Positions 1-50,207 of a stretch of 50,207 bases of DNA are shown in pieces (the first letter of the stretch is position 1; each line of letters starts with the position of its first letter). Position numbers and translations under genes: made by a program. The notes beneath the pieces are model-generated. The model made no database searches. It was given only the letters and a program-made list of their open reading frames with translations, and was not told the DNA's origin. Location of the stretch: the IMG/VR virus record IMGVR_UViG_3300030060_005313, positions 75,402-125,608 of that record, one strand, 5' to 3'. The stretch is from a virus.

Positions 1-51
1 GGTTTGGCTGGAGTTTCTTTTATGGGATTTAAATATATGGATACACACTAA
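1..51 (+). CDS. 3' end of an unidentified gene (partial)
   Basis: An open frame enters from the left edge and stops at TAA 49-51, leaving 16 residues that end in MGFKYMDTH. The stop shares its last base with the ATG of the next gene (TAATG), the same coupling seen repeatedly in this genome, so this is probably the true end of a co-transcribed gene. Too little remains to suggest a function. Confidence 0.6.
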   Translation, partial: GLAGVSFMGFKYMDTH

Positions 52-1385
52 TGAGTATTTATCAATTTACAGATTCAAAAGATACTAGTAAAGAATATAA
101 ATATAAAGTATTAGTATATCCAAATATTACTTTTCAAAAAGATTTAGAGAAAGATTCTTACGTTGTTGTACTTGGTAATATTATAAAGGAAATAAGTAAA
201 ATTCGTAATGATATTCATTGGACAATATTTTCACCTGAGCATATAAATAGTTTAGACTTTGAGAATACTCATCAGTTGATGTTACCATTACCAACGTATC
301 CAAATGCAATGAGATTACATTTCGACCAAAAAAGAATTATTAAAGCTATTGATTTTAGACATAATGATTTCGATATTGTATATTCTCATCTACCAGAACA
401 TACTTTACAATTGAAAAATGTTCTACTTAATGAAACGAACATAGAGCCTGGCTTTATTGGTTACACCCATTGGACTGAGTTTCCTGAAATTACAAATTAC
501 AAAGAAACTGTTATGGATATTAATTTTCTTGGTTTACTGGCTATGGAAAAGTGTGGTATTAATACGCAAGGACAAAAAAACTTAGTATTGAAAAATGCTA
601 GAACGCACTTTAATGGTGATGTTGTAAGTAGATTAGATGAAATATTAGAACCACAATATCTTGGTTGGGAAATTCCTAAGTATGAAAAACAAACTACAGA
701 TAAAAAAATTATTGTATTTAATCACAGACCACATGCTTATAAAGATTATCCTTGGTTCTTAAAACAAATGGATAAGTTGTGGAAGCAAAGACAAGACTTT
801 GAAGTATGGGTGCCACTTGCAGAAAGTGTTGATAGAGATTATATTACAAATGAAAAATATGATAGAGTTGGTTACTTTTCTAAATTATCATCGTGTTATG
901 TTGGTGTATGTGGAAAACAAAAGTATGCTGGTTGGGCTGTATCTGCTACTGATGGTATGAGTGTAGGTGTTCCTTATTTATTTTTGTATGAAGATTACTA
1001 TCGTGAATTAGCTGGTGATAATGGTTTGTATTATCACAATGGAGACTTTGTAGATATTATGGATGAGTTATTAGACAACAGAGATATGAGAAATGTTTGG
1101 TCTAAAAAAGCACTAGATAGATTTGAACAAGGTAAGTGGGAAACTGCAATACATCAGTTCAACAATATGTTTGATGGAGCAATAGACAATCTACCAATGT
1201 TAAAGAATGATACCGATACATACAAAAAGGTATTGGATTTCATACATAAGAAAAAATCGGTTACTAAAGCAGATATACTTAATATGTTAAATTGGGGAGT
1301 TAGGATATCATTTAGCGGGTATCGTAATAGACTCAGAAACGAACCTACCATAAGGTTCACAAAAGATAGATATGAGGTTAGATAA
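51..1385 (+). CDS. GT-B-like glycosyltransferase with C-terminal winged-helix-like segment
   Basis: The 444-residue protein has the look of a GT-B glycosyltransferase. An N-terminal Rossmann-like half (KVLVYPNIT near residue 19) is followed by a second half that begins near IIVFNHRPHAYKDYPWF (about 223-240). That half ends with a donor-site-like stretch, including WAVSATDGMSVGVPYLFLYE. Residues about 393-444 (KVLDFIHKKKSVTKADILN, then GYRNRLR and a short beta pair) resemble a winged helix-turn-helix, which could position the enzyme on DNA. Phage GT-B enzymes often glycosylate modified bases, as T4 alpha- and beta-glucosyltransferases do, but no hydroxymethylase gene lies in this window. The start at 51 overlaps the previous stop, and the HD gene begins immediately after the stop. 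The glycosyltransferase fold is fairly likely; DNA as substrate is inference, and a cell-surface or protein glycan target remains possible. Confidence 0.65.
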   Translation: MSIYQFTDSKDTSKEYKYKVLVYPNITFQKDLEKDSYVVVLGNIIKEISKIRNDIHWTIFSPEHINSLDFENTHQLMLPLPTYPNAMRLHFDQKRIIKAIDFRHNDFDIVYSHLPEHTLQLKNVLLNETNIEPGFIGYTHWTEFPEITNYKETVMDINFLGLLAMEKCGINTQGQKNLVLKNARTHFNGDVVSRLDEILEPQYLGWEIPKYEKQTTDKKIIVFNHRPHAYKDYPWFLKQMDKLWKQRQDFEVWVPLAESVDRDYITNEKYDRVGYFSKLSSCYVGVCGKQKYAGWAVSATDGMSVGVPYLFLYEDYYRELAGDNGLYYHNGDFVDIMDELLDNRDMRNVWSKKALDRFEQGKWETAIHQFNNMFDGAIDNLPMLKNDTDTYKKVLDFIHKKKSVTKADILNMLNWGVRISFSGYRNRLRNEPTIRFTKDRYEVR

Positions 1386-2165
1386 ATGAAACAATTATCA
1401 GAAAAACAAATACTTGACAATTGGAATAAGTTAATTCAACTCATAGAGGATACCTTTTCAGGTGAAAGAAAAGAGAAACTCTTAGAGATGTATAAATACT
1501 TTGAAGATAGGATGTCGGTTGCACCAGCTAGTGGTAAGGCAGCATATCACAATGCTATGGTAGGTGGTTATGTGGAGCATGTATTGCATGTTACCGATTG
1601 TGCCATTCAAATTAAAAAGCTGTGGGAGTCTAATGGTGCGATGATTAACTTCACCGATGAAGAACTGATTTTTGCTGCTATGCATCACGACTTAGGTAAG
1701 GTAGGTGATTTGAATCAAGATTATTATATCCCACAAGACTCCGAATGGCATCGGAAGAACAGAGGTGAGATATTCAAACACAATCCAAGTCTCCAATACA
1801 TGACAGTTACCGATAGAGCGATTTTTCTTTTGAATCATTTCGGTATCCAAATGTCTCAATGGGAGTACATCGGATTAAAACTAACTGATGGTTTGTATGA
1901 AGAGGGTAACAAGTCTTATTACATTTCTTACAATCCTGATTGGTCTTTGAAATCAAACATTGCATATATCTTACATCAAGCAGATATGATGGCGACACAT
2001 ATTGAATATGACGAATGGCAAAAGTTGGATGAAGAGTCAAACACTCAGTTACAGACTAACTTTAAAAAGGCTGTAGATACTCGTAAGAAAGGTGAGGTTC
2101 AATCTCCTAAATTAAGTGAAAAATCACAAGACCTTTTTGACGAACTATTCGGAGATAAAAAATGA
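1386..2165 (+). CDS. HD-superfamily phosphohydrolase
   Basis: The 259-residue protein carries the HD metal-binding signature: H65/H68 in GGYVEHVLHV, the H101-D102 pair in AAMHHDLGKVGD, and a distal aspartate at D200 (ILHQAD). The order H...HD...D is diagnostic of metal-dependent phosphohydrolases. The YHNAMVGGYVEH context resembles the YhaM-type 3'-5' exoribonuclease/HD family more than dNTPases, but the substrate cannot be set from sequence. The ATG directly follows the stop of the glycosyltransferase, and the next gene overlaps the end by 4 nt (ATGA), so the genes are probably translated together. A role in nucleotide or nucleic-acid turnover during infection is the likely general function. 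Confidence 0.75.
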   Translation: MKQLSEKQILDNWNKLIQLIEDTFSGERKEKLLEMYKYFEDRMSVAPASGKAAYHNAMVGGYVEHVLHVTDCAIQIKKLWESNGAMINFTDEELIFAAMHHDLGKVGDLNQDYYIPQDSEWHRKNRGEIFKHNPSLQYMTVTDRAIFLLNHFGIQMSQWEYIGLKLTDGLYEEGNKSYYISYNPDWSLKSNIAYILHQADMMATHIEYDEWQKLDEESNTQLQTNFKKAVDTRKKGEVQSPKLSEKSQDLFDELFGDKK

Positions 2166-2428
2166 TTTTAGAAATAAGTCTTGTAATATTGGCGATTTTG
2201 TGTGTAGCTTCTTGGTATGGATTGTGGAATACTATGAAAAAGTTAGAGATTATGGAAGATTGGATATCATCATTTATGACTAGAATTATAGAAATAAATA
2301 ATAAAGTAAATGAGATAGATTACAAAGGTTACTTTGCAGAAGACGATGAGACAGGTACAATATTTAAACAATTAAAAGAAACAATTAATCAATTAGATAA
2401 ACTTCAAGGAGAAGATATTAATGGGTAG
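2162..2428 (+). CDS. small single-pass membrane protein with coiled coil
   Basis: This 88-residue protein opens with a hydrophobic segment (ISLVILAILCVASWYGLW, about residues 4-21) that should span or anchor in the inner membrane. A charged, helical, coiled-coil-prone tail follows (KKLEIMEDWIS through IFKQLKETINQLDKLQ). It overlaps the HD gene by ATGA and the sigma-factor gene by 8 nt, which places it firmly in this operon. I do not recognise the family. Its position beside the sigma factor does not by itself indicate function. Confidence 0.6.
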   Translation: MILEISLVILAILCVASWYGLWNTMKKLEIMEDWISSFMTRIIEINNKVNEIDYKGYFAEDDETGTIFKQLKETINQLDKLQGEDING

Positions 2429-3137
2429 AAAAAGAAAAAACTATTATTTCACAGAGGGAACAGAAAAAGCTATTATTCGGTATAATAATACAGATAGTGT
2501 ACGTTTGAAAAATAAAATATATAACGAACACATCCGTTCTGCTTTTGATAAGTTATGTGAAAATATAATTCACACATTCAAGTTTTACTACTTTGATACT
2601 TCCTCTGAAGAAGTTAAACACGAGGTTGTATCTTTCTTAGTTATGAACATGCATAAGTTTAAGGAAGGTAAAGGTAAGGCCTTTTCATACTTTAGTATTG
2701 TTGCTAAAAACTATCTGATTCTTAATAACAACAAAAACTATAAGATGGGAAAGATACATTCTGAAATGGATGTTTTAGATTATAAAAGAAACACAACTAC
2801 AGAGAATGCACAGTTTGAGGCAAGAGAAAACACCTCAATATTTGTTGATGAACTTAACAGATTTTGGGATGTGAATCTAACTAATATCTTTAGTAGACAA
2901 AAAGATATTAAAGTTGCTGATGCAGTTCTGCATATGTTTCGTATGAAGGAGAATATTGAAAACTTCAATAAGAAAGCTCTTTACATTTTGATTAGAGAAA
3001 TGACTGGTTCAAATACACAACATATAACTCGTATTATAAATGTTATGAAGAAATATAATGATAGATTAAAATATGAGTTTTATAAGTATGGGATGGTTGA
3101 TGTGAGTCATACAGGCTCATTAATAAAAACAGATTGA
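2421..3137 (+). CDS. 55: RNA polymerase sigma factor for late transcription (T4 gp55-like)
   Basis: The 238-residue protein matches the divergent gp55 family of phage late sigma factors. Its beginning, RKRKNYYFTEGTEKAIIRY, and its core motif, GKAFSYFSIVAKNYLI (about residues 85-100), are very like the conserved region-2-type sequence of T4-like marine phages. It would bind host RNA polymerase core and recognise late promoters, normally with the sliding clamp and gp33 as co-activators; neither is in the window. GGAG lies upstream of the ATG, and the gene overlaps the preceding membrane-protein gene by 8 nt. A strong terminator follows within 10 nt. The presumed targets are the TATTTATATAT elements ahead of the virion genes. 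Confidence 0.88.
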   Translation: MGRKRKNYYFTEGTEKAIIRYNNTDSVRLKNKIYNEHIRSAFDKLCENIIHTFKFYYFDTSSEEVKHEVVSFLVMNMHKFKEGKGKAFSYFSIVAKNYLILNNNKNYKMGKIHSEMDVLDYKRNTTTENAQFEARENTSIFVDELNRFWDVNLTNIFSRQKDIKVADAVLHMFRMKENIENFNKKALYILIREMTGSNTQHITRIINVMKKYNDRLKYEFYKYGMVDVSHTGSLIKTD

Positions 3138-3143
3138 TAATAC

Positions 3144-3171
3144 AGAGGGGAGTAAAATCCCCTCTTTTTTT
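3144..3171 (+). terminator. rho-independent terminator after the late sigma gene
   Basis: A perfect 7-bp stem (agagggg at 3144-3150 with cccctct at 3159-3165) encloses the 8-nt loop agtaaaat and runs into seven T residues (3165-3171). It lies 7 nt after the sigma-factor stop codon and separates this operon from the late baseplate operon. Confidence 0.9.
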
Positions 3172-3225
3172 ATTCCTACCTTTTTTCCGATTAGCTATAT
3201 ATTTATTAAAAAAGATGTTATAAAA

Positions 3226-3237
3226 TATTTATATATA
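3226..3237 (+). promoter_or_regulatory. candidate late promoter, TATTTATATATA
   Basis: TATTTATATATA lies 27 nt before the ATG at 3265 and directly after the terminator, where a new transcription unit must start. The same core recurs before other virion genes (5534, 16548, 25053, 47958) and, on the minus strand, at 25018-25029. GGAG (about 3255) gives the downstream gene a good ribosome binding site. Assignment to gp55-type late transcription is inference. Confidence 0.6.
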
Positions 3238-3264
3238 GGCATATTTTCATAATCGGAGTTCGAA

Positions 3265-3648
3265 ATGAGCATAAAATACGAAATCTTTGATGGTAAGACT
3301 CTATCGGATATTTTCAAAGATATTTACAGCAACACAGAAAAAAATAAAGAACAGCTAGAAGTACTGATGAAAGAAGTTGTTGGTTTTATCAAAGACGGCG
3401 ATACTGCAATACAAATCATCCCTATGTTAAAAGAGTATTTAGAAATCAATGTAAAGAATGATGACCAATTAGTTAAGATGGCGGGTATAGTGCAAAGAAT
3501 GATAGCATCAGAGAATAAAGGTGGTGCAGAAGAAGAATTTGGACTATCTGAGGCAGAAAAGGAACAATTGATGAATGCAGTAAATGATGTAGCAGGGGAT
3601 GTTCAAAAGTATTCAGACGAAATAGAGAGTAAGTCAAGATATGAGTAA
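3265..3648 (+). CDS. unknown late protein, first gene of the baseplate operon
   Basis: This acidic, mostly helical protein of 127 residues (GKTLSDIFKDIYSNTEKNKE near the start, EEEFGLSEAEKEQLMNAV near the end) has no motif I recognise. It is first in the transcription unit, behind the candidate late promoter. Its leader contains cggagttcgaaATG, nearly identical to the leader of the gene at 48002. It overlaps the gp5-like gene by 8 nt, so a role in virion assembly, such as a baseplate or tail chaperone, is plausible but not shown. Confidence 0.6.
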   Translation: MSIKYEIFDGKTLSDIFKDIYSNTEKNKEQLEVLMKEVVGFIKDGDTAIQIIPMLKEYLEINVKNDDQLVKMAGIVQRMIASENKGGAEEEFGLSEAEKEQLMNAVNDVAGDVQKYSDEIESKSRYE

Positions 3649-4747
3649 TCACAAAATATACAAATCTTCAGTAGCTAAAACGCCTGAACCTGTAAGAGAC
3701 TCTTCAGGTGTGGTAACTTATGACCAAATGGTTGCATATGTCGCAGAGATAACACAGGCATCAGAGTTTTATGAATTGGTAGAAGCAAGAGTTCAAAAAG
3801 TTTACAGACTTGAATCTGATTTAGATAAAATCACAAGACCCAATGGAAAAGAAACTAAGAACTGGTTACAATTAGGTACTATTGATGTCAAAATGGTTCA
3901 TAATGACGAAATAGTTAGAGGTGTACAACCTCTATGTTCACATTTTAACTGTGAGCCTTTAAATGATGAAAAGGTAATCATATCTGAATATAGTGGTCGT
4001 TACTACTACTCTTTTCCTTTAGCTACTATGCGTAGAGTAGATCATAATAGAGAGACAAAAAATGTTGGAGAAAGTCAAGTTTTTCCTACATTAACTTTTA
4101 TGAATAGATCTTTGTTTTCTGGACCAGGTGATACTACAATTCAAGGAAGGTTTGGTAACTATATAAACTTAGGTGCCGATGTTGAGAGTAATGGATTTCC
4201 TGCATATCCATCTATAGTTATCGGTAATAATCAAAGTGCAGATGAAGTACAGAATGAATTGAAAAAGCAAGATGAGAATTTTCCACACTATCACGATGTT
4301 AATAGTATAGGTTCTTCAATAACATTAAGAAGTACTCCATCAAAATCATCTATAATAAAAGGTCATGATAATAAAGAGGGTGATTTTTTAAGGGGAAATC
4401 TTATTACAATAAATTCAGATGAAATACTTCTAAACACAAAAGCTAATGATATTGAACTTTCTTCTGCCGCACACCTCAATCTTGGTGCAAATGAAAATGT
4501 AAATATTTCTTCTAATAAAGGTAAGATTAATATAGGAACTCCTGATTCAACCACATCACAGAGTCCAGCTGTAAGATATAGTGAGTTGAAACCTTGGCTT
4601 GCTAGATTAATAACAAATATAAATGTGGTGTTTGGACTTTTAGAAAAACAAAGTGAAAATTTAGGTGATAAAAAAATAACAGTAGAGTTAGATAAGTTAA
4701 AAAGTACAATAGATACTTTTGCAAGTAAAAAAGTTAATATAGATTAG
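3641..4747 (+). CDS. baseplate hub/central-spike protein (gp5/VgrG-like OB and beta-helix regions)
   Basis: Residues about 75-130 (VKMVHNDEIVRGVQPLCS, then a segment with GRYYYSFPL) read like the OB-fold domain of gp5/VgrG spike proteins. The GRFGNYINLG block followed by SIVIGNNQ is typical of phage baseplate spike proteins. Residues about 255-305 alternate short hydrophobic strands (LITINSDEILLNTKANDIEL, then LNLGANENVNISS), as expected of a triple-stranded beta-helix that pierces the outer membrane. No lysozyme domain is visible, unlike T4 gp5. The last 60 residues are helical. Its place in front of gp25 and gp6 supports a central baseplate role. Confidence is good for spike-type, moderate for the exact T4 counterpart. 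Confidence 0.6.
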   Translation: MSNHKIYKSSVAKTPEPVRDSSGVVTYDQMVAYVAEITQASEFYELVEARVQKVYRLESDLDKITRPNGKETKNWLQLGTIDVKMVHNDEIVRGVQPLCSHFNCEPLNDEKVIISEYSGRYYYSFPLATMRRVDHNRETKNVGESQVFPTLTFMNRSLFSGPGDTTIQGRFGNYINLGADVESNGFPAYPSIVIGNNQSADEVQNELKKQDENFPHYHDVNSIGSSITLRSTPSKSSIIKGHDNKEGDFLRGNLITINSDEILLNTKANDIELSSAAHLNLGANENVNISSNKGKINIGTPDSTTSQSPAVRYSELKPWLARLITNINVVFGLLEKQSENLGDKKITVELDKLKSTIDTFASKKVNID

Positions 4748-4757
4748 GAACAGAAAA

Positions 4758-5513
4758 ATGGGATTACTGTCGGATATAGCAAGACAAAAGATATATGAAT
4801 TTTCACAAGGGCCTTTCGATTTTATTGAAAGAAGTATAGAACAAGAAATACTTATACCTATAGAACAAGGTGTTGATGACATAGATGCAATTGCGGATAC
4901 TATAAATGAAATTGAGGACAGAATTATAACACTAAGAGAAAAGTATGAACAGGTTCAAAGTGCACGACAAAATCTTAGAAGGGCGAGAAAAACAGCAGAA
5001 GTTGCAGAAAAGACAGCTGAATCTTCCGATAAGGGCGCCACTATAGCTTCTGCACTAGATAAGATATCTGCAGCTGTAAGTTATGGATTGAAGTTACTTA
5101 AAGATAGATTAAGAAGTGAGATAGACGATTTAAAAGATGCAGAAGATTTATTCGAACCAGCAGTTGAGGATTTTAACAGAAGAAAGGATGATATTCAAGA
5201 ATTAATAGATGATATTAAATTAAAATTCGAGAGACAACAAGAAGAAAGGAGACTCAAAGAATTAGAACAGAAACGAAGAAAGGATGCTGTGAATAAATCT
5301 AGAACAGCGAGACTATCAGCACAAAAAGAATTAGATGAAGAGATAGATGCGGAAGTTCAGAAGACAATGGATGAAAAAAACGAGCAAAGAAAAGAGGACG
5401 CAATACAAGTAGGAAAAGATTTTTACAATCCATTCAACAATGAGTGGATGGATGAAGAGATGCCTATTTTTGATATTTCTAACTTAGAAGAAGTATCACC
5501 TATGATGTCTTAA
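4758..5513 (+). CDS. coiled-coil virion-associated protein of unknown function
   Basis: This 251-residue, highly charged protein is almost entirely helical. Long heptad-like stretches run from about residue 40 to 215 (INEIEDRIITLREKYEQVQ; ERRLKELEQKRRKDAV; EEIDAEVQKTMDEKNEQ). They are broken near residue 95-110 by a short apolar segment (IASALDKISAAVSYGL). It sits 10 nt after the spike gene, in the same late operon. I recognise no family. It could be a tail-associated rod or an internal assembly factor; nothing in the sequence decides this. Confidence 0.55.
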   Translation: MGLLSDIARQKIYEFSQGPFDFIERSIEQEILIPIEQGVDDIDAIADTINEIEDRIITLREKYEQVQSARQNLRRARKTAEVAEKTAESSDKGATIASALDKISAAVSYGLKLLKDRLRSEIDDLKDAEDLFEPAVEDFNRRKDDIQELIDDIKLKFERQQEERRLKELEQKRRKDAVNKSRTARLSAQKELDEEIDAEVQKTMDEKNEQRKEDAIQVGKDFYNPFNNEWMDEEMPIFDISNLEEVSPMMS

Positions 5514-5533
5514 CAAACTTTTAAGAAAGTAGA

Positions 5534-5546
5534 TATTTATATAAAA
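5534..5546 (+). promoter_or_regulatory. candidate internal late promoter, TATTTATATAAAA
   Basis: In the 45-nt gap before the gene at 5559 stands agatatttatataaaacag, matching the TATTTATATA core found before other virion genes. The ATG is 12 nt after the element, with AGGAG between, so the leader would be very short. It is read on the coding strand and is one of the four sites whose orientation is unambiguous. Confidence 0.5.
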
Positions 5547-5558
5547 CAGGAGTTAAAT

Positions 5559-5981
5559 ATGTCGGGATCAAAGAAACTTATAAGTTTAATCAGAGAATTG
5601 GTTAAAACTGAAGTTAAAAAAGAACTAAACCAAATACTTATTAGTGAGGGTAAAAAGGTTGTTTCTCAAAAGATGCAATCTCAATCCTTCGAAAATAATC
5701 CGAACAAACAAGCCCTAAGTGAAACCATAAGTAAAGATACAGAAGAGTATCCAACCATGAGTGGAAAACCTTACGATACAGGTAGGATGGCTGAAATGTT
5801 AGGTTATGGCAATATTGCAGGTGACGGTGAAAGTAGAAGAAAGGCATCAGCTATACAAACTGCACAATCTGCAGGAGTAGATCCTAATAATCCAGCAGTA
5901 AAGGATGTTATGGATAATCTTACAAAAGATTACAGAGGTGTGATGACGGCTTTAAAAAAGAAAGATGGTAAACTATTATGA
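5559..5981 (+). CDS. unknown late protein upstream of gp25
   Basis: The 140-residue protein begins with an amphipathic helix (LISLIRELVKTEVKKELNQ) that ends in ILISEG. This resembles the N-terminus of the protein at 48846 and ends in an [IL]xE sequence like a prohead-protease site. The rest is polar, with a conserved-looking YPTMSGKPYDTGRMAEMLGY block near residue 65-84. AGGAG precedes the ATG, and the stop overlaps gp25 by ATGA. I do not recognise the family. The neighbourhood suggests a baseplate or assembly protein. Confidence 0.55.
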   Translation: MSGSKKLISLIRELVKTEVKKELNQILISEGKKVVSQKMQSQSFENNPNKQALSETISKDTEEYPTMSGKPYDTGRMAEMLGYGNIAGDGESRRKASAIQTAQSAGVDPNNPAVKDVMDNLTKDYRGVMTALKKKDGKLL

Positions 5982-6421
5982 GCGTAATTGAAAATGATTT
6001 AAATCCAGATACCTATGTTGGTTTGTCTTTACCTTTAGGCAGACATCAACAAGGTGTATTTAAACGTACTCAAACTTTAATAGAGCAAACTAAGTCAAGT
6101 ATAAAAAATCTTTTACTTACTAGACGAGGTGAAAGATTGGGTAATCCAAATTTTGGTAGTGATTTATACTTACACTTATTCGAACCAGAAGGTGTCGATT
6201 TGGAAAATAAAATTGAAGAAGCGATTAGGGCTAGTATTAAAGAGTTTTTACCCTTTGTAAACATTTCCGAAGTTTCATTTTCATTTTCCGGAAATACAAT
6301 AAGACCAAGAATTATTTTTACTTTGAATAATAATGACTTGACGATAGAAGAGGTTACTTTAGAATTACCATCATTAGAAGCAGATACAGAAGGAGATTCT
6401 GGTGGTGTGACACCAGGTTAA
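5978..6421 (+). CDS. 25: baseplate wedge subunit gp25-like
   Basis: The 147-residue protein carries the gp25/GpW-like lysozyme-fold signature of contractile-tail baseplates. A helix leads into LLLTRRGERLGNPNFGSDLY (about residues 44-63), followed by LFEP, ENKIEEAIRASIKEF and a beta-rich end. gp25 forms the inner core of each wedge together with gp6 and gp7 and touches the sheath initiator. Gene order here, gp25 then gp6, is the usual T4-like order. The start overlaps the preceding gene by 4 nt, and gp6 follows after 12 nt. Length is close to the T4 protein. Confidence 0.92.
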   Translation: MSVIENDLNPDTYVGLSLPLGRHQQGVFKRTQTLIEQTKSSIKNLLLTRRGERLGNPNFGSDLYLHLFEPEGVDLENKIEEAIRASIKEFLPFVNISEVSFSFSGNTIRPRIIFTLNNNDLTIEEVTLELPSLEADTEGDSGGVTPG

Positions 6422-6433
6422 TAGGAGAAAGAA

Positions 6434-8392
6434 ATGCCCTACTCAGCACCAAAAAATGATTCTAAGAAAGAAGTTAAATATCTCAATAAAGACTTTAGTT
6501 CTTTCAAATCTAACCTAATAGAATTCGCTAAAACTTATTTTCCTCAAGACTACAATGATTTTAATGAGTCTTCACCAGGAATGATGTTCATTGAAATGGC
6601 ATCATATGTCGGCGACGTCCTTTCTTATTACATTGATAATCAATTTAAAGAATCCTTAATGGCCTTTGCACAGGAAAAAAGAACTGTCTACAATATGGCG
6701 CAATCTTTTGGGTATAAACCAAAAGTAGCCTCACCCGCAATAGCAAGCGTTGATATGTTTCATACAGTACCAGCATTGACTTCCGGTACTGGTATAAACT
6801 ATACAACCCAAGCAGATTTAAGATATGCTCTGAATGTTAAAAGTGGTACAGAATTACAATCAACAAACGGTATAAGATTTACTACAGTTGAAGACTGCAA
6901 TTTCAAATTTTCTTCATCATATGATCCAATAGAGATTTCTGTGTTCGAAACAAATAACAATGTCCCCGTAAGTTACCTACTAAAAAAATCTGTTCGTGCT
7001 TATAGTGGTGATGTCGCACAAGAATTTTTCACATTCAACTCCGCCAAAAAATATTCAAGAATAAGTCTATCAAATGAAAATGTAACTGAAATAGTTTCTT
7101 GTGTAGATAGTGATGGTAATAATTGGTACGAGGTTGGATTCCTGGCACAAGATACAGTTTTTACCGATATGGAGAATAACTTAAACAACGATCCTGATTT
7201 AGCTACTTACTCTGATTCAGCTCCTTACTTACTAAAGTTACTAAAGACTTCTCGAAGGTTTACAACTTTTATAACTGAAGATAATAAAACAGAATTGAGA
7301 TTTGGAGCAGGTATAAGTGATAATCCGGACGAAGAGTTAGTTCCAAATCCTGATGAGGTTGGTTCTACTCTACCAGGCTCTCCTTCTAAGTTAGGGGAAG
7401 CTTTTGATCCTTCGAATTTTTTACAAACTAAGGCTTACGGGCAAGCCCCATCTAATACTACACTTACTATTACATATAGATATGGCGGTGGTGTTGGTCA
7501 TAATATACCAGCAAATTCTTTAACAAGTGTACAATCTCTAAATGTAGAGATAGACACAACAGGCTTGAGCAGCGGTTTAGTAAATGCTAGTAGAACTTCT
7601 TTAGCAGTTACAAATCCTGTACCAGCTAGAGGTGGTAAAAGTGCAGAAAGTATTGTAGAAGTTAAAAATAACACATTAGCTTATTTTCAGGCACAACAAA
7701 GAGCCGTCACCAAGGAGGATTACATTATAAGAGTTTATGCATTACCACCGAAGTATGGTAATATTGCAAAGGCATATATTGTACAAGACTCACAACTAGA
7801 TCCTGCTAACACAGGTGACGTAAACTCTGATAATAGAATAATGAATCCACTTGCTTTAAATCTTTATGTTTTGGGATATAATGCTACTAGAAGATTGGTA
7901 CAGGTTAATAGAGCCGTAAAAGAAAATATCCAAACATACCTAACACAATTTAGAATGGTTACTGATGCAATAAATATAAAAGATGCATTTGTGATTAACG
8001 TTGGTGTAAAATTCAACATATTGACTAAGGTTGGCTATAATGGTGAAGAAGTTGTTCTAGCAGCGATACAAAGAGTAAGAACTTATTTTAACCCTGATAA
8101 ATGGCAGATAGGACAACCAATTATTTTAGCAGATTTGGCTTATCAGATATCTTTAGTAGATGGAGTATCAGCGGTTGTCCCACCTGAAGAAAATAATCCT
8201 AATCAATTACCTGTATTAATAGTAAATAAAGTTCTTACTTCATCCGGTTATTCAGGAAACATTTATGATATTAATTCGGCAACGAAAGAGGGGGTTATTT
8301 ATCCATCTTTAGACCCAAGTATATTTGAACTGAAGTTTCCAAATGTAGATATTGAGGGTAGAGTTGTCGGTAGTTCAGCAGGGAGTAACTAA
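6434..8392 (+). CDS. 6: baseplate wedge subunit gp6-like (baseplate J family)
   Basis: This 652-residue protein opens with VKYLNKDFSSFKSNLIEFAK and continues through DYNDFNESSPGMMFIEMASY to VGDVLSYYIDNQFKES. That is the characteristic N-terminal half of gp6/baseplate-J proteins, which form the (gp6)2-gp7 heterotrimer ring of the wedge. The later AVTKEDYIIRVYALPPKYGN (about 430-449) and the ferredoxin-like repeats after it are also typical. Length is essentially that of T4 gp6. GGAG precedes the ATG. The stop overlaps the next start as TAATG. Assignment is firm from both motif and neighbours. Confidence 0.92.
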   Translation: MPYSAPKNDSKKEVKYLNKDFSSFKSNLIEFAKTYFPQDYNDFNESSPGMMFIEMASYVGDVLSYYIDNQFKESLMAFAQEKRTVYNMAQSFGYKPKVASPAIASVDMFHTVPALTSGTGINYTTQADLRYALNVKSGTELQSTNGIRFTTVEDCNFKFSSSYDPIEISVFETNNNVPVSYLLKKSVRAYSGDVAQEFFTFNSAKKYSRISLSNENVTEIVSCVDSDGNNWYEVGFLAQDTVFTDMENNLNNDPDLATYSDSAPYLLKLLKTSRRFTTFITEDNKTELRFGAGISDNPDEELVPNPDEVGSTLPGSPSKLGEAFDPSNFLQTKAYGQAPSNTTLTITYRYGGGVGHNIPANSLTSVQSLNVEIDTTGLSSGLVNASRTSLAVTNPVPARGGKSAESIVEVKNNTLAYFQAQQRAVTKEDYIIRVYALPPKYGNIAKAYIVQDSQLDPANTGDVNSDNRIMNPLALNLYVLGYNATRRLVQVNRAVKENIQTYLTQFRMVTDAINIKDAFVINVGVKFNILTKVGYNGEEVVLAAIQRVRTYFNPDKWQIGQPIILADLAYQISLVDGVSAVVPPEENNPNQLPVLIVNKVLTSSGYSGNIYDINSATKEGVIYPSLDPSIFELKFPNVDIEGRVVGSSAGSN

Positions 8393-9516
8393 TGCATTAT
8401 TTTATTTTTCCAGAAAAGGATACTACTATCTATCAAATGAGTGGTAGTAAAAATACAGGACTTGATGAGATTTTAGAGATTAGAAAAGATTTGAATGCAT
8501 CAGGTAAAAATCCAAAGGTATCACGTGCATTAATACAATTCGATTTGTCCTACATTTCAGCATCGATGGTTAGGGGCACCATATCAAATCCAAAATTTTA
8601 TTTGAATTTGTATGATGCAGATCCTAAAAATTTATCGTATAGTCAATCACTTTTTGCATATGCAGTAAGTCAGAGTTGGGTAGTTGGTGAAGGTTATTCT
8701 GCTGACAGTCCACTTACTATTGAAGGATGTAGCTGGAGATTTAGAGATGGTGATACACAAAGAACACTATGGACAGGTTCTATATCAGCATCAGGCGGAA
8801 CCTGGTTTACCGATGTCTATGCATCTCAATCCCTAAATTATCAAACTAGAGATTTGAGAATGGATGTGACGCCTATAGTCAATAAGTGGTTAGGTAGTAC
8901 AAGACCTAATGAGGGTTTCATACTTAAAAGAAGTGGCAGTGTTGGAAACTTAGATATAAACACAGATGAGGGTAGCAATGATAGACTTGGTAATTTTTCA
9001 TTCTTCTCAAGACAGACTAATACCGTTTATCCGCCTAAACTTGAGGTAGAGTGGTATGATACGCAATGGAACACAGGATCGTTATCACCATTAAACTCAA
9101 CTGAATTAGAAGATACGGTTGTTTATATGAAAAATATTCGTAAGACATATAAAGAGACTTCAAAAGTAAAATTTAGATTAGTAGGTCGCGGAAGATATCC
9201 TACAAAATCATATTCAAATACTGCATCAGAATATCTAACCGTAAAATATTTACCGAGCGGTAGTGTAGGGAGTATAGGTGGTGATGGTGCTTACTATTCT
9301 GTAAAAGATGCAGATACTGAAGAGACAATAATTCCGTTTGGAACAGGCTCTTTGATAAGTTGTGATTCTTCGGGTAATTATTTCAATTTATGGATGAATG
9401 GATTACAATCAGAAAGATATTATAAATTTGAATTCAAAGTTGTCAGCGGTAGTAATACTGCAAACGAAATTGTAAATTACTATGATGATGATTATGTATT
9501 CAAAGTTGAGAGATAA
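8392..9516 (+). CDS. DNRLRE-like beta-sandwich baseplate/tail protein
   Basis: Residues about 1-225 resemble the DNRLRE/CBM96-type beta-sandwich seen in cell-surface proteins. FPEKDTTIYQ opens it, then SRALIQFDLSYIS, and DVTPIVNKWLGSTRPNEGF with LKRSGS closes it. The second half has one or two further beta domains (VKFRLVGRGRYPTKSYSN; YYKFEFKVVSG). It lies between gp6 and the giant gp7-like gene, where T4 carries none of this type, so it may be a baseplate decoration or substrate-binding part that attaches to the wedge. It starts by TAATG overlap with gp6. The domain call is moderate; the precise role is unknown. Confidence 0.55.
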   Translation: MHYFIFPEKDTTIYQMSGSKNTGLDEILEIRKDLNASGKNPKVSRALIQFDLSYISASMVRGTISNPKFYLNLYDADPKNLSYSQSLFAYAVSQSWVVGEGYSADSPLTIEGCSWRFRDGDTQRTLWTGSISASGGTWFTDVYASQSLNYQTRDLRMDVTPIVNKWLGSTRPNEGFILKRSGSVGNLDINTDEGSNDRLGNFSFFSRQTNTVYPPKLEVEWYDTQWNTGSLSPLNSTELEDTVVYMKNIRKTYKETSKVKFRLVGRGRYPTKSYSNTASEYLTVKYLPSGSVGSIGGDGAYYSVKDADTEETIIPFGTGSLISCDSSGNYFNLWMNGLQSERYYKFEFKVVSGSNTANEIVNYYDDDYVFKVER

Positions 9517-9518
9517 AA

Positions 9519-9827
9519 ATGCCTTACACACAAGAAGAACTTCAAGAAAATGAATATTACCAAAATTTAATAAATGCAGATGAACAAGCTTACGAATCTC
9601 AAAGAGAGCTTTATAGAACAGCATTTTTGAATAGTGGTGGTGAAAATAATGGTAGTTTACTAACTCGAGATCAGGATGGTACTATATTACTTTTCGAGAA
9701 TCCATATACTGGTACACTATACCAAGATGAAACAACTACATATGTTAAAACTTTAGAGGTAGAACAGTTTAAAATAAATGAAACAATATTAGACGAAGTT
9801 ATAGATAGACAAATAACGGAATTATAA
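9519..9827 (+). CDS. small acidic protein between wedge genes
   Basis: This 102-residue protein is helical and acidic at the N-terminus (YTQEELQENEYYQNLINADE), with a short beta-rich middle (DGTILLFENPYTGTLYQ). Its 2-nt distance from the gene before and TAATG overlap with the giant wedge gene after make co-expression with the baseplate near certain. I recognise no family. It may be a chaperone or small wedge component serving its giant neighbour. Confidence 0.55.
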   Translation: MPYTQEELQENEYYQNLINADEQAYESQRELYRTAFLNSGGENNGSLLTRDQDGTILLFENPYTGTLYQDETTTYVKTLEVEQFKINETILDEVIDRQITEL

Positions 9828-12800
9828 TGGCGAGTATTTTAACACAAAGAGATAGAGAATTATTATCAGCTGGTAATAAAATTCGTATAGGTAATAAACC
9901 TTATGAGAATGGTGTATTTGGTTCAAGAGAAAATAGAGATTTTGTGTTTTTTCAATTATCAGATAATAATGGAAACATAATCGAATTTAGAAACCTACCA
10001 TTTTCCCAAATAAATCTTAAAGATAATGGTAACTTAGAATTACAACCACCACAACATTTTGTAGATTCTCAGATAACATCTGGCACATATAATGTCACAT
10101 ATAGATTTTTACGAAGGTTAGCAGGAAGTGACCAAGCTATTCTCATAAGAACTATTCCTAATGCGGAAGATGGTAAATTCTATATTTGGGATGACTACGA
10201 AAATATAGAGATTACAGAGGATGGTCTTGTTTATGCAAAACTTAATGTAAATGGGGATTACTTCGAAAGAGGACAAGAACTACAAGTAAAGAATTTAAAA
10301 TATCAGATAGATGCTATATCACCATCAAGAACTGAAGTTAGATTAAGAGCTCAAAATTTTGATGGTCTAAATTATAAAGAAGATTTTTACAGACTAGGAG
10401 AACACATAAGAAGATCCGTTTCTATGGAAAACTCTGTTATAGAGTTTATAGGTGAAGATAATTCAGATAATCCTGATTTAAACAGTTCCAACACTCTTAA
10501 AATAACTCCTACAACAGGAGACTTTGTTTTCACACCAAGAATGGTAAACGGAACTATTATAATAAAGGATGTATTTCTTTCCAATACCATAGTAACAACA
10601 CCTAAAAGTGATTTGAATCTAGCATTAAACGGTGGTGGGGAACAAATAGAATTGACAGATTTAGGTTATGCAAAAAGTTTAGCAGACTCATTTCAATGGG
10701 ATGCCAACCTACATGCAAATGCAATAGAAGTTCAACATTGGAGTACAGGATTTTTGAGTTACCTAAATAAACCAACATCGATATGGGGGGAAACTATAGG
10801 GATAGGTTACTTTGCACACTGGGTTCAAAATGAAGGAAAGGACGGTGGTGTCTGTATGAAGTTTCCTGATATCAACCAAGAGTACGAACAAACCATAGAA
10901 GCGTGGCCGGTTGGTCAACCACACAGGCCTTTAATGATTGCTCAAACTTACTACAATTCATTGGAGAGTCAAGGAGTAAGTCATGGTGACAACATTATTG
11001 TATCATTTGATTTAAAAAGTAGTTTACCAGGTAAACCTGTGAGGATTACTGCCAGATATCCAGATGAAGCATTGACAGAGCCAGCACCAACAAGTCCTCC
11101 TGAGGGTTACTACGATCCTAATGACGATGCTCCTACAGAGGAGATACCACCAACACCGGAAGGCTATATTGGAGTAGATAATGCGAGTGATATCGAAGCA
11201 GAACCACCATCAAGATATACTCAGATTATATCATTTTACGATATACCAAATTTTCAAGCCGAGATTCTTTTGGATGAAGAATTCTGGGCACCAGGAACAA
11301 CCACAGCTGCAAATCCGATAAATGGTGCTGGTGTTTGGGTTGTAGAGTCAATACAAGGTGCTGGAGATCCTATATTCAACTGGGAAGTCAATGAGCAGTA
11401 TTCCGGATTCAATACATTTCATGGATTGGTCAGTGACGGTGGAGAATGGATTTGGGATGGTATCAATGGAGAGTGGAATGTCAATCCAGATTTTGGAAGT
11501 CCTTTTCCTGAATCTTATCCCAATACTGTAAGTCCAGTTGAGTTTCCTGAAGCTTTAAATGCACATCCTTACACACCAGAAGGTTCGGGTATTCCATTCT
11601 ACAACAGAACTTCAAATGTTGGACAAAATGCAGGGTGGGTTACAGGTACTGCTTGGTTGGAATCTGCGTATTTATTCAAAGACGATTTGGTTTGGAAAGC
11701 GAGACCAAATGCTGGAACAACTGAAGATTTGGAAGTTTTTACTTTTAAACAATGGCTGATAGACAAGGGCTTTAGAACTGGTAACAGTCGTAAACTTGTC
11801 ATAGATGAAGATGGTGATAGTTTTTATGACCAGACTAATGGTAAACCATTAGATTATCATATATTTGCAAATGGTGGTTTTATACAATCAGTTACGAGAG
11901 GATTTAATGGTCAGGAGTTGCCTTTTGGCTATATAGTAGCATTTAACGATGGATTGGGTACTGATAAATCAAATAAAATTGCAGAGTTAGGTAGACCCGC
12001 GGGGCCAAGTCTTGTAAGAATAAAAGCAGTAAGAAATCTGAACCCTGCATTAGATGAAGCAATATCCACAAATAACAATCGTTACGAAATAACGATTCGT
12101 GAAAGAGACGCGGATGAAGTATACGAATATTATTTTATTATATCAAATAGAGTTTACCAATCTAATGACGGAGATGGAGATTTTTTTGCTACTAATAATG
12201 AGCAATTTTTGGAACAGTTTGGTAGTGACAATGCATTCTCTCAGGCTCTTAATGTAAACGACCATTTTAAAGATTTCATAGGTTTTGAACCGTTACTAAT
12301 GTTAGAATCTTTTGGGTCAAATGATGCTGCTGAGGCATGGTCTAGACACCACCATATACCACTTAATGAACTACAGCTTGTTAAAAAGGTTAAAAGTGAT
12401 TTTTCTGGTATAGAAGCTAACTTTAATATAAATGAAATATTTTTTGAAGCAGGAATCAGAGGTAATGCAGGTATCGAATTAGAATATGGAGTTCTAAATC
12501 CAGCTGCGACTAATTTCAATCCAAATGCACTTTATCAAGATCCTGAAATACAGCCGGAGTTTGATTGGTCTCAAGACCCTAGAAAAACAGGAGTGTTATC
12601 ACCCGAAGGTTTATGGAGATGGAGTGGAAATATAGATCCTGGCTGGGAATATCAAGGTACACTTCCTATTCAATATAGCTACCGTAGACCAGCTGAACCT
12701 TGGATTAGAACCAACAGTGCAAATGAATGGGAAAGAAAATCTGTATCGATTTCTGTTAGGGATAATTGGGAATTAGGTGCGAATGTTCCATGGAGTTTGA

Positions 12801-15800
12801 ACTTCGAAGGACATGATATAAGTGGTGACACAGATACCTTTGGTATTTCTTGGATTGACAACGTGGATGTGAGATTTGAATTTGTAAATCAATCTACGAC
12901 AGAGGATGTCCTAAAACCTTATGTTGCACAGATACAGACTGTTAGTGATGATGGTTTAACAATCACCACCAACAAAACTTTTCAAGAAGTTGCCATAGAA
13001 CTTGCTGATGATGATGATAATCCAGCAGAAGCCTTTTTGGGAGATACAAGTAATTTAGGAGTTTATAACCATTACGAATCTGAATATATTATATTTAATC
13101 CCAAAGAATTGAGAACTTACATAAAATTAGAAAATAGGTTTTTTCTAACAACTAATTTTAGGGCAGATAAGCAATCTATAACAGAGTATCCGCATGGTGT
13201 GATATTCAAATTATATGAACCATTACCTAATGATATACAAAGATTTAGTGAGGTTACTTTAGTAAAAGAGATGGCTGATGTCAGTAGGGAAAGTATTAAG
13301 ATAGTTGATTTTATACCTGAAGAAACCGGCGACAGAGTTTTGAGAAGTCCTAATTTAAACAATCTAGAGAGTGGAATAGTAAGAAGAACAAATCAATTCA
13401 AAAATGAAACAGAAATTTTAACATCAGACCCAAATATTTCAGAACAGCTTAGGAACAAGTTTTTATCTCAAAGTTTAGACAGCTCAGAGATAAATGTTGA
13501 TTACAGTCAGTATTCAAATTTTTCAAACTTTGGTTCTGTTGGTAAAAGAATAGATAATTTCAAATATAAATTAGAACTGATAGAATCTTACAATACTCAA
13601 AGCGGTTCTTTGGAAAACACCAGTGGCTCTTTAAAAGATATTAGAAAATGGGAAAGTAGAATAAACGAAGTGAAAAATAATTTCGATGACTTTGAACATT
13701 ATATGTATTACCAAAGTTCTTCATATGTTTCAAGTTCAATTGGTCAGTTTTACGATAATGCATGGCCTAAGGTTAGTGGAACTGGTACACTAAGAAACCC
13801 TTATGTGTTAGCACATACCACTTCCTCTCAGGCCCAAACTTGGTATAACGATGCAGTAGTTTCTTCTTCATTATATGATGAAGAAAATCTAAATAAATTG
13901 AGTACACTTTTACCAGAACATTTAAAGATAGATACAAATAATGAATTATACTTAAAGTTTACAGATATGATTGGACAGCACTTTGATAATATTTGGATTT
14001 ATGTGAAGGCCATGGGGGATGTTTTTGATAGGAGAGAAAGTCTGGATCAGGGTATTTCAAAAGACTTACTTTATGAAGTTGGTAAATCTTTAGGTTGGAC
14101 TTTGAGTGACGGAACTGATTTAGTTGAACTACCTAGATTTGCAACAGGTGCAGAAGTTACAGGTTCTTCATTTTCAGATTACTCTGCGGTGGGTGAGAAG
14201 GATATGTCAAGAGAAATTTGGAGTCGTATCATAAACAACATGCCATTTTTCTTAAAACATAAAGGAACAGTTAAAGCATTAAAAGGATTAATAAATATTT
14301 ACGGTATACCATCAACCATATTGAGAGTTAAGGAATATGGTGGCCCTAATGTTCCTAATAACGATTTACCACAATTTGAAATTAGCAGAAAGTTTACAAA
14401 GGCATTAGATTTCAGAGGTAGTCAATATGTCACTACACCTTGGACAGGAAGTATAACAGGCACAGAAAGGAAACCTGATACTATAGAGTTTAGATTTAGA
14501 GCTGCAACAGGTTCTAACCAGATATTAGTAGAGAAACAATCAGCAAATCCATCTTCAAGTTTCTACATACGATTAAAAGACAATAACTCTGCAGACAATT
14601 ATGGTTATGTATCATTTCAGCTTAGTGGCTCTGATGGATTGAAGGAAGTTTCATCTTCGAATTTTCCTGTTTATGATGGAGACTTCTACTCTGTTATGCT
14701 TAGAAGAACTTCTGGTTCAGATGCTCAAAATGTTTCACAATCATTTGAACTATCCGTTGGTAAATATGATGCAAGTAGAAGTAAAATAAATCTTTTTTCT
14801 GCTGTAACAATGTCAACTGATATAGCAGCATCTTCTTCTTTCAACTACAATTATGCTACAGATGGTACTATATACATAGGTGGTAGTGGTACGAAACCAA
14901 ATGTTGGTGTACAATTTTCAGGTTCTATTATGGAATACAGACATTGGACTGAAACTTTAGGTGTTAAACATTTTAAGAATCATATATCTAATCCAAAAGC
15001 ATACGAAGGTAATCATCAAACATCTTCATATCAAAATTTAGTGTTAAGGTACTCATTCAATGATGATAAAAATTTGGCGACAGATACAGTTGGTATTCGT
15101 GATGTGAGCTCTACGGCAACAACATCCACCTCTGGTTCACATAACGGATTTACAGGAAACTTCTTTAGTAATGTTGTTGATGAAACAAAAACACATATAC
15201 CAAGTATAGGTGCATTAAGAAGGGTAACAAATAAAATTAGGATAGAAAACAATCCTATAAAGGAAGGTGAGGTTTTACAAATAAATAAAAGAGCTACAAA
15301 AAGTGCTTATGATACAGCACCAAATGATTCTAATAAAGTTGGTATATTTTTTGCACCAACAGATGTCATAAATAATGATATAATAAATTCAGTTGGTGAT
15401 TTGAACTTTGATAATTTTTTAGGTGACCCAAGAGACACAACAACATTGAGTTATAGAGGACTTAGATATACAAGCGACCTATATTGGAAAAAATACAATG
15501 CACCAAATAATTTTTGGGACTATATTAGATTACTAAAGTATTATGACCAATCCTTATTTCCACAACTCAAAAAAATGATTCCTGCAAGGTCTAAACCTAC
15601 TGTTGGAGTTTTGGTTGAACCAAACATATTCGAAAGGCCTAAAGTAGTTATGGGCAATAAACCAAAATTTGAAGATGTTTCATTTACATCTTCAATAAAC
15701 CTAACAGATGATGTTGTAGAATTATCTGGATCGTATAATACCGGAGTAGAAGCTTCTTCATTTGATGCATACACAGGAGAAATTCTGATTAACAGCTATG

Positions 15801-16525
15801 AAACTGGTTCAACTAATTACAAATGGACTGGAAGTTACAATACTTATGAAGCTACTATATCAGATTTTAAAAATAGAAATTTTGATTTATCAATATGGCA
15901 ACAGTTAGGAAGTGGCTCATATGTTACATCGTCTATCACCTTTGGTGATACAAAACCAAAAGAAGTTCATCAACCTATTATTAGTGGTTCAAGGATATTT
16001 GGTATGAATCAAAAGGTAGAAAAGTTTTACACAAGTCAAGCAAATGCTACAAAAGGAATATTTAGTTCCTCATCATTCAAAGAAGTAGACATTGATAATT
16101 TAGCTGACCACACACTAGCAAGATTCAATTCTTTCTATGCAGGTGTTAAAAATACAGAGAGTAGCACTGTGGATGGTGGTTCTCCTATAGAAATAGTCAT
16201 AACTTCACCAACAAAACTTGTGACTCAGAAAGGTGGAGATTCTACTTTGAAAACAGGTGATGGTATTGTACCTGATTTTAAAACAGAAGGTAGTGTAAAA
16301 GGAAGTGAATTGTTAAAGGGTAAAGCTTCTGGTGCAGATACCGACAAACCGATAATTGTTACACCTCAACAAGCCAAAGAGATTGAAAGTGGTAAGATTC
16401 CGAAAGTAGAATCTAAGACACAAAGTAAACCCTTAGACGTAATGAAAGTTTTAAAAACCGGAGGAAAAAGTAGAAAGACAAAAAGCGATAGGAATAAAGG
16501 TAAGGAAGGAAAAAGTAATAAATAA
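9827..16525 (+). CDS. giant baseplate wedge protein, gp7/tail-protein-I-like with LamG-type insert
   Basis: At 2232 residues this is about twice the length of T4 gp7, in the gp7 position after gp25 and gp6. Residues about 1370-1510 hold MIGQHFDNIWIYVKAMGDVF, LLYEVGKSLGW and NNMPFFLKHKGTVKALKGL. These are hallmarks of the P2 gpI/tail-protein-I family, which occupies the gp7 place in simpler baseplates. Residues about 1525-1740 (KALDFRGSQYVTTPW; GTIYIGGSGTKPN; MEYRHWTETL) form a LamG/concanavalin-like sandwich. Upstream are beta-sandwich stretches and a Pro-rich linker (about 420-450), and the C-terminus is a Lys-rich disordered tail. The virion role is secure from context; the gp7 identity and carbohydrate-binding idea rest on motifs only. 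Confidence 0.7.
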   Translation: MASILTQRDRELLSAGNKIRIGNKPYENGVFGSRENRDFVFFQLSDNNGNIIEFRNLPFSQINLKDNGNLELQPPQHFVDSQITSGTYNVTYRFLRRLAGSDQAILIRTIPNAEDGKFYIWDDYENIEITEDGLVYAKLNVNGDYFERGQELQVKNLKYQIDAISPSRTEVRLRAQNFDGLNYKEDFYRLGEHIRRSVSMENSVIEFIGEDNSDNPDLNSSNTLKITPTTGDFVFTPRMVNGTIIIKDVFLSNTIVTTPKSDLNLALNGGGEQIELTDLGYAKSLADSFQWDANLHANAIEVQHWSTGFLSYLNKPTSIWGETIGIGYFAHWVQNEGKDGGVCMKFPDINQEYEQTIEAWPVGQPHRPLMIAQTYYNSLESQGVSHGDNIIVSFDLKSSLPGKPVRITARYPDEALTEPAPTSPPEGYYDPNDDAPTEEIPPTPEGYIGVDNASDIEAEPPSRYTQIISFYDIPNFQAEILLDEEFWAPGTTTAANPINGAGVWVVESIQGAGDPIFNWEVNEQYSGFNTFHGLVSDGGEWIWDGINGEWNVNPDFGSPFPESYPNTVSPVEFPEALNAHPYTPEGSGIPFYNRTSNVGQNAGWVTGTAWLESAYLFKDDLVWKARPNAGTTEDLEVFTFKQWLIDKGFRTGNSRKLVIDEDGDSFYDQTNGKPLDYHIFANGGFIQSVTRGFNGQELPFGYIVAFNDGLGTDKSNKIAELGRPAGPSLVRIKAVRNLNPALDEAISTNNNRYEITIRERDADEVYEYYFIISNRVYQSNDGDGDFFATNNEQFLEQFGSDNAFSQALNVNDHFKDFIGFEPLLMLESFGSNDAAEAWSRHHHIPLNELQLVKKVKSDFSGIEANFNINEIFFEAGIRGNAGIELEYGVLNPAATNFNPNALYQDPEIQPEFDWSQDPRKTGVLSPEGLWRWSGNIDPGWEYQGTLPIQYSYRRPAEPWIRTNSANEWERKSVSISVRDNWELGANVPWSLNFEGHDISGDTDTFGISWIDNVDVRFEFVNQSTTEDVLKPYVAQIQTVSDDGLTITTNKTFQEVAIELADDDDNPAEAFLGDTSNLGVYNHYESEYIIFNPKELRTYIKLENRFFLTTNFRADKQSITEYPHGVIFKLYEPLPNDIQRFSEVTLVKEMADVSRESIKIVDFIPEETGDRVLRSPNLNNLESGIVRRTNQFKNETEILTSDPNISEQLRNKFLSQSLDSSEINVDYSQYSNFSNFGSVGKRIDNFKYKLELIESYNTQSGSLENTSGSLKDIRKWESRINEVKNNFDDFEHYMYYQSSSYVSSSIGQFYDNAWPKVSGTGTLRNPYVLAHTTSSQAQTWYNDAVVSSSLYDEENLNKLSTLLPEHLKIDTNNELYLKFTDMIGQHFDNIWIYVKAMGDVFDRRESLDQGISKDLLYEVGKSLGWTLSDGTDLVELPRFATGAEVTGSSFSDYSAVGEKDMSREIWSRIINNMPFFLKHKGTVKALKGLINIYGIPSTILRVKEYGGPNVPNNDLPQFEISRKFTKALDFRGSQYVTTPWTGSITGTERKPDTIEFRFRAATGSNQILVEKQSANPSSSFYIRLKDNNSADNYGYVSFQLSGSDGLKEVSSSNFPVYDGDFYSVMLRRTSGSDAQNVSQSFELSVGKYDASRSKINLFSAVTMSTDIAASSSFNYNYATDGTIYIGGSGTKPNVGVQFSGSIMEYRHWTETLGVKHFKNHISNPKAYEGNHQTSSYQNLVLRYSFNDDKNLATDTVGIRDVSSTATTSTSGSHNGFTGNFFSNVVDETKTHIPSIGALRRVTNKIRIENNPIKEGEVLQINKRATKSAYDTAPNDSNKVGIFFAPTDVINNDIINSVGDLNFDNFLGDPRDTTTLSYRGLRYTSDLYWKKYNAPNNFWDYIRLLKYYDQSLFPQLKKMIPARSKPTVGVLVEPNIFERPKVVMGNKPKFEDVSFTSSINLTDDVVELSGSYNTGVEASSFDAYTGEILINSYETGSTNYKWTGSYNTYEATISDFKNRNFDLSIWQQLGSGSYVTSSITFGDTKPKEVHQPIISGSRIFGMNQKVEKFYTSQANATKGIFSSSSFKEVDIDNLADHTLARFNSFYAGVKNTESSTVDGGSPIEIVITSPTKLVTQKGGDSTLKTGDGIVPDFKTEGSVKGSELLKGKASGADTDKPIIVTPQQAKEIESGKIPKVESKTQSKPLDVMKVLKTGGKSRKTKSDRNKGKEGKSNK

Positions 16526-16547
16526 TAACAAAAATTGAAGAAGTTTA

Positions 16548-16558
16548 TATTTATATAT
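16548..16558 (+). promoter_or_regulatory. candidate late promoter, TATTTATATAT
   Basis: The 71-nt gap after the giant wedge gene contains TTATATTTATATATGA (16545-16560), an exact 16-nt match to the element before 48002. The element is flanked by the inverted repeat ttgaag (16535-16540) and cttcaa (16561-16566). The gene at 16597 begins 38 nt downstream with its own AGGAG. Confidence 0.62.
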
Positions 16559-16596
16559 GACTTCAAATATTTAAAAACATATCTTAGGAGTAAACT

Positions 16597-17274
16597 ATGG
16601 GATTTTTAAACAACACAACCATAACTGTTGATGCTATACTAACGAAGAAAGGTCGTGAGTTACTAGCACAAGGTACAAATTCATTCAATATAACAAAGTT
16701 TGCATTGGCAGATGATGAAGTTGATTATAAACTTTGGGATGTATCACATCCAAATGGAACTGATTACTACGGTAAGGTAATCGAAAATATGCCTCTATTG
16801 GAAGCTCTTCCAGACGAGAATCATGTCATGAGATACAAGTTAGTTACTCTACCTAAAAACACTTCTAAGATGCCTGTGTTAACATTGAATCCAGGTTCAG
16901 TAACTTTTAATGCTGGTGGTGGATTAAATCAACCCTCTGTTACCGTTGCAGGAGTTACTGCGAATGTATCAGATAATAGTTATACATTTATCTTACACGA
17001 CCAGTCAGTTGTTAATATGGAAATTGCATCAGGAGCCGGGGCTGGAGCACCAGGTGCTTCAACACCTTTCTTTTTAGGTGAAGATGACGCACCAAATAGT
17101 AAAACAGTTGTTGCTAATAGTGTTAGAATATCACTTATACCATTAAGTGCTTCAACACCTGATGGTGGTAAGGCAACTCAGTTAACTGTAATAGGAAATG
17201 ATACTGGTGCAACATCATCGATAACAATTACAAATAAAGTCAGAGTTGCAAACGCAACAGTTGCACTTGATTAA
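16597..17274 (+). CDS. virion structural protein of a marine T4-like family
   Basis: The 225-residue protein starts GFLNNTTITVDAILTKKGRE and continues FNITKFALADDEVDY. I recognise this as a block common in structural genes of marine T4-like phages, although its role is not established. The second half (about 95-225) is Ser/Thr/Gly-rich beta sequence of immunoglobulin-like character (VLTLNPGSVTFNAGG; SSITITNKVRVANATVAL). It is first in a late transcription unit with a candidate promoter and AGGAG. The two following genes make related tail proteins, so this is probably part of the baseplate or fibre attachment layer. Confidence 0.6.
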   Translation: MGFLNNTTITVDAILTKKGRELLAQGTNSFNITKFALADDEVDYKLWDVSHPNGTDYYGKVIENMPLLEALPDENHVMRYKLVTLPKNTSKMPVLTLNPGSVTFNAGGGLNQPSVTVAGVTANVSDNSYTFILHDQSVVNMEIASGAGAGAPGASTPFFLGEDDAPNSKTVVANSVRISLIPLSASTPDGGKATQLTVIGNDTGATSSITITNKVRVANATVALD

Positions 17275-17284
17275 GGAGTAAAAA

Positions 17285-18310
17285 ATGGCAGTATATAAAA
17301 TATTCGATCAAAGTAATGATGTAATATCAAACATCAAAGACACAGTATCATCTGGTATGTGGGAGAACGGAAGTGGTACTCTAACATCATTCTTTACATC
17401 ATCAACACAATCAGGAAGTAGTGGTACACACTACTTTGATGTTTATGGAACAAATCCTCAGTCAAATAGTTCTGCTAAAGCACAATTTTCTATAGCATAT
17501 GCACATTTGAATGGAAGTGGTTCGAAGGGTGCAATAGGAGTTGATGGTTTGAGAGCATCTGCTGCTATATACAGACAATTATCTAATACACTATTAGGAC
17601 CTAATGAAAGACAATTCACATTCGCTGGAACTGGTGCTCACATAACACCAAAATTTGTTTACGCTCTTTCAGTCGGTAGAGAATTTTTGAGAGAAAAAAT
17701 GGATCCAGGTAACTGGGAATTACATATTAGTGGTAGCGGTAATACATTACTAAAGTTTATTGATGATAGTGGTGCAACTACAAATCCAACTGTTAATCAA
17801 GGTGGTAGGGTATTCAATATTGTTAGTGGTTCTATCGCAACCGGAACCGCAGTAACAAAGACAGCAGCTGCTAGTCAAGAGGGTGGTGGATATGGATTGT
17901 TTTATCCCGATTTAGGTATACTCGTTTTCAACGGACCTGTATTGAATACATCTGCATCTCTTGGGCATGTATCCGCTAGTAATACCAATGGTGATAACAA
18001 TAATAAATTTTACGAAAGAATTCGTGTCGCCGGTAAATTTCAGGCTAGAAGAGAAGAGGTAATTACTTCACAACATTATTTTGTAAGAGCAGGAAACCAG
18101 GAATTTAACTTTAGTTCTAATCCAACATTTTCTACGGCTTCAGATGGTTCTTTTACAATACCAACTTACTTTAAAAACCCAAAATCTTTTATAACACAAG
18201 TTGGATTATATAATGATGCTAATGAACTTTTGGCAGTTGCTAAATTAAGTAAACCACTTTTGAAATCCTTTTCGAGAGAAGCTCTTATAAAAGTTAAATT
18301 AGATTTCTAA
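17285..18310 (+). CDS. tail/baseplate-periphery structural protein, paralogue A
   Basis: The 341-residue, beta-rich protein ends in a conserved module: EEVITSQHYFVRAGNQEFNF, FITQVGLYNDANELLAVAKL, and the terminal IKVKLDF. The next gene has a diverged copy of the same module, so the pair are tandem paralogues. Both proteins also share a middle section (FTFAGTGAHITPKF here; FRFLHTSASVISIP there) and the element GLFYPDLGILVF matching NVFYDHGVIII. AGGAG precedes the ATG. Function is unknown, but context places it on the virion surface near the baseplate. Confidence 0.6.
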   Translation: MAVYKIFDQSNDVISNIKDTVSSGMWENGSGTLTSFFTSSTQSGSSGTHYFDVYGTNPQSNSSAKAQFSIAYAHLNGSGSKGAIGVDGLRASAAIYRQLSNTLLGPNERQFTFAGTGAHITPKFVYALSVGREFLREKMDPGNWELHISGSGNTLLKFIDDSGATTNPTVNQGGRVFNIVSGSIATGTAVTKTAAASQEGGGYGLFYPDLGILVFNGPVLNTSASLGHVSASNTNGDNNNKFYERIRVAGKFQARREEVITSQHYFVRAGNQEFNFSSNPTFSTASDGSFTIPTYFKNPKSFITQVGLYNDANELLAVAKLSKPLLKSFSREALIKVKLDF

Positions 18311-18327
18311 GCTGGGAGATATAGGTC

Positions 18328-19347
18328 ATGTTCAAACGACTAGACCCAAGCGATATAAGAATTACACCCTTTAAGGCTTATAAAGAATTTACTGTCGCTA
18401 ATACAGATAGTGGTAGTAATGTATATAACTTTAGAGCGGTTAGTGGTAGTACCTTTAATTTTTCAACGTCATCTGCTGATGTAACAACATATCCATCTAC
18501 ATCTTTCTATCATATGCCTTCGTGGTTTCTAATAAACAATCTTTACTACAAACAGAAAGATGGGAGCACAATGAGATCTTTCGAACAAATCAATCCGTTT
18601 GATAATTTCGGTGGTAATTCAGATAAACAATTTAGATTCTTACATACATCAGCATCAGTAATTTCTATACCACAGTCTTTGTACGGTGAGAGAATAAGAC
18701 CTGGTTCTATTGAGTTGACTGATGATTCTACAGCAGTAAGTGTTTTGATAAAAGATGATGGGGACGGTAACCTATATGATAATGCTTATTCAGCTTCTTA
18801 TGTATCATTCAAAAGTGGTTCACACGAAAATGGAAAGTTTGACTTTTCTAAGCTAACACATACTACGGGTTCTGCCGTAGGTAATGTCTTTTATGATCAT
18901 GGAGTTATAATAATAACAGATACAGGTAGTCGTTATGTGGATGTCGCACAGAAAAGAGGTAGTGATGGTTACTCACTAAAATATAAAGCAACTCAAACAA
19001 TTTATGAACATGAGTATACTTGTGTAATAGGACAGAATGAATTTAATGGTACTATGAACATATCAGCCACGTTAAATAGAAGTGGTAGTATAACTGTTTC
19101 TGGCTCTGAAAGTTGGAAACTATTCCCACCAGGTGACTCTTTATATAAATCAGGTTCATACAAACATTCTTATCAAGCGGCACCTTTCTACGAAAACTTC
19201 GTTACACACTCTGAATTTAGACCTTACATAACTAAAGTCGGATTGTATAATGATTTTAATCAACTTATAGCTATTGGTTCTTTATCTGCTCCAATAAAAA
19301 ATGAAAAGGATTTAGATTTAGCAGTTGTAGTGAGGTTTGATGCGTAA
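18328..19347 (+). CDS. tail/baseplate-periphery structural protein, paralogue B
   Basis: The 339-residue protein is a diverged tandem copy of its neighbour. It keeps the YEHEYTCVIGQNEFNGTMN, RPYITKVGLYNDFNQLIAI and terminal VVVRFDA blocks at the same relative positions, with near-identical length. The Gly-Ser-rich, beta-strand-rich composition is typical of virion proteins that pack against fibres. The stop overlaps the metallopeptidase start as TAATG. Together the pair may form a hetero-oligomer; that is inference from duplication and adjacency. Confidence 0.6.
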   Translation: MFKRLDPSDIRITPFKAYKEFTVANTDSGSNVYNFRAVSGSTFNFSTSSADVTTYPSTSFYHMPSWFLINNLYYKQKDGSTMRSFEQINPFDNFGGNSDKQFRFLHTSASVISIPQSLYGERIRPGSIELTDDSTAVSVLIKDDGDGNLYDNAYSASYVSFKSGSHENGKFDFSKLTHTTGSAVGNVFYDHGVIIITDTGSRYVDVAQKRGSDGYSLKYKATQTIYEHEYTCVIGQNEFNGTMNISATLNRSGSITVSGSESWKLFPPGDSLYKSGSYKHSYQAAPFYENFVTHSEFRPYITKVGLYNDFNQLIAIGSLSAPIKNEKDLDLAVVVRFDA

Positions 19348-20066
19348 TGGGTAAGTTCAAAAAATTAATGGAAGTATCATCTAATATTAGTTATGCTGGT
19401 GATGATGGTGAGCCAGACACAGGCTTTATAAGGGGTGATGAAAGAAGAACATTAGGTACTCTGGCTGGTAAACCTGAACCGTGGTTCGAAAGAGGTGGTT
19501 ACAAACAAATGGATTTCCCTAAAGCGGACTATATTTACGGTAAGGGTGAAGAAGAAGATTTTGCCGTAAGAAAAATCGCCCACACATCACAGATAGATAA
19601 GGATTTTGAAGCACACTTCGAAAGGTGGGAAAGCTGGGTAGTGGATAAAGATTATGAAGCACAAAACACACCTAAAGATTCTAATTACAAAAAAATTATG
19701 GAGAACTCTTTTATTGTTTCTGAAAGAATTGATTATTTGGAAATAGCTAAGCAATTAGTGCGTTCTTATGGACTTAGGTCTAAAGTCAAAATGGGTAGAG
19801 GACAAAACTTTGGAGAGTATGTTCCTGAAACAGACACAGTTACTCTTAGACCTAGCTATAAGTCTGTAAAGGATTTTCTATTAACTATCTTACATGAGAT
19901 AGGACATGCATTAGATGCCAAAAGATTGGGAAAGAAAAAGTTTATGAAGAAATATACTCAAGCAGGTACGATGGCTGCTTATGATGGTTTAGATCCACAC
20001 GATGATAATAAGTGGGAAGAGAAAGCAGAGAAGTTTGCCAGAAGAGAATTATCTAAGTGGTTGTAA
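19347..20066 (+). CDS. zinc metallopeptidase (HExxH, ImmA/IrrE-like arrangement)
   Basis: The 239-residue protein contains LLTILHEIGHALDAKRLG, so H183, E184 and H187 form the HExxH zinc site. WEEKAEKFARREL (about 223-235) supplies a glutamate third-ligand helix as in ImmA/IrrE-type peptidases. The first 120 residues are unlike any peptidase I know (GDERRTLGTLAGKPEPWFER) and may be a propeptide or substrate-recognition part. It starts by TAATG overlap with the structural gene before it, so it should be made late with tail proteins. Possible roles are virion protein maturation, or cleavage of a host protein if it is carried in the particle. Peptidase assignment is good; target unknown. Confidence 0.75.
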   Translation: MGKFKKLMEVSSNISYAGDDGEPDTGFIRGDERRTLGTLAGKPEPWFERGGYKQMDFPKADYIYGKGEEEDFAVRKIAHTSQIDKDFEAHFERWESWVVDKDYEAQNTPKDSNYKKIMENSFIVSERIDYLEIAKQLVRSYGLRSKVKMGRGQNFGEYVPETDTVTLRPSYKSVKDFLLTILHEIGHALDAKRLGKKKFMKKYTQAGTMAAYDGLDPHDDNKWEEKAEKFARRELSKWL

Positions 20067-20241
20067 AAATAAATTTGTATTTGAAATAATTTCTTTATAT
20101 ATATTATTAATGTTAACATTTTTAATTTTGGTTATAGAAAAATTCTGATAGGTTTTCTTACAAAATATCTATGCCCAATAATCAAAAATGAAAATTAAGC
20201 ATTAATAATAAGCAATAGCAAGTAAAGCAAGCAAAGCAATT
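20067..20241 (+). promoter_or_regulatory. intergenic region with possible sigma70-type promoter and AAGCA cluster
   Basis: This 175-nt gap separates late tail genes from replication genes. TTGAAA (20081-20086) is followed by TATTAT or TATTAA (20102-20110, spacing 15-18 nt), a plausible host-type early promoter. The last 45 nt contain about five AAGCA-type units (20197-20240) directly before an ATG that lacks a Shine-Dalgarno. No terminator hairpin is evident. The promoter call is weak because the whole gap is AT-rich. Confidence 0.35.
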
Positions 20242-20577
20242 ATGAAAACAAGAAGCGCTAAAAATAAAGGCAAAAGGCTTCAAAATAAAGTTAAAGAACT
20301 TTTACTTGAATCATTTAAACAATTAGAAGAAGACGACATCCGTTCAGCGATTATGGGTGAAACAGGAGAAGATATTAAATTATCTCCAGCAGCTCGTAAA
20401 CTTATTCCTTACTCTTTCGAATGTAAAAATCAAGAAAAAATAAATATATGGGATTCTTTAAATCAAGCAGAAGAAAATAGTGGTGTTTACGATCCTGTCT
20501 TGATATTTAAAAGAAACAGAAGTAAAACATACGCTGTAATTAACATTGAAAAATTCATAGAACTAATATGCAAATAG
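20242..20577 (+). CDS. small PD-(D/E)XK nuclease
   Basis: The 111-residue protein has the compact order expected of a minimal PD-(D/E)XK nuclease. A basic N-terminal helix (KNKGKRLQNKVKELLLESF) leads to an acidic turn (GETGEDIKLS, D44). A strand with FECKNQ (E60, K62) supplies the catalytic E-x-K, and a final strand/helix (PVLIFKRNRSKTYAVINI) closes the fold. Similar small phage proteins act as structure-selective or Holliday-junction-type nucleases, which would fit its place ahead of primase and the SbcCD-like gene. The ATG has no recognisable GGAG; the leader instead contains AAGCA units. It overlaps the primase gene by 10 nt. The fold is likely, the substrate is inferred. Confidence 0.65.
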   Translation: MKTRSAKNKGKRLQNKVKELLLESFKQLEEDDIRSAIMGETGEDIKLSPAARKLIPYSFECKNQEKINIWDSLNQAEENSGVYDPVLIFKRNRSKTYAVINIEKFIELICK

Positions 20578-21500
20578 TAAGTCTTTTAAATAGAGTGATA
20601 AAAAATCGTGGTAGACGATTGAAGAAAGCAGATGAATATATGTATTGGTCTCCTTTCACTTCACACCATAAGCCTAAGTTACAGATAAATGTCAAAACAG
20701 GTAAGTGGCATTGTTGGGTTAGTAATCAAGGTGGACATAATCTCTTTCAGTTATTCAAAAAATTAAATGCCTCTAAAAATGACTACGATGATTTGTCTGA
20801 AATATTTGGTGATGTAAAAAGATTTAGAACCAAAAAGGAATCTGAAAAAAAGATAAGTTTACCAAAAGAATTCAGATCTATACTCGATGATTGTGATAGT
20901 ATAGTTAAGAGACATACTTTAGCACATCTCAAAAAAAGGGGTATAACCACTACTGATATGATTAGATATAATATAGGATATTGCGATACTGGCTTATATT
21001 CAGATAGAGTTATAGTTCCCTCATACGATAGTAAGGGTGATTTGAATTACTTTATAGCCAGAAGTATTTTTGATGGTGGTATGAAGTATAAGAATCCACC
21101 TGTATCTAAAGATGTTATTGGATTCGAATTATTTATAAATTGGGATGAGCCCATAATATTATGTGAGGGTGTATTTGATGCTATAGCAGTGAAGAGAAAT
21201 GCTATACCTTTATTTGGTAAAACTATACCTAAATCTCTTATGAAAAAAATATTTGAAAAAAGAGTTAATAAGATATATATATTGCTAGACAATGATGCTT
21301 ATTGGGATTCGATAAAGATGACGGATGTACTTATGAGAAATGGTATAGATGTTAAGATGGTGAGAATGAAAGACAAAGACCCATCTGATATGGGTTTTAG
21401 AAAAGTAACTCACTTAATAAAAGATTCTCAAACTACATCTTTTTCTGATTTAATTAGGATGAAGTTAAATGGCAAAACAAAAAAATATATGGAAATTTAA
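20568..21500 (+). CDS. 61: DnaG-type DNA primase (gp61-like)
   Basis: The 310-residue protein has the layout of T4-type primases: a reduced N-terminal zinc-finger-like region (YMYWSPFTSHHKPKLQ; WHCWVSNQGGHN), a catalytic core, and a Toprim domain. Toprim residues are visible at PIILCEGVFDAIAVK (E200) and IYILLDNDAY (D241, D243). It would make RNA primers for lagging-strand synthesis with a gp41-type helicase, which is not in this window. The zinc region keeps a single cysteine (C49) where CHC2 fingers have three or four metal ligands. It overlaps the nuclease gene by 10 nt and the following small ORF by 32 nt. Assignment is strong. Confidence 0.85.
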   Translation: MQIVSLLNRVIKNRGRRLKKADEYMYWSPFTSHHKPKLQINVKTGKWHCWVSNQGGHNLFQLFKKLNASKNDYDDLSEIFGDVKRFRTKKESEKKISLPKEFRSILDDCDSIVKRHTLAHLKKRGITTTDMIRYNIGYCDTGLYSDRVIVPSYDSKGDLNYFIARSIFDGGMKYKNPPVSKDVIGFELFINWDEPIILCEGVFDAIAVKRNAIPLFGKTIPKSLMKKIFEKRVNKIYILLDNDAYWDSIKMTDVLMRNGIDVKMVRMKDKDPSDMGFRKVTHLIKDSQTTSFSDLIRMKLNGKTKKYMEI

Positions 21501-21687
21501 TGATGATGAATGGAAAGTTCACATTAACGATAACGACACTCTTAAAAAACTCAATGACGTTTTTGGCTTGGGTAGCTCTACTATATACTATGAAAGCGGT
21601 AGACTATCTCAAGAAACAGCTTGGGATGTCATAGTGCCAAACAATAAAATTGATAAAGTTAAAAAGTTTTTAAAGGATAATACTTGA
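21469..21687 (+). CDS. small unknown protein between primase and SbcCD-like gene
   Basis: The 72-residue protein (IWKFNDDEWKVHINDNDTL; WDVIVPNNKIDKVKKFLK) looks like one compact alpha/beta domain. It overlaps the primase end by 32 nt, and the TTG start of the fused nuclease overlaps its stop. That tight packing argues for a real gene. I do not recognise the family; a helper to replication or recombination is only a guess from context. Confidence 0.55.
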   Translation: MAKQKNIWKFNDDEWKVHINDNDTLKKLNDVFGLGSSTIYYESGRLSQETAWDVIVPNNKIDKVKKFLKDNT

Positions 21688-24600
21688 TTAAAGAAAATGT
21701 TGTTAAAGTACCTTTTCGTAAGTTAAAACATATACATCATATTTCGGATATTCAAATCCGTAACCTCAAGCGACATAAGGAATATGAAGAAGTATTTGAA
21801 CGCACTTATGAAGAAGTAAAAAAACATAAAGATAACGCCGTAGTCTATATTGGTGGTGATATAGCACACTCTAAAACTGAAATGTCGCCTGAATTAGTCG
21901 ATCAGCTCTCACGATTATTTAAGAACCTTGCAGATATATGTCCTACAATTATCATTGCAGGTAATCACGATTGTAATCTAAATAATCGTTCTCGTATGGA
22001 TGTACTCTCTCCTATTGTAAACAACCTACAACATTCTGATTTACACTATCTAAAACATAGTGGTGTATACAAATGTGCTGATGTGAAATTTGTTGTATGG
22101 GATGTATGGGAAAAAGAAGATGATTACATTGAGGCTAAGGACTTTGACGGGAAAACAAAGATAGTTCTCTTTCATGGAACAGTTGATAAGTCAGAAACGG
22201 ATTTAGGATTCTTCTTACCATCAGATGTTAAGATTGCTAAGTTCAAAGGTTATGATATGGGATTGCTAGGTGACATCCACAAAAGACAGCATCTCAATAA
22301 AAAAGAAACTATATCTTACTGTGGCTCACTGGTTCAACAGAATCATGGGGAGGGGTTGAGCCACGGTTATTTACTGTGGGATGTTCCAAAGAGAAAGTCT
22401 AAGTATATAGAGATACCAAATGACTACGGCTATTATACCATCGATATCGAAAACGGTAAAGTACCAGATTGTCCTGATATACCAAAGAAAGCACGTCTGA
22501 GAGTCAGAGTCTCAGATACTACACCATCTCAGTTGAAAAAAGCTATGACTCTGATTCATAGTCAATATGGTATCAAAGAAGTTTCGGTAACAAGAACAGA
22601 TTCATTTACCGCACAAGAAAAAGTTAGAGGGCAAAGGATAACAGTTGGTGACGTAAGAGATGCAGATTATCAGTATGGATTAATAGAAGAGTATCTAAAA
22701 CAAAATCATTATGTAGATGATGATACACTTATAGATATTAAGAAAATCAACAAAGATTTGAATACAATGTTACCAGCTGATGATTATAATCAAAGGGGTA
22801 TAACTTGGGATGTAAAAAAGTTTGAGTTTGATAATATGTTTAGTTATGGAGAAAGTAACGTAGTTGACTTCACAAAACTAAATGGTATAGTTGGGATATT
22901 TGCTCCTAACGCAAGTGGTAAATCTTCTTTGTTAGACGCTCTTTCATTTTGTTTATTCGATACATCTTCTAGAGCTTATAAGGCACTAAACGTACTCAAT
23001 AATAAAAAGGACAATTTTTATTGTAAAGCTACTTTAGAGGTTGAAGGTTGTGAATACTTTATAGAACGAAGAGGTAAGAAACAAAGAAATGGGCATGTAA
23101 AAGTTGATGTAGACTTTTGGACATATGATGATGCGGGTGAGAAGCTATCTCTAAACGGAGACCAAAGACGAACAACCGATGTAAACATTCGTAAGGTAAT
23201 CGGTACATACGAAGATTTTATTATGACTGCACTATCATTACAAACAAACTCTACTGTTTTTATTGATAAGACACAAAAAGAAAGAAAAGACTTACTAGCA
23301 CAATTTATGGGTATAGGCGTTTTCGACCAGTTATATCATCTAGCATCTGAAGAGATATCAGATGTTAATTCTTTACTGAGGTCATTTACCAAAAATAATT
23401 ATGATACAGATTTAGCAGAAATTAAAACAGAATTAGTTGATATGAAAAAAGATTCTAAAGAATTTACTGTAAAGAAAAAAGAATTGGTTTCTGATAAAAA
23501 AAGATATGACAAACAAATAATTAATTTGACAAAGCAACTTAAAAAGGTTGATGAGACTGCGGAAAGTTTAGATGAGTTACAAGAGAGAAAAATCAATCTA
23601 ACAAATGCTTTAAATAAGGTTGATGAAAGAGTTGGTGAAATCGCAACATTATCAGAACAATATACTGTAGAGGAAACTGAACTGAATGAAAAAATAAAAA
23701 TCTACAGAGAAAATGAAATTGATAAAAAGTTTGCTCAGTTAGAACAATATAAGTTAGATAAGAGTAACAATCAAATTGAGATTGATAAACTAAAAATAGA
23801 AGTTCAGAATAAACTTGACAAAATAAATAAATTAGGTAACTTAGAATACGACGCTGATTGTGATTATTGTATGGCAAATCCATTCACATTGGATGCTATG
23901 GAAACAAAGAAGAAGTTAAATGATGATAAGATGCTAGCAGATACTTTTGTAAAACAATCTGATAACTTGGATGATATTATAAATGGATTATCTCATATAA
24001 CTACACACAAAGAACAGATGGATGAGTCTATAAACAGCTTGAGTTTACTAACAACCAATATCAGTAAATTAGATAGTGAAAAGAAACTTACTACTGAAAA
24101 AAGAAAGAATCTGATTAGTCAATTAGCAATCATAGAGGATAAGATTAATCTATATCACGAACAAGAAAAAGATATTATTTTTAACAAAAGTTTGTATAAA
24201 GAAATCGAAGATGCTCAACAACAGTCCGATGTGATAGAACAGTTTATAGAGGATACCGACAAAAAACTTCAAACTGTAAATGGTGAAATAAAAGTTTTAG
24301 AAACTCAACGAAAAACTATTATAGAAAATATAAAGAAGGTAGAAGAGTTAGAAGGTAAGTATGCTGCTTATCAATATTATATGGATGCCATAAAAAGAGA
24401 TGGTATACCATATGAACTGATTTCTAAAGCACTTCCAACTATAGAAGGTGCGGTAAACGATATCCTTTCACAGATTGTAGATTTCTCTATGATACTTGAG
24501 ATGGATGGTAAGAATATTAATTGTTACATAGTTTACGATGATGATAATGTATGGCCTTTAGAATTATCTAGTGGTATGGAACGATTTATCTCCTCTCTAG

Positions 24601-24842
24601 CCATGCGTGTGGGATTGATAAATGTATCTAATTTACCTGCACCTAACTTCTTAGCAATTGATGAGGGCTGGGGTACTATGGATTCTGATAATTTAAATTC
24701 TGTTTACAATCTATTTCAATATCTAAAATCACAATTTCAGTTTACGATGATTGTATCTCATATAGATTCTATGAGAGATGCTGTTGATACCTTACTAGAG
24801 ATAAAGAAAGAAAACACTTTCTCTAATGTTGCTTACGATTAG
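21684..24842 (+). CDS. fused SbcD-SbcC (gp47-gp46-like) recombination nuclease
   Basis: The 1052-residue protein joins two subunits that T4 makes separately. Residues about 12-330 are a calcineurin-like metallophosphoesterase: SDIQIRN (D22), YIGGDIAHS (D59), AGNHDCN (N94-H95), VLFHG and GDIHKRQ. Residues about 370-1052 are an SbcC/Rad50 ATPase: Walker A APNASGKSS (about 405-414), coiled coils around a zinc hook (CDYC, C726 and C729), signature LELSSGMER (about 960) and Walker B FLAIDEGWG (about 990). It would resect DNA ends for recombination-dependent replication. The start must be the TTG at 21684, overlapping the upstream stop, because the first in-frame ATG (about residue 67) would remove the first metal motifs. 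The usual His after D22 (D-x-H) is Gln here. Confidence 0.88.
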   Translation: MIKENVVKVPFRKLKHIHHISDIQIRNLKRHKEYEEVFERTYEEVKKHKDNAVVYIGGDIAHSKTEMSPELVDQLSRLFKNLADICPTIIIAGNHDCNLNNRSRMDVLSPIVNNLQHSDLHYLKHSGVYKCADVKFVVWDVWEKEDDYIEAKDFDGKTKIVLFHGTVDKSETDLGFFLPSDVKIAKFKGYDMGLLGDIHKRQHLNKKETISYCGSLVQQNHGEGLSHGYLLWDVPKRKSKYIEIPNDYGYYTIDIENGKVPDCPDIPKKARLRVRVSDTTPSQLKKAMTLIHSQYGIKEVSVTRTDSFTAQEKVRGQRITVGDVRDADYQYGLIEEYLKQNHYVDDDTLIDIKKINKDLNTMLPADDYNQRGITWDVKKFEFDNMFSYGESNVVDFTKLNGIVGIFAPNASGKSSLLDALSFCLFDTSSRAYKALNVLNNKKDNFYCKATLEVEGCEYFIERRGKKQRNGHVKVDVDFWTYDDAGEKLSLNGDQRRTTDVNIRKVIGTYEDFIMTALSLQTNSTVFIDKTQKERKDLLAQFMGIGVFDQLYHLASEEISDVNSLLRSFTKNNYDTDLAEIKTELVDMKKDSKEFTVKKKELVSDKKRYDKQIINLTKQLKKVDETAESLDELQERKINLTNALNKVDERVGEIATLSEQYTVEETELNEKIKIYRENEIDKKFAQLEQYKLDKSNNQIEIDKLKIEVQNKLDKINKLGNLEYDADCDYCMANPFTLDAMETKKKLNDDKMLADTFVKQSDNLDDIINGLSHITTHKEQMDESINSLSLLTTNISKLDSEKKLTTEKRKNLISQLAIIEDKINLYHEQEKDIIFNKSLYKEIEDAQQQSDVIEQFIEDTDKKLQTVNGEIKVLETQRKTIIENIKKVEELEGKYAAYQYYMDAIKRDGIPYELISKALPTIEGAVNDILSQIVDFSMILEMDGKNINCYIVYDDDNVWPLELSSGMERFISSLAMRVGLINVSNLPAPNFLAIDEGWGTMDSDNLNSVYNLFQYLKSQFQFTMIVSHIDSMRDAVDTLLEIKKENTFSNVAYD

Positions 24843-24996
24843 AATATAATATTTTTCTAGGTTTAGTTTCCCCTCTCTTCAAACTCAAGATATACTGGTT
24901 TAGTACGCCAGACATAGTGGTGCTTTCCTCTCTAACATACACTCTAAACCAGTCTACTAGGCTCTCTTCTATAGTAAATGAATATTTCTTTTTCAT
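24823..24996 (-). CDS. 57-aa ribbon-helix-helix-like protein
   Basis: Read on the minus strand, the ATG at 24996 opens a 57-residue protein. It has a short strand (KKKYSFTIEE), a helix (SLVDWFRVYVREE), then TTMSGVLNQYILSLKRG, the strand-helix-helix layout of MetJ/Arc-type DNA-binding proteins. GGAG stands about 9 nt before this ATG. A longer in-frame reading from 25110 would add an unrelated hydrophobic tract and is less likely. It is the only credible minus-strand gene in the window and overlaps the 3' end of the SbcCD-like gene by 20 nt, tail to tail. A TATTTATATATA element lies 21 nt upstream on its own strand. It could be a repressor; its target is unknown. Confidence 0.62.
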   Translation of the reverse strand: MKKKYSFTIEESLVDWFRVYVREESTTMSGVLNQYILSLKRGETKPRKILYSNRKQH

Positions 24997-25017
24997 ACCG
25001 ATAATCTCCATATGTTG

Positions 25018-25029
25018 TATATATAAATA
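25018..25029 (-). promoter_or_regulatory. candidate promoter for the minus-strand RHH-like gene
   Basis: On the minus strand this reads TATTTATATATA, identical over 12 nt to the element before 3265, and it ends 21 nt before the minus-strand ATG. Read on the plus strand the same bases contain TATAAATA, the T4 late consensus, about 50 nt before the fibre gene. The direction of action here is therefore ambiguous. Confidence 0.4.
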
Positions 25030-25052
25030 ATTATTCTTTTTAGAAAGTTTTA

Positions 25053-25063
25053 TATTTATAATT
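25053..25063 (+). promoter_or_regulatory. candidate late promoter of the tail fibre gene, TATTTATAATT
   Basis: TATTTATAATT lies 15 nt before the fibre ATG at 25079 and is flanked by gttt and aaac (25048-25066). It matches the first eight bases of the other late elements. No clear Shine-Dalgarno separates it from the ATG, so the fibre leader would be unusually short. Confidence 0.45.
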
Positions 25064-25078
25064 AAACAGATTATTAAT

Positions 25079-28000
25079 ATGAGCATAGTTAAAAAATTCA
25101 ATCCACTCAAAAATTTAAATCAACTCGATATGTTAGTTGATGATTTCAATGAATCCAGACATTTTATTCTAACGGATTTACCAGAGAGTTTACCGCAAGG
25201 AAGAAGTTCTTTTCTGATAGAGACAGGACCATTCTTAAAAGAGGGTATCGAGCTACAAATAGATTTTGTCGATTCTGAAGGTAACTCTATCTACTACGAA
25301 CCAATTGATGATTACTTAGAGGGTACTTCACGTAGAATATCAGTAGAGGTATATAGTGATACTGGACCAGGTGTAGCAAATCTAATAATAGTAGGTGAAT
25401 TAGATTCTGTACCAACTTCACCAGGTTCTTTCTCTGATGTAGAGGAAGTTCCTGAAGATTGGAAGGGTATTTATAATGTAAGATTAACCAAAGAAATTAT
25501 AATCAACCCAACTGAAATCAATACAGAACCGATAAGATTTTACACACAGCCAAAAATCACCGTAACAGAAAAAAGACTTGGTAGTTTGGTAAGAACAGAA
25601 TCAAGTAGTTCGATTGTAACTGCCTTCAATTCGATAAAAGGTAATCCCGACCAAAATTTTGAATTTACAGTATTTGAAACAGAACAACCAAAACAGGGTT
25701 CTCTATCTGAAGTAAAAGATAAAAAGACAAAACCCAAAGGTAAAACAGATTCCATTTATAAAATGGGTAATCAGTTCAAAAACAAAAAAGGTAAAAGAAA
25801 AAGTAGTATATTCAAAAGGATTGGACATATAGCTAGAAGTAGGTCTCCAATAGAGTATCCATATTCTTTTGAAATAACAAACTCTGATGAGTTTACTACT
25901 AAAGACATAGGTGGTAATTTTATAATTAAGACTATTGATTCTACACAATATGATAGAGATCAATTCGAAAACTCTAAATTAACTTTTCCACCGACATTCA
26001 ATAATTACACAGGCTCTATAGCTGAATTAAGAAATAATAAAATAGCTTTATTAGAAAAACCTTTTACGAATTTGAACAATAATGGTGAGGAAGTAATCAT
26101 ACCATTCTTTGGTACAGTAGAACTTGTAAAACAAACAGAACCTACATCATCTTACAGCACTGCAAATATTATATCTTATGCGGACGTGGTACTAAGTGAT
26201 ATGAGGACCTTTTCTGGTGACGTATTTAAAGCAAAGGTCATGGTAAGAAGTGAAGGTTCATTCGATGATTTCAAAACTTTAGCAGAGATACCCGTTGAAT
26301 CTTCAGAGCTGATGGTAGACCCATTATCAGTAGGGTTATCAGAACATACAGGTTACTACGAAAATCAGGCGGATGTAAATAGTTATTGGGATGTCACAGG
26401 CGGTACTGCAGTATTTTCAAACTCACCATTATTAGATGGTGTGTATGTATCAGGCTCTGTCGCAACCTTTGAGAACCAAATAAAATATAAGTTGAAAGAT
26501 GCATACAAATTCGAACTCACCAAAAACGTTGACTACACAGTATCATTTAATGCATACACTAAAAGAGGAAATAATAGTAGGTCTTTAGTAGCAATATACA
26601 TATCAGGTTCTTCATTTCCACACAATAGTGTTCCATATGTCGATACTGCTACAAACAAAACTTTAGTTGACGACAACACATATGGCTACAGGCTTGGTGT
26701 GATAGAAGTAGATGACCAAAGTGAAAAGGATTTAGGTTTAGTTGTACAGAATTTCACTCCTAACAGCACAGGCAATGGGGTACTACAATTTCGTATCGTA
26801 GAAGGTGGATGGTATTTTTCAGATATATCTGTAAAACCTTCGGAGGATACCGGATTTTCTCCGTCTACATTTACTTTCCAAAAAGAAATGCCATTGGAGT
26901 TTCAACACAAAAGACCTGATACTTTCGAATTCTTAGTTGAGTTTTATGATGCAAATGATAATATAGCGGATAGTTTGGCATTCAATACGGGATCGGTGTT
27001 TACTGGTGGTAACGTTGTAATAACAGGAAACGATAATATTCAAAGTGGTGATATGTTCTTAGGTGGGGATACCACAGGTAGTGGTATTCACTTTGGTGGT
27101 GTTGATTCGAAATTACCTGAAACAGGTGAAGATGGAGCTGAAGGTTCAGGATTTATTCGTTCAATAGGTTATCAAGGATTCGTATCAGCTTCGGCTCAAT
27201 CTGGTTCATATGGTTTTATGATTTATAGTGGTTCTGTCTTACCTAATAGTGGAGATAATTATGCTGGTGTAGGATTAGAATTAGTTGGTGCTAGTGGTTC
27301 GTTAAAATTTAGAACTAAACCATCAATATTTGAAGTTGTCGCAGATGCATTTTTCGTGGGTAGTAGAACTACACAATTTATAAGTGGCTCAAGTGGTGCA
27401 GTAGAAATAAGTTCTTCTAATTTTCACCTAACACCACAAGGAAATGTCACAATGAGTGGTATCATAACTGCAGAAGGTGGTAACATAGGAGACTTCAAAA
27501 TAATAGGTGGACAGATAAGTGGTTCTAATATGACATTTAATGCACCCCGTTCACAATTATTCAAAACCGACCAAGGGCCAGGTAGTGATACAACCGCAGG
27601 ATTCGATGCAAAACGTAATGAATACTATATAGACTTTACACCAAGTGGAAGTAATGATGTGGATGGTACAAACTATTACATTAAAATGGGTCCAAACTTT
27701 ATGGTTGATAAAGATGGTATCCTAATTGCAAGTGGTGCAGAATTTGTTGGTACTATAACTGCATCAGCAGGTTTGATTGGCGGTTTTACCACAGACTCAC
27801 ATTCATTCAGTAGTAACAATATTTTTATTAGTGGTTCACCATTACAAGGAAGTGTAAATGATTCTAAGTATATGTTTATCAGTACATCCAACTTCAATGT
27901 TAAACAAAGTGGTGATGTAACAGGTTCTAAAGTTTTATTTACTGGTGGAAAATTAGGTGGTTTTAATATTAACAATACATCAATTAGAGATGTTAACAAT

Positions 28001-31000
28001 ACAGTAGAATTAAGTAGTGCTTTACCTGGTTTGAAAATTAAAGATAATGGTGGTACTGATAGAGTTCTCGTAAAATCTGGTTCTTTATCAACAGTTGGTG
28101 GTGGTACACAATATATAGGAAATAAAAGCTTTGAGGAACAATTAGGTTCTCTATCAGCCGGTCGTAACTTCGTTGGTTCTATAAATAGTTGGTCGTTTTC
28201 AGAGGGTGGTGCGGTTAATATTAGTTTAACAGATAGAAATGCTTTTGTCGATGATGATAAAGCAGTAAGTGGTAGGGTAACATTGGATGTTGTTGTTCCT
28301 GCCGGTTCAGGTAATTACTCTTCAACTAATACTTATCAAATATCACAAGTAGTAACTGCTTCAATTGCAGCAGGAGACACCCTATCGTTTAGCTCGGTGG
28401 CAAGATTTAGTTCATCATTTGGTGGTAGAGGGAAAGATAGAGCATTACAACCACAATACTTTCGTTTGGAATATAGTGGTTCTGGTACAAATGGATTTGT
28501 TCCCTTTCTACCACATCCTAATTTTACAGCATCAAATGGTTATGGTGAATACTTTTTAGGTAGTGGACAATATAATAGTTTTGGTGCATCAGCAGATTTA
28601 CCAGCAGCTGCAGAATTCATAAAAGTTGTACTTACAGGTTCTATAAATGATGATACTGGATTTACAATAGAAAAACCATTGTTCATAGGAGATAAAGGAA
28701 CTGTAAACTCAGATGTATCAGGTAGAAAATTTACTAAACAAGTTGTAGGTAGTACAACAGCAGAACATCCTGAAACTGAAATAACTTTTGACAATTTCTC
28801 TTTGAGAAGTAATTCACGAAGAGTTGAGATGACTCAAGAAGGATTACTAATCTATAACTCCGAAGATAGTTTTATAAAGATGACTGGTGCCGGAATAGAA
28901 ATTAGAGGTGGTAGTGGTGTAGCAAACTTTGGTACTGCTATCAACAGAGAGGCTGCAACTAATGACAGTCAAGTTGCTGGTACTTTAGGAGCTCCAGCAT
29001 TACAAGCTTATCAATCTGATCCTGAGGATATTGGTACAACTGCTTCTGATGGTAATGTTGGTGAGTTTGCAAAAGGTAACCACGTTCATAGATTAACATT
29101 TTCAACAGTAAACTCTGTACTGGCAGGACAGACATTAACAGGTACGACATTCAACGGTTTATTTGGTTCTAATGCAAGAATAGCTATAAGTGGTTCTTTA
29201 GGTGCAAACGCAGATGTAATTAGAAGTTTAAACAGAGATACTATTAGTGGTTCACTTGGTTCTAATGCAGCTGTTATAAGAACATTAGCTAGAGCGGGAA
29301 TAAGTGGTTCATTGGGTGCAAATGCATCTGTTATAAGAACACTCACCAGAACAGGCATAAGTGGTTCACTTGGTAGTAATGCTGCGTTGATAAGAAGTCT
29401 AACAAGAGTAGGTATTTCGGGTTCACTTTCTGCAAATGCGATTAGAGATTTAGGTGCTGGTATACTATCAGGTTCTGCTGGTTCAATGAATAGTTTCAAT
29501 ATTACCGATGGTGTTACATCGCAAGAAATAGGTAACGGAAACAACATAACTTTTGCAGCAGGTACTGGACTTGACGTTGCGGTAAGTGCGACAGATACAG
29601 TCACATACTCGGCAGATGTATCAGACTTTATGACAAATGGTGCAAATAATAGAATCATCACCGCGACTGGTACTGATGCGATGAATGCAGAATCCAATTT
29701 GACGTTTGATGGTTCTACATTAGGTGTCACCGGTACAATCTCAACTACAAGTAATATTCTTTTAGCATCTGGTGCAAATTTATTTTTCGATGGAGGGAGT
29801 AATTCATATATTAAGGAACATTCTGCAGATGACATAAGAGTGGTTGCCGGTGGGGTTACGGCCTTTGACTTTTTGACAACTGGTGCAGGTGTACCAGCAA
29901 CTGCTAAATTATATCTTGATGGTGGTGGTAATACACATTTACGAGAATCATCTGCTGATAATATAAAAGTTTCTGCTGGTGGAACAGATGTTTTGGATAT
30001 AACCTCAGTAAAAGTAAGTGGTTCATCCGCATCAACAGCATCATTCTCACGAATGAGTTTGAATTCAGTAGATCCAATGTATGCATACCTTAATGTACAA
30101 GGTGATATTGCATTAGGTTCATTTACAGGTACAAACCTGAATCGTAGAATTGGTTTACAAAGAACTGATGGTGCTGGCTGGACAAATACACCAAACATAA
30201 ACTTTCACGTTGATGGTAACGGTGACGGTCATATTAAATTTTCAGTAATAGATTCTGGAGTGGCGGGTTATGCTGATGCTATGGTGATTAGTAAGGATGG
30301 CTTTGTCGGCATTGGTGAAACAAGTCCTGCTACAAAACTTCATGTCAAAGGTGCTCATATAGCCGGTAGAGGATTGTTGAGTTTAGAATCAACCGATCAT
30401 GCTATACTAAATTTGCGAGGTGCTTCGGCCAACAATGCCGGTATAGAATTCTATAATGCAACAAATCAAAAATGGGCTATAGCAAATCGTGCAGATGCGA
30501 GTGACAAAATGCAGATAAGAAGGGGTAGTGATGATGCCGTAGCAATATCATTCGACCAATCTATAAATACAGAATTCGGTGGAAATGTAAGTGGTTCATC
30601 AACATCAACTGGTTCGTTTGGTAGAGTTTTCTCTGCAGATGATATTGAATTGAAGGGTAATGCGGTAATTTTCAATATTTCAGATGGTTTTGTAACAAAT
30701 GCTGGCGGAGCAATGACCATACAAGGAACTGGTAATGTGGTATTGGATGCTGGAGCTGGTGCTGATGAAGTTACATTAACAACAACATCACTTACAACAA
30801 CAGTACCCTTTACAGGTTCGAGTGCTACATTTTCAGATAATGTAGAAATAATAAGCAGTAATGCATCAAATACAAAATTATTAATTGAAAATAACCATGC
30901 AAGTGCAAACGCTTTATTGCAGCTTGATTCTTCAAATGATAGAGATTCAGTTATTCAATTACTTGAAAATGGTACTGCAAAATGGGATATAAGAAATGAT

Positions 31001-34000
31001 GGTAATGATTCTGATAAATTAAAAATATCTGATGATGGTGATGTTAGACTTACTTTAGATCAATCTGGTAATGTCGGCATCGGAGTTACAAGTGCCGATG
31101 CTAGATTAGAAGTCAAAGGTTCTGATGGGTCTAATAGTACAGAAAATACTGCGTTAATTGATGGTAATGGAAATCATCTTTTTACCCAATTCAATGGTGG
31201 TAAAGCAATATTCCATTACGGGCCTGTAGAATTTCCCTACCCTAATGGAAAGGTAAGTGGTTCTTCAACTACCACTGCATCATTTGGTAGGATACAAGTT
31301 CCGAAGGGTAAATATTTAGAATTCTTAGGTGGTGGTGCAGGTACAGCGGAGAAGTGGCAGATATTCAATAGTAATAGTAATGTTTTTGAAATCAAATCCA
31401 CAGCATATGGTGGTTCTCCCATAACAATCGATGCTACTGGTGGTGGTGTTAACGTTACTGCAAATTTAGATGTGGGTGCTGGTTTAGATGTTACTGGTAA
31501 TATAACTGTTACGGGAACTGTAGACGGAAGAGATCTTGCAACGGATGGTTCAAAACTAGATGGTATAGAAGCAAACGCAAAGAACGACCAAACAATTACA
31601 GCCGGAAGCGGATTGACTGGTGGTGGAACAGGTGATGTGACTCTTAATATCGGAGCTGGAACTGGCATCGATGTTGCGGCAGATGCCATATCGGTAGATG
31701 TATCAGACTTTTTATCAAATGGTGTTGACAACAGGGTTGTGACTGCAACTGGCACAGATGGTTTTGCCGCTGAAGATGGTTTGACTTTCGATGGAAATGA
31801 TTTAGGTATTACTAGAAAAATATTTCATATAGGTGATACCGATACATTTATTAGATTTACAAATGACGATATAAACATTCAAGCAGGTGGTGTTAATTTT
31901 ATAGACATTACTGAAGACACAACAAATGAAATAACATTTAATGAAGAAGGTGGTGTTATAAATGTTAGAATGGAAAGTAATAATGACGCAAACTTATTTT
32001 TTCTTGATGGTACAAATGATAGAATAGGGATTGGAACCGGAGCTCCACAAACACTACTTCATTTGGTAGGTGCTGGTGAAATGATAAGAATTGAGAATAA
32101 CACCAACGCTGTTGGTAATACTTTCATTTCATTTTACGATACCAGTGCACTAAAAGGACATGTAGGATTTACAGGTGGTTCGACAGACCATTTGGTTCTT
32201 TACAATAATGAAAATGCAGATGTAAGATTTTTTACTAACCAAAATCTCAGAATGACTATTGCTGCTGGAGGAAATGTCGGCATCGGAGAAACAAATCCTC
32301 AGTATCCTTTAGAAGTGGTTGGTGCAACTGGTAATACAGTTGCTAAATTTGGTGAGACTTTTGCATTACACGCGATACACAATTCACCAGTTCTTGGATT
32401 CAACCTTTTTTACAATACTGCATATAAACTTGGTGAAGGAAGTAGTAGTAGTTATGGTGGATATTTAGCTTTATCACCCTCTACTGGTAAATTTAGCTTT
32501 GCTACAAGTAATCAAGGAAATGCTGGTGATACGGCTACTATGACTGAAAGAGTTACAATTCTCAACAATGGCAATGTCGGCATCGGGACCACAAGTCCTG
32601 AACACCCATTACAAGTTGCTACATCAGGTCAAACAACTCTTTCTATAAAGGCTGGTACAAATAAACAAGCAAATATAGAGTTTGAAAATGATGGGACAGG
32701 ATATAGTATAGGTCATGATATTAATGATAATGGTGGCCACAATTTTTTCATATATGATAGAGAAAATTCACGAGATATGCTTCGATTTAGTTCTGATGGT
32801 GCTGTATTTAATGAAGGAAGTGTAAATATAGATTTTAGAGTTGAATCTAACGGAGATGCTAATGCTTTATTTATAAAAGGTAGTACAGATAATGTTGGCA
32901 TCGGCACCGCAACTCCATCTCAAAAATTGCATGTAGTGGGTAATGCTTTTATAGATGGTGCTCTAACTGCTAGAGAATTTTTTACAGATATCGTTTCATC
33001 TTCAATACAATTTACAAGTGGTTCGACAAAATTTGGTGATACATCAGATGACACTCATAAGTTTACTGGTTCTATTTTTGTAACGTCTGATGTCGCTGTT
33101 GGAACTGCTACACCAACAGCCGACTTGCATGTTGAAGCATCTTCTGTAACACAAAAATTAATTTCCAACTCTGGAGGAACTGCAACATTTACTATTGGTA
33201 GAAGTGTAGATACCCAAGCAAAGATTACTTCTGGTGATACCGCTGCGAGTGATTTTAATATTTTTACAGGAGGTACAAGGAGACTTACAATTTTAAGTTC
33301 AGGCAATGTCGGCATCGGGACCACAAGTCCACAGGCTCAATTACATTTAGCTACGGCCTCTCCACAAATATTGCTTGAAGATACAGATGTAAGTGGATTG
33401 AAACATACAATTACAGGTGGTGGTAATGCTGGATTGGAAATAGGGGTTGATAATAACAACACAGGTGCTGGTTATTTTAGAATATCTTTAGGCGGTGCAC
33501 AAAGGGTAAATATTACAGAAGCTGGATTGGCAGAAATTAATCTTGGAGTAAGTGGTTCAGCTGCTTCAACTGGTTCGTTTGGTAGAGTCGAAGCAAGTCG
33601 TGTAAGAGGTAATGCAATATTCGTAGAAAGTGATTTAGCAAAAATATCTAAAGGTGATAATAACACGATAAGATTTGACTCACCTACAGGTAATGTAAAG
33701 ATTGGTTCACAAAATTCAAGTTTCTTACACTTTTACACCGATAGAGGTAAGTATTTCTTTAATAAAAGATTAATAGTAGATGAAGGAATATTTAGTTCTT
33801 ACAACGAAGATTTAGTACTACAAAGAGCGGAGACAACAAAACTAACACTTGGAAATACAATCACTACTTCTGCTCAAGATTTCGCAATAGCTGATACTAA
33901 AACTATCGGTACTTCAACCTTTATATCAGGTATCACAGGTGATGGTTTTAGAATAGATGATAACGGTAGTGATGGAACTCTATTAGAAATCGATAATATT

Positions 34001-37000
34001 GTTGTTAGAAATACATTAAGAACCCATATCTTTCAGAAAGATGTCGTTAAGGCTACTAATGGTATATTGTTCATTTCAGATAGTGGTGTTATATCAGGCT
34101 CAACTGGCACAACAGGTACAGGTACAGTAACATTCGAAGATGATAAGTCTGCAACATTTAATGATGACCAAATACTATTGTTCAAAGATGCACAAGATAA
34201 CGGAACAATAAATGCAGTTAGATTTCAGATAAACGGAAGTCCAATAACAGGCGGTTCAGTTCAGAGTGGTTTTACAAAATATAATGTAGATAATGTTGCT
34301 GGTAATCTAAGTAATCTGAATGTTGGTGGAACTGCAGCAAGAATTAGTGGTGGTACGGTTGCAATTGATGCATCTTCACCTAACAGTCCCTTTGTTGATG
34401 TCAACGCTGCAAGTGGTTCTGCAGTTGTTCGTATGGGTAATCTTGCAGGTATTACATCTCCAAGATTTGGAACTTTATCAAATCAGTTTGGATTGTGGGC
34501 ATCAGGTTCTGCTTATCTTGAAGGTGCAATAAATGCAAAAACTGGTAACATAGGTACTTGGGGTATAGGTAATACTGCAATTAGTAGTTCAGGTGGAATC
34601 ATAACCTTAGATGCAGATGCAAAAAGGATTACTATATCTGATGGTTCTAATGATAGAATTCGTTTGGGTGAAGTTGACGGTGGTACAGTTTATGGTTTGA
34701 AAATATTTGATGGTAGTGGAGTGACAGATAACGATATTCTTGTTGAGTTAGGACAAGGTGGTAATCAGATCGCAGGTTGGACAATTTCTACAGGTGCTAT
34801 AACAAGTCCATCTAGTATAATAACAATCAGCTCAGATAATAAAAGAATTACAATAAATGATGGAAGTAATGATAGAATTTATTTAGGTGAGGTTGATGGT
34901 AGTACAACATATGGTCTGAAGATATTTGATGGAACTGGTACTGCTGATGCAGATAGATTAGTTGAGTTAGGTCAGGGTGATAATATGATTGTGGGATGGC
35001 AATTAGTTCCTGGTAGACTTGAGTTTGATGGAACAAATGGTTCAATTGCATTAGACGCAACAAATCAACAAGTTGCTATATACACCGGCTCAATTAACAC
35101 TGCACAACCAAAAGTGGTTATGGGTAAACTACCAAGAGTAGGTGGTTCATCTTCAGATGATAGATTTGGATTTGCGGTATTTAGTGGTTCTGAAAATGCG
35201 AGTATACTACACGATGATAGATTTTCTGTTTTAATTACAAGGGATAAGGCTAGACTCGCTGGTTGGGATTTAGTACCTGGTGCATTAAGAAGTGGAACTG
35301 TTGCTGACATAAATGGTAATCAGGCAAAAATTGCATTGGGTGTGAATGCAAATCAGACACACACCACACCACAAGCAAACTTGTTCTATGTAAGTGCTTC
35401 TGCTACTCCAACATTCTTTGTTGGTGAAAACTTTTCATTTATTAATAATACTCTAACAGCGGCTGGTTGGGAAATAGCAAGTACAAGTATCAAAAAAGGA
35501 ACTGATGTCGTAATCGATTCAAGTGCAAAATCTATAACACTTGGAAATGGTTCTGTTGCAATAGAACACAATAGTGGTACTCCAATTATAAGAAGTGCTA
35601 CCAACTTCACAACAGGCAATGGTTTCTTTTTATCATCCGCAGGTACTGATAATTTTAGAGTTGGAAATGCATCAGCAGCGAGATTACAATTTGATGGTAC
35701 TAATTTTAAGATTTTCAATTCTTCGAATGCTGAGTTAGTTTCATTAGGAGCCACAAATAAAATTGCAGGTTGGTTCATCACAACTACAACAATACAAAAT
35801 TTTAATTCTGATGGTGGTATTAAAATTGATTCTAGTAATAAGAATATAATCATCTATTCAGATAATGGTTCAACTGAACGTGTAGTGCTTGGTGATGTAA
35901 CTGGTGCAAATAAGTATGGTATTAAAGGAAAGGACGTTAGTGGTAACACAATGTTCGAAATATCAGAAAATCAAAATATAGTTGCAGGGTGGACACTTTC
36001 ACAAACATCAATTTCCAAAAATGATGTCAAATTAGATTCTACAACAAATGCAGAAGGCTTATATGTCAAAAAGACAAGTTTCAGTAGTACAACAGCAGGT
36101 GGTTTTCTAGGATTAGATAGTGGTACTGCTAAGTTTAATGTTGGTGACGCTTCTAAGTTTATAAAATTCGATGGAACTAATTTTACTGTAGATGCCGGTA
36201 ATTTTTCACTAGACTCAAGTGGTAATGTCACAGCAACAAATGCGAGTCTGTCCGGTACTGTTACAGCTGATGCTGGTGCGATAGGTGGATTCACACTAGC
36301 TGCTGGTGGATTGACTGCAACAAATATCAGAATCTCTTCTACACAAGCTTCGATGTCATTAGGTGATAAAGTTAAGATTGTTGGTGGCACGGATAGTTTT
36401 ATTGCAATGGGTAATCAGTTTATAAATGATACCAACTTTAGTAATTTCAATGACGAAAGTGATGTCGGTATTATAATGGGTATGGATGGTAATTCACCAA
36501 AGTTTGAATTAACTGATGGTGGTAATAATCACTTATTATTCGATTCTTCAACAGAAACTTTAAAATTAGCTGCGGGAAAAATACAATTTTCTGCAACTGG
36601 ATTTTCATTGAATGCACAAAGTTCTACAAACACAAATAACAAACTTTCTTTGGGTACGATTACTACAAATACAGATACTACAGGAGCAGGATTTTTTGCA
36701 GATGGTGGGGGTAACTTTAGAATAATTGGTAGTGATAGTACCTCTGTTTTCATAAGTGGTAGTTTGATTGACTTTAGAACAAATCGTATGTTCTTTGGTG
36801 CTACAGGTTCTTCCTTTATAAGTGCATCAAACGGAGTTCTACAGATAAGTTCTTCTAAGTTTCAGTTAAAACCATCCGGTGATGTAATCATGAAGGGTAT
36901 ACTTGATGCAGAATCAGGTGGACAGATTGGTGGATTTACTATTGGTGCTACAACTTTAAATTCTTCAGAAACATCAGGTAACGTACAAGCAATCACTACA

Positions 37001-38488
37001 TTGACAAGTGGAACAAGTCCATCCTTATTTCTGAGGTCTTTTAATAGTAGTACTAACCTCAAATCAAATATAAGGTTAGCAAATTTAGCTGATGACAGAT
37101 TGTTACATGTGATGGATTTCTTCCCAACTAATGTTTCTTCTCAATTCTTAAGGCTAAGAGCGGGTGTCGGTGATAACGAGGGTATACCACCAGATCCAAA
37201 ATCCGATCCAAATGTACCTGGAATGAACTGGTCTTGGGATTATGCGAACGCATATGGTGAACTTCCCTCAAGTTACAGTCCAGGTGATCCCATAAGTTCG
37301 ACCCACATGCCATTTAGTGAAAGTTTTCAGATACTAAATGCATCTGCAAGTAAAGACTCAAAAAATAAAGGGTTAACCATAAAGTACAATGTAACCCATA
37401 AATTTCACGGTACTAAAGACGTAGGAATTCCAGCTGCAGCTGGAGCCGAAACATTTGAAGTTTTGAGAATGGGTAAGATTGAGAATACGGGTGGAACTTT
37501 TGATCCAACACAGGCAGCTGCCACTAGAATTTTTCACTATGGAATAAGTGGTTCTCAACACACTACTGCATCGTTTGGTAGGATTAAAGCAAATGTATTT
37601 GTAGGTGATGGTAGTCAACTCACTGGTGTAAGTGGTGGTGGCGGTGGTTCAATGGATAATTGGGTAATGTCAGATGGTGCGACAACACAGACTGTTGCTG
37701 ATGGTCAGACAGTAACATTTGCAGCAGGTGAGGGTATTGATGTCGCAGTAACTGCAACAGATACGGTTACTTATAGTGCAGAAAACGCTAGTACATCGAA
37801 CAAAGGTGTCGTTGAATTAGCGACCACTTCGGAGACCACAACAGGTACGGATACTGCCAGAGCAGTCACACCCGATGGATTGAAAGATGGCTATCAAGGT
37901 AGTACGAATGTTACAACTTTAGGAACTATATCAACTGGTACTTGGAATGGAACTGCTATAGATACTGCGTACTTAGATACATCTCTAACATCACAACAAA
38001 CTATTTTCAATACAAATCTAAAAATTGGTTCGGCTTACAATGATGAGTACATCGACTTTACATCGGATGGCATGATAATGTTTAAGATAGACAATGCTGA
38101 AGATTTCAGAATGGCAGATGGTGGAACATTCCATGCAAATAATGATGTCATTGCATTTTCATCAACAATATCATCTGATAAAAAATTAAAAACAAATATA
38201 GAGAATATCAACTACGGATTATCTGATGTACTGAAACTAAATGGTAGACAATTTGATTGGAAAAGAGAAGATAGAGGACATGACATAGGATTTATTGCAC
38301 AAGAAGTTGAGGAGGTAATACCAGAACTGGTTAAAGAAGTTGATGGTTTAAATGGAGAGGAATCATTTAAAACAGTAGATTATGCTAAGACAACAGCTGT
38401 TTTGGTTGAGGCAATAAAGGAACAACAAAAGCAAATTGAAGATTTGAAATCTGAAATAAAGGAGTTGAAAGATGGCAGTTCCAGGTAG
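25079..38488 (+). CDS. giant tail fibre with C-terminal Peptidase_S74 chaperone
   Basis: The 4469-residue fibre has a beta-rich attachment region (about 1-650) followed by a long repetitive shaft. Shaft elements include IGGF/IAGW-type strands (about 11 copies), five 19-residue ISGSLG repeats (about 1370-1465), eight NVGIGTTSP-type repeats (about 1740-2755) and SGSSxSTGSFGR-type motifs (five copies). Residues about 4365-4469 form the Peptidase_S74 intramolecular chaperone. SSDKKLKTNI gives the conserved Ser-Asp at the cleavage point, then RQFDWKRE, HDIGFIAQEVEEVIPEL and a terminal coiled coil. This domain drives trimerisation and normally cleaves itself off. The fibre should bind the host surface. 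The leader carries a late-type element but no evident GGAG. Confidence 0.85.
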   Translation: MSIVKKFNPLKNLNQLDMLVDDFNESRHFILTDLPESLPQGRSSFLIETGPFLKEGIELQIDFVDSEGNSIYYEPIDDYLEGTSRRISVEVYSDTGPGVANLIIVGELDSVPTSPGSFSDVEEVPEDWKGIYNVRLTKEIIINPTEINTEPIRFYTQPKITVTEKRLGSLVRTESSSSIVTAFNSIKGNPDQNFEFTVFETEQPKQGSLSEVKDKKTKPKGKTDSIYKMGNQFKNKKGKRKSSIFKRIGHIARSRSPIEYPYSFEITNSDEFTTKDIGGNFIIKTIDSTQYDRDQFENSKLTFPPTFNNYTGSIAELRNNKIALLEKPFTNLNNNGEEVIIPFFGTVELVKQTEPTSSYSTANIISYADVVLSDMRTFSGDVFKAKVMVRSEGSFDDFKTLAEIPVESSELMVDPLSVGLSEHTGYYENQADVNSYWDVTGGTAVFSNSPLLDGVYVSGSVATFENQIKYKLKDAYKFELTKNVDYTVSFNAYTKRGNNSRSLVAIYISGSSFPHNSVPYVDTATNKTLVDDNTYGYRLGVIEVDDQSEKDLGLVVQNFTPNSTGNGVLQFRIVEGGWYFSDISVKPSEDTGFSPSTFTFQKEMPLEFQHKRPDTFEFLVEFYDANDNIADSLAFNTGSVFTGGNVVITGNDNIQSGDMFLGGDTTGSGIHFGGVDSKLPETGEDGAEGSGFIRSIGYQGFVSASAQSGSYGFMIYSGSVLPNSGDNYAGVGLELVGASGSLKFRTKPSIFEVVADAFFVGSRTTQFISGSSGAVEISSSNFHLTPQGNVTMSGIITAEGGNIGDFKIIGGQISGSNMTFNAPRSQLFKTDQGPGSDTTAGFDAKRNEYYIDFTPSGSNDVDGTNYYIKMGPNFMVDKDGILIASGAEFVGTITASAGLIGGFTTDSHSFSSNNIFISGSPLQGSVNDSKYMFISTSNFNVKQSGDVTGSKVLFTGGKLGGFNINNTSIRDVNNTVELSSALPGLKIKDNGGTDRVLVKSGSLSTVGGGTQYIGNKSFEEQLGSLSAGRNFVGSINSWSFSEGGAVNISLTDRNAFVDDDKAVSGRVTLDVVVPAGSGNYSSTNTYQISQVVTASIAAGDTLSFSSVARFSSSFGGRGKDRALQPQYFRLEYSGSGTNGFVPFLPHPNFTASNGYGEYFLGSGQYNSFGASADLPAAAEFIKVVLTGSINDDTGFTIEKPLFIGDKGTVNSDVSGRKFTKQVVGSTTAEHPETEITFDNFSLRSNSRRVEMTQEGLLIYNSEDSFIKMTGAGIEIRGGSGVANFGTAINREAATNDSQVAGTLGAPALQAYQSDPEDIGTTASDGNVGEFAKGNHVHRLTFSTVNSVLAGQTLTGTTFNGLFGSNARIAISGSLGANADVIRSLNRDTISGSLGSNAAVIRTLARAGISGSLGANASVIRTLTRTGISGSLGSNAALIRSLTRVGISGSLSANAIRDLGAGILSGSAGSMNSFNITDGVTSQEIGNGNNITFAAGTGLDVAVSATDTVTYSADVSDFMTNGANNRIITATGTDAMNAESNLTFDGSTLGVTGTISTTSNILLASGANLFFDGGSNSYIKEHSADDIRVVAGGVTAFDFLTTGAGVPATAKLYLDGGGNTHLRESSADNIKVSAGGTDVLDITSVKVSGSSASTASFSRMSLNSVDPMYAYLNVQGDIALGSFTGTNLNRRIGLQRTDGAGWTNTPNINFHVDGNGDGHIKFSVIDSGVAGYADAMVISKDGFVGIGETSPATKLHVKGAHIAGRGLLSLESTDHAILNLRGASANNAGIEFYNATNQKWAIANRADASDKMQIRRGSDDAVAISFDQSINTEFGGNVSGSSTSTGSFGRVFSADDIELKGNAVIFNISDGFVTNAGGAMTIQGTGNVVLDAGAGADEVTLTTTSLTTTVPFTGSSATFSDNVEIISSNASNTKLLIENNHASANALLQLDSSNDRDSVIQLLENGTAKWDIRNDGNDSDKLKISDDGDVRLTLDQSGNVGIGVTSADARLEVKGSDGSNSTENTALIDGNGNHLFTQFNGGKAIFHYGPVEFPYPNGKVSGSSTTTASFGRIQVPKGKYLEFLGGGAGTAEKWQIFNSNSNVFEIKSTAYGGSPITIDATGGGVNVTANLDVGAGLDVTGNITVTGTVDGRDLATDGSKLDGIEANAKNDQTITAGSGLTGGGTGDVTLNIGAGTGIDVAADAISVDVSDFLSNGVDNRVVTATGTDGFAAEDGLTFDGNDLGITRKIFHIGDTDTFIRFTNDDINIQAGGVNFIDITEDTTNEITFNEEGGVINVRMESNNDANLFFLDGTNDRIGIGTGAPQTLLHLVGAGEMIRIENNTNAVGNTFISFYDTSALKGHVGFTGGSTDHLVLYNNENADVRFFTNQNLRMTIAAGGNVGIGETNPQYPLEVVGATGNTVAKFGETFALHAIHNSPVLGFNLFYNTAYKLGEGSSSSYGGYLALSPSTGKFSFATSNQGNAGDTATMTERVTILNNGNVGIGTTSPEHPLQVATSGQTTLSIKAGTNKQANIEFENDGTGYSIGHDINDNGGHNFFIYDRENSRDMLRFSSDGAVFNEGSVNIDFRVESNGDANALFIKGSTDNVGIGTATPSQKLHVVGNAFIDGALTAREFFTDIVSSSIQFTSGSTKFGDTSDDTHKFTGSIFVTSDVAVGTATPTADLHVEASSVTQKLISNSGGTATFTIGRSVDTQAKITSGDTAASDFNIFTGGTRRLTILSSGNVGIGTTSPQAQLHLATASPQILLEDTDVSGLKHTITGGGNAGLEIGVDNNNTGAGYFRISLGGAQRVNITEAGLAEINLGVSGSAASTGSFGRVEASRVRGNAIFVESDLAKISKGDNNTIRFDSPTGNVKIGSQNSSFLHFYTDRGKYFFNKRLIVDEGIFSSYNEDLVLQRAETTKLTLGNTITTSAQDFAIADTKTIGTSTFISGITGDGFRIDDNGSDGTLLEIDNIVVRNTLRTHIFQKDVVKATNGILFISDSGVISGSTGTTGTGTVTFEDDKSATFNDDQILLFKDAQDNGTINAVRFQINGSPITGGSVQSGFTKYNVDNVAGNLSNLNVGGTAARISGGTVAIDASSPNSPFVDVNAASGSAVVRMGNLAGITSPRFGTLSNQFGLWASGSAYLEGAINAKTGNIGTWGIGNTAISSSGGIITLDADAKRITISDGSNDRIRLGEVDGGTVYGLKIFDGSGVTDNDILVELGQGGNQIAGWTISTGAITSPSSIITISSDNKRITINDGSNDRIYLGEVDGSTTYGLKIFDGTGTADADRLVELGQGDNMIVGWQLVPGRLEFDGTNGSIALDATNQQVAIYTGSINTAQPKVVMGKLPRVGGSSSDDRFGFAVFSGSENASILHDDRFSVLITRDKARLAGWDLVPGALRSGTVADINGNQAKIALGVNANQTHTTPQANLFYVSASATPTFFVGENFSFINNTLTAAGWEIASTSIKKGTDVVIDSSAKSITLGNGSVAIEHNSGTPIIRSATNFTTGNGFFLSSAGTDNFRVGNASAARLQFDGTNFKIFNSSNAELVSLGATNKIAGWFITTTTIQNFNSDGGIKIDSSNKNIIIYSDNGSTERVVLGDVTGANKYGIKGKDVSGNTMFEISENQNIVAGWTLSQTSISKNDVKLDSTTNAEGLYVKKTSFSSTTAGGFLGLDSGTAKFNVGDASKFIKFDGTNFTVDAGNFSLDSSGNVTATNASLSGTVTADAGAIGGFTLAAGGLTATNIRISSTQASMSLGDKVKIVGGTDSFIAMGNQFINDTNFSNFNDESDVGIIMGMDGNSPKFELTDGGNNHLLFDSSTETLKLAAGKIQFSATGFSLNAQSSTNTNNKLSLGTITTNTDTTGAGFFADGGGNFRIIGSDSTSVFISGSLIDFRTNRMFFGATGSSFISASNGVLQISSSKFQLKPSGDVIMKGILDAESGGQIGGFTIGATTLNSSETSGNVQAITTLTSGTSPSLFLRSFNSSTNLKSNIRLANLADDRLLHVMDFFPTNVSSQFLRLRAGVGDNEGIPPDPKSDPNVPGMNWSWDYANAYGELPSSYSPGDPISSTHMPFSESFQILNASASKDSKNKGLTIKYNVTHKFHGTKDVGIPAAAGAETFEVLRMGKIENTGGTFDPTQAAATRIFHYGISGSQHTTASFGRIKANVFVGDGSQLTGVSGGGGGSMDNWVMSDGATTQTVADGQTVTFAAGEGIDVAVTATDTVTYSAENASTSNKGVVELATTSETTTGTDTARAVTPDGLKDGYQGSTNVTTLGTISTGTWNGTAIDTAYLDTSLTSQQTIFNTNLKIGSAYNDEYIDFTSDGMIMFKIDNAEDFRMADGGTFHANNDVIAFSSTISSDKKLKTNIENINYGLSDVLKLNGRQFDWKREDRGHDIGFIAQEVEEVIPELVKEVDGLNGEESFKTVDYAKTTAVLVEAIKEQQKQIEDLKSEIKELKDGSSR
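29186..29470 (+). repeat. five tandem 57-nt repeats in the fibre gene
   Basis: Copies begin at 29186, 29243, 29300, 29357 and 29414, exactly 57 nt apart, each encoding a 19-residue unit of the form ISGSLGxNAxVIRxLxRxg. They diverge at silent and conservative positions, and the last copy is degenerate. The repeats lie inside the fibre shaft and stay in frame, so copy-number change would alter fibre length without a frameshift. Confidence 0.85.
30300..33350 (+). repeat. dispersed NVGIGTTSP-type repeats in the fibre shaft
   Basis: Eight related segments encode variants of NVGIGTTSPxxxLHV, near 30303, 31070, 32025, 32274, 32573, 32890, 33095 and 33303. The DNA core aatgtcggcatcgg is exact in four copies (31070, 32274, 32573, 33303). 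The copies at 32573 and 33303 share 29 identical bases. The core is more GC-rich than its surroundings. Confidence 0.8.
34610..35000 (+). repeat. two 73-residue tandem repeats in the fibre shaft
   Basis: The segments beginning near 34622 and 34841 are offset by 219 nt and encode parallel sequences (KRITISDGSNDRIRLGEVDG and KRITINDGSNDRIYLGEVDG). Each is followed by YGLKIFDG, a VELGQG element and a GW-type strand. They look like a recent duplication of one shaft module. Confidence 0.75.
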
Positions 38489-39122
38489 TGGAGAATTATC
38501 ACTAACCAAAATTTATTCAGAAGTAAATGTTGATGACTATAATGATAATAATAGCGACGGGGATGTCAATCTATCACTACAAGAATTGTCTATAGGTGAT
38601 ATCAACAATATAAATAGAGGAAATTTACCAGCAAATAGGCCAGATGAAGCTGCTCCACACAGCATGAGTGAATTTTATGGATATGATAATGATGCTACAG
38701 AACCATCTTATTTTGATACGATAGCAGATTTTACAATCACAGGTGCTTCAGGCTTTGGTGCAACAGCAGTATATAGTTCTACATTTGTAACTAGAATAAG
38801 CAATGGGCTCGGTAGTTTTTTTGGTACTATCACCCAAACTCTACCTGCAAATTCTGGCACCCTTTCTATAGCGATAGGTGATGCAGACCCCACCAGTACA
38901 GGATTAGGGGGAAATGCAGGTGGGTTTACTGCAGCAGGAAGTGTAACTGGTGGTTTGTCTATAAGTGGTAGTCAAAGAGTTTTTACTATATTCAAATTTC
39001 AACCAGGCATGTTTGCTGTCAATCAAGTCTGTAATGTAAGATTTTCTATTAATCCAATTAGTGCTTCGAGTTTACTAACGGGTGTACTTGATAGTCTTTC
39101 TGTGACAGTAAAAGCAACATAA
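38472..39122 (+). CDS. fibre-associated/adhesin-like virion protein
   Basis: The 216-residue protein begins MAVPGSGELSLTKIYSEVN and soon has GDVNLSLQELSIGD, then PHSMSEFYGYD. I know this N-terminal block from short virion proteins of many phages, where it precedes a variable beta-rich C-terminal domain. Here that domain spans about 80-216 and is Gly/Ser/Thr-rich (GGNAGGFTAAGSVTGGLSIS). It overlaps the end of the fibre gene by 17 nt, with GGAG inside the fibre coding sequence, so it should be made with the fibre. A tip adhesin or fibre-cap role is plausible, in the way T4-like phages encode gp38 next to gp37, but this is inference from position. Confidence 0.6.
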   Translation: MAVPGSGELSLTKIYSEVNVDDYNDNNSDGDVNLSLQELSIGDINNINRGNLPANRPDEAAPHSMSEFYGYDNDATEPSYFDTIADFTITGASGFGATAVYSSTFVTRISNGLGSFFGTITQTLPANSGTLSIAIGDADPTSTGLGGNAGGFTAAGSVTGGLSISGSQRVFTIFKFQPGMFAVNQVCNVRFSINPISASSLLTGVLDSLSVTVKAT

Positions 39123-39158
39123 ATTTTGATAAAATAAAATTAAGGGATATTTATTATT

Positions 39159-42100
39159 ATGGATAAACTTACAGAATTTCTAATCAAACCATTTCTAACC
39201 GAAGGTGTTAGGGATCCAGGTATTTTCAAAGCTATATTTTTAGCAGGAGGACCTGGTAGTGGTAAATCATATGTTGCAAAACAACTATTTGGTATACCCG
39301 AAAAGATAAATGTATCTAAAACAGGTTTAAAAATGGTAAACCAAGACACAGAACTTGAGATGTTACTAACAAAGTATTTCGGAACTGTTGATTTAGATAA
39401 TATGCCTACTGATTTATTTAAACAACTTACAGACCCTAAGTACGATGATTATAGTGGATTGAGAGCATATGCAAAAAGTCTTAGTCAAGAAAGATTGAGA
39501 TTGTATACAGATGGTAGGTTAGGTGTGATAATTGATGGAACTGGACATAAGTTTAAATCTGTTAAGGAGAACAGAAAAAAACTGATGGATATGGGTTATG
39601 ATACCTATATGGTATTTGTAAATACAAGTTTAGAAATCGCAATGAAGAGAAACGAAGAAAGACCTCGTGCATTACCTGCAGATATTGTCCGAAAGAGTTG
39701 GCAAGACGTTCAGAATAATCTGGCTTTCTTTCAAGGATTATTCGGTGCAAATAATTTTCTCATAGTTGATAATAACAAATTCTTATCTGCTAAACAGGCA
39801 GAGAAAAAATTTAAGATGTTAGTCAATCAAGGATTAACCAAGTTTTTAAAGAAACCACCTAAAAATAAAATTGCAAAAGATTGGATTAAAAAACAACAAC
39901 ATATCAAAAAGATTGATTTACCTGACTTAATGAAAAAAGTTAAGATGGCAGAAAGTATTAAGTTACCTGTAGAAATTGGTGATACTATTCTTATGGGTAG
40001 ATTCAAAAATAAAAAGGTGGTTGTAAAGTCAATCGATTACAATGATAATGGAGATTTGTTAATCAATGGTAGACCAGCCTTAAAATTTAGAATTGTGGAA
40101 TCGGTAAACGAATCTGAAGTAAAGACAATATATAGTCTTCTTCAAAAGTATGGGAACTCTGAAAAAGATGCAAAAAATATGATTAGAAAAAATTATAAAA
40201 AAGTATCTAAAAAATTTAGAGGACAATCTGCTAGAGACAAAGCTATGGCATTAATAGGAATTTCTCTTTTAGGTGAGAGTATGACAAAATCTCAGATTAA
40301 AAGTATGAGAGATAAATTTAAAAAAACAGGAGAGTTACCACCTCATTTGAAAAAGTTTGTAAAGGCCAAAAAAGAATTTGAGAAAAAGTTTAAGGTTAAA
40401 AATATTGTTGTACCTGGTTTAGAGTGGATGTCTGATTTAAAGGAGGCACCAAGAGTACCTCGCAAGAAAGGACAACACAGAGGTTCAAAATCGCATTCTG
40501 ATTTATATACAGATGAGAATCCAAAGGGTACAATACATGGATTGAAATTTGCAACTGTAAAAGATGCTCAAGCATCTGTCAGAAAGATAAAGAGTAGTAG
40601 TAGGTCACATGCCCATAAAATACAAGCAGCAGTTGCTATGGAACAGAGAGCCAGAGAGATGGGTAAGACATCACAGGCTGCTGTCTATCGTGCATACATC
40701 AATAAGATGAAGAAGAAAACAAAAGCTAAGAACGAAGAGTTTGGAGCACCTGCTGGTATGTTACCATCGCCAAGTCGTAAAGGTGTAAAGAGGATGAAGA
40801 AAAAAGGTGTCACTTCAGTTCCTTATGGTAGTGGTTACAAAAAGATAAATGAAAACGACAAAACCGAATTGATGAAGTTGTATAATAAAGCTATGAAAAT
40901 GATGCCTGGTTCTCCTAAACAAAAAGAACTACAGAAAAAAATCAAAGTTCTACGAAAAAAATTAGGAATGAATGAAAACAAACAAATCAAAAAAGTCATC
41001 GGTGTATTTGGTGGTAGATTTCAACCTTTTCATCCCGGTCATTTAGCAACATATAAATGGTTAGCATCTAAGGTCGACGAAGCATATATAACAACATCTA
41101 ACATCAAACAACCACCAAGACATCCAATGGACTTCAAAGAAAAAGTAAGACACATGGTGAAGATGGGTATTCCAAAGAATAGAATCATACAAGAAAAAAC
41201 ACCTTATGTCGCTGTAAATCTTTTGAAAAAATTTAATGCTAATACAACAGCTGTAGTATATGCATTCGGACAGAAGGATGCTGGTAGATTAAAAGGTGGT
41301 ACTAAAAAAGATGGTAGTAAAACATACTATCAAGACTTCAATCAGAACAAAAAAAATTTAGAGGGATATGAAACTCATGGTTACATATTGACTGCACCAC
41401 AGCAAGGTAATCTTAGTGGTACAAAGATGAGAGATTTATTGGGAAACCCAAAGTATAGTGATGATGAAAGACAGAAGACATTTAAAAAGACATTCAAATA
41501 TTTTGATAAGGGTATATACAATATGATGACAAATAAATTCAAAAAGTTATTTGAAACCATTGATATATCTGAAGATTTGATAGAAGAATTTTTATTAGAA
41601 TATAGTGATAGTCTAAAGGGTAATTTAGATGATGGCCCATCAACCTATTATCAAACTTTAAATGCTTATGAAAAAACATCCAAAGATTGGTTAGATAGTA
41701 TTTATAAAAAAGAGGGATGGAAGGTTGTTGACTACGCTGTTAGAAATAATATTATAAAACCGGAAGAGAATGTTGCAAAAGCTGTAGAAGACCATACGAG
41801 AAGAAAACCAGGACAAAAACATTACAATTCTGTACCACTTACTTATATGGATCATGGAACACAAGGTGGTTCTAATACAGCTGTAAATAAATATAAAAAA
41901 CATTTGGATGACGTTGTAGGCCCAATTGGTTGGCAGGTGGTTGATTGGATGGGAACATCTGCTGCGATAGATAATATAATAGGTAGTGTATTTGCTGCTG
42001 GTGCTAGTGCGGATATAGATACAAGTTTCTTAGATACCTTAGATTTAGATAATTTAGAAGAAAGAACGTTCTCAAAAGAATGGTGGAAAAAAGAATTGAT

Positions 42101-43337
42101 GTTGGAAGGTGGAGCATATGGACATTTAAATCACCCCTTTGATGATAAAAAATTGACGTTTTCGGATTTTAAGAAACTAATTATTAATACACTACAAGGT
42201 AAACTTGATAAAGAAGGACCGGTTACAGAAAAAACTGATGGGCAGAATATAATGATAAGTTGGAAAAACGACAAACTTATCGCAGCAAGAAACAAAGGAC
42301 ACATCAAAAACTTTGGTGCTAATGCTTTAGATGCTAGTGGTATAAAAAATATGTTTTCCGGTAGAGGTGATATTGAAAAAGCATTTGTTACTGCAATGGA
42401 TGATTTAACTAAAGCATTAAAGGGTTTAAGTAAGAAACAAAAAGACAAAATATTTGGTGAAGGTAAGAGATTTATGTCCTTAGAGGTTATGTATCCTGCT
42501 ACATCAAATGTAATACCTTATGACAAATCTTTACTACAGTTTCATGGAACTATAGAGTATGATGAATTTGGCTCTCCTATTGGTGAGAATAGAGAGAGTG
42601 CTAGGGTATTAGCCGGAATGATAAAACAAATAAATCAAGACATACAAAAAACTTATACAATAACGAAGCCATTTGTTGCTAATCTACCACAGGTAAAGGA
42701 TTTCAGTAAGAGACAGAGTTATTTTTTAGGTAAACTTAAAAAATTACAAAGTGAATATAAGTTAAAAGATACAGATACTTTAGCTGATTATCATCAAGCT
42801 TATTGGATGGAGTATATTTATAATGGTGGAAAACAAACAGATTATAAACACCCTGATAATAGAATTTTGATGAAGTTAACTAAGAGATGGGCGTTCTTTG
42901 ATAAGTCGTATAAGATACCACAAATAAGAAAAGATTTAGAAAAGTATCCAAAGTTTTTAGATTGGGTTTTAAGTACTGATAAAATGAATCATGCTAAACT
43001 ACAAAAAGAACATATTAGAGATTGGGAAGTTTTATTTTTTGAATTGGGTGCGGAGATATTAAAAAATATGAGTGACTTTATTGCAGCAAATCCATCTGAA
43101 GCAGCTCAAAAAATTAGAAAGGATTTGGTAGGTACAATAAACAAAGTTAAAAAGTCTAAAGACCCAAAAGTATTGAACACATTAAAAGTTCAGTTAGATA
43201 GACTAAAAGCCTTAGGTGGACTAAATGCAGTTGTTCCATCGGAAGGGGTTACATTTGTTTATAAAGGTAAACTCTACAAATACACAGGAGCATTCGCACC
43301 AGCAAATCAAATTTTGGGTATGTTAAAATTCGTATAG
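39159..43337 (+). CDS. multi-enzyme protein: P-loop kinase, cytidylyltransferase/NMNAT-like, ligase-like adenylyltransferase
   Basis: The 1392-residue protein contains at least three enzyme-like domains. Residues about 22-225 are a zeta-toxin/AAA_33-type P-loop kinase (GGPGSGKS at 30-37; GVIIDGTGH). Residues about 262-315 form a small beta domain (VEIGDTILMGRFKNKK), and 320-600 are Lys-rich and helical. Residues about 612-790 are a HIGH-type nucleotidyltransferase (GVFGGRFQPFHPGHL; SGTKMRD at 753-759). Residues about 985-1392 resemble an ATP-dependent RNA/DNA ligase-type adenylation fold: EKTDGQN with K1025 as candidate nucleophile, FMSLEVMYP, and EGVTFVYKGKLYKY near the end. The combination suggests RNA repair or NAD-type chemistry. 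Boundaries carry [IL]xE sequences (LTE15, LLGE373, LKE429, MLE983) that resemble prohead-protease sites. Adjacent head genes support packaging, but this is inference. Confidence 0.68.
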   Translation: MDKLTEFLIKPFLTEGVRDPGIFKAIFLAGGPGSGKSYVAKQLFGIPEKINVSKTGLKMVNQDTELEMLLTKYFGTVDLDNMPTDLFKQLTDPKYDDYSGLRAYAKSLSQERLRLYTDGRLGVIIDGTGHKFKSVKENRKKLMDMGYDTYMVFVNTSLEIAMKRNEERPRALPADIVRKSWQDVQNNLAFFQGLFGANNFLIVDNNKFLSAKQAEKKFKMLVNQGLTKFLKKPPKNKIAKDWIKKQQHIKKIDLPDLMKKVKMAESIKLPVEIGDTILMGRFKNKKVVVKSIDYNDNGDLLINGRPALKFRIVESVNESEVKTIYSLLQKYGNSEKDAKNMIRKNYKKVSKKFRGQSARDKAMALIGISLLGESMTKSQIKSMRDKFKKTGELPPHLKKFVKAKKEFEKKFKVKNIVVPGLEWMSDLKEAPRVPRKKGQHRGSKSHSDLYTDENPKGTIHGLKFATVKDAQASVRKIKSSSRSHAHKIQAAVAMEQRAREMGKTSQAAVYRAYINKMKKKTKAKNEEFGAPAGMLPSPSRKGVKRMKKKGVTSVPYGSGYKKINENDKTELMKLYNKAMKMMPGSPKQKELQKKIKVLRKKLGMNENKQIKKVIGVFGGRFQPFHPGHLATYKWLASKVDEAYITTSNIKQPPRHPMDFKEKVRHMVKMGIPKNRIIQEKTPYVAVNLLKKFNANTTAVVYAFGQKDAGRLKGGTKKDGSKTYYQDFNQNKKNLEGYETHGYILTAPQQGNLSGTKMRDLLGNPKYSDDERQKTFKKTFKYFDKGIYNMMTNKFKKLFETIDISEDLIEEFLLEYSDSLKGNLDDGPSTYYQTLNAYEKTSKDWLDSIYKKEGWKVVDYAVRNNIIKPEENVAKAVEDHTRRKPGQKHYNSVPLTYMDHGTQGGSNTAVNKYKKHLDDVVGPIGWQVVDWMGTSAAIDNIIGSVFAAGASADIDTSFLDTLDLDNLEERTFSKEWWKKELMLEGGAYGHLNHPFDDKKLTFSDFKKLIINTLQGKLDKEGPVTEKTDGQNIMISWKNDKLIAARNKGHIKNFGANALDASGIKNMFSGRGDIEKAFVTAMDDLTKALKGLSKKQKDKIFGEGKRFMSLEVMYPATSNVIPYDKSLLQFHGTIEYDEFGSPIGENRESARVLAGMIKQINQDIQKTYTITKPFVANLPQVKDFSKRQSYFLGKLKKLQSEYKLKDTDTLADYHQAYWMEYIYNGGKQTDYKHPDNRILMKLTKRWAFFDKSYKIPQIRKDLEKYPKFLDWVLSTDKMNHAKLQKEHIRDWEVLFFELGAEILKNMSDFIAANPSEAAQKIRKDLVGTINKVKKSKDPKVLNTLKVQLDRLKALGGLNAVVPSEGVTFVYKGKLYKYTGAFAPANQILGMLKFV

Positions 43338-43346
43338 GAGTAGGTT

Positions 43347-43871
43347 ATGGGATATAGTAAAGAATCAGAAAGACAAAATAAAGTTTTAGGTGATTTATTA
43401 TCTGGTAGAGAACCAGACAAAAGAGTTATGATTGGTTACGAGGGTAAAGGAAAAGAAAAGGGTGATGTAATACCAAAGATGACTGAATTAATGCAAGATG
43501 TTAGAATGCCTTTATTTTGTCCTTCTTGTAACAAAGTAATGAAAAAAAGATTAGACGATAAAATGTGGAGACTCTACGAACATTGCTTTGATTGTCAATT
43601 AGATTTTGAACACAAACTTAGACTTGATGGTAAGTATGAAGAGTGGGAAAAACAAAAAGTTAAAGAAAATAAAATATCTTTTTTGAAAGAACAAATACAG
43701 GCAATCAAAGAATGGAAAGATATGAAAGCACCTGAGTGGTACAATAATGTTGGTGTTGCATATCCCGAATTAGAAAAAGAAACTTGGAATGTAGATACAG
43801 AAAAGATAAAGTCTATGGCTGATGAAGCATTAGAGAAATTTGAAGAAACCCTTAATGAATTGGAGAATTAG
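43347..43871 (+). CDS. zinc-ribbon protein of unknown function
   Basis: The 174-residue protein has two CxxC knuckles, FCPSCNKVM (C58, C61) and HCFDCQLDF (C80, C83), about 20 residues apart, forming a likely zinc ribbon. A charged helical C-terminal half follows (KENKISFLKEQIQAIKEWKD). AGGAG lies just before the ATG, 9 nt after the multi-enzyme gene. It precedes the terminase by two small genes, so a packaging or head role is possible. It does not resemble the small terminase gp16, which is helical and lacks zinc knuckles. Function unknown. Confidence 0.6.
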   Translation: MGYSKESERQNKVLGDLLSGREPDKRVMIGYEGKGKEKGDVIPKMTELMQDVRMPLFCPSCNKVMKKRLDDKMWRLYEHCFDCQLDFEHKLRLDGKYEEWEKQKVKENKISFLKEQIQAIKEWKDMKAPEWYNNVGVAYPELEKETWNVDTEKIKSMADEALEKFEETLNELEN

Positions 43872-43873
43872 TT

Positions 43874-44185
43874 ATGAAACTTTGGAAAGTAATATTAGGA
43901 ATCTTTGGACTGGTTGGTGGACTTTTTGCTGCAAAACAGGTTAAAAGTAAGGAAGTGCAAAAACTCAAAAAGGTGATTGAAGAAAACAAAAAAGAAGAGA
44001 AGAAAGTAGAAAAACAAATTAAAGAATTAGAGGAAGCTAAGACTGCATCTAGAAGAGAAATAGGCAACATGAAAAGAAAACTAACTATCTCCAAAAAGAA
44101 AACTAAAAAGATGGAAGAAGTTTATGAAAACGATGAAGTTGAATCTGCCGAAGATTTTTTAAGAAAGTTTGCGAAGAGTAAATAA
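43874..44185 (+). CDS. N-terminally anchored coiled-coil membrane protein (possible inner-membrane spanin)
   Basis: The 103-residue protein starts with one hydrophobic helix (WKVILGIFGLVGGLFAA, about 4-20). It is then entirely charged and coiled-coil-prone (QKLKKVIEENKKEEKKVEKQ, then IKELEEAKTASRREIGNMKR). A short N-terminal anchor with a long helical periplasmic arm is the architecture of an i-spanin such as Rz. That family cannot be recognised by sequence, and no lysin or holin lies beside it. It begins 2 nt after the zinc-ribbon gene and is followed after 1 nt by another membrane-associated protein. Confidence 0.5.
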   Translation: MKLWKVILGIFGLVGGLFAAKQVKSKEVQKLKKVIEENKKEEKKVEKQIKELEEAKTASRREIGNMKRKLTISKKKTKKMEEVYENDEVESAEDFLRKFAKSK

Positions 44186-44186
44186 T

Positions 44187-44543
44187 ATGAAGTATATCTG
44201 GATTTTACTTCTAACACCTTTGTTATCACAAACAACCTTTACAGAGGCGGAAGCTTTAGAAATGATTAAAGCACGTGATGCTCAATGGGAGGGTAAAATT
44301 GAAAAAGCTGATTCTTTGATTTTATCACAAAAAGTATTAATTAGTGATTATGAATCTTTGATAGAAAAATTTGAAGAATCTTCAAATGTTGATTCACTAC
44401 TGATAGAAGCTAAAGATTCTCAGATTAAATTACTGAAAGCTCGTGACGAAATGAATGAAAAGTTGGTAGAGTTGGTTGAACCAAAGTGGTATGAGAATCA
44501 ATATCTTTGGTTGTTTATTGGATTTATTTTAGGGAAGATATAA
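44187..44543 (+). CDS. signal-peptide coiled-coil protein with C-terminal membrane helix
   Basis: From the ATG at 44187 the protein has 118 residues. It opens with a signal-like segment (MKYIWILLLTPLLSQTTF), continues with a charged helical body (SLIEKFEESSNVDSLLIEAK, then DSQIKLLKARDEMNEKLVEL), and ends in a short hydrophobic helix (YLWLFIGFILGKI). A longer reading from TTG 44169 adds six polar residues and is unlikely. The stop overlaps the terminase ATG as TAATG. With the gene before it, it forms a pair of exported coiled-coil proteins that might act in lysis; this is a suggestion from architecture only. Confidence 0.5.
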   Translation: MKYIWILLLTPLLSQTTFTEAEALEMIKARDAQWEGKIEKADSLILSQKVLISDYESLIEKFEESSNVDSLLIEAKDSQIKLLKARDEMNEKLVELVEPKWYENQYLWLFIGFILGKI

Positions 44544-46120
44544 TGAAACCTGCACCATTAAAAGAAGTAATCAAAAAAGAGTATGTAAAGTGTGCAAAGG
44601 ATCCAGCATATTTTCTAAAAAAGTATTGTGTGGTACAACACCCTATGAAGGGTAAAGTTCCTTTTCATCTTTGGGATTTTCAAGAAAAATCATTACAGAC
44701 TTTTGAAGACCATAGGTTCAATATTATATTGAAGGCCCGTCAATTAGGTTTATCGACATTGACTGCTGGGTATTCCTTGTGGATGATGACGTTTGGACAG
44801 GACAAAAATATATTAGTAATTGCTACTAAGCAAGATACTGCAAAAAATTTAGTGACTAAAGTGAGAGTAATGCACGCTAATTTACCCTCTTGGTTGAAGC
44901 AGAATTGTGTTGAGGATAACAAACTATCTTTGAGATACAAAAATGGTTCACAAATTAAAGCGGTCTCAAGCGGAGAAGATTCTGGTCGTTCTGAGGCTCT
45001 TTCATTATTAATATTGGATGAGGCCGCTTTCATTGATAAGATTGAACCAATATGGGCAGCTGCTTCACAGACACTATCTACTGGTGGACAATGTATAGCG
45101 TTATCCACTCCGAATGGTGTGGGTAATTGGTTTCACAAAACTTGGGTAGGTGCAGAAGATGGAACAAACGATTGGAACTTTATTAGATTACATTGGAATT
45201 TGCATCCTGAAAGAAATGATGAGTGGAGAGGTGAGCAAGATAAACTATTAGGTCCTTCATTAGCTGCACAAGAGTGTGATTGTGACTTTATAACCTCTGG
45301 CCAAACCGTAGTTGATGGTGTGATATTAGAAGAGTATAAACAAACACATACCAATAATCCTTTAGAGAAAAGAGGAATCGATAGTAACTTTTGGGTATGG
45401 CAACCTGCTAACTATACAAAAGATTACATCGTATCTGCCGATGTGAGTAGAGGTGATGGAACAGATTATTCTGCTTTTCATGTGATGGATGTAGAAACTA
45501 TGGAGCAGGTAGCAGAATATAAAGGTAAGTTATCAACAAAAGATTTCGGTAATATGTTGGTTAACACTGCTACAGAATATAACAATGCCTTATTAGTTAT
45601 TGAGAATAACAATATTGGTTGGGCAGCAATACAACAAGTAATCGATAGGGGATATGAGAACCTATTTTACACAAGTAAAGATTTACAATATGTAGATACA
45701 GAAAAACAAATTAATAATAGATATAGAACACAAGACCGAAATATGGTGCCTGGTTTTTCTATGACAATGAAAACCAGACCTTTGGTAATCGCGAAATTAG
45801 AGGAATATTTTAGAGAAAAGTCAGTAATTGTTCGTTCAAATCGATTAATTGATGAACTTTTTGTATTTATATATAATAACAATAAAGCCGAAGCTATGCA
45901 GGGGTATAATGACGATTTAGTTATGAGTTTTGCTATCTGTCTTTGGGTAAGGGATACTGCACTAAGATTGAAACAAGAAGGTATAGACTTACAGAAAAAA
46001 GCACTAAGTGGTGTAGCAACACAAATGTTACCTCAGACACCAACGGAAAAGAAAGACACTTGGGAAATGGAAGTGGGTCCGAATGGTGAAAAAGAAAGAA
46101 TAGACTGGCTATTAGGATAA
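44543..46120 (+). CDS. 17: large terminase subunit (gp17-like)
   Basis: From the ATG at 44543 (TAATG overlap with the previous stop) the protein has 525 residues. An upstream in-frame GTG-type reading from 44507 adds 12 residues that lie within the neighbouring gene's membrane helix and is less likely. The ATPase domain shows IILKARQLGLST (Walker A variant, about 61-72) and LLILDEAAFI (Walker B, about 155-164). The RNase-H-like nuclease domain shows IVSADVSRGDGTDYSAF (about 295-311), LVIENNNIG and YNDDLVMSFAI. It is the motor and headful nuclease that pumps DNA through the portal. The portal gene follows after 10 nt. Assignment is firm. Confidence 0.93.
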   Translation: MKPAPLKEVIKKEYVKCAKDPAYFLKKYCVVQHPMKGKVPFHLWDFQEKSLQTFEDHRFNIILKARQLGLSTLTAGYSLWMMTFGQDKNILVIATKQDTAKNLVTKVRVMHANLPSWLKQNCVEDNKLSLRYKNGSQIKAVSSGEDSGRSEALSLLILDEAAFIDKIEPIWAAASQTLSTGGQCIALSTPNGVGNWFHKTWVGAEDGTNDWNFIRLHWNLHPERNDEWRGEQDKLLGPSLAAQECDCDFITSGQTVVDGVILEEYKQTHTNNPLEKRGIDSNFWVWQPANYTKDYIVSADVSRGDGTDYSAFHVMDVETMEQVAEYKGKLSTKDFGNMLVNTATEYNNALLVIENNNIGWAAIQQVIDRGYENLFYTSKDLQYVDTEKQINNRYRTQDRNMVPGFSMTMKTRPLVIAKLEEYFREKSVIVRSNRLIDELFVFIYNNNKAEAMQGYNDDLVMSFAICLWVRDTALRLKQEGIDLQKKALSGVATQMLPQTPTEKKDTWEMEVGPNGEKERIDWLLG

Positions 46121-46130
46121 GGAATAAATT

Positions 46131-47948
46131 ATGGCTGATACAACATTTTTAGGAAGATTAAAAAGATTATTTTCTACTAACGCTATAGTTAGAAACGTTG
46201 GTGGTAGAAAATTAAAAGTTGTAGATACAGGAAAGCTACAATCAGTAGCAAAAAACAGTTTGGTTGATAGATACCAAAAACTATATTCGAATATGCAAAG
46301 TTACGGATATAATGAACTACTACAAGTTCAACAGCTAAGATTAGGTTTGTTCAGAGACTACGAATCTATGGATTCTGATGCAATTATTGCATCTGCATTA
46401 GATGTGTATTCTGATGAGTCTACTATGAAGAATGAGTACGGTAAAGTTCTTTCTATCAATACAACGAATGATAATATACATGATATATTACATAACCTCT
46501 TTTACGATATTATAAATATAGAGTTTAATCTTTGGCCGTGGATTCGTAATATGAATAAGTATGGTGATTTCTTTCTCAAATTAGAAGTCAATGAAAAGTA
46601 TGGTGTGACAAATGTTATGCCTTTATCACCATATGATACTGCTAGATATGAAGGACATGATCCTGAAAATCCTAATTTAGTTCAGTTCGAATATATCCCA
46701 CAATCAGCTGGTGGGAGTCACGGTGCAAGACATACCAAAAGAGACAGAGAAATCACTATGTTTGAAAATTATGAGATAGCACATTTTAGATTATTATCAG
46801 ATTCTAACTATGTTCCTTATGGTCGTTCTATATTAGAAGGTGGTAGAAAGGTATGGAAACAAATGAGTCTTATGGAAGACGCTATGTTGATACATCGTAT
46901 AATGAGAGCACCTGAAAAAAGAGTATTCAAATTAGATATTGGTAACATACCACCAGCAGAAGTTGATAACTTTATGCAACAGGCTATGAACAAAATGAAG
47001 AAGGCACCTGTAATGGACGAGAAGACTGGTGAGTACAATCTAAGATACAACATACAGAATCTAACGGAGGATTTCTTTTTACCTGTTCGTGGTGGAGATA
47101 GTGGAACAAATATAGATACTCTACAAGGACTTACTTACGAAGCAGTTGATGACATTGAGTATCTCAAAAATAAATTGTTGGCTTCATTACATGTACCTAA
47201 AGCATTTTTGGGCTACGAGGAAGGTTTAGGTTCTAAAGCTACTTTGGCTGCAGAGGATGTGAGATTTGCCCGAACAATTGAAAGAATACAAAGAATTGTG
47301 ACAAGTGAGTTATCAAAAATAGCTGTAGTTCATTTGTATGCACAAGGGTTTAGAGACCAAGACCTAGTTAACTTTGAATTAAATTTGACTAATCCATCGA
47401 CAATATATGAGCAAGAAAAGATAGAATTGTGGAACAATAAAACATCTCTTGCAGATTCTATGTTAAGAGATGGGTTGGTATCATCAGAATGGGTTTATAA
47501 AAATGTATTCAAATTCTCAGACGAGGAAATAAAACAAATGGATGAACAAATAGTATTTGACTATAAGACTAAATTCAGAAGACAACAGATTGAGGCTGAA
47601 GGTAATGACCCTGCAAAGAGTGGACAATCGCAAGGTACACCATCTGATTTAGCTATGGGAAGAAGTGGCCATGAACTAGATGATGAGGGTGGTTCACCTA
47701 AAGGTGGTTTTGAAGGTGCAGGAAGACCTAAAGAAGCAAATAAGTATAGTAAAGATAGTGGTGCTAGGGGTAGAGATCCGTTAGGAGCACATGATATGAA
47801 AAAGGCCTACAGCACACAATCATTATCAAAATATGAAAATGTACTAAAACATTTGGGAAGTACAGGAAAATCATTATTAAGTGAGAGTAGTGAGGTTGAA
47901 GAGGAGTATAAATCTGAAGTAAACTCTCTTATTACTAATAAAAATTGA
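46131..47948 (+). CDS. 20: portal vertex protein (gp20-like)
   Basis: The 605-residue protein matches T4-type portals: LFRDYESMDSDAIIASALDV, YSDEST, PWIRNMNKYGDFFLKLEV, then MEDAMLIHRIMRAPEKRVFK and the clip/stem region KAFLGYEEGLGSKATLA with QDEDVRF-like continuation (AAEDVRFARTIERIQRI). The dodecamer forms the unique head vertex, the DNA channel and the nucleus for prohead assembly. The C-terminal 110 residues are Gly-rich and polar (SPKGGFEGAGRPKEANKY). It directly follows gp17, as in many marine T4-like genomes, and a late-type element follows it. Confidence 0.9.
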   Translation: MADTTFLGRLKRLFSTNAIVRNVGGRKLKVVDTGKLQSVAKNSLVDRYQKLYSNMQSYGYNELLQVQQLRLGLFRDYESMDSDAIIASALDVYSDESTMKNEYGKVLSINTTNDNIHDILHNLFYDIINIEFNLWPWIRNMNKYGDFFLKLEVNEKYGVTNVMPLSPYDTARYEGHDPENPNLVQFEYIPQSAGGSHGARHTKRDREITMFENYEIAHFRLLSDSNYVPYGRSILEGGRKVWKQMSLMEDAMLIHRIMRAPEKRVFKLDIGNIPPAEVDNFMQQAMNKMKKAPVMDEKTGEYNLRYNIQNLTEDFFLPVRGGDSGTNIDTLQGLTYEAVDDIEYLKNKLLASLHVPKAFLGYEEGLGSKATLAAEDVRFARTIERIQRIVTSELSKIAVVHLYAQGFRDQDLVNFELNLTNPSTIYEQEKIELWNNKTSLADSMLRDGLVSSEWVYKNVFKFSDEEIKQMDEQIVFDYKTKFRRQQIEAEGNDPAKSGQSQGTPSDLAMGRSGHELDDEGGSPKGGFEGAGRPKEANKYSKDSGARGRDPLGAHDMKKAYSTQSLSKYENVLKHLGSTGKSLLSESSEVEEEYKSEVNSLITNKN

Positions 47949-47957
47949 TGATACTTA

Positions 47958-47968
47958 TATTTATATAT
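47958..47968 (+). promoter_or_regulatory. candidate late promoter, TATTTATATAT
   Basis: The 53-nt gap after the portal gene holds TTATATTTATATATGA (47955-47970), identical over 16 nt to the site before 16597. It is bracketed by tactt (47952-47956) and aagta (47970-47974). The ATG at 48002 is 33 nt downstream, with ggagttcgtaa between. Confidence 0.62.
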
Positions 47969-48001
47969 GAAGTACTATACAAAAACGATTGGAGTTCGTA
48001 A

Positions 48002-48859
48002 ATGAGTAATAAAATAAAGCACTCAAAAATAAAGAATACTGCTATTCTTTTTGAGCTATTAACAAGACAAATTACAGCTGATGTACTTAATGATAAAGAG
48101 GGAGAAGCTGTAAGTATGTTAAAGAAATATTTTTCACCAAAATCTCAACTTGGTAAAGAATATGAACTATATAAAATTTTAAATACCGAAAAGTACAGTA
48201 GTGATAGTAAAGCTAATCACCTTATAGAAGCCGTTGTTAAGGCATACAAAGGTATTAATAAAAAACAATTAAGAAACGAAAAGTATAATCTCGTAAAAGA
48301 AATTAAAAATAGCTACGATGTAAATGACTTTTTTAATGCAAGAATTCCAAATTACAAAGTATATGCTTCAATATACAAACTATTTGAGTCAGTTTACACA
48401 CAAGACCCTAAAGAAGAAACTGAAAGTAGGTTTACTATTATAGAAAATATTACTAAAAAGTCAACTTCTGTAAAGAAAAAAGACAAAAAAGTCTTAGAAA
48501 ACTACAAAAAGCAAGAAAAGGACTTAAGATTACTTACTTACACAGTTTTGGTTGAAAAATTCAACAAAAAGTATAAGAAACTTACTGAAAGTCAAAGAGA
48601 CTTACTAAGAAAGTACATCTACAACATATCTAACACCAACTCTTTGAAAGAGTTTATTGAAAAAGAATCTATTCAAATCAAAAAACAACTCCAATCGTTT
48701 TTGCCTAAGATAGATGATAAGGTTACTAAGATAAAATTAACAGAAGCTATCAATCAAATAGGTAATCTTTTGAAAGGTAGAATAGTTGAGGATAATCAGG
48801 TAGTAGCTTTAATGAGATATTATCAATTAGTTAGGGAGCTTAAGGATGTCTCTAAGTAA
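48002..48859 (+). CDS. conserved head-region protein, unknown function
   Basis: The 285-residue protein starts IKHSKIKNTAILFELLTRQI, a block I associate with an uncharacterised family in marine T4-like phages that lies after the portal gene. It is all-helical and Lys-rich (TKKSTSVKKKDKKVLENYKK near the middle), with no enzyme motif. It is the first gene of a unit headed by a late-type element and shares the ggagttcg leader with the gene at 3265. The location between portal and scaffold-like genes suggests a prohead core or assembly factor. Confidence 0.6.
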   Translation: MSNKIKHSKIKNTAILFELLTRQITADVLNDKEGEAVSMLKKYFSPKSQLGKEYELYKILNTEKYSSDSKANHLIEAVVKAYKGINKKQLRNEKYNLVKEIKNSYDVNDFFNARIPNYKVYASIYKLFESVYTQDPKEETESRFTIIENITKKSTSVKKKDKKVLENYKKQEKDLRLLTYTVLVEKFNKKYKKLTESQRDLLRKYIYNISNTNSLKEFIEKESIQIKKQLQSFLPKIDDKVTKIKLTEAINQIGNLLKGRIVEDNQVVALMRYYQLVRELKDVSK

Positions 48860-49268
48860 ACTCAAAGAATACATAAGAGAAATTATAAAAGACGAACTAG
48901 AAGAAGCGTCTACATCCGCCAACGTTCCTGGTTATCAGACACCCTTTGCATTTTCTGATCCAAAGAAAGATAAAAAGAAGAAAAAGAAAAGAGATTTAGG
49001 TTCAACTGGCTACAATTATGTTAGTGAGGGTAAGTATCACGATTATAGAAACGATGAAACTTTAACACCAAAACAAAAGATTGGTAAATCTATGAGAGAG
49101 ATTAGAGATAGTCTCAATAATCTAGATAAAGTAGTAAAAATGAATGTACGTTTGAAGAATGAACTAAATGTAGATTCTAGGTCATATTGGAAAAATACAC
49201 ATAAGGCTTTGAATAAAATTAGTGAGAGGTTAGTAAAACTAGCGAACAAAGTAGGACAGTTAAAGTAA
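48846..49268 (+). CDS. prohead core-like protein
   Basis: The 140-residue protein begins with an amphipathic helix, MSLSKLKEYIREIIKDELEE, followed by ASTSANVPGYQTPFAF. That arrangement recalls capsid-targeting segments removed by the prohead protease after an [IL]xE-type site. A Lys-rich stretch (DPKKDKKKKKKRDLG) and a helical C-terminal half (EIRDSLNNLDKVVKMNVRLK) complete it. It overlaps the preceding gene by 14 nt. Basic, helical, short proteins in this position in T4 (gp67/gp68 and internal proteins) belong to the prohead core; that role is proposed here by analogy. Confidence 0.5.
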   Translation: MSLSKLKEYIREIIKDELEEASTSANVPGYQTPFAFSDPKKDKKKKKKRDLGSTGYNYVSEGKYHDYRNDETLTPKQKIGKSMREIRDSLNNLDKVVKMNVRLKNELNVDSRSYWKNTHKALNKISERLVKLANKVGQLK

Positions 49269-49279
49269 CTGAGGTCACT

Positions 49280-49465
49280 ATGCCATTTGAAGATAAAAAG
49301 AAGTCCTATATGGACACGCTTTTTAGTATTTCGACTCTGTTGAAAAGATGGCAGGTTGAAATATCTAAAAAGGATATAGATAAGAATTATATGATTAGAA
49401 GACTTAACCAATGGATAGAACAATTGGAAAGTCTGAAAACAGAAATAATGATGGAGAAAGACTAA
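49280..49465 (+). CDS. small helical protein in the head operon
   Basis: The 61-residue protein (FSISTLLKRWQVEISKKDID; WIEQLESLKTEIMMEKD) is predicted wholly helical, with coiled-coil character. It lies 11 nt after the previous gene, with GAGG just before the ATG, and its stop overlaps the next start as TAATG. The size and setting recall the small prohead core proteins of T4, but no family is recognised. Confidence 0.5.
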   Translation: MPFEDKKKSYMDTLFSISTLLKRWQVEISKKDIDKNYMIRRLNQWIEQLESLKTEIMMEKD

Positions 49466-50207
49466 TGATTTCACTACTTGAAATTGCACAAAGTATTAAT
49501 GAAGTTGATGACGACAAAATCATCAAGTATAAAGATAAGGATGGCGAGTCTCAGGAGATGACTGCAGGTGCTGCCAAAAAGATGGATAAAGACCATCCAG
49601 CAAAGCAAGCTTGGGATAAGATGAGTGCGCAAGAAAAAGGTGCTGATGATAGTGAAAAAGATGATGGTGGTAAGTTAGGTGGTGGTGATTTCGATAGAGA
49701 TGGTGGTGATGAGCCAGATATGGATTCTGATGATGGTGATGAAGAGAAATCAGCAGAAAGTGAAAATGAAAAGATAATTGGTGATTTAGAAAAAATGGAT
49801 TTACCAGATGGATTTAATTTGGATACACCTGATTCTGAAATCGATGGTGGGAGATACGGAGTAATTACAGGTAAAGATGATGATCCAGATAACGAATTGA
49901 GTGTCAATGCTATTACAGGTGAAGGTGGTAAAGTTGAATATGTAATAAATATTGGTAGTGGGGGTACTCCAATTTATTTTGATAGTAAAGAAGAAGCGAT
50001 GGAAGCTAGTAAAAAACTTTTAGATGATGCCACAATCAGAGATGCTATGAATGGTGAAAGTGATCCTGCTGGTGTTACTTTAGCAGACTTAGATGATCAT
50101 GCGAAAAATGTATTGAAATCTGATGATGATGAAAGTAAACCAATACCTTCAGCACCAATGGAAACCATCACAATCAATGGACAAAAATACAGAGCAATCA
50201 AAGAAGA
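49465..50207 (+). CDS. acidic prohead core/scaffold-like protein (partial, runs off right edge)
   Basis: An ATG at 49465, preceded by GGAG (49453-49456) and overlapping the upstream stop, opens a frame with no stop to the window end (247 complete codons). It starts MISLLEIAQSINEVDDDKII, then AGAAKKMDKDHPAKQAWDKM, followed by a highly acidic Asp/Gly-rich region (GGDEPDMDSDDGDEEK). Near the edge is METITINGQKYRAIKE. The KMDKDHPAKQA block and the acidic low-complexity body are features I associate with scaffold or core proteins of marine T4-like phages. The prohead protease and major capsid genes would be expected just downstream, outside the window. Confidence 0.55.
   Translation, partial: MISLLEIAQSINEVDDDKIIKYKDKDGESQEMTAGAAKKMDKDHPAKQAWDKMSAQEKGADDSEKDDGGKLGGGDFDRDGGDEPDMDSDDGDEEKSAESENEKIIGDLEKMDLPDGFNLDTPDSEIDGGRYGVITGKDDDPDNELSVNAITGEGGKVEYVINIGSGGTPIYFDSKEEAMEASKKLLDDATIRDAMNGESDPAGVTLADLDDHAKNVLKSDDDESKPIPSAPMETITINGQKYRAIKE

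Follow-up and report, generated by a model that had tools for sequence, protein, structure and literature searches.

The window analysed here is a 50,207-nucleotide stretch of DNA (positions 75,402 to 125,608 of the IMG/VR record IMGVR_UViG_3300030060_005313) from a marine T4-like phage, and its centrepiece is a single uninterrupted ORF of 1392 aa at 39159-43337 on the plus strand, where all features described below also lie. Homologues of 1,100-1,700 aa have open frames in dozens of independent contigs, and the ORF is therefore not an assembly fusion. An earlier note, made from the letters alone, had described an uninterrupted phage frame, and both the coordinates and the intact homologues bear this out. 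The motifs are where it had placed them, i.e., GGPGSGKS (residues 30-37), GRFQPFHPGH (619-628), SGTKMRD (753-759), EKTDGQN (with K1025), FMSLEVMYP and EGVTF. The three folds it had proposed were recovered as well, the kinase and the HIGH nucleotidyltransferase (NTase) by profiles and the ligase by a structure model. What the note did not contain is that the protein looks, from its sequence, like a head-targeted polyprotein of separable enzymes. The picture of one multifunctional enzyme is probably wrong; the protein resembles instead a chain of modules that is targeted to the capsid and has prohead-protease sites in between, and in relatives the modules are gained, lost, reordered or found as separate genes.

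The first enzyme is a P-loop kinase module (residues 16-250, 39204..39908), which profile matches mark as PSTK/Pnkp-like. A profile search gave AAA_33 (5e-8) and Zeta_toxin (5e-7), and among PHROG profiles it matched polynucleotide kinase (phrog_505, 2e-6). When its profile was compared with the PDB, L-seryl-tRNA(Sec) kinase was nearest (1.4e-6), followed more weakly (0.01) by 4mde, 4gp6 and 4jst, which are deposited as 'Metallophosphoesterase' and which we take to be the Clostridium thermocellum Pnkp kinase domain. The kinase identity was assigned by profiles only, not by a structure model. None of these matches (PSTK, AAA_33, zeta, Pnkp) is to NadR or NR kinase, so the likeness to NadR seen earlier in the pairing of a kinase with an NMNAT-type domain found no support, and a main function in NadR-like NAD synthesis was rejected because the kinase profile does not fit. 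Neither a phosphatase domain like that of T4 Pnkp nor a 3'-end healing domain was found in the 1392-aa protein. The kinase is missing from some orthologues that keep the ligase-NTase pair.

Profile, fold and motifs agree on a HIGH-superfamily, NMNAT-like NTase module at residues 607-799 (40977..41555), which ends in LFE/ (here and below, a slash marks the position behind the glutamate). It matches CTP_transf_like (3.4e-9), its fold resembles NMNAT/PPAT structures (Foldseek probability 1.00), and profile comparisons also give NMNAT-family matches. The HIGH motif, SxTxxR and the fold are all present, with GRFQPF..H and SGTxxR invariant in 37 sequences; the first His of HxGH is not invariant and is lost in part of the family (FGPHH). 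Among relatives this NTase nearly always accompanies the ligase module, and its role may be to provide NAD as a nucleotide cofactor or to modify the ends of RNA. It is followed by a poorly conserved region (residues 800-983, 41556..42107) with model pLDDT mostly <50, in which the alignment reveals the conserved sites E814 and MLE983/.

The C-terminal module (residues 984-1392, 42108..43334) is, according to its AF2 model (pLDDT 90.1, pTM 0.85), an RNA-ligase-fold covalent nucleotidyltransferase with K1025 as part of EKTDGQN. It was modelled alone because a joint NTase-ligase model gave weak ligase matches only. The top 28 matches of the PDB fold search were all RNA/DNA ligase chains, led by Trl1 (8rbj), Rnl3 (2vug), T4 Rnl1 (9do4/2c5u) and T4 Rnl2 (2hvr), with Foldseek E-values of only about 1e-3 (best 1.7e-3, probability 0.99). 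Across 58 sequences, E-K-x-D-G-Q, R, E, F-H, E-G and K are invariant. No significant match was found in Pfam, NCBIfam, PHROG or PDB sequences, no sequence-profile match to the Rnl1, Rnl2, Rnl3 or Trl1 families, and no direct sequence match to known ligases. The earlier note had looked to profile searches for the ligase fold and to homologues for retention of the catalytic residues: the sequence profiles came back empty for the ligase, the fold was nevertheless found by modelling, and the residues are invariant. The module is in fold nearest to the fungal tRNA ligase Trl1 and T4 Rnl1/Rnl2, and probably represents an RNA-ligase-fold family outside the known ligase families.

Ahead of the kinase lies a predicted capsid targeting sequence, the leader MDKLTEFLIKPFLTE/ (residues 1-15, 39159..39203), which ends in FLTE/ and is similar to the T4 capsid targeting sequence. 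In the T4 record, ipII/ipIII begin MKTYQEFIAE/A and gp23 has SFLTE/A. Among relatives the leader is near-constant irrespective of the module behind it, with [LIVMF]xE at the expected place in 45 of 52 distinct leaders. Stand-alone kinases have leaders of their own (MIKLKDLIQLDE/, MIKLMDLLNE/ and MIKLIDLLNE/), stand-alone U280 modules begin MVKLKDLINE/, and genes between the protease and the MCP in relatives carry the similar MIKLKDILTE/. (That U280 is an ADP-ribosyltransferase had been suspected by eye; no support was found and the idea was dropped.) Also in relatives, the predicted MCP propeptide ends in LIKE/A and the protease itself contains QINE/A. The leader evidence rests on homologues, because a pattern search of the phage's own ORFs exceeded the shuffled controls only slightly (7 vs 1.8, maximum 7). 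T4-GC190, a cyanophage HIGH nucleotidyltransferase homologous to our NTase module, was detected in S-SM1 virions (PMC3037559), and its orthologue begins MKKFSTFISE/A.

The T4 gp21-type cleavage motif [LIVM]xE recurs in the linkers of the 1392-aa protein. Mapping in relatives delimits small modules A (residues 266-314, 39954..40100, between MAE/ and IVE/), H (319-373, 40113..40277, ending LGE/) and X (374-429, 40278..40445, ending LKE/), as well as modules C (527-565, 40737..40853, ending INE/) and D (566-606, 40854..40976, ending MNE/). Module B (430-526, 40446..40736, ending KNE/) was recognised from cyanophage proteins: it is 77-80% identical to part of proteins in P-TIM68, Bellamy, S-SM2 and SynMITS9220M01, and the S-SM2 copy is part of a 708-aa protein of several modules that is encoded between gp16 and gp17. 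As the KNE end of module B illustrates, the sites are not uniform, and many read V/M-x-E instead of the strict L/I-x-E of T4. E799 and E814 are each present in 37/37 sequences and E983 in 33/37, the latter two flanked by variable residues. Relatives display 73 architectures among 118 arms, many of the arms coming from truncated ORFs. Using ungapped alignments and rotation controls, we found 55 module-shuffling breakpoints on [LIVM]xE vs 6.5 expected (8.5-fold; maximum 15 in 1000 permutations); a gapped version was noisier and gave 4-fold. Controls with D, N, S or Q were at or below expectation; owing to the many lysines at the C-termini of modules, [LIVM]xK was mildly enriched (57 vs 24).

The genome context is that of head genes. 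As the earlier note had remarked, the ORF is next to the terminase: the large subunit (44507..46120; phrog_2, 5.6e-51) is the conserved neighbour, found just downstream in 158/159 loci of relatives, and the portal protein follows (46131..47948; phrog_213, 6.5e-71). Prohead-core genes start at 49411..50207, where the end of the contig truncates them; the next gene in close relatives encodes the T4-type (S77) prohead protease. This protease is present in 16/19 related records, and the source phage, whose contig ends before that locus, presumably encodes one as well. The same genome also carries genes for three tRNAs and a tmRNA. When viral contigs were scanned with two patterns, at least 570 and at least 583 relatives were confirmed. 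The cellular contigs searched gave only 8 matches, 7 of them in small, probably viral MAG contigs and the eighth (L238) in an N-gapped MAG chromosome into which a viral contig was probably joined. Some relatives add a CCA-adding-enzyme module (3.5e-52) and an HD module resembling the CCA-enzyme HD (4.6e-10). One of them (L155) unites the CCA, HD, NTase and ligase modules and is preceded by a kinase gene, and L238 has the order of ligase and NTase inverted. Among cultured phages, Microcystis phage Mel-JY01 has an NTase-ligase protein (WWT39297), pelagiphage HTVC008M a kinase (AGE60463) and an NTase (AGE60464), and cyanophage S-SM2 the protein SSM2_109; gp53 of Atu_ph07 (AUZ94865) is a further candidate.

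A string of modules with a head tag and head-protease sites leads us to infer that the phage probably packs an RNA (tRNA) repair kit. Our preferred reading, which we consider rather probable, is of a late head-operon polyprotein that is targeted to the head and cut by the prohead protease, its enzymes being injected for RNA repair. The N-terminal leader would take the chain into the core of the prohead, the S77 protease would cut behind the hydrophobic-x-E sites between modules, and the released enzymes would stay as separate proteins within the capsid until they are ejected into the next cell along with the DNA. In that cell, the PSTK/Pnkp-like kinase and the RNA-ligase-fold enzyme could heal and seal RNA before phage gene expression, joined in relatives by the CCA-adding enzyme and the HD phosphohydrolase. 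The substrate would most likely be tRNA cleaved by host defence nucleases. The tmRNA and tRNA genes of the phage and the virion-borne T4-GC190 add to the case for this reading. Against it stand the KNE end of module B and the many V/M-x-E sites, the mild [LIVM]xK enrichment, a protease gene seen in relatives only, the modest Foldseek E-values of the ligase and its place outside known families, the orthologues without a kinase and the lack of a 3'-end healing domain. A bolder version, which in our assessment has an even chance of being right, is that a widespread marine T4-like group pre-loads its capsids with a complete tRNA repair kit from a shuffled polyprotein (5' kinase, new-family ligase and nucleotidyltransferase, plus a CCA-adding enzyme and an HD phosphohydrolase in some members), which would arrive ahead of any phage transcript and disarm tRNA-cleaving defences.

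The kinase and ligase could instead act in one uncut chain, as in Trl1, the best fold match of the ligase, with the protein made late, working in the producing cell, and the LxE sites being flexible linkers. This is unlikely given the constant leader ahead of unrelated cargo, the separate kinase genes with leaders, the glutamates kept in 37/37 sequences within otherwise variable linkers, the breakpoints at the sites, the head-operon position and the inverted ligase-NTase order in L238. The earlier note had offered two functions, RNA repair and an NAD system. The PSTK-like kinase, the Trl1/Rnl1-like ligase and the CCA and HD relatives fit the former better, and tRNA repair is favoured over NAD metabolism by the CCA/HD modules and by tRNA(Sec) kinase being the nearest match of the kinase. 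An injected system of NMNAT and nucleoside kinase that counters NAD-depleting defences by restoring NAD, the ligase having some other task, would suit the NMNAT-type GRFQPFHPGH and SGTxxR and the NMNAT-family matches, and NAD systems are known in jumbo phages (PMC7824862). We hold it to be improbable, since the kinase resembles PSTK/Pnkp/zeta rather than NR kinase and can be absent where the ligase-NTase pair is retained, the CCA and HD modules suggest tRNA as the substrate, and the first His of HxGH is lost in part of the family. Similarly doubtful is a capsid-delivered set of kinase and DNA-type ligase for repairing ends or nicks of the entering genome: the covalent nucleotidyltransferase fold is shared with DNA ligases, and T4 gp2 protects injected DNA ends (annotation), but RNA ligases are the best structural neighbours and no role with DNA is known for CCA-adding enzyme modules.

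Single pieces of the preferred polyprotein reading have precedents in polyvalent proteins, T4 internal proteins and phage RNA repair. T4 and jumbo-phage RNA repair genes are described as being expressed after infection. Like the present family, T4 Pnkp/Rnl1 and jumbo-phage RNA repair comprise a kinase, an ATP-type RNA ligase and a CCA enzyme, and such systems were proposed as a response to tRNA-cleaving defence (PMC7824862); here, unlike there, the enzymes are predicted to be pre-packaged, and the ligase falls outside known ligase profiles. Trl1 likewise has kinase and ligase in one chain and is the best structural match to our ligase module, but no sequence-level similarity to that module was detected, its kinase is from another subgroup, and its cyclic phosphodiesterase domain is absent from the 1392-aa protein. 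NadR/NMNAT shares the HIGH-motif NTase with GRFQPFHxGH and SGTxxR, and differs in that our kinase is not NR kinase-like and our NTase is fused to a ligase. T4 internal head proteins and Alt, which are processed by the S77 protease gp21, have the short L/I-x-E leader and diverse cargo in common with our family, for which S77 processing is predicted, and IPI has a known counter-defence role (PMC9026906, PMC3012670). They have one cargo per gene, whereas a gene of the 1392-aa type holds many modules, set apart from one another by sites. Polyvalent proteins of phages and conjugative elements, in the part of the survey by Iyer et al. 2017 (PMC5512222) consulted here, also hold disparate enzyme domains in one chain, are mosaic, occur in head-gene context, are predicted to be packaged and injected, and are likened by the authors to polyproteins. 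Our family shows at least two disparate domains, portal-terminase context (158/159 loci) and domain mosaicism. In that part of the survey, polyvalent proteins are released by embedded peptidase domains; no peptidase domain was found in the 1392-aa protein, whose sites fit a separate prohead protease. According to the survey, 2H domains of polyvalent proteins were never seen with RNA ligases, and the set of RNA ligase, CCA and PSTK-like domains was not found in the part consulted. A capsid pre-loaded with RNA-repair cargo that comes as a polyprotein for the prohead protease is a combination we did not find described. If true, a bacterial virus delivers enzymes by a polyprotein strategy, cut by its capsid protease, and phage RNA repair shifts from being expressed after attack to being carried in. 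With the ligase comes an RNA-ligase-fold family that has no name in Pfam, NCBIfam or PHROGs, and the constant leader with its grammar of sites offers a rule for spotting other capsid-delivered counter-defence cargo in uncultured phages.

The 1392-aa protein encoded at 39159-43337 (+) is read from an uninterrupted ORF in a 125,608-base IMG/VR virus record, of which the window is the final 50 kb. Its kinase and its NMNAT-like nucleotidyltransferase (NTase) are both matched by Pfam; the ligase module gave no match in Pfam, NCBIfam, PHROGs or a PDB profile search. Modelled by itself with 58 homologues as input, the ligase reached a pLDDT of 90.1, and in structure comparison its best 28 PDB matches were RNA or DNA ligases in 28/28 cases, the first being an RNA-bound fungal tRNA ligase (8rbj, probability 0.99, E 1.7e-3), with archaeal Rnl3, T4 Rnl1 and T4 Rnl2 next. 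Across homologues no variation occurs at the motif residues E-K-x-D-G-Q, R, E, F-H, E-G and K. The earlier note had seen three nucleotide-handling domains in one frame, and this holds because the ORF is intact, Pfam matches two domains, the model has a ligase fold and the motif residues are kept; neither absence of the fold nor loss of catalytic residues was found.

Comparison with homologues from viral contigs shows the protein to be a chain of modules. The NTase-ligase core stays the same and the arm ahead of it varies in length and content, with 73 architectures in 118 arms, many of them truncated by contig ends. Arm modules are lost, added and permuted, the kinase is a separate gene in some relatives, and in the most distant one (26% identity) ligase and NTase have swapped places. 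This inverted ligase-NTase gene, L238 (CP070664.1, a WOR-3 MAG), sits between N gaps of the MAG chromosome, where a viral contig was likely brought in by scaffolding. U280, a module about 280 aa long, occurs at five relatives' loci (L072, L073, L154, L172 and L127) and in two loci also forms a gene of its own with a leader, and a polyprotein module with the look, by eye, of a C45-like Ntn-hydrolase, for which Pfam gave no match, occurs at eight (L116, L117, L120, L125, L173, L174, L179 and L212).

T4 gp21 cleaves following L/I-x-E (PMC9026906). If L, I, V or M is allowed at the hydrophobic position, most inter-module junctions of the window protein carry such a site, namely LTE15, MAE265, IVE314/VNE318, LGE373, LKE429, INE565, MNE606, LFE799, LLE814 and MLE983; the KNE that closes module B does not fit the motif, and seven more matches fall within the leader or folded domains. 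E799 (37/37), E814 (37/37) and E983 (33/37) are conserved, the adjacent residues variable. Across 61 dereplicated arms, shuffling breakpoints with at least 5 supporting alignments fell exactly on [LIVM]xE 55 times vs 6.5 expected (maximum 15 in 1000 control rotations). Substituting D, N, S or Q for E gave no excess in these arms; K gave a mild one (57 vs 24), because module ends are lysine-rich.

The arm nearly always opens with M-x-K-L-T-x-[FWY]-L-x-x-P-F-L-x-E, the same with the kinase, the NTase, module A or module B next in the chain. By the published cleavage logic (PMC9026906; predicted cuts are marked by a slash), T4 ipII and ipIII start MKTYQEFIAE/A and the gp23 propeptide contains SFLTE/A, all three taken from the T4 record. 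Kinase copies encoded alone start MIKLKDLIQLDE/G, MIKLMDLLNE/G or MIKLIDLLNE/G, and lone U280 copies MVKLKDLINE/. The terminase large subunit lies downstream in 158/159 loci with enough downstream sequence, and PF03420, the S77 family of the prohead protease, is present in 16/19 records examined; the window's contig is one of three that lack it, the reason being that the sequence stops soon past the portal, ahead of the protease position in relatives. In those relatives, leader-bearing genes and multi-module genes with V/L-N-E sites come after the protease; similar leaders open the genes lying between the protease and the major capsid protein, and the predicted propeptide of that capsid protein terminates LIKE/A. 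Cyanophage S-SM2 has a further multi-module protein between gp16 and gp17. Upstream of the 1392-aa gene, the window holds a 4469-aa ORF (25079-38488). Elsewhere in this genome (G000:C1 about 43450-48240; L086 5450-10237), three consecutive genes have MIKLK-LLxE leaders, in a second cluster with multi-module protein(s) bearing VNE/, LNE/ and VDE/ sites, which is likely further capsid cargo. The same genome carries a run of four or five genes resembling those of type IV prepilins (KGFTLIELI...; L086 15603-17510, G000:C1 about 53600-55510) and a ferredoxin-like small protein (DEDNCTGCQACVPFCPVDC; L086 1641-1964).

A related nucleotidyltransferase has been detected in virions. The putative cytidylyltransferase T4-GC190 was found in purified S-SM1 virions (Sullivan et al., PMC3037559), and that of S-ShM2 begins MKKFSTFISE/A. 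PHROG 395 joins T4-GC190 with the NTases of Mel-JY01, two jumbo phages and L238; Mel-JY01 and one of these jumbo phages align with the window's NTase-ligase, and direct similarity of T4-GC190 to the window NTase is weak (2e-4). In Atu_ph07 the kinase lies within a multi-module protein with the leader MKWNDLNE/A; this is gp53 (numbered by accession order), inside CDS 31-76, a block with 29 proteins detected in virions (PMC6102473), of which gp53 may be one.

Among PDB entries, L-seryl-tRNA(Sec) kinase is the nearest match to the kinase profile (1.4e-6), and second come 4mde/4gp6/4jst (0.01), deposited as 'Metallophosphoesterase', which we take to be the C. thermocellum Pnkp kinase domain. In relatives, a CCA-adding enzyme (3.5e-52) and an HD domain nearest to that of CCA enzymes (4.6e-10) share the chain; at L155 CCA, HD, NTase and ligase all lie in one protein, and a gene upstream of it encodes a kinase. 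In the CCA enzyme of E. coli the HD domain is a 2',3'-cyclic phosphodiesterase, an activity by which the relatives' HD domain would provide end healing. The window's genome also encodes a tmRNA (RF00023, 81 bits; ARAGORN tag GDYQPSYSYAA) and three tRNAs, for Ala, Cys and Gly (G000:C1 about 71000-73025; L087 14000-16023). Taken together, the kinase profile, the CCA and HD modules, and the tmRNA and tRNAs favour tRNA or translation repair as the modules' role, in line with RNA repair, one of the two functions suggested earlier. The NMNAT-like module could either provide NAD or modify RNA ends; the substrates of kinase and ligase, and the host defence countered, are what we infer.

A search of the literature that leaves out most subscription journals gave no account of this combination, an RNA ligase packaged as part of a polyprotein for the prohead protease. 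Earlier work already contains the concept of packaged multi-domain 'polyvalent' proteins (PMC5512222), and it describes capsid targeting sequences (PMC9026906, PMC3012670) and RNA repair in jumbo phages (PMC7824862).
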